From: a virus | Direction: 5' to 3' (one strand) | DNA length: 29,705 nucleotides | IMG/VR virus record: IMGVR_UViG_3300012928_000028 | Location: 1-29,705 of that record | Part shown: piece after piece, positions 1 to 29,705 of the stretch | Numbering within the stretch: position 1 is the first letter of the stretch | How the letters are laid out: every line of letters begins with the position of its first letter | The notes under the pieces: generated by a model | What the model was told of the DNA's origin: nothing | The model's database searches: none | Seen by the model: only the letters and a program-made list of their open reading frames with translations | Translations under genes and position numbers: made by a program

Positions 1-57
1 ATTCTCTTCAGAGTAAGTTTGGATCTCTGTCATGATCTGTTCATGTGTTTGTGACAT
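1..57 (-). CDS. N-terminus of an unidentified phage protein (cut by window edge)
   Basis: Only the first 19 codons are present; they read MSQTHEQIMTEIQTYSEEN on the minus strand and run off the left edge. A strong Shine-Dalgarno, AGAGGA at 65-70, sits 7 nt before the ATG, and a sigma70-like promoter lies just upstream, so this is very likely a real gene start rather than a chance frame. The short acidic, Gln/Glu-rich N-terminus resembles what I remember of small histone H1-like proteins of marine T4-like phages, but 19 residues are too few to assign a family. It has its own promoter downstream of gp46, so it is probably expressed early and independently of the 55-47-46 operon. Confidence 0.6.
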   Translation of the reverse strand, partial: MSQTHEQIMTEIQTYSEEN

Positions 58-97
58 AATTATATCCTCTTTTATATTATTAATTAATATATCAACA

Positions 98-127
98 ATT
101 AAAGCACGTATGATCTGGTTTTGTCAA
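98..127 (-). promoter_or_regulatory. sigma70-type (early) promoter for the leftmost gene
   Basis: Read on the minus strand, a perfect -35 box TTGACA (122-127) is followed after 18 nt by TTTAAT (98-103), 5 of 6 matches to the -10 consensus TATAAT. Transcription would start near 91 and give a leader of about 34 nt with an AT-rich stretch and the AGAGGA ribosome binding site. This is the clearest host-type promoter in the window. It lies in the 77-nt gap after gp46. Confidence 0.6.
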
Positions 128-134
128 GTAAAAT

Positions 135-1910
135 TTAAATTATTATTTCAACATCATTGTTGTAATTGGTAAAACCATTCTCTTTTACAACTTTTAGTAC
201 TGAATTTACTCGACTTACCAACTCATCTTTGTGAGATATTAGGAAAATATTCTTTTGTTGCTTTCTACTCATGTCTTTTAACACTGCTATAGAAGATTCA
301 ACACCAGATGCGTCCATTCCTGCATCAACCAACTCGTCAATAAACAATAAGTTGATCTGTTGATAAAGACTTTCCCATACATCTCTAAATGCCCAACTCA
401 AAGATAGTATTAATCTGTTTCTTTCTCCTCTACTCAAATTATCAAAATCAAGTTCTCTGCCAAGTTCTTCGATTTGTACATTCAAATCACTTTGGAATGT
501 CACTGTGTGCGGAAGTTTAACTTGTCCTAAGTAATATGCTAAACGTTGATTTAGATATGTTAAGTTTTGTTCAATAATTCTAGTTCTAATAAAAGAATCT
601 TTTGCTGTTAAAAGTTTATACAAAAAGTCTTGGTGTCTATTCAAGTCTTCTAATTCGTTTATTGTAGTGTAATCGATTTTTTGTATTGCGGTTTTTGTTA
701 GTTCAGCAATTTGTTCTGCATATGGATCTTGTTTTATTTCATTTTGCTCTAGTTGTCTTTGTAGGTCTTTCAATGAACCTTTGTGATTATATGCTTCATC
801 TATTGTATCGTAATACGTGTCAGGGGTTTGTCCTAAATCACCAATATCGTCAATGTTTTGTTGTATTTTAGCAAGATCACTTTTTGCTTTTTCTACATCT
901 GTTTTACTTTCGGTTAATGTAGTAACCAACTTATCAGTTAATTGTTTATGTTTTTCGTCATGCAATGATTGTTCGCAAGTCGGACACTTGGCCTGTTCTG
1001 CAAATTGTAAATCTGATTCTGTTTTTGTGACGTTTGTTTCTGCTCTTGTTAATGAATCTTCGTGATATGCTTTTTCTTTTTGCAGACTTATTAGTTTCAA
1101 ATAATTTTGACTATGTGCTTGGGATTTTTTGTGTGCATCAAGTTCTGCCTTGATATCTACTTTTTCAAGTTCTGCTATCGCCGAAGCAAAGTTTATTGAG
1201 TCTTGATCTTTTTGTGTTTGCCATGCACGTGATCTTATTTTTAAACTTTCTATTGATTCTTCAATCTTTGTGTTAGATGATATTTTTGCATCAATTTTAA
1301 ATTTTTCTTCTTGCAATTCTGTTTTTGTTGCTTTCATTTGATCTTTAAGTAGATCGGATTTTTCACTTAATAATGTTATACCCAGTAATTGTTCTATAAT
1401 TTCTCTCTGTTCCGCTTGTTTAGTTGCTAAAAACGGTTGTGTGTATGTGTTTAATGCAATTATATTCTTAAACATAGCATGGGTCATACCAAGCAACTTG
1501 TTTATTTCGTGTTGTGTCTCTCTGTTTTCTCCCTGTGCCTCGTTTGAATCTGTGTTTTGTTCTATGTTGTTTGCATAAAATTTAAATATCTGTGGCTTTC
1601 TACCTCTCTCGATAGTATATGTAATATTATTCTTAACAAATGTTACAGCAACCATCATGCCTTTTTCATTTGTTTTATTAACAAGATTATCTCTTCTAAT
1701 TTGTGTTAATGCTTCTCCAAAAAATACATATGATAGTGCATTTATAATTGTTGTTTTACCAGTACCGTTTCTTGCTCCAGCATCATCGCCTCCCAAATCC
1801 AAGTTCTCCCCAATTACCAAAACAAGATTTTTATTATCAAAATTTATACCTTGTGCAGTATTGCCTACACTCATAAAATTCTTTACTGATAATGTTTTAA
1901 TGGTTAACAT
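135..1910 (-). CDS. 46: gp46-like recombination endonuclease subunit (SbcC/Rad50-family ATPase)
   Basis: ATPase subunit of the phage Mre11/Rad50-type complex that, with gp47, processes DNA ends for recombination-dependent replication and host DNA breakdown. At 591 residues it is close to T4 gp46 (560). The Walker A core GARNGTGKTT is at residues 45-54, preceded by about ten extra residues (ENLDLGGDDA) compared with T4. A long coiled-coil middle (about 185-460) is interrupted by a zinc hook CPTC at 309-312. The ABC signature LSRGERNR is at 492-499, Walker B LLFIDEL at 521-527 and the switch His in LISHKDE at 560. The start codon lies 14 nt inside the end of gp47, so translation is probably coupled. 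It is the last gene of the 55-47-46 operon. Confidence 0.95.
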   Translation of the reverse strand: MLTIKTLSVKNFMSVGNTAQGINFDNKNLVLVIGENLDLGGDDAGARNGTGKTTIINALSYVFFGEALTQIRRDNLVNKTNEKGMMVAVTFVKNNITYTIERGRKPQIFKFYANNIEQNTDSNEAQGENRETQHEINKLLGMTHAMFKNIIALNTYTQPFLATKQAEQREIIEQLLGITLLSEKSDLLKDQMKATKTELQEEKFKIDAKISSNTKIEESIESLKIRSRAWQTQKDQDSINFASAIAELEKVDIKAELDAHKKSQAHSQNYLKLISLQKEKAYHEDSLTRAETNVTKTESDLQFAEQAKCPTCEQSLHDEKHKQLTDKLVTTLTESKTDVEKAKSDLAKIQQNIDDIGDLGQTPDTYYDTIDEAYNHKGSLKDLQRQLEQNEIKQDPYAEQIAELTKTAIQKIDYTTINELEDLNRHQDFLYKLLTAKDSFIRTRIIEQNLTYLNQRLAYYLGQVKLPHTVTFQSDLNVQIEELGRELDFDNLSRGERNRLILSLSWAFRDVWESLYQQINLLFIDELVDAGMDASGVESSIAVLKDMSRKQQKNIFLISHKDELVSRVNSVLKVVKENGFTNYNNDVEIII

Positions 1911-2919
1911 CTAGGTTCCTATAAATTGCCATTAGTATATTTTTGTCATATGTTTCAGAATCAACACCCTCTAATTGTTTTAAAACAATCTGATCAACCG
2001 AATCAAATTTTTGTACTTCGACAAGTGGTTGTTGTGCTTGATCAATTTGCTCTGGTATCAATTGTAATTCTCTTAATTTATATTTGTCTATAAACGTTTC
2101 TCTTATGAAGTTTGCTTCTTCATAACTTATCTTTATATCTAACCCAACTCTAACATACATTTTAGGTTCTAATAAATCGTCTGCATTTTTAAGCAGTTCA
2201 CTTATTTTGATGTGTCTGTATCTTGGCATATCCGGCCAATTTATATACTTTGGTTCTCCGCCAAATTCCAATACCATCATACCACGTTCATCGTCACCTG
2301 CGTCAGCGTAATTGTGTGGGAAAGCATTACCCATATATGTTACATTTCCATTTTGTTGTCTTTTATGAAAGTGGCCCGAAAATACCATACCGCAATTTTT
2401 GAAGTGTTCAGTTTTAATAGTGCCAACATCTGGCATTTCCACCATTGCATTCATTTTAAAATATGGCAATTCAAAATGTCCAAACACATATTTTTGTTTC
2501 ATACTTGCAATTTTTTTCCATTCGTCTCCGACTATCCACGGAATAATTGCAACATCCTCATCTTCGATCCACTCGTTGACTAAATGTATGTTTGGAATAT
2601 TTCTTATAAACTCCATGGAATTGATTTCTCTTTTTTCTCTGTAGAACAAATCATGGTTACCCATTATTACATATACTTTTTCAAATGCCGCACCTAATCT
2701 TTCCATGTTAGAAACAGTATAGTTCATAGTGGAAACGTTTGTTGCAGATCTATGGTGATGCCAATCTCCTAGAAATATGCAAGTTTCACAACCATGTGCT
2801 TTGGCTTGTTCAATAAACCAATAAACAAATGCTTCGCAGTCATCGTTGTGTATTCTAGAGTTACCCTTCATACCAAAGTGTATGTCAGTAAAACAAGCGA
2901 CTTTCTTAAAAAAAGCCAT
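1897..2919 (-). CDS. 47: gp47-like recombination endonuclease subunit (SbcD/Mre11-family nuclease)
   Basis: Metal-dependent phosphoesterase subunit partnering gp46 in DNA end resection. The length of 340 residues matches T4 gp47 (339). All five Mre11 metal-binding motifs are visible: DIHFG (Asp12, His14), GDWHHH (Asp52, His54), GNHD (Asn88, His89, Asp90), GHFE (His148) and GHFH (His183, His185), so the enzyme looks catalytically intact. The start is 1 nt after the gp55 stop and the end overlaps gp46, which is typical of a co-transcribed, translationally coupled set. Nothing is missing relative to the family. Confidence 0.95.
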   Translation of the reverse strand: MAFFKKVACFTDIHFGMKGNSRIHNDDCEAFVYWFIEQAKAHGCETCIFLGDWHHHRSATNVSTMNYTVSNMERLGAAFEKVYVIMGNHDLFYREKREINSMEFIRNIPNIHLVNEWIEDEDVAIIPWIVGDEWKKIASMKQKYVFGHFELPYFKMNAMVEMPDVGTIKTEHFKNCGMVFSGHFHKRQQNGNVTYMGNAFPHNYADAGDDERGMMVLEFGGEPKYINWPDMPRYRHIKISELLKNADDLLEPKMYVRVGLDIKISYEEANFIRETFIDKYKLRELQLIPEQIDQAQQPLVEVQKFDSVDQIVLKQLEGVDSETYDKNILMAIYRNLDVNH

Positions 2920-2920
2920 T

Positions 2921-3970
2921 TTAATTTTTTTTACCTCTAGAACCCCAAGTTTTTAATTTAACTGGTTTCTTATCTTCTGCTTTCATATCCTTATACTTTA
3001 ATAAATCATGTTCTTGATCTGATATTGTCTCGTCAACTATTCTTTCGTCATCACTATCGTACTTGATTTTATTTCTCTGTTCTTTTTTCAGTTTTCTGTT
3101 TAATTCTTTTATAGAAGTTTTTGTTGCCACTCTCACTGTACCATGTAAACTTTGTGATTTTTTCAGATAAGATTCAGAAGCCAACTCGTTTTGATTCTGT
3201 CTTGTAAACGATGGTTTCATGTGTTCTTGTTCTAACAAGTCATCTCTTATGTTTTGATTTTTCTTTTCTATGTTTAATATTCTTGTGAAACTATTTGTAA
3301 TTGCGGCAGTATAATATGCAAATGGATTTTCTGATTTAGATTCATCAAACTGTAAACCAATTTGTGATAGTTGCATAAGTGCCTGCGACTGCATCTCATC
3401 GTTATATGTATAACCTCTCCAGTTTGCCCTCGTACCATAACGTTCACACAATTTCATGAACATCTTTGCAAGTTCGTTTGTAATTTTTCCACGATCTAAA
3501 ATAAATTTTCCATTACCCATTCCACCTTCCCAGTGAGATTTTCCAACACAAACTAATTTTCCTTTTTTATCAATTTTGTAGTGTTGAAATGGCGGAAAAT
3601 TCACTTTCACGTGTTTATCAGCAACTGATTTTGGATTTCTTTTTCTGTCAGGATCTAGAGGAACATGATCAAATGTCATAACTCTAAATATTAGGTCAGT
3701 CTTTTCTATTTTCCTAGGAGAAACAGTAAAATCTGTAAGTTTAATTTTTTTCTGTCCTTCTTCTTTTGCTTTCTCCCATGCCAATTGAGTGAGTTTTTTG
3801 GCTTTGTTCTTTTTTGCCATGGAAATAGATCTAATATTAATTTTTTCCAGAGATGGCACAATGACATCAAATGCAGAATCTTCATCATTCACAAAGGAAC
3901 TGTAAGTATTCTTACTCTTGTGTATTTCAGCCAACAGATCTCGGTTGTTTAGGTACTTTACTCTTCTCAT
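2921..3970 (-). CDS. 55: gp55-like sigma factor for late transcription, enlarged
   Basis: Late sigma factor that directs host RNA polymerase to TATAAATA promoters. The N-terminus (KYLNNRDLLAEIHKSK, residues 5-20) matches the start of T4 gp55. The sigma region 2-like core is at about 160-245, with LCERYG, WRGYTYNDEM (184-193), ENPFAYYTAAITNSFTRIL and IEKKNQNIRDDLLE. T4 gp55 is 185 residues; this protein is 349, with roughly 120 extra residues at about 35-155 (including RVMTFDHVPLDPDR and VNFPPFQHY) and a longer charged C-terminus ending KTWGSRGKKN. I see no clear copy of the hydrophobic C-terminal sliding-clamp-binding motif of T4. The first ATG is favoured because the gp55 N-terminal motif begins right after it, although the AAAGG upstream is unusually close. 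The gene is divergent from the late structural operon it probably controls. Confidence 0.9.
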   Translation of the reverse strand: MRRVKYLNNRDLLAEIHKSKNTYSSFVNDEDSAFDVIVPSLEKINIRSISMAKKNKAKKLTQLAWEKAKEEGQKKIKLTDFTVSPRKIEKTDLIFRVMTFDHVPLDPDRKRNPKSVADKHVKVNFPPFQHYKIDKKGKLVCVGKSHWEGGMGNGKFILDRGKITNELAKMFMKLCERYGTRANWRGYTYNDEMQSQALMQLSQIGLQFDESKSENPFAYYTAAITNSFTRILNIEKKNQNIRDDLLEQEHMKPSFTRQNQNELASESYLKKSQSLHGTVRVATKTSIKELNRKLKKEQRNKIKYDSDDERIVDETISDQEHDLLKYKDMKAEDKKPVKLKTWGSRGKKN

Positions 3971-4070
3971 ATCCTTTTTTTTCTCTATGTAATTGTAATT
4001 GCAAAGTTGACCACAAACAGGTCTGTTAAAGTGTGCCGTAAGGGGAATTAAATACGCCTATTATTGTGCC

Positions 4071-4078
4071 TATAAATA
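4071..4078 (+). promoter_or_regulatory. T4-type late promoter (TATAAATA) for the baseplate operon
   Basis: An exact TATAAATA octamer, the gp55-dependent late -10 element, lies in the 154-nt divergent gap between gp55 and the gp48-like gene. Initiation would be expected about 6 nt downstream, giving a leader of about 40 nt that ends with a GGAAAA ribosome binding site before the ATG at 4125. No convincing sigma70 or MotA-type promoter could be picked out for the leftward gp55 operon in the same gap. Confidence 0.85.
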
Positions 4079-4124
4079 TGTTTAAAGTATACAAAATATA
4101 TTTTGGAAACGCAACCGGAAAAAT

Positions 4125-5030
4125 ATGGCAGATATAGAAGATAAATTTAGTCCCGATAAAAAGACCCTAACAGAGGTGTTTAAATCTAGTGGTGGTAATA
4201 TTTTCAGCAGGACTTTAGGACGTTTGTTTGGTGCAGGTTTACCACCAGGCGGCGAAGGACCTATGTCTTCTAATACCACTGCAAAATGGTCTAGAAGATC
4301 AAAACAAACAGATTGGAGAGTTAAGTTAACTTTACGTAAAGGCGAAGATATGTATAACTTCTTCTTTAATGGCGGAGGAAAAACAGCATCTCAATCTAAA
4401 TCAAATATATTAGGACCTTTGGCAGAAGAAGGAGGAATTATATTTCCTTTAACACCGTCTGTAATTTTGCAACATAATGCAAACTACAATCCATTAGCAA
4501 CAACTCATGCAAACTATCCTTTCTATGCATATCAAAATTCAGAACCTGCAAACATGACAATCGTTGCTGAGTTTCCTGTGCAAAATCAACAAGACGCATT
4601 ATATTGGGTAGCAACATTACATTTCCTAAGAGCGGCAACAAAAATGTTTTTTGGTGGAGAGGATGCAGATGCAAACAAAGGAAATCCACCACCGATTTGT
4701 ACATTGAACGGATACGGAAATCATGTGTTTAAAAATATTCCTGTAATCATCACAACATTTACTTGTGAATTAAGAGAAGGTATAGATTATATTTCAACAA
4801 GTCAAATGGGTATGGGTGGTGCAATGAATTCAGGTGCAGACACATTCAATCCAAACGAAATGAAATCTATCGATCAAGATACTGCGTTACCAGAAACATG
4901 GGCACCGACACAAAGTTTATTCACAATTCAAATACAACCAGTTTACTCAAGAGAAACAATTAAGAAATTTAATATGAAAGATTTTATATCTGGTGATTTA
5001 CAAAACAAAGACGGAGTAGGATTCATTTAA
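4125..5030 (+). CDS. 48: baseplate tail-tube cap/initiator protein (gp48/gp54-like)
   Basis: Likely the protein joining the baseplate hub to the tail tube. The 301 residues start with a Gly/Ser/Pro-rich segment. The central and C-terminal parts carry the pattern I associate with T4 gp48 and relatives: an N/Q-rich beta region, QNQQDALYWVATLHFLRAAT (about 163-182) like the 'STEDLMAIINIYQYF' helix of gp48, then NPPPICTLNGYGNHVFKNIP and a final beta segment ending in FTIQIQPVYSRE. It is the first gene after the late promoter and overlaps gp53 by one base (TAATG). The assignment to gp48 rather than gp54 rests on pattern and neighbours, so it is tentative; a virion tube/baseplate role is much surer. 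Confidence 0.65.
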   Translation: MADIEDKFSPDKKTLTEVFKSSGGNIFSRTLGRLFGAGLPPGGEGPMSSNTTAKWSRRSKQTDWRVKLTLRKGEDMYNFFFNGGGKTASQSKSNILGPLAEEGGIIFPLTPSVILQHNANYNPLATTHANYPFYAYQNSEPANMTIVAEFPVQNQQDALYWVATLHFLRAATKMFFGGEDADANKGNPPPICTLNGYGNHVFKNIPVIITTFTCELREGIDYISTSQMGMGGAMNSGADTFNPNEMKSIDQDTALPETWAPTQSLFTIQIQPVYSRETIKKFNMKDFISGDLQNKDGVGFI

Positions 5031-5329
5031 TGGCAAAATATTCAAACACTTCTCCGTATCATAACACAGAACAGACAGAAACTCATTTAGATTTATTCAA
5101 CCCGAGACCTATCACCGGTGACGCTGATGACATCATTTACGAGATAGATAGAATTTATGCTTATAGACCTGACCTATTAGCATTTGACTTATATGGCACT
5201 CCAAGGTTATGGTGGGTGTTTGCTCAAAGAAATCCCAACCAAATAGAAGATCCCATATACGACTTCAAACCAGGAACAGAAATAAGAATACCAAAATTAA
5301 GTAATCTGCAAAACGACTTAGGAATTTAG
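5030..5329 (+). CDS. 53: baseplate wedge subunit gp53-like
   Basis: Small (99 residues) wedge component that helps link neighbouring wedges around the hub. The diagnostic core is YRPDLLAFDLYGTPRLWWVF (residues 47-66) followed by AQRNPNQIEDPIYDFKPGTEIRIP, which matches the conserved gp53 motif with a LysM-like end. T4 gp53 is 196 residues, so this is a minimal form that keeps the core. It starts on the last base of the previous stop codon (TAATG) and is separated by one base from the hub gene, so all three are probably translationally coupled. Confidence 0.85.
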   Translation: MAKYSNTSPYHNTEQTETHLDLFNPRPITGDADDIIYEIDRIYAYRPDLLAFDLYGTPRLWWVFAQRNPNQIEDPIYDFKPGTEIRIPKLSNLQNDLGI

Positions 5330-5330
5330 T

Positions 5331-8123
5331 ATGGCAGACTTAACTTCCGCAGAAATACAAGCAATCAAAAAAATGTCTTACGATGAGAAGATTGAGTATT
5401 TCAACAAGACTGGAATAAACGTATTTGCTTTAGATTTAGAGACAATCGTTGCATCTGACATCGCAGAAGCAATCAAAGATGATACCACAGATGGTGCAAC
5501 TATTGAAGAAAAAATTGAAAACAATAGAACTTCAATGCATCCGATAGCCATAAACTCTGCCAAAAATAATAAAAAGATTATAAAAAAAGTAGAGGAATTC
5601 GTTGAGGAGGAGCCAACGGAAACTGTAATAGGTCACAAAGATGACACCGAAGTCGATAGTGTCTCCGCGGCAAAATACACGGCAAGATATGCACAAGACG
5701 AGGCAAAGTTTGTTCACACAAATGTTTTACACCAGTACGCAAGTTACAATTATATTTTTACACTTTCAGGTCTGAGAGAAGCAGATGTGAGATACCCTGC
5801 AACAATAATAGGTGCTCCTGCTCATGACATTATTGCAAGATCCGGAGGTATAGGAGCAGGTGGTGGATTCAGTAGTGAAAAATTAGCGGGTGCGAGAAGC
5901 GGAGATTATGAAGGAGTCGACCCGGGATTCCAAGAGGCGTTAAAGACCGCGGGAAGAAAAGAAGAAGAAAGGTTACAGGGCAAGTATGGTTCCTCTATGA
6001 AATTTTCGGGAGATATATTAAGAGAAAATCACGACATTTATTTTGAAAGAGTAAACATTGAAGGAGTTCATGCTCCCAACGAAGATAGAAAGTTAATGAA
6101 CTTTACAAAAATTGAGTTTGAACTGTCAGAACCGTTTGGTGTAACATTGTATGAAAAACTACGAGGTGCGGCTAATAATTGTGGATATCTTGATCACATG
6201 GATGCTCCGTTCTTGTTGACCCTAGAGTTTGTAGGATATGACTCAAAAGGAAATCCAATAAGAAGTATCGAAGGAGTATCAAAAAAATATTATCCAATTA
6301 AATTAGTTAATTCAACAGTAGATATCAACCAAGCAGGTTCTCGGTACACCTTGACTGCATTACCCTACACAGAGTTTGCGATGGTCAACAGATTCAACTA
6401 TGTTAGAGGACCGATAGAAGTTACAGGAGGCAGTATTGCAGAACAATTTGAATCGATAGTGAACGGTATCGATAATATTCAGGAAACAGAGATTGAAAAT
6501 AAACAGAGAGAACTAAAAGACGAATACAGGATTACCTTTGACCCATATTTTGATGGGCAGAAAGTAGAGTCGGCAGGTGATCCAATGACGTTTTGGAATA
6601 TAGGAAAATTTGATGTGCCACCGATTGGGACAAGACCGGGTGCACCAGATTATATTGATTCAGGATTTCAGAAAGAATTACGTGAAGCATTTCCTTTATT
6701 GAAAGCACTACAAATGAGAGACGGCACAGCAATACCAAGTACTCTAGAAGCCATAATGATGCGTACTTCTGCTTATAATGATATTGCAACAAACTTCGTT
6801 GAAAAATATTGGAAAAAAACAATGCAATCTACTTCCGGTGCCGCAGGAGCACCTATAGAAAAAAGGATTCAGCAAGAATATGTGCCTTGGTTTAAAATAA
6901 TTACAAGTGTGTATACTCATTCGGCGTTGGATGCAATTACTAAAATGCACAGAAAAACAATACACTATCATATTCAACCCTACTTGATACACATAGGAAA
7001 CTTTGTTGCTCCAGGTCTGACAGGTGCAGGCAAATGGGGCAAGTTGGTTAAGAAGAAATACAATTACATCTACACCGGTGAAAACTTAGACATCCTGGAT
7101 CTTAATATAAATTACAAATATGCTTTCTTCCAAGCAAGAATGGCAGATGCATCAACATTAGATCATGACAGTAAACAATTAAATGACTTCAATGAAAAAA
7201 AGACAGAAAATATGTTTATTGGTCGAAACGGTCTTTATGGAGACGAATTATTTGGCGTTAGAAGTTCCCCGGTGTCTTCAGGTTCACAAAACGATGGTGA
7301 ATTCGCCAGTGATAAAAAATCTGCGAAAACAAGAGAATTTTATGACTACCTGACAAATCCTTTGGCTGACATGATCAAGGTTGAGATGAATATTATGGGA
7401 GATCCTGCGTGGATAGGAAATGATCAGTATATTCCAATGTCATATATGCCAAACTATGATCCAAAAAATCCTGTTATGGTAGCAAAAAAAATGGGAACAG
7501 TAAAAGGACACACATGGAGCGAGGAAACAGGATCGTTCAACCTCGATGAAGCAGAACCATTAGTGACTCTAGATTTTAAATTTCCAACAGACTTTGACGA
7601 GAAAGCAGGAACATATAATTTTAATAAGTCAGGAAAGAATGTTAGATTTTCAGGATTGTATAAAGTAGTTAAAGTAACAAGCAATTTTGAAAACGGACAA
7701 TTTACACAGGACTTAATGATGATAAGAATTAAAAACCAAGGTGGAACAAATAAAACAGCAACTCCGTCTATCGAAACAGCAAAAATTTCTAAAGATGATT
7801 CAGAAAAGAAAACAGATGGTACATTTTCATACAGTGAAAATGCACAGGAAATTAGATTCTATCCAACAGGAGAAACATTTGTTGCGGCAACTGAACACCA
7901 TAATCCGGGTTCTGACACAGTATCAGTTACGGAGTATGACATGATGAACCTTAATAATGTTAAACATGAAATTTTACCTGGAGTAAAACACGATTTTCAA
8001 GGTGGTAGAATTAAAAAATGGGATCCACTAGCAAAACAACGAAAAGAGCAATATGAAAATAAACGGATTTTGATTGATCCAAAAACCGGCAAGCCATATG
8101 GAAATGTGTTGGGAGGATTGTAA
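5331..8123 (+). CDS. large baseplate hub protein (gp27/gpD-like)
   Basis: A 930-residue virion protein between gp53 and the spike. The first about 110 residues are acidic and probably flexible (EEFVEEEPTETV). From about residue 255 there is a beta-rich domain with FTKIEFELSEPFGVTLYEKL, PFLLTLEFVGYD and YPIKLVNSTVDINQAGSRYT. The middle holds QPYLIHIGNF and YNYIYTGENLDILDLNINYK. The C-terminal domain (about 744-803) has VTLDFKFPTDF and FSGLYKVVKVTSNFENGQFT, typical of gp27 / P2 gpD hub domains that bind the spike. T4 gp27 is 391 residues, so this is more than twice as long. The ribosome binding site TAGGAA precedes the ATG. The hub role is inferred from these patterns and from its place directly before gp5; without a structural comparison it could also be annotated only as a virion structural protein. 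Confidence 0.6.
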   Translation: MADLTSAEIQAIKKMSYDEKIEYFNKTGINVFALDLETIVASDIAEAIKDDTTDGATIEEKIENNRTSMHPIAINSAKNNKKIIKKVEEFVEEEPTETVIGHKDDTEVDSVSAAKYTARYAQDEAKFVHTNVLHQYASYNYIFTLSGLREADVRYPATIIGAPAHDIIARSGGIGAGGGFSSEKLAGARSGDYEGVDPGFQEALKTAGRKEEERLQGKYGSSMKFSGDILRENHDIYFERVNIEGVHAPNEDRKLMNFTKIEFELSEPFGVTLYEKLRGAANNCGYLDHMDAPFLLTLEFVGYDSKGNPIRSIEGVSKKYYPIKLVNSTVDINQAGSRYTLTALPYTEFAMVNRFNYVRGPIEVTGGSIAEQFESIVNGIDNIQETEIENKQRELKDEYRITFDPYFDGQKVESAGDPMTFWNIGKFDVPPIGTRPGAPDYIDSGFQKELREAFPLLKALQMRDGTAIPSTLEAIMMRTSAYNDIATNFVEKYWKKTMQSTSGAAGAPIEKRIQQEYVPWFKIITSVYTHSALDAITKMHRKTIHYHIQPYLIHIGNFVAPGLTGAGKWGKLVKKKYNYIYTGENLDILDLNINYKYAFFQARMADASTLDHDSKQLNDFNEKKTENMFIGRNGLYGDELFGVRSSPVSSGSQNDGEFASDKKSAKTREFYDYLTNPLADMIKVEMNIMGDPAWIGNDQYIPMSYMPNYDPKNPVMVAKKMGTVKGHTWSEETGSFNLDEAEPLVTLDFKFPTDFDEKAGTYNFNKSGKNVRFSGLYKVVKVTSNFENGQFTQDLMMIRIKNQGGTNKTATPSIETAKISKDDSEKKTDGTFSYSENAQEIRFYPTGETFVAATEHHNPGSDTVSVTEYDMMNLNNVKHEILPGVKHDFQGGRIKKWDPLAKQRKEQYENKRILIDPKTGKPYGNVLGGL

Positions 8124-8127
8124 TTAG

Positions 8128-10566
8128 ATGGCTAATATTCATTTAAGCGGAGATGTTGCAACAACAAAGGCGCCTAGAAAAGACGAGTCATATGTCAATA
8201 TCAATGCTGGTCCTTATGTTGCTGTTGTAAAGCAAAACTCGGATCCAGAGAGAATGGGAAGAATCAAAGTGTTGATACCCAATCTTTCAAAAACTAACGA
8301 TCCTAAAGTATCTGATCTAATTACCTGTCAATATCTTACACCGTTTTATGGTGTAAAAAGTTTAAACGCAACTGACAAAGCAGATCCGTTTGATTACGCA
8401 AATTCACAACACTCATACGGTATGTGGGCAACTCCACCGGACATAGATACCAGAGTGCTAGTAATTTTTGCAGAAGGAAAAATTGATCAGGCATTTTGGA
8501 TAGGTTGTATACAAGATGCATATGTTAACCACATGATACCTGGAATTGCTTCATCGGAACAAACAAGAACTAAAGATATCAAAGGACATCATTCGGCAGG
8601 TTTATCAAAAGAAAAAATTTATGGCACAACTTCGGTACCTGCAGGTGAGGTAAACAAAAAGGCATGGGATAGCGGTGGAGGAAATTATGACACACTATCA
8701 AAACCAATTCATCCACTCGCAGAAACACTGAGAAAACAAGGATTAATACAGGACGATGTTAGAGGAACAACAACATCTTCTGCTAGAAGAGAATCTCCAA
8801 GTGCAGTATTTGGAATCAGCACACCGGGTCCTCTGGATAGAAGTCCGACAGCAAGAAAATATAAACTTGGTGCCAGAGATGCTATTCAAGATCAAGTTGT
8901 CAACAGATTGCCAGGACATACTTTTGTCATGGACGATGGCGATTTACAGCAAGACAATCAGCACATAAGACTAAGAACCTCAACAGGACATCAAATATTA
9001 TTGCACGACACCGAGGGTGTGATTTATATAGGAAACGCATCTGGAGAATCTTGGGTGCAACTTGCCTCAAATGGTGCAATTGACATTTATGCAGGTGGTG
9101 GATTGAACATACGTTCTACAAACAATATCAATTTACACAGTGATTCAAATATCAATATGTTTGCTAAAGGGCAAATTAAAATGAAAGCAAAAGATAAAGT
9201 AGTAATGGACGGAAGAAACATTCAACAAATTGCTGACAACGATATTAAATTACACGCAGTTAGTGGATCACTTACAACAAAAGCACCCGCAGGAGCGATA
9301 CTATCTTATGCAGGAACAGGACAGGAACATCATTCAGGAGGACAAGTTCATTTAGCAGGAACCCAAGTCCACCATAACACAATCACACCAAATGCAGAAG
9401 TAGTTAAGAATTTAATTAGAACAGATATGTTATCGGAAGATCCTGCAGGAACAAATACATTAGTAACTCCTATAGGTGATGTCAATAGTGCAAATAAAGT
9501 TAGACCTAAACCTTTGAAATGGGAAGACGAGATTAACGAATCAATCGATGGTATGAGAGTTCCAACTCATGAACCTTATGAATACCATTATGGACTGACA
9601 AGAGGAATGAATACCTTTGTAGGTGCAAACGCAAATGATGATAACGTTGTTGCAAAATCTAAAAATCCTGAGAATGCAGAAAGTATTGCTCAATCCAACA
9701 GAGTCAGTTCAAATGAGGTCATTAAAGCAGACCAAGTAAAAGCAGATGTAGAAGCAAAAATTAAATCATTGAACCTTGATAAATCTATCGATATAGAAAA
9801 AATACAATCGACTGCAGAAGACTTTGCAAAAAATTATACTAAAAAGTTTGATTTAGCAAATATGAAAAGTATGGAGGCACCGGGACCTTGGAATAACTTT
9901 GGAAAGGATATAAAACCAATAGGACCTTTCGATGTTAAAAAGATTAAAAGTTTGGCAAACGAGGCGTCGTCGATGTTTAAACAAAATATTGATAGTCTAG
10001 TTTCAGGTGATGCCGCTAATATTTTCAAAGATAAAGTATTTGCAAACAAAGATGGCATAATTCAAATGAAGGGAGATCTATCTAAAATGATAAATGTTCC
10101 AAATCCGCATATAGATGGTAATTTATCTAAACTTAAATCCAGTGCAAAAACTATAGGAAATATTTTAGGAGATTCTGTAATCAAAAAATCAGAAACAATA
10201 GTCTCACCTCATTTAGATGGTCCAATTACAAAAGAATCGCTGTCGATTGATGTAAATAAAATAAAGAGTGTACACAAACACGTTGTAGGAAATAAAGTGG
10301 TTGCTGTCACAGAGGTTAATAGTATTAAAGATTCACTGGGCAAAAATTTAGCATCAGTGAGTAAAAATATAGGAAAGATATTTGGATTCGATACAGATAT
10401 GTTTAGTGGAATTAGTGAAAAAACAAGTTCGAGTAACATAGATAGATTGTACAGTGATGATATGTATGCCGCATGGGGTGGAAAAGAAAACTTTGAGAAG
10501 GCACAAGATGAGGCACTGAAAAAAGCACAATCAGGCGAAGGATGGGGTTGGCAAAAGAAAAAATAA
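8128..10566 (+). CDS. 5: baseplate central spike protein (gp5/VgrG-like, no lysozyme domain seen)
   Basis: Membrane-piercing spike at the tip of the hub. Residues about 28-140 form the gp5 OB-fold: PYVAVVKQNSDPERMGRIKV, then MWATPPDIDTRVLVIFAEGK and QAFWIGCIQDAYVNHMIPG. Residues about 272-390 are a VgrG-type beta-helix with short repeats such as IRLRTSTGHQILLHDTEG, WVQLASNGAIDIYAGGG, INLHSDSNINMFAKG and IKMKAKDKVVMDG. In T4 a lysozyme domain sits between these parts; here the linker (about 141-270) shows no Glu/Asp/Thr lysozyme pattern. A long Lys/Ser-rich, probably helical C-terminus (about 440-812) carries two PH(I/L)DG segments and ends GWGWQKKK; I do not recognise it. GGAGG precedes the start, and the gene lies between hub and gp25. 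Confidence 0.85.
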   Translation: MANIHLSGDVATTKAPRKDESYVNINAGPYVAVVKQNSDPERMGRIKVLIPNLSKTNDPKVSDLITCQYLTPFYGVKSLNATDKADPFDYANSQHSYGMWATPPDIDTRVLVIFAEGKIDQAFWIGCIQDAYVNHMIPGIASSEQTRTKDIKGHHSAGLSKEKIYGTTSVPAGEVNKKAWDSGGGNYDTLSKPIHPLAETLRKQGLIQDDVRGTTTSSARRESPSAVFGISTPGPLDRSPTARKYKLGARDAIQDQVVNRLPGHTFVMDDGDLQQDNQHIRLRTSTGHQILLHDTEGVIYIGNASGESWVQLASNGAIDIYAGGGLNIRSTNNINLHSDSNINMFAKGQIKMKAKDKVVMDGRNIQQIADNDIKLHAVSGSLTTKAPAGAILSYAGTGQEHHSGGQVHLAGTQVHHNTITPNAEVVKNLIRTDMLSEDPAGTNTLVTPIGDVNSANKVRPKPLKWEDEINESIDGMRVPTHEPYEYHYGLTRGMNTFVGANANDDNVVAKSKNPENAESIAQSNRVSSNEVIKADQVKADVEAKIKSLNLDKSIDIEKIQSTAEDFAKNYTKKFDLANMKSMEAPGPWNNFGKDIKPIGPFDVKKIKSLANEASSMFKQNIDSLVSGDAANIFKDKVFANKDGIIQMKGDLSKMINVPNPHIDGNLSKLKSSAKTIGNILGDSVIKKSETIVSPHLDGPITKESLSIDVNKIKSVHKHVVGNKVVAVTEVNSIKDSLGKNLASVSKNIGKIFGFDTDMFSGISEKTSSSNIDRLYSDDMYAAWGGKENFEKAQDEALKKAQSGEGWGWQKKK

Positions 10567-10580
10567 AAGGAATATGACAA

Positions 10581-10985
10581 ATGGCTGATGAAAAAAACAA
10601 CATGATAAACAGAGGAAACGCATTCAGAGGATTTAGTTCACGTTCAGAAAGAACTAATTTTAAATTGTACGATTTTGAATTAATAAAGCAGGACTTGATG
10701 AACAGATTATCTGTGAGAAAGGGCGAAAGAGTAGAAAACCCTGCATTTGGTACAATTATATACGATGCATTATTTGAGCCATTAACAGAAGCAACAAGAC
10801 AATTAATTATTGATGACGTGACTGAGCAACTTAATGCTGATCCACGTCTAGCAACAAATGAAATTATAGTAGAAGAATATGAGCATGGTATAGCAATTCA
10901 GGCCTCTTTGACCTACGTTCCGTATAATATTACCGAGAAATTAGTGTTCAAATTTGACAGAGAAAACAGTTTACGCCTATCTTAA
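10581..10985 (+). CDS. 25: baseplate wedge subunit gp25-like
   Basis: Sheath-initiator / wedge protein of contractile tails. The 134 residues match T4 gp25 (132). The conserved core is NFKLYDFELIKQDLMNRLSV, then KGERVENPAFGTIIYDALFE (residues 47-66, containing the family's E-R...P-x-F-G pattern), then helix TEATRQLIIDDVTEQL and a beta end with LTYVPYNITEKLVFKF. A good AAAGGAA ribosome binding site lies 8-9 nt before the ATG. The gene immediately precedes the late promoter of gp6; gp25 and gp6 are physical partners in T4 wedges. Confidence 0.92.
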   Translation: MADEKNNMINRGNAFRGFSSRSERTNFKLYDFELIKQDLMNRLSVRKGERVENPAFGTIIYDALFEPLTEATRQLIIDDVTEQLNADPRLATNEIIVEEYEHGIAIQASLTYVPYNITEKLVFKFDRENSLRLS

Positions 10986-11005
10986 TATACGCACATAATT
11001 AATAC

Positions 11006-11013
11006 TATAAATA
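11006..11013 (+). promoter_or_regulatory. T4-type late promoter (TATAAATA) before gp6
   Basis: An exact TATAAATA lies in the 44-nt gap between gp25 and gp6. Initiation would be expected near 11019-11020, leaving about 10 nt before the ATG at 11030. Only a weak AAAG lies in that leader. It gives gp6 and the giant gene a late start of their own, in addition to read-through from 4071. Confidence 0.8.
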
Positions 11014-11029
11014 TCGTTATTAAAGTATT

Positions 11030-14000
11030 ATGGCCACAAAAAGACAAAATAGATTATTAGTAGCAGAAGATTGGAGAAAAATCTACACTGCTTTTCAGAC
11101 TGCAGATTTCAAATCCTATGATTTTGAAACCATACGTAGAACTATGGTTGCATATCTACAGGAGAATTATCCAGATGATTTCAATGACTTTGTTGAGAGT
11201 TCTGAGTATATTGCTTTACTGGATTTGATAGCCTATATTGCTCAGTCATTATCATTCAGAGTAGACCTGAATGCAAGAGAAAACTTTTTAGAAACTGCAT
11301 CTAGAAGAAATTCAGTATTGCGATTAGCAAGACTTATTAATTACAATGCCGCTAGAAACAAACCAGCAGTTGGTTTGCTAAAATTTACATCAGTTTCTAC
11401 GTCAGAAAATATTAGAGATAGTGCAGGCCAAAATCTTGCAGGATTGACTGTGCGTTGGAATGATGCGGCAAATCCTAATTACAGAGAACATTTTGTCAAT
11501 ATATTAAATGGAATAAATCAGTCAAACCAAACATTCGGTAAGCCTTTAGAATCAGGAAAAGTAGGAAATATATCTACAGAAATTTACGCAACTAGGTCTA
11601 GTAACACGGATATTCCTATGTACACGTTCTCAAGACCAGTAAGTGGTATAACAAGAAAATTTGAAATTGTACCAGCAACAATTTTAAAACAGGATTACAT
11701 TTATGAAAGAATGCCTTTGCCTGGTGGATCATTTTCTTATGTTTACAGAAGTGATGGTGCAGGAGATTCATCAAACAATACAGGATTTTTTGCTTTGTTC
11801 AAAGAAGGTACTTTACAAACAGAAGAGTTTACAATTAACGATTCTGTAACAAATTTAGTACAACCTTTGAGTGCCAACAATATTAATGATTCAGATATGT
11901 GGCTATGGCAACTAGATGATTTTGGACAGCCATCTGCTTTGTGGAAACAGGTTCCAACGTTGGCAGGTAACAATGCAATTTACAATTCAATAGATGCAGG
12001 TGTAAGAAATATTTACAATGCAGTCACAAAAGCAAATGATGCCGTTGATTTAGTTTTCGGTGACGGAAACTTTGCAGATATTCCTATGGGAAGATTCAGA
12101 GCATACTATAGAACAAGTGCTAATGAAAGATACACTGTTCAGCCTGCTGATTTAAGAAATATTCAATTTAACATTGGATACATAGATAAAAATGGTGCAG
12201 GACAAACTTTGACAATAGGGGCAAGTTTGGAGCAAACACTATACAATTCTGCCCAGTCTGAGTCCAGTGCATCAATAAGAGAAAAAGCACCACAGGTATA
12301 CTATTCTCAAGATAGAATGATTACAGCGGAAGATTATAATATTGTACCTTTGAAAGCATCACAGGAAATAATAAAAATTAGATCCATCAACAGAACAGCA
12401 TCTGGTATATCTAGAGCAAAAGAAATAGTTGATCCTACAGGATCATATTCTAATGTAAATGTAATTGCAGACGATGGTATATTATATAGAGAAGAGACTT
12501 TACCTTCTTTTACTTTTACTTTCAATACTAAGAACGATATTTTAAACACATTAAACACAAAAATTGAAACAAAACTAAAACAGCCATATTCAAGGCAATT
12601 TTATTATGACAAATATGGATCAAAAGATCTTTCATTACTATCAACATCTTGGAATAGTACAACCACAAGCACAAATACGAATACAGGATATATTTTTTCA
12701 AGTGGTCCACTTGTTGTTGGCGAATTTTCAACATCAAACTTAAAATTTGTCAAACCTGGTGCATTAATTAAATTTACATCACCTGATACAAGAAAATTCA
12801 AAAACGGAAAACTTGTAGATGCATCAACAGATGAAGCACAGGATAGACAATGGGCAAAAGTGGCATCTGTGGTAGGAGACGGAGCAAACGGCGGAGTTGG
12901 AAATTTAGAATCTGGTGTGGGTCCAATTACCTTAGCAGATGTGATACCAGACAACGCAGTTGTTAAAGCAGTCATTCCACAATTAGCAACATCGTTAGGT
13001 GCAACATTAAAAGCAGACCTACAAAATAGAATTACTGCATATGAAAACTTTGCACTTAGATATGACGAAACAACAGGAACATGGAAAGTTATAACAACAA
13101 CAAATATAAGTGCAAACAATACATTTAGTTTAGGATTAGCAGGAGACACAACAGGTACTAATCTTGATCAGAGTTGGTGGTTTAATTTTGAAAACGACGG
13201 GTCTACATACACAGTCACATACAGAAAATTGGATTATATCTTTGAATCTGCTGGACAAAACAAGTTCTATTTTGATCCTCAAGAAAACATTTATGATTAC
13301 ACAACAGGGCAGACTAAAAAAGATACAATAAAATTATTGAAAAATAACACACTTGTAAGTACTGGTAATGCAGTGGGTTATCCAAACGTTTGGCAAGTTG
13401 TTGATACAATTACTGAGCAAGATGGATATCAAGATAATAGGAAAGTCAAAGTAGGATTTTTTGATTCAGACGATGATGGCGTAGTCGATAATCCAGAACT
13501 ATTCGAAATACTAGTAGAGCCTACATTAAGTGAATCAACTAAATTTGTATTTTATGAGAAGTTTATTTCAGCAGATAATAGTATTGAAAGATTCAGACCA
13601 TATGATGCAAGTAATTTTATTGTAACGCAACAAGAATCTAGTATTGTTTTGCCTGGCTCATACACAGACGGACAACTGTTTTATTTTTATGATTCTGCAG
13701 AAGATGTCATTAAAAAATATAGCAGTGCAACAAATTCATTAGTGCCAACTACAGATTACTATGCGAGAAAAGGAAGATCGTCTATAGATTTCCAATACAA
13801 ACATTTTGCAGGAAATAACACAAGGATAGATCCATCAGTATCTAATATAGTTGACATATATCTATTAGAAAGATCATATGACACATTATTTAGAAAATGG
13901 TTAAAAACTGGAGGAGAAAAACCTAAACCAAGTACTTCAGATGCTTTAAGAATCAGTTACTCGAACAAATTAAATCCAGTCAAAGGGTTATCAGACCAGA

Positions 14001-14494
14001 TCATATATCATCCAGTATCATACAAAATTTTATTTGGAACAAAATCCGAGGAAGAATATCAAGCAACATTTAAAGTTGTAAAAAATCCAGATTCGAATAT
14101 TTCGAATGCAGTGATAAAAACAATGGTAGTCGACACAATAGATCAATTTTTTGCACTAAACAATTTTGATTTTGGAGATTCATTTTACTTTACAGAATTA
14201 GCGGCACATATACATAATAGGTTAGCACCGCATTTATTAACAGTTGTTATAGTACCAAATCAAACAGGACAAGTGTTTGGATCATTATTTCAAATATCTG
14301 GAACATCAAACGAAATTTTCATTAGTGGGGCCACCGTTGATGATGTAGCAATTATTGATGCCATTGGAGCAAATCAACTTCAAGCATCAGGTACAGTTGT
14401 AACGTCAACAACCACAACGACAAAAACAGCAAGGTCAACATCAGCAGTATCAGGATCCACTACAACAGGAACAGTTAGTGGTACTGGATACTAA
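11030..14494 (+). CDS. 6: baseplate wedge subunit gp6-like, enlarged
   Basis: Core wedge protein whose ring sets the size of the baseplate. The N-terminus carries the gp6 signature: YDFETIRRTMVAYLQENYPD, DFVESSEYIALLDLIAYIAQ, then LSFRVDLNARENFLETASRR and RLARLINYNA, all within the first 110 residues. Later come VDLVFGDGNFADIPMG and YYSQDRMITAEDYNIVPLKA, typical of gp6/baseplate J proteins. At 1154 residues it is far longer than T4 gp6 (660); much of the extra length lies about 510-780. The C-terminus is a Ser/Thr-rich tail (TSTTTTTKTARSTSAVSG) ending GTVSGTGY. It is separated from the giant gene by only 2 nt. Assignment is firm; the role of the extra segments is unknown. Confidence 0.92.
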   Translation: MATKRQNRLLVAEDWRKIYTAFQTADFKSYDFETIRRTMVAYLQENYPDDFNDFVESSEYIALLDLIAYIAQSLSFRVDLNARENFLETASRRNSVLRLARLINYNAARNKPAVGLLKFTSVSTSENIRDSAGQNLAGLTVRWNDAANPNYREHFVNILNGINQSNQTFGKPLESGKVGNISTEIYATRSSNTDIPMYTFSRPVSGITRKFEIVPATILKQDYIYERMPLPGGSFSYVYRSDGAGDSSNNTGFFALFKEGTLQTEEFTINDSVTNLVQPLSANNINDSDMWLWQLDDFGQPSALWKQVPTLAGNNAIYNSIDAGVRNIYNAVTKANDAVDLVFGDGNFADIPMGRFRAYYRTSANERYTVQPADLRNIQFNIGYIDKNGAGQTLTIGASLEQTLYNSAQSESSASIREKAPQVYYSQDRMITAEDYNIVPLKASQEIIKIRSINRTASGISRAKEIVDPTGSYSNVNVIADDGILYREETLPSFTFTFNTKNDILNTLNTKIETKLKQPYSRQFYYDKYGSKDLSLLSTSWNSTTTSTNTNTGYIFSSGPLVVGEFSTSNLKFVKPGALIKFTSPDTRKFKNGKLVDASTDEAQDRQWAKVASVVGDGANGGVGNLESGVGPITLADVIPDNAVVKAVIPQLATSLGATLKADLQNRITAYENFALRYDETTGTWKVITTTNISANNTFSLGLAGDTTGTNLDQSWWFNFENDGSTYTVTYRKLDYIFESAGQNKFYFDPQENIYDYTTGQTKKDTIKLLKNNTLVSTGNAVGYPNVWQVVDTITEQDGYQDNRKVKVGFFDSDDDGVVDNPELFEILVEPTLSESTKFVFYEKFISADNSIERFRPYDASNFIVTQQESSIVLPGSYTDGQLFYFYDSAEDVIKKYSSATNSLVPTTDYYARKGRSSIDFQYKHFAGNNTRIDPSVSNIVDIYLLERSYDTLFRKWLKTGGEKPKPSTSDALRISYSNKLNPVKGLSDQIIYHPVSYKILFGTKSEEEYQATFKVVKNPDSNISNAVIKTMVVDTIDQFFALNNFDFGDSFYFTELAAHIHNRLAPHLLTVVIVPNQTGQVFGSLFQISGTSNEIFISGATVDDVAIIDAIGANQLQASGTVVTSTTTTTKTARSTSAVSGSTTTGTVSGTGY

Positions 14495-14496
14495 AG

Positions 14497-17400
14497 ATGG
14501 CAGACAATTCAATTGACAGCACAAAAAGATACGAAGTAATCACAGACAAGAACGGGCGTGAATACAGAAGAACGATTGCTCATCTACCACATTACTATAG
14601 GACAGATGCAAACGAAAAGTTTTTAAGTAGCACATTAGATCCTGCAATACAAAAAGGGAGATTAGAGAGATTAGATGGATATATTGGAAGATTAGATGCA
14701 TATACAAGATCAATATCAGACAACTATTTAGGTGCTACAACTCAAAGCAGATCGCAGTATCAGTTAGAGCCAACAGTCACTATTGCAGATATTGACACAT
14801 CATCTATAACACCAGAAGACAAAGTAAAATTTACTTCAACTTATGACGATTTTATAAATCAGTTAGGATATCTAAATGCCCCTGTCGACAATCATGATAG
14901 ACTGACCAAAGAGAGAACTTATTCGTGGAATCCCTATGTAGATCTTGATAAACTCGTGAATTTCAGAGAATACTACTGGATGCCAAATGGTCCTACAGCA
15001 ATATTAGTTGATAAGATTGCAACAGGCACAACAACAGAGATTGGTGTGTCAGTACCATATGTGGGTGTATACAGATTTACAACGCAAGAAGCAAAAGATA
15101 ATCCTGCAATTACTTTATACAGAGGAAACACGTATAAATTCAAAGTTGACGCAGTAGGACATCCATTCTGGATTATGACAGAGCCAGTATCGTCTGGATT
15201 AGCGTCTGATGGAAGTACATCTATTCTTTATACAAAAGGAGTTGTAAATGGAGGAGCAGACAAAGGTACAGTAACATTCACAGTGCCAACAGATGCACCT
15301 GATTCATTATTTTATCAGTGTGGAGTTCACGGTGCGATGCACGGAGTAATCAAAATTCAAACTGCAAAAAGCACAACAAAAATTAATGTTGCAGAAGACA
15401 TTGTAGGTGCAATTAATTACACAATGACTACTGGTACTGCTTTATCAAATGGAATGAAAATTAGATTTGGTTCCAATGTTATAGACACAAAAAATTATGC
15501 AGACAAATCTTTCTATGTAGAAGGTGTAGGTAGTAAGATTACTTTGACAGATGTAGATAATTTGATCACACCAGAAACTTATGCTACTGAAACAACTATT
15601 TTATACGACTCAGTAGGATATGATTCAAGACCATACGCAAAATCATTTTACAGACCAGACAAGCACGATTACATTACAATTAAGAGAGATTCTATTGATC
15701 AAAATGCATGGTCTAGATACAATAGATGGTTTCATAAATCTGTTATTGAAGCAACAGCAACAGCAAACGGATCTGAACTTTCTTTAGCAGAGGACGACAG
15801 AGCAAAAAGACCAATCATTGAATTTGATGCTAATCTCCAATTATTCAATTACGGATCTTTTGCAAAAAAATCAGTTGCATTAGTTGACGATGTTACAACA
15901 GATGTATTTTCATCAATGGTTAATCAAACAGGTTACTACGTTGACGGTGTAGAAGTAACAAACGGTATGAGAGTACTGTTTACTGCTGACACAGATAAAC
16001 TTGTTAGAAACAAAATATACGAAGTACAGTTTGTAAAAGTTCAAGGTTCGACTGTAATTGCTTTACAACTTGCAGAAATAGATGACACTTATCCAGTAGA
16101 CGGAGAGCAAGTATTTGTAGAATTTGGTAAAAAGAACCAAGGAAAAACTTTGCACTATTCAACAACTGCTGGACCAGACAGAAACGAAAGTAAATGGATC
16201 GAAGGTCAAAAGAAAACAAAACTTAATCAACAACCGTTATTTGATGTGTTTGATAGAAATGGAAAAAGTTTTAGCGACGACTCGGAATATTCATCTACAA
16301 ATTTTACAGGATCTGAATTATTTTCATACAAGGTATCAGAGGGTGCAACTACTGATACTGTTTTAGGTCTTAAAGTAAAATACAATACAATTAATAATGT
16401 AGGTGACTTGGTATTCGAGTCAGATGTAAACTCAGGAACCTTTAGATATAAGTCAGGTGATGATTTTATTACTCAGTCAAATTCAACTGGATTTACACAC
16501 GAAATTACAGGATTAACAACTTACAATAATAGAACAAATTGGAAAGAACGATTAACAGAATCTAAACAAAGAGTTAGAAGAACTCATTTTGTATCGGCAA
16601 CTGAAAAAAAATTATTTCCAATAGATGTTTACAAAGATTCTGCCGCATTAACTGATTTAGAAGTATCAGTAAAAGTAAACGGATCAACTAAAAAAATTGA
16701 TACAGATTACACTCTTGTTGATGGTACATCAAATAGATATGTAAAATTTAAAGAAGATTTAACAGTAAATGATATTGTTGCACTTACTTGTTGGTCTGCA
16801 TCTCCAAAAATAAAAGAAATTGGAGTATATGAAATACCAGATATTTTATCTAACAATCCATTAAACGGATCATTAGATACTTTTACTCTTGGACAAATTT
16901 CGAATCATATTACAAACGTTAGTAACAGATCAACTGATATCACTGGTACGATTCCTGGCCCAACTAATTTGAGAGACAAACCAGAGTCATTTTTAACAGG
17001 CGGCGCCTACCAGAACCATACTGGATCAATTACTTCCGCTATGTTTAATTTGATAGATAAAGAAGCAAATTTTTGTACAGCATTAGATTACGCAAATTTA
17101 GAATATCAAAAATTTAAGGAAAACTTTATCACTCAAGCAACCGGAACAGCATATGATGGTAATGTAGCAGATAGAGTAGACGAGATCCTTAAAGAAATGA
17201 CATTTAGGAAAAATTCTGCATCACCTTTCTATTATGAAGATATGTTAGGTTTTGGAACAAAAGTGTCTGAAAGAACATATACAGTTCAGGATCCATCGTC
17301 AACAGAGTATTCTATTGACAGTATATTTGATTTGACTACATTAAGTAACAGGGCAGTTTACGTCTACAAAAATGATGTACAACTAGTACACGGTACAGAT

Positions 17401-20400
17401 TATACTTTCAGCACAACAGTCGATAGTGTCAATTTTATTTCAACACTTGCTACAGGAGATATTATTAAAATAAAAGATTATTCTAATACAGAAGGAAGTT
17501 ATATTCCACCAACTCCTACAAAACTTGGAATGTATCCAAAATTTACACCGGCGCTGGAATCAGATAACACTTATAGAACTACGCAAAATGTTATAGTAGG
17601 ACATGATGGATCTCGTACCATTGCATACGGTGATTTCAGAGACGATCTATTATTAGAGTTAGAAAAAAGAATTTACAATAATATTAAATCAACATATAAC
17701 AACGATTTACTTAATATTCATACTGTACTGCCAGGAGCATTTAGTAAAAATCTGTTTACTAGAAATGAAGTTAATGGCGTAATGAGTGAAGATTTTTATG
17801 TGTGGGCAGGAAGAAACAATGTTGATTTCAGAACAAACAGTGGACACACGCCAGCAGACATTTTCACTTTCAACTATTCTGCAAGTAAAGATATAAATGG
17901 AGTAGATCAAGAGGCTGGTTACTGGAGAGGTATTTTTAATTATTACTTTGATACAGATAGACCACACACTCATCCATGGGAGATGCTAGGACATTCAGAA
18001 AAACCAAGTAAGTGGGAATCAAAATACGGACCAGGTCCATACACATCAGGTAATGAAGTATTGTGGAGTGATATTGAGAGAGGGTATGATGCAAGTACAG
18101 GACTTATCAATTCTAGATATGCAAGGCCTGGCTTGTCAAATAAAATTCCAGTAAACTCTGCAGGATCGATGGCAAATCCTGCAACTATTGTTGGATCTTT
18201 CCAAAGAGCAAATTTAAAACAACCATTCAAGTTTGGTGATCACGGACCGGCAGAAACAGCATGGAGAAGAAGTTCAAGTTTTGCTTTTGCAGTAACTAAA
18301 GCACTCGCAGTATTACAGCCTTGCAAATTTTTTGGCACTTATTTAGATCCTAGCAGATTATCAAAAAATGTTGTAGGAAATTATGTTGTCACTGAAACAG
18401 GATTAAGACAAAAATCAGCAAGTGTAAAATATCATTTGGAAACATCTACAAATAGTGAAACAGGAATAGTAACAAGATTTCAAACAGCAGGATATCAGCC
18501 TTATGCTGTAAACTATCTGATATCGCAAAATTTAGATCCCGCTATTTTTTATTATGATAAAATGAAAAATCTAAATGTTCAACTTGCATACAAGTTAGGT
18601 GGTTTTACAGATAAAGCCAATTTGAAAATTTTGACAGATTCTATTTCACCAGGATCGACTTCTGGATCTCAATTTTTACCTACAGAAAACTATAAAATAT
18701 ATTTTAGAACAAGTAATCCTATTAAAAAGTTTTATTACAGTGGAGTATTAATTGAAAAGAATTCTACAATATCAGATGATGGGTCATCTATAGCACCAGG
18801 ATACCGAGTTACTGGATACGATATTACTAATCCAATTTTCAAAATGTTCATTCCAAAAAGAAACAGCAATAATGCTGTAAAAGTTCAAGGATCTGTAAGA
18901 GCAAAAGTTTACAAAGATTATTTAGATGTAGTAGACACAGTAGTATATGGCACACTATTTGAAACACGACAAGACGTTGTTGACTTTTTACAAGGTTATG
19001 GCAAATGGCTGGAATCTGAAGGATTTAAGTTTGATAGATATTCAAAAGAAATAGGAAAAACTTTAAATTGGGACAATGCAATAGACGAATTTTTATATTG
19101 GACAACACAAGGTTGGGCGGCCGGATCTGCTATTACAGTATCTCCAGGAGCAAGTGGATTTAATTTAGAAACTAAAAATTCAGTTATAGGAAAACTTAAA
19201 AATGTTTATAACAATTATACAGTATTAGATGCAGGCGGAAGATCGATATCTGAGAGAGATATATCTGTCAAAAGAGAAGGAAATACTTTTAATATAATAT
19301 CAAAAAATGACAACATTGGAATATATGGCTTAGAATTACATTCTGTCGAAAAAGAACATATGTTAATATTTGATAATAAGACAGTGTTCAGCGATATTAT
19401 TTTTGATCCAGAAACTGGATTCAGGCAATCAAGACTAAAATTAGTAGGGTGGAAAACTGCTGATTGGAACGGAGGATTTCACTCACCTGGTTTCATGTAC
19501 GATAAAGCCGAGACAAAGTTATGGAATTCAAACACTGATTACAAAATTGGTGACACACTAGAATATCAGTCTAGATTCTATATGGCAAAAGTAAATCATA
19601 ATTCAGGTATAGAATTTGACCCATCTAAATATACAGGAATTGCAAGACCAACCTCTGAACTAATTCCAAACTTCGATTATAAAATTGCACAATTTAATGA
19701 TTTTTATGATCTCGAAACTGATAACTTTGATGCTGTACAGCAAGGTTTGGCACAGCATTTAATTGGGTACCAGTCTAGAGATTATCTGAATAATTTATTT
19801 GTAAATGACATTTCACAATATAAATTTTATCAAGGATTTATTAGGGAAAAAGGAACACAAAACGCAATTAATAAATTAGCAAGAGCAAAATTTTTAGATG
19901 AGGATATCACACTAGATGTATATCCAGAATGGATGATTAGAACAGGTGAGTTTGGAAATGTTGATGCTAAAAAATCATTACAATTTAAAATGAATGATTC
20001 TACATTTTTACATAATCCTCAGAGTGTTGAATTGTTAAGCACAACAAATGATCCAATTAACTATAACAGATCAGCAACAATTACTTCTGTTGATATGTAC
20101 GACAAACCATTAGAGTATGATGCATCAAAAAGTTTTTCTCTGTATGATTATACTAAAGCAGATACAGACAGAGAATCAGTGCAGTATTACAAAAATGCTG
20201 GATATCCGAGATTTGATGACGTACAACACACAGCATTTAAAATAGCGGATCTCTTGAACCTAGATGTTACAAGTTTATCAAATCAAGATTTAGTTTGGAT
20301 AGCAAATGATAAAAAAGGTGACTGGAACGTTTTGAGAGTTTCAAGAACGCCTATAAGGTTAGTAAAATTACAGAGCATTAACGAAGATACGCAGTTAGAA

Positions 20401-23400
20401 ATGTCATTTAACACAGGACATAATTTTGAAGTTGGAGATTACATGGTTATATCTGGATCACAAAATGCTGTTCTTAACAAGGTTTTTGAAATTAAAAAAG
20501 TATTGCCTAACAAAGTTTGTGTAGATTTTACAGAAAATTTATCTGCACTATCAACTGTAACAGATCAATCAACAGTTACTACATTTGGAGACGTCAGTAA
20601 ATTTGTAAGTGTAAGATATCCAACAATAGATGATATAAATGATAAAATCTCTTTTGATGATTATAAAGTAAAAGATGAAACAAACAATAGAGCAGGCGAT
20701 AAAGTTTTCATAGACAACGAAAGTAACTATTGGAAAGTATATGAAAGACAAGAATGGTTAAGGTACAATCAAGTTTTATCTCCTACAAGAAAAAATAATC
20801 AAGATTTTGGATGGCAGGTAGTAGCAAGGAATGACGGAAGAACAATGATTTCTTCATCACCATCAGATACACAGGGTATTTTAAATTTCTTCTTTAGAAA
20901 AGAAGCAAAACCAGGAGAACCTTTTGCTGTACTAGACACTAAAACAATGACAGAAAATAATGATAGTACAAGTAAATTAGGATATTCGCTTTCAATTAGT
21001 TCAGATGAAAACTATTTGGTAGCAGGAGCACCATTCAATAATAAAAGTATAGACGGAAGCACACATTATGATAATATGGGACTTGTAAAATGGTACAAGT
21101 GGAATACTTCAAAAATTGAATATGAATTAGGTGGTACAATTTATCCCCACTATCAACAGGACTCAACAACTTTAGCAAATTTAAATTTTGGCTGGAGTCA
21201 TGCAATAGCAGAACCTGGAGAAAATAGTTCGATAAGAACTGCTGAAAAATATCTTTTTATTGGATCACCTGGAGCAAATAGCGATGAAGGTAAAGTCCAT
21301 ATGTATAAATGGACAATAGGATCAGACGGTTCAACATTTGACACATGGACTGAAACAGTTGAAATATTTCCATCAGACGTTCACTCCGGACAAAGATTCG
21401 GACATCAAGTTGCTGTAAATGATAACGGAGATATTCTTGCAGTCAGTTCTAAATCACCAGGCAACGCAGGTAGAGTTCACATATTTAGAAGAACAAGTAA
21501 CACAAATGATGGATCAACAACTTATGATGCAAATACATGGACGGAAGTACAAACGTTCACAGGCACATCTTCCGACGGAAGTTCTTTAAACACAGCATTT
21601 GGTGATTCGATTGCTATGAGTAAAGATGGAACAGAATTAATTATTGGCGCACCTGGTACAGAAGTGCAAGACGGAAGTTCAACAACATTTAAAGATGATG
21701 CAGGGGCAGTATATTATTACAAATGGAATGCTGATGGATCAACAAACACATACACACTACAACAAACAATTACATCACCGAGTGATGTTTCAAACGTAAA
21801 ATTTGGTGCAAGAGTAAACATTAATCAGTCAGGTAGTAAAATTATTATATCGGCACAAGGTGCAGATAATCCAAGAACAATGAAGTTTGACAACGGTTCA
21901 ACCACATTTGATTTACAGGACACACAGATAATTGATGTAAACAGAGAAGCAGGTGCAGTGTTCACAGCAACAAAATATGATACAAAATATGTAATAGACG
22001 ATAGGTTGGTTAATGATAATGTATCATCAAATGACCAATTTGGTGAATCAGTCTTTATTACTGATAACAGTATATTTGTTGGAAGTCCAAATAATGATGC
22101 CGGATTAACTTCAGATGGATCAACAACATATGTGGACGATGGATCTGTTGCTCATTATGATTCGTTAAAGACAGATGCTACTCCGTGGTCATTGTTAAGA
22201 ACTGAAAGTAATTTAGTTAATGATTCGAGAATCGAGTCAGCATTTATATTTGATAGATCAACAAATAAAATTATGGATTTCATGAACTATTTTGATCCAC
22301 TTAAAAAACGTATTTTTGGTATTGCAGATAGAGAAATAAAGTATAAAACAACTTGGGATCCAGCAACATATAACTTTAATGCATTTGGAACGCAAGATTC
22401 TGAAACACCGTGGGCAGAAGAACACATAGGAGAAACTTGGTGGGATCTATCAAAAGCAAAATGGATTTGGTACGAACAGGGAGACCAGGAATACAAAACG
22501 AAAAATTGGGGTAAACTATTTCCTGGATCTGAAATTTGTATATACGAATGGATAGAGACTACATTACTTCCATCTGAATGGAATAGTTTAGCAGATACAC
22601 AGGCAGGATTAGTAGATAGAATTTCGGGTAAACCGTTGGCGATTGACGATACACAATTTACAATTAAACAAAAATATGATTCTGCAAAAGATGAATTTAT
22701 AAATTATTATTATTTTTGGGTCAAAAATTCAGTTATTGTTCCACAATTAGGCGTAAGCACTATGATCAGAACAAATTCTTGTGCATATGTCAGCAATATA
22801 ATTACGAATCCAGAAAAATCAGGATTAAGATATTTTGCAGTTTCTGATCAAAATAAATTAATTTTATGGAATATAAAAGAAACACTTTTAAATGATAATA
22901 TTGTTTTCAATATTGATTACAGAGAAAATGACAACGAAATAGACTCTCATAAAGTTTGGAAAATTTATGCTGAAGGAGATCCAGCAATTAGACCAGATGC
23001 ATCTTTAGAAAGTAAATGGTGGGATAGTTTAACAGGCACAGATAGTTTAGGTGCCACTGTACCTGATCCAAATTTACCTCTAAACAGAAGATATGGAACA
23101 GAATTAAGACCTAGACAAAGTTGGTACATTGACAGATTCACAGCATTAAAAGAACTTATAACATATTCAAACTCTGTAATGAAATCTAAACCTTTAATTG
23201 GATCTATAAATTTCACGAATTTGGATAAAGCAGATCCACAACCAACTAAAGACAGTTTAGAATGGGACGGATCAGTTGATACATATGCAGACTTGACATA
23301 TGTTAATACAAAAAATTTAAGTGGAAACGTAAATTATCTTGTTAAGGCAGACGAAACTGCGGCAGGATTTTGGTCGATATATCAATGGGACGCAGTATTA

Positions 23401-26400
23401 GGTATATGGAATAGAACAAAAATACAAACATATAAAACAAATGATTTTTGGACATATTTAGATTGGTATGATACAGGAGTAAGCAAAGACACATATATCA
23501 GTAAACAAGTTGATTTTCAATATGACCTAGACGATGTAGAATTAGATATAGGTCAGTATGCAAAAGTTGTGAAGTCTGACACCGGCGGTTGGAAAATTTA
23601 TGAGAAAATAAACACAGGTTGGAAAAATGTTGCAACTGAAAACGGAACTATTCAATTATCAGCAAAAATTTATGATTACACAATTGAAGATTCTGGATTT
23701 GAAGGTGATGACACATACGATGAAAACTTCTTTGATAGAGAACCTATTATAGAAACAAGAAATATTTTACAAGCATTGAGAGATGATATTTTTGTTGGAG
23801 ATCTAGCAAAAGAATACAATACACTCTTCTTTATTGGTTTGAGATATGTATTATCAGAACAGCCATACGTAAATTGGTTATTTAAATCTTCGTTCTTAAA
23901 CATTACAAACAGTCTAAGACCACTAAACCAAAGAAAAACATATACTACTGGAAAAGATGATTACGTGGAATCTTACATAAACGAGATTAAACCATTCCAC
24001 ACAAAAGTACGTGAGTACAAATTAAAATATACAAATGCAGAAACACACAACGGAATTAACAGTGACTTTGACTTACCGCCATTCTATGATAATAGAAATG
24101 GGAAAGTTAGACCAGTACAGCCGGGCAGTATATTAGATGAAGAATTATTAGAAGAATATCCATACAAAATGTGGAAGGACTATTACACTAAACATATTGA
24201 TTCATTAACAATTACAAATGCAGGCTCTGGTTATACAAAAACACCTACTATAAGTTTTGTTGGAGGAACAGTAGAAGATACAGGTCCGTTTACAGTGCTT
24301 GGTAGAAGTTCATCAGGCGGAAGTTCAGGGGATTATGGATATTTTTATCCTGTGTTTACATTACAATCAAATGCAAACACGTTTGACAAAAAACTTGGGG
24401 GAACAGGTAAATCTCACTCACACACTTTTGATGAATACCCAACTAGAGTGTTTTATATGCCCAACAGTCAAATTTCTAATCACGCGAAAAAGACAGATCC
24501 TGGATTGTATAAATTATTCTCTCCTGGAGTTAAAACTCATGCAACTGCAACCGCAGTGATATCTCAAGGAAAACTTACAAAAATAAATCTTATTTCCAAA
24601 GGTTCTGGATACACAACAACACCTCAAGTTATTGTGTCGGGAGGAAAAGATGATGGCTCAACACCAACAGATACAGCAAAAATTTCTGCGGTGCTCGGGA
24701 ATGATCTTGTTAGAGATTTTGATACCACAATAAAATTTGATAGAATTAAGTCGTCTTGTGTTGTAATGGATTGGGTAAAAAATACAACATATGAATATGG
24801 GACACTTATAAGACACAATAATGAGTTGTATAGAACGTCACAGCGACTAGTTACAGGTGCAGTATTCACTGACACTGGTTTAACTAAATTGCGTGGGGAT
24901 GAAAGTTTCCTTACAGCATCTGAAAGAATAAAAGGAATGTATGCACCAACAAGTGGTATGCCGGGATTAGAGTTATCACAATTAATGGACGGTATTGATT
25001 ATGGAGGTGTACAGGTAACAGGATTAGACTTCAATCGAGAACAAGGTTTTGATAAATCTCCTTGGTACGAAGAACCATGGGACGGTTATGGCAAATCAAG
25101 AATTAGAACTTTCTATGGAGATGGTAGCACAGCACAATTTATTTTTACAGATCCACCTAATCCTAAAGATGTATTCACAGTCTATCTTGATGGTGTCAGA
25201 CAGGTAAATGAAGTTCATAGAGGCGACTCTTCAACAACGTCATTTACTTTAGGATCTGCACCTGGAAATGGTGTCAAAGTAGAGTTCATACCGTTTGACG
25301 ATGATGGTGTACAAACACCTACAGATGATAGAACATTAGATTCTCTAGTATCTGGAGGATTATTTGGTTCTGCTTTAGGAATAGATCCAAATCATGTTAT
25401 TACTGACGGAGACGAATTTGTTTCTCCTGATACAAGTTATGCACCTGAAGAAGCAGTGCCTGGACAAATATTTGATACTCTTGATTTACAAGTTTATTCT
25501 GCACCAGATTCAGGAGTTCCGTTTATTGTTGAAAAGAATTATGTGTGTGACGGATCACAAACAACTTTTGATATTGGACAAAAACCTGGAACACAGGCGG
25601 CAGTATCAGTGATTGTGAACAATGTTACAAAAAGAATTACAACCGATTACACAGTAGACACTCAAGCAGAAACAATTACATTTGGATCAGCACCAGCGTC
25701 TGGACAAAGATTAACAATTAAAAGTTTTGCAATATCAGGATCTCAATACATGGTGTTGAATGATTTTATAGGTGACGGATCAACAACTGTTTTCAAAACA
25801 GGTACAAGAGAAAATTTTGCTCCGGATAGTTCATTATCACAACTTTATGTAACTATCGACGGAATACCTACATCGGCATTTACAACGAGTTCAACTGCAA
25901 ATACATTAACACTTACATTCAGTTCAGCACCTGCGTCGGGCAAAGCAATTCAGATAGCAGGTTTCAACCAAACAGTAGGACAGGGTCGAGCATATGCTGA
26001 AATAAGACAAGACTCAATCACATATGCTTCAGGAACTAATAGATATACTTTAACTTATCCTGTTGGAACTTTTGGACCGTTTGCTGGACTAACAATACTA
26101 GAACATGGAGGAAAAGTATTGAGAGGACCAGACAACACTTACTACGCAGGAGATGGATCAACATATGCATTTGGAGTTGTAGCAGGTCTATCAGATGACT
26201 CAACAGTAGATCCGGCAAAAACAATTACACTTGCCAGTGAGATCGAAGTATATGTAAACGGCACTCAGCAAGGCTTGAATACAGATTACACAATTGACTT
26301 TGGTAACCAGCAAATTAATTTTATGACTGCTCCTGCAGATACAGATGTAATTGCAATTACTACGAATGTAGATACTCATTACACATATGTTGGTAATGAT

Positions 26401-27411
26401 ATTATATTAAAACCATCTGCATTATCATCAGACGGTATTACAATTAATAACAATGATAAAATTAAAGCAACAACTTTCAACAATGCTTTAGGAATGAAAG
26501 CAAGACGTGAAGTGTTAGAAGGAAGAATATCTGGAGAACATAAATTATACAACACGCCTTTGAATTCTAACTTTGTTTATGTTTGGTTCAACAGCCAACC
26601 ACTGCAACAAGGGTTTGATTACACAGTGACCGAAAATGTTATTAAGATATCAGGTAGAACAATTACGTCAGCAGATAGAGTAGATGTATTGTACTTTACA
26701 GTACCGTCATCGACTAAACAAACAGGATTTAGATTATTTAAAGATATGTTGAATAGACAATTCTACAAAAGAATTGCTAAAACTGGTACAACAACACTTG
26801 CACAAGATATCAAAGACGGAGATTCTACAATCACAGTCGCTGACGGTTCTGTGCTAGGTGATGCAGACGGCACTACTCAATTGCCGGGTGTAATTTTTAT
26901 TGATAAAGAGAGAATAGAATTTTTCCAAAAGTCAGGTAACGTGTTATCTCAAATTAGACGAGGTACACTTGGAACAGGAATTAAGGCTCATATTGGCGGA
27001 ACAAAAGTGGTAGATGCCAGCGGTAAGAGTACCGTGCCTTATAGTGATACAATATACACCAACACTTTTATTAGTGATGGTTCAACAGTATCATTTGCCA
27101 CTACAATTACTCCGTCCGTCGCTCCAGCAGGACCTTACGCAGGTAAGCCTGATCTCGACATATTCATTGGTGGCCAACGATTGTTGTGGGAGAGCGAGGA
27201 CGGAAGTACTGTAAACTTTAGTGTGAGTGGAAGCAACGTTGTACTGTCAAAACCAGTACCAGCAAATCAACAAATTAAAATATTAATGAAGAAAGGTCAA
27301 GTATGGTATACGAAAGGCTCGAGCACAGCGTCAGATGGTAAAGGATTAAACCAGTCTACGACTACTGCGGCTAGATTCATAGCGGAAGAGCCAACAAATG
27401 CACCAGAATAA
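14497..27411 (+). CDS. giant multidomain virion/baseplate protein in the gp7 position
   Basis: A single intact 4304-residue frame with no stop, over 40% of the window. It follows gp6 as gp7 does in T4 (1032 residues), so a peripheral baseplate/tail role is inferred, but I see no sequence match to gp7. The N-terminus (RRTIAHLPHYYRTDANEKFL, then WNPYVDLDKLVNFREYYWMP) is of a type I associate with large marine phage structural proteins. Recognisable modules in order: cupredoxin-like (189-288), DYT-type beta domains (about 700-780 and 930-1010), a Trp/Gly carbohydrate-binding-like module at about 1676, a seven-bladed FG-GAP-like propeller (2104-2576), two GSGY segments (3236-3383) with a second Trp module at about 3426, and a C-terminal chain of GDGST-headed beta domains including an IRRGTLGTGI module (about 4150). 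No signal peptide or membrane segment is seen. Adsorption or glycan contact is plausible but unproven. Confidence 0.8.
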   Translation: MADNSIDSTKRYEVITDKNGREYRRTIAHLPHYYRTDANEKFLSSTLDPAIQKGRLERLDGYIGRLDAYTRSISDNYLGATTQSRSQYQLEPTVTIADIDTSSITPEDKVKFTSTYDDFINQLGYLNAPVDNHDRLTKERTYSWNPYVDLDKLVNFREYYWMPNGPTAILVDKIATGTTTEIGVSVPYVGVYRFTTQEAKDNPAITLYRGNTYKFKVDAVGHPFWIMTEPVSSGLASDGSTSILYTKGVVNGGADKGTVTFTVPTDAPDSLFYQCGVHGAMHGVIKIQTAKSTTKINVAEDIVGAINYTMTTGTALSNGMKIRFGSNVIDTKNYADKSFYVEGVGSKITLTDVDNLITPETYATETTILYDSVGYDSRPYAKSFYRPDKHDYITIKRDSIDQNAWSRYNRWFHKSVIEATATANGSELSLAEDDRAKRPIIEFDANLQLFNYGSFAKKSVALVDDVTTDVFSSMVNQTGYYVDGVEVTNGMRVLFTADTDKLVRNKIYEVQFVKVQGSTVIALQLAEIDDTYPVDGEQVFVEFGKKNQGKTLHYSTTAGPDRNESKWIEGQKKTKLNQQPLFDVFDRNGKSFSDDSEYSSTNFTGSELFSYKVSEGATTDTVLGLKVKYNTINNVGDLVFESDVNSGTFRYKSGDDFITQSNSTGFTHEITGLTTYNNRTNWKERLTESKQRVRRTHFVSATEKKLFPIDVYKDSAALTDLEVSVKVNGSTKKIDTDYTLVDGTSNRYVKFKEDLTVNDIVALTCWSASPKIKEIGVYEIPDILSNNPLNGSLDTFTLGQISNHITNVSNRSTDITGTIPGPTNLRDKPESFLTGGAYQNHTGSITSAMFNLIDKEANFCTALDYANLEYQKFKENFITQATGTAYDGNVADRVDEILKEMTFRKNSASPFYYEDMLGFGTKVSERTYTVQDPSSTEYSIDSIFDLTTLSNRAVYVYKNDVQLVHGTDYTFSTTVDSVNFISTLATGDIIKIKDYSNTEGSYIPPTPTKLGMYPKFTPALESDNTYRTTQNVIVGHDGSRTIAYGDFRDDLLLELEKRIYNNIKSTYNNDLLNIHTVLPGAFSKNLFTRNEVNGVMSEDFYVWAGRNNVDFRTNSGHTPADIFTFNYSASKDINGVDQEAGYWRGIFNYYFDTDRPHTHPWEMLGHSEKPSKWESKYGPGPYTSGNEVLWSDIERGYDASTGLINSRYARPGLSNKIPVNSAGSMANPATIVGSFQRANLKQPFKFGDHGPAETAWRRSSSFAFAVTKALAVLQPCKFFGTYLDPSRLSKNVVGNYVVTETGLRQKSASVKYHLETSTNSETGIVTRFQTAGYQPYAVNYLISQNLDPAIFYYDKMKNLNVQLAYKLGGFTDKANLKILTDSISPGSTSGSQFLPTENYKIYFRTSNPIKKFYYSGVLIEKNSTISDDGSSIAPGYRVTGYDITNPIFKMFIPKRNSNNAVKVQGSVRAKVYKDYLDVVDTVVYGTLFETRQDVVDFLQGYGKWLESEGFKFDRYSKEIGKTLNWDNAIDEFLYWTTQGWAAGSAITVSPGASGFNLETKNSVIGKLKNVYNNYTVLDAGGRSISERDISVKREGNTFNIISKNDNIGIYGLELHSVEKEHMLIFDNKTVFSDIIFDPETGFRQSRLKLVGWKTADWNGGFHSPGFMYDKAETKLWNSNTDYKIGDTLEYQSRFYMAKVNHNSGIEFDPSKYTGIARPTSELIPNFDYKIAQFNDFYDLETDNFDAVQQGLAQHLIGYQSRDYLNNLFVNDISQYKFYQGFIREKGTQNAINKLARAKFLDEDITLDVYPEWMIRTGEFGNVDAKKSLQFKMNDSTFLHNPQSVELLSTTNDPINYNRSATITSVDMYDKPLEYDASKSFSLYDYTKADTDRESVQYYKNAGYPRFDDVQHTAFKIADLLNLDVTSLSNQDLVWIANDKKGDWNVLRVSRTPIRLVKLQSINEDTQLEMSFNTGHNFEVGDYMVISGSQNAVLNKVFEIKKVLPNKVCVDFTENLSALSTVTDQSTVTTFGDVSKFVSVRYPTIDDINDKISFDDYKVKDETNNRAGDKVFIDNESNYWKVYERQEWLRYNQVLSPTRKNNQDFGWQVVARNDGRTMISSSPSDTQGILNFFFRKEAKPGEPFAVLDTKTMTENNDSTSKLGYSLSISSDENYLVAGAPFNNKSIDGSTHYDNMGLVKWYKWNTSKIEYELGGTIYPHYQQDSTTLANLNFGWSHAIAEPGENSSIRTAEKYLFIGSPGANSDEGKVHMYKWTIGSDGSTFDTWTETVEIFPSDVHSGQRFGHQVAVNDNGDILAVSSKSPGNAGRVHIFRRTSNTNDGSTTYDANTWTEVQTFTGTSSDGSSLNTAFGDSIAMSKDGTELIIGAPGTEVQDGSSTTFKDDAGAVYYYKWNADGSTNTYTLQQTITSPSDVSNVKFGARVNINQSGSKIIISAQGADNPRTMKFDNGSTTFDLQDTQIIDVNREAGAVFTATKYDTKYVIDDRLVNDNVSSNDQFGESVFITDNSIFVGSPNNDAGLTSDGSTTYVDDGSVAHYDSLKTDATPWSLLRTESNLVNDSRIESAFIFDRSTNKIMDFMNYFDPLKKRIFGIADREIKYKTTWDPATYNFNAFGTQDSETPWAEEHIGETWWDLSKAKWIWYEQGDQEYKTKNWGKLFPGSEICIYEWIETTLLPSEWNSLADTQAGLVDRISGKPLAIDDTQFTIKQKYDSAKDEFINYYYFWVKNSVIVPQLGVSTMIRTNSCAYVSNIITNPEKSGLRYFAVSDQNKLILWNIKETLLNDNIVFNIDYRENDNEIDSHKVWKIYAEGDPAIRPDASLESKWWDSLTGTDSLGATVPDPNLPLNRRYGTELRPRQSWYIDRFTALKELITYSNSVMKSKPLIGSINFTNLDKADPQPTKDSLEWDGSVDTYADLTYVNTKNLSGNVNYLVKADETAAGFWSIYQWDAVLGIWNRTKIQTYKTNDFWTYLDWYDTGVSKDTYISKQVDFQYDLDDVELDIGQYAKVVKSDTGGWKIYEKINTGWKNVATENGTIQLSAKIYDYTIEDSGFEGDDTYDENFFDREPIIETRNILQALRDDIFVGDLAKEYNTLFFIGLRYVLSEQPYVNWLFKSSFLNITNSLRPLNQRKTYTTGKDDYVESYINEIKPFHTKVREYKLKYTNAETHNGINSDFDLPPFYDNRNGKVRPVQPGSILDEELLEEYPYKMWKDYYTKHIDSLTITNAGSGYTKTPTISFVGGTVEDTGPFTVLGRSSSGGSSGDYGYFYPVFTLQSNANTFDKKLGGTGKSHSHTFDEYPTRVFYMPNSQISNHAKKTDPGLYKLFSPGVKTHATATAVISQGKLTKINLISKGSGYTTTPQVIVSGGKDDGSTPTDTAKISAVLGNDLVRDFDTTIKFDRIKSSCVVMDWVKNTTYEYGTLIRHNNELYRTSQRLVTGAVFTDTGLTKLRGDESFLTASERIKGMYAPTSGMPGLELSQLMDGIDYGGVQVTGLDFNREQGFDKSPWYEEPWDGYGKSRIRTFYGDGSTAQFIFTDPPNPKDVFTVYLDGVRQVNEVHRGDSSTTSFTLGSAPGNGVKVEFIPFDDDGVQTPTDDRTLDSLVSGGLFGSALGIDPNHVITDGDEFVSPDTSYAPEEAVPGQIFDTLDLQVYSAPDSGVPFIVEKNYVCDGSQTTFDIGQKPGTQAAVSVIVNNVTKRITTDYTVDTQAETITFGSAPASGQRLTIKSFAISGSQYMVLNDFIGDGSTTVFKTGTRENFAPDSSLSQLYVTIDGIPTSAFTTSSTANTLTLTFSSAPASGKAIQIAGFNQTVGQGRAYAEIRQDSITYASGTNRYTLTYPVGTFGPFAGLTILEHGGKVLRGPDNTYYAGDGSTYAFGVVAGLSDDSTVDPAKTITLASEIEVYVNGTQQGLNTDYTIDFGNQQINFMTAPADTDVIAITTNVDTHYTYVGNDIILKPSALSSDGITINNNDKIKATTFNNALGMKARREVLEGRISGEHKLYNTPLNSNFVYVWFNSQPLQQGFDYTVTENVIKISGRTITSADRVDVLYFTVPSSTKQTGFRLFKDMLNRQFYKRIAKTGTTTLAQDIKDGDSTITVADGSVLGDADGTTQLPGVIFIDKERIEFFQKSGNVLSQIRRGTLGTGIKAHIGGTKVVDASGKSTVPYSDTIYTNTFISDGSTVSFATTITPSVAPAGPYAGKPDLDIFIGGQRLLWESEDGSTVNFSVSGSNVVLSKPVPANQQIKILMKKGQVWYTKGSSTASDGKGLNQSTTTAARFIAEEPTNAPE
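15061..15360 (+). other. cupredoxin-like (type 1 copper-like) module in the giant protein
   Basis: Residues 189-288 have the outline of a plastocyanin-like beta-barrel. TLYRGNTYKFKVDAVGHPFW holds His222, and the end carries FYQCGVHGAMHGVIKI with Cys275, His278 and Met281. In type 1 copper proteins the ligands are an upstream His plus a C-terminal Cys, His and Met, so the set is present, with Cys-x2-His-x2-Met spacing. Whether copper is bound cannot be told from sequence; the fold may be kept only as a scaffold. Confidence 0.6.
19522..19605 (+). other. Trp/Gly carbohydrate-binding-like module (first copy)
   Basis: From residue 1676 the protein reads WNSNTDYKIGDTLEYQSRFY followed by MAKVNHNSG. 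The order W..(x)..Y..GD...Y....(Y/F)Y.A is that of CBM5/12-type chitin/cellulose-binding modules. A second, similar stretch, DWVKNTTYEYGTLIRHNNEL, begins near residue 3425 (24769). The match is to a short pattern only. Confidence 0.4.
20806..22224 (+). repeat. seven FG-GAP/integrin-like beta-propeller blades in the giant protein
   Basis: Seven segments begin with FG or LG plus a beta strand and continue to a (I/V)(I/V/S)(G/S)(A/S)P-like strand: FGWQVVARNDG (residue 2104), LGYSLSISSDEN (2161), FGWSHAIAEPGE (2231), FGHQVAVNDNG (2301), FGDSIAMSKDG (2368), FGARVNINQSG (2436) and FGESVFITDN (2515). Spacing is 57-79 residues, right for propeller blades. LVAGAP, LFIGSP, LAVSSK, LIIGAP, IIISAQ and IFVGSP occur at matching places, and YKW or FRR strands follow several of them. 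Confidence 0.7.
24202..24645 (+). repeat. two GSGY beta segments in the giant protein
   Basis: Residues 3236-3257 (SLTITNAGSGYTKTPTISF...) and 3359-3383 (KLTKINLISKGSGYTTTPQV...) share the pattern (L/I)T-x-(I/L)-x(3-4)-GSGY-T-x-TP-x(I/V)-x(I/V)-x-GG. This looks like a duplicated short beta module; the insert between the copies includes a His-rich stretch (GKSHSHTFDE). Confidence 0.6.
25117..27390 (+). repeat. tandem GDGST-headed beta domains at the C-terminus of the giant protein
   Basis: Five divergent copies start with (G/C/S)DGS(T/Q) followed by an aromatic position: YGDGSTAQF (DNA 25114), VCDGSQTTF (25543), IGDGSTTVF (25768), AGDGSTYAF (26146) and ISDGSTVSF (27070). Most continue with a (V/I)x(V/I)DG or VNG turn, a DYT strand and a final (F)xxAPxxGxx(I/V)xI strand. 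A headless copy (26515-26700) and the QIRRGTLGTGI module (about 26810-27040) lie between. Related DYT domains occur near 16590 and 17300. Confidence 0.65.
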
Positions 27412-27414
27412 ATA
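27407..27414 (+). promoter_or_regulatory. possible weak late promoter (AATAAATA)
   Basis: AATAAATA differs from the late octamer at its first base only, overlaps the stop codon of the giant gene and sits 6 nt before the next ATG. If used, the mRNA would be essentially leaderless. It could equally be chance in AT-rich DNA. Confidence 0.3.
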
Positions 27415-27420
27415 CAATAG

Positions 27421-28149
27421 ATGATACAAGAACCCAAAAAAGAAGATAACAAAGAAAAAGATGAAAAAACGCCTAATGATGAGAACGGCGTTATGATGTC
27501 TGGTCATATTAAAATATTTGATCCTGAGACAGGCGAAGTAATGGTTGATAAAAGAAATGCTATCCATTATGAAAATATGTCACAGGCTTTAGCGAATTCG
27601 TTAGCGAATAAATCAAACGGATTTATTCATGAGATGGCGTTTGGTAATGGTGGAACATCTGTCGATCCAACAGGAGTAATAACTTATCTTACGCCTAACT
27701 CAACAGGAACAAACTCAAAATTATACGCAAAAACTTATTATAAAGTAATTGACGATAATTCAGCAACAAACAAAGACACAACAAGAAACAAAATGGAAGT
27801 TAGACACACAGCAGGAAACAAATACACAGATATAGTTGTTACTTGCACATTAGATTATGGAGAACCAACAGGACAAGCGGCTTTCGATAACACAACAAAC
27901 TTCAATGATAACTTTGTATTTGATGAACTAGGTTTAGTGTCTTGGGAAGGTACAGAGGACGGAACAACTAATAAATTATTGACACACGTAATTTTCCACC
28001 CTGTGCAAAAATCATTAAACAGATTAATACAGATTGATTACACTTTGAGAATACAATCATTAACAACGTTCACTGAAACAAGTTCTACAGCGGCAAGTAC
28101 AAGTAATATAGTAAGTGGAACTACTTCAGGTGGTAACACAGGATATTAA
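27421..28149 (+). CDS. virion structural protein of unknown role (tail/baseplate)
   Basis: A 242-residue protein that I recognise only as a kind found in marine T4-like tail modules; it does not look like T4 gp8. The first 24 residues are Lys/Glu/Asp-rich and probably disordered. The conserved part starts at MMSGHIKIFDPETGEVMVDK (residues 25-44), then NAIHYENMSQALANSLANKS, FIHEMAFGNGGTSVDPTGV and a beta-rich half with FDELGLVSW and QIDYTLRIQSL. No Shine-Dalgarno precedes the first ATG, so a start at Met25 or Met26 (27493 or 27496) is possible. The C-terminus is a Ser/Thr-rich tail ending SGGNTGY, recalling the end of gp6. It lies 9 nt after the giant gene and 3 nt before the fibre-like gene. 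Confidence 0.7.
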   Translation: MIQEPKKEDNKEKDEKTPNDENGVMMSGHIKIFDPETGEVMVDKRNAIHYENMSQALANSLANKSNGFIHEMAFGNGGTSVDPTGVITYLTPNSTGTNSKLYAKTYYKVIDDNSATNKDTTRNKMEVRHTAGNKYTDIVVTCTLDYGEPTGQAAFDNTTNFNDNFVFDELGLVSWEGTEDGTTNKLLTHVIFHPVQKSLNRLIQIDYTLRIQSLTTFTETSSTAASTSNIVSGTTSGGNTGY

Positions 28150-28152
28150 TAA

Positions 28153-29673
28153 ATGGCGTATACTGTAAACAAAACTAATGGGGCGGCATCAGTCTCCCAA
28201 TACATTGTACAAGATTCTGTATTAAATTCTGAAACAGATTTAAAATTTGTAGGTAAAGGTTATTCAGGTTACGGCGAAACTATTGCAGAAAACTTTTTAC
28301 ACTTATTAGAAAATTTTTCAAATACATCAGCACCAACAAAGCCGATTAAGGGACAACTTTGGTATGACGAAACAAATCAAAGATTAAAAGTTTACTCTGG
28401 TGCAACATTCCAACCATTAGGTGGAGCGTCTTATCAATCAACGCAACCATCTATTGCGTCATCGGGAGATATTTGGATTGATTCTGACACAGACCAGTTG
28501 TATTTTTACAATGGTTCAACAATGGTTCTGGTAGGTCCAGAATCATCTAGTACAAGTGGATTTACATTTCCAAGTATTACAGATTCAAGTGATGCTGTAC
28601 AGAAAGTTACACAAATTAAAAATAATTCAAGTTTAGTTGCACTAATATATGATGGAACTACATCATTTACTCCTAAGACTGCAATTACAGGATTCCCAAC
28701 AGTACACCCTGGTATAACTTTAACAACTGCAATCTCAGGAGTTAAGTTACACGGCACGGCAACAAATGCTGATGCATTAGGCGGAAGTTCCGCGGCAAAC
28801 TTTTTAACATCGAACGCGGCTGACACAATGACAGGTAGATTGACATTGGATACCGACAATGGTATCTTCATAGGAGATCAATCAGAATTACAAATTACAG
28901 TTTCAAACAATGATGTACTTGTAGATCAAACTGCACAAGATAAAGACATTATTGTTAAAGCAAATGTATCAGGTTCGACAACAGAGATGTTAAGGATCGA
29001 TGGATCAACTGGCAGAATTGGAATCAAACAGACAGTACCTACTACTGAATTAGATGTTGTTGGAACAGTTAAAGCAACAGCATTCCAAGGAAACATCACT
29101 GGTAATGTAACAGGAAATATTACAGGTACAGCAAGTATATCAACAACATCTACAATTACAGCAGACAATACTACAAATGCGGCAAGATTTATTCCATTTG
29201 TAAGTGCCGCGACAGGTAACTTAGGATTGTCTACAGATACAAATCTATCTTATAATCCAGCAACAAATATTTTAAACACAACTGCAACAAAGGCTCAATA
29301 TGCTGACTTGGCTGAGATTTATGAATCGGATTCTACGTATGATGTAGGAACAGTTGTTATATTTGGCGGAGACAAAGAAATTACACAATCAACGATATCA
29401 AATGACACAAGAGTAGCAGGCGTTATTAGTGAAAATCCTGCTTACTTAATGAATGGTGATGCAGAAGGCCAAGCAGTTGCTCTTGTAGGAAAAGTTAAAT
29501 GTAAAGTACACGGAATAGTATCAAAAGGTGATCTTTTAACTACTTGCGGAACACATCCAGGTTGTGCCCAAAAGGCAATAAGTCCTGTATTAGGTTCTAT
29601 CGTAGGAAAAGCAATGGAAAATAAAGACACAGCAGAAGAAAGTGTCATTTTAATAAGTGTAGGAAGGTTATAA
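28153..29673 (+). CDS. tail-fibre-like protein with GQLWYD and C-terminal 'DLAEIYE' domain
   Basis: A 506-residue probable fibre or fibre-attachment protein. The N-terminus has GKGYSGYGETIAENFLHLLE (about 36-55) and then two related WYD/WID-type motifs, IKGQLWYDETNQRLKVYSG and SGDIWIDSDTDQLYFYNGS. The middle has a T4-fibre-like repeat, NADALGGSSAANFLTSNAAD followed by TMTGRLTLD, and a short GNITGNVTGNITGTA repeat. The C-terminal domain (385-506) runs from DLAEIYESDSTYDVGTVVIF to the last residues ISVGRL, with DTRVAGVISENPAYLMN, VKCKVHGIVSKGDLL and three cysteines; this domain is common at the ends of marine phage fibre proteins. I see no catalytic motif. Upstream spacing is 3 nt, and a late promoter overlaps its stop codon. 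Which T4 fibre protein it replaces is not clear. Confidence 0.75.
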   Translation: MAYTVNKTNGAASVSQYIVQDSVLNSETDLKFVGKGYSGYGETIAENFLHLLENFSNTSAPTKPIKGQLWYDETNQRLKVYSGATFQPLGGASYQSTQPSIASSGDIWIDSDTDQLYFYNGSTMVLVGPESSSTSGFTFPSITDSSDAVQKVTQIKNNSSLVALIYDGTTSFTPKTAITGFPTVHPGITLTTAISGVKLHGTATNADALGGSSAANFLTSNAADTMTGRLTLDTDNGIFIGDQSELQITVSNNDVLVDQTAQDKDIIVKANVSGSTTEMLRIDGSTGRIGIKQTVPTTELDVVGTVKATAFQGNITGNVTGNITGTASISTTSTITADNTTNAARFIPFVSAATGNLGLSTDTNLSYNPATNILNTTATKAQYADLAEIYESDSTYDVGTVVIFGGDKEITQSTISNDTRVAGVISENPAYLMNGDAEGQAVALVGKVKCKVHGIVSKGDLLTTCGTHPGCAQKAISPVLGSIVGKAMENKDTAEESVILISVGRL

Positions 29674-29676
29674 ATA
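29669..29676 (+). promoter_or_regulatory. T4-type late promoter (TATAAATA) before the last gene
   Basis: An exact TATAAATA overlaps the TAA stop (29671-29673) of the fibre-like gene. Initiation is expected near 29682, only about 5 nt before the ATG at 29687, and no Shine-Dalgarno is visible, so the message may be nearly leaderless. Confidence 0.8.
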
Positions 29677-29686
29677 CTGGTAATAT

Positions 29687-29705
29687 ATGGCTTATACAAT
29701 TAACA
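29687..29705 (+). CDS. start of a second MAYT-type tail-fibre-like gene (cut by window edge)
   Basis: Only MAYTIN is visible before the window ends. The same four residues and a similar fifth and sixth start the preceding fibre-like protein (MAYTVN), and a late promoter precedes the ATG. Tandem paralogous fibre genes with this N-terminus are the most likely explanation; six residues cannot prove it. Confidence 0.55.

Follow-up and report, generated by a model that had tools for sequence, protein, structure and literature searches.

A probable gp7-type baseplate wedge protein enlarged by domain accretion in a jumbo-type myovirus

Gp7-type wedge proteins and the family of giants

In phage T4, six gp7 chains link gp6 with the peripheral proteins gp8, gp9 and gp10; during contraction they swing outwards (PMC3004832). 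In gp7-type proteins, the trifurcation domain packs with two gp6 chains, in a (gp6)2-gp7 architecture (PMC6300606, PMC10457771). T4 gp7 has 1032 aa and is encoded in the slot after gp6, as the first-pass annotation of the present locus had stated. Much larger proteins are on record in cyanophages: the 7312-aa "baseplate wedge initiator" of P-SSM4 is listed as the largest bacterial-virus protein (PMC8553790), B23 has an annotated T4-like gp7 of 2845 aa, and a 6198-aa giant of S-ShM2 carries the gp7 motif. For the giants of jumbo phages, no published structure is known to us.

The window, a 29.7-kb IMG/VR fragment from an aquatic phage, carries gp46-, gp47- and gp55-like genes on the minus strand and, beyond them, genes for a structural protein, a gp53-like protein, another structural protein, gp5, gp25, gp6, the giant protein, a PHROG 11259 protein and a fibre-like protein, in this order. 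The gene names are profile matches; that of gp53 rests on PHROG 7145, position and PF11246 matches at the corresponding place in relatives. The main genes of the locus are as follows:

5030..5329, plus strand: gp53-like wedge protein (PHROG 7145; profile match, PF11246 at this place in relatives)
8128..10566, plus strand: gp5-like hub protein (profile match)
10581..10985, plus strand: gp25 wedge protein (profile match)
11030..14494, plus strand: gp6 baseplate wedge protein, 1154 aa, the expected partner of the giant (profile match)
14497..27411, plus strand: giant wedge protein of probable gp7 type, 4304 aa, member of PHROG 10938 (frame, profile match, relatives)
27421..28149, plus strand: PHROG 11259 protein, downstream of the giant (profile match)
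28153..29673, plus strand: 506-aa protein with weak fibre-type matches (profile match)

The giant (480.5 kDa) is encoded by a single open frame that starts with ATG, has no internal stop and is separated from the end of gp6 by 2 nt. The frame is taken as real because close relatives (~51-59% identical over the query slice, about 4200-4340 aa) have the same length and begin between a 1-nt overlap and 2 nt past gp6; the earlier description of an intact 12.9-kb frame directly behind gp6 thus holds on re-reading. The gene occupies the gp7 place in the gp25-gp6-gp7 order. The gp6 of the window is likewise enlarged, with 1154 aa vs 660 aa in T4.

A profile search identifies a match to PHROG 10938 along the protein, with E = 0 and 1134.8 bits. 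Homologous giants of jumbo phages span 3138-4449 aa and are encoded directly after gp6 or a gene in the gp6 position, namely in Cassandra/PA5oct (3857 aa), RaK2 (ORF070, 3326 aa), Atu_ph07 (4449 aa), SCTP-2 (3807 aa), Vibrio 2.275.O (3771 aa), 121Q (gp582, 3323 aa), XacN1 (3313 aa) and RAS14 (3138 aa). They share with the window giant the size class of 3.1-4.4 thousand aa and, by tblastn and pairwise alignment, two colinear cores (residues ~25-1990 and ~2567-3240), at just 24-32% identity. One IMG/VR scan finds at least 577 relatives, among which 80 loci were kept; the gp6-giant junction is readable in 77 of these, with a spacing of about -1 to +30 nt in 76 and of 215 nt in L053. Given that this gene order recurs across jumbo phages and IMG/VR loci, the giant is ordinary for its group of jumbo phages. 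The unusual baseplate design envisaged in the first-pass annotation is therefore not upheld: the same giant follows gp6 across a large jumbo-phage family, and larger cyanophage gp7 proteins exist. Giant gp7 proteins are already annotated in cyanophages, and the protein is most likely of a known kind and represents no new design.

Virion mass spectrometry of phAPEC6 detected gp245 (381.88 kDa, 17 unique peptides) and the "baseplate wedge" protein gp244 (131.18 kDa), and 121Q is a very close relative of this phage (PMC7247149). The calculated masses in 121Q are 381.87 kDa for the giant and 131.21 kDa for gp6. The inclusion of phAPEC6 gp245 among the PHROG 10938 giants rests on this matching mass and on gene order. 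Absence of the protein from virions had been named as evidence against a wedge role; in phAPEC6, virions do contain a family member of matching mass.

Two motifs of a probable gp7 core

Gp7-type proteins are characterized by a helical segment and a trifurcation domain (T4 Pfam domains). For each of them, a profile was made from sequences of T4-like phages, phiM12, HTVC008M, Moby, Desulfovibrio phage 7757 and cyanophages and run blind over an alignment of jumbo giants with 45 rows. With the trifurcation profile, all overlapping slices around residues 1771-1815 score 27 and the best slice elsewhere 16.9; when these columns are shuffled 400 times, 0/400 come as high, the maximum being 20.6. The helical profile scores 24 around residue 1494, with shuffles at or below 16.3 (again 0/400 as high) and every other slice lower. 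Decoy slices from the gp5 and gp6 families and from two more families of the neighbourhood remain at or below 17.2. The positions in the window are:

18934..19131, plus strand: gp7-type helical segment, residues ~1480-1545, with VVDFLQGYGKWLES at 1494 (profile scans)
19807..19941, plus strand: gp7-type trifurcation motif, residues ~1771-1815, FYQGFIREKGTQNAINKLARAKF, a KGT helix pair (profile scans)

The trifurcation motif reads ISQYKFYQGFIREKGTQNAINKLARAKF and is predicted by AF2, at low confidence, as helix-KGT-helix. The hhalign probability is ~40-45% per motif, and per-sequence HMM scores are weak. The helical match alone, with scores of ~22-24, is not decisive because an unrelated test with the gp6 N-terminus also topped its shuffles in one slice (22 vs 17). 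The helical core for which the first-pass annotation proposed to search slices of the protein is thus found at the profile level, together with the trifurcation motif and in the T4 order. T4 gp7 has the same slot after gp6 and the same succession of N-terminal domains, helical segment and trifurcation motif, and the gp7 proteins of phiM12, HTVC008M and Moby likewise combine this slot with a helical segment followed by a trifurcation motif. The window giant differs from T4 gp7 in being 4.2 times longer, in lacking matches to the Pfam Gp7 domains and in not being followed by a gp8 gene.

The Pfam models Gp7_helical, Gp7_5th and Gp7_6th (PF21428, PF21427, PF21456) all match T4 gp7 and none matches the giant; PF23786 is a weak test that misses T4 gp7 as well, and hhalign of 300-residue slices against one long gp7 profile proved too insensitive. 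A PDB sequence search with the giant yields nothing meaningful. T4 gp7 is not among the Foldseek matches of the model in PDB or BFVD, the trifurcation part of the model being of low confidence; the PDB search picked out an inserted chitin-binding-type CBM5/12 module, and the BFVD search mainly other giant phage proteins, e.g., that of Atu_ph07. A 750-aa viral protein outside the giant class, A0A2Z5HGI1 in BFVD, matches the gp7-core model with an E-value of 1e-11 over 176 columns and, on this modelled similarity, may be a compact relative of the giant or a split annotation. Residues 25-160, considered as a gp7- or gp6-like core for their LPxxYRTD...YIG pattern, find no profile support.

A separate gp7 homologue elsewhere in the genome had been named as the observation that would speak against the assignment. 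In seven complete jumbo genomes, the trifurcation model, which detects two held-out cyanophages at 1e-19 and 1e-22, finds no separate gp7 core of the T4 type; it also misses the diverged motif of the giants themselves, so that the exclusion applies to T4-type gp7 proteins and does not extend to diverged forms.

Parallels exist with the giants of the cyanophages P-SSM4, S-ShM2, P-SSM2 and B23, in which the gp7 core motif likewise lies in the giant right after gp6, with inserted modules between the helical and trifurcation parts and GSGY-type stretches as in the window. In contrast, their gp7 core is near the N-terminus, gp8 is a separate following gene, and there is no detectable overall homology to the window giant outside the modules: when homology along the whole giant was sought, only the cupredoxin-like module (in cyanophage gp9) and the GSGY stretches matched. 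In S-ShM2, the protein annotated as "gp7 baseplate wedge initiator" (SShM2_094, L008:32940-34661) contains a YHYH domain and a weak esterase match, and the gp7 motif is found instead in the 6198-aa giant encoded immediately upstream; the gp7 label on SShM2_094 is therefore doubtful.

Conserved core and inserted modules

Comparison of the giants distinguishes blocks that are always present from modules that come and go:

14569..14976, plus strand: N-terminal conserved core block, residues 25-160 (64/64 near-full giants)
15064..15372, plus strand: inserted cupredoxin-like module, residues 190-292 (copper-type residues, shared with cyanophage gp9)
17494..18396, plus strand: most conserved central core block, residues 1000-1300 (64/64 near-full giants)
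19522..19611, plus strand: inserted CBM5/12 chitin-binding-type module, residues 1676-1705 (Pfam, Foldseek)
21094..22176, plus strand: inserted FG-GAP repeats, probable propeller, residues ~2200-2560 (Pfam)
22195..24216, plus strand: C-terminal conserved core, residues 2567-3240 (AF2, pLDDT 79)
24208..24696, plus strand: GSGY stretch, variable, residues 3238-3400 (comparison of giants)
25474..25776, plus strand: GDGST or DUF2460/T7-tail-like module, variable, residues 3660-3760 (sub-cut-off Pfam match)

The core blocks at residues 25-160, 1000-1300 and 2600-2850 are present in all 64 near-full giants, among which the cupredoxin-like module is found in 56, FG-GAP in 54, CBM5/12 in 53, GSGY in 49 and GDGST in 40; five cultured jumbo phages that were tested have none of the five modules. 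Judged from sequence, these modules are insertions around a fixed colinear core. The mosaic composition read from the letters alone is confirmed: Pfam supports three FG-GAP_2 repeats (8.3e-14) and CBM_5_12 (30.1 bits, above the cut-off), whereas the GDGST domains match below the cut-off only, GSGY is thin in the window giant (two copies) and the cupredoxin-like domain (residues ~190-292) gives a weak azurin match (E 0.07). CBM5/12 sits between the two gp7 motifs, where S-ShM2 gp7 also has a long insertion (residues ~70-640).

The cupredoxin-like module, which is common to the C-terminus of cyanophage gp9, has H222, C275, H278 and M281 in a type-1 copper arrangement, kept in most copies of the module; 15064-15372 may accordingly encode a metal site in a tail protein. 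The region 22174-24246 (C-terminal core) is predicted with good confidence (pLDDT 79) and has no fold match in PDB, including to gp8 or gp10, to which it had been compared as a candidate.

Peripheral wedge and proposed architecture

The slot, the two ordered motifs, the absence of another T4-type core in the complete genomes examined and the variability of the modules around a fixed core support the identification of the giant as a gp7-type wedge protein that has grown by the accretion of domains in a jumbo-type myovirus. We put the probability of this reading, the first of two alternatives offered by the first-pass annotation, at about 0.75.

The other alternative, that one polypeptide of ~4,000 residues per wedge replaces gp7 together with the peripheral gp8, gp9 and gp10, appears unlikely; in this reading, the gp7 core would come from the giant, whose jumbo-specific arms would take on the platform and fibre-attachment work done by separate proteins in T4. 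The Pfam models of gp8 (PF09215) and gp9/10 (PF07880) have no match in five complete jumbo genomes, in four of which gp53 (PF11246) is found; gp8 follows gp7 in T4, phiM12 and B23 but, by profile match of the two downstream genes in the window, does not directly follow the giant; the giant has large conserved regions without a recognised fold to offer for such roles, and it shares the cupredoxin-like module with cyanophage gp9. However, no gp8-, gp9- or gp10-like domain is recognised by sequence or fold in the giant segments tested, a profile that stays silent in a diverged genome does not prove absence (phiM12, too, is missed by PF07880), and the missing proteins could be the products of the downstream genes 27421-28149 and 28153-29673. 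The silence of the gp8 and gp9/10 models in the five genomes therefore allows a peripheral takeover by the giant but does not demonstrate it. If true, a single modular arm would have taken the place of the T4 peripheral wedge in this jumbo-phage branch.

That the giant is not gp7 but an external adhesin- or fibre-like appendage encoded beside gp6 by chance is improbable: its many adhesin-type modules, the missing Foldseek match to the gp7 fold and the weak per-sequence gp7 HMM scores are compatible with such a role, but the gp6-giant order is kept across very distant phages, the two gp7 motifs occur in the right order and above all shuffles, complete genomes have no other T4-type gp7 core, and the modules are dispensable whereas the core is universal.

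Under the preferred gp7 reading, the core (~1480-1545 helical, ~1771-1815 trifurcation) would pair with two copies of gp6, the product of the adjacent gene, to form a (gp6)2-gp7 wedge scaffold, presumably six per baseplate. The conserved jumbo-specific arms (the N-terminal ~1480 residues and 2567-3240) are probably located at the baseplate periphery; by analogy with T4, they would extend outwards to that periphery from a core holding the gp6 dimer. The lineage-specific modules on the arms are likely to serve in binding to glycans of the envelope or to other tail proteins, or else to stiffen the arms.

Most records of the family give hypothetical or virion structural protein, and PHROGs files it under head and packaging. 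The present analysis provides a testable function, that of a gp7-type wedge scaffold with its core at ~1480-1815, for a large family of giant virion proteins, and points to the gp7 position as one at which surface-binding modules of unrelated kinds build up.
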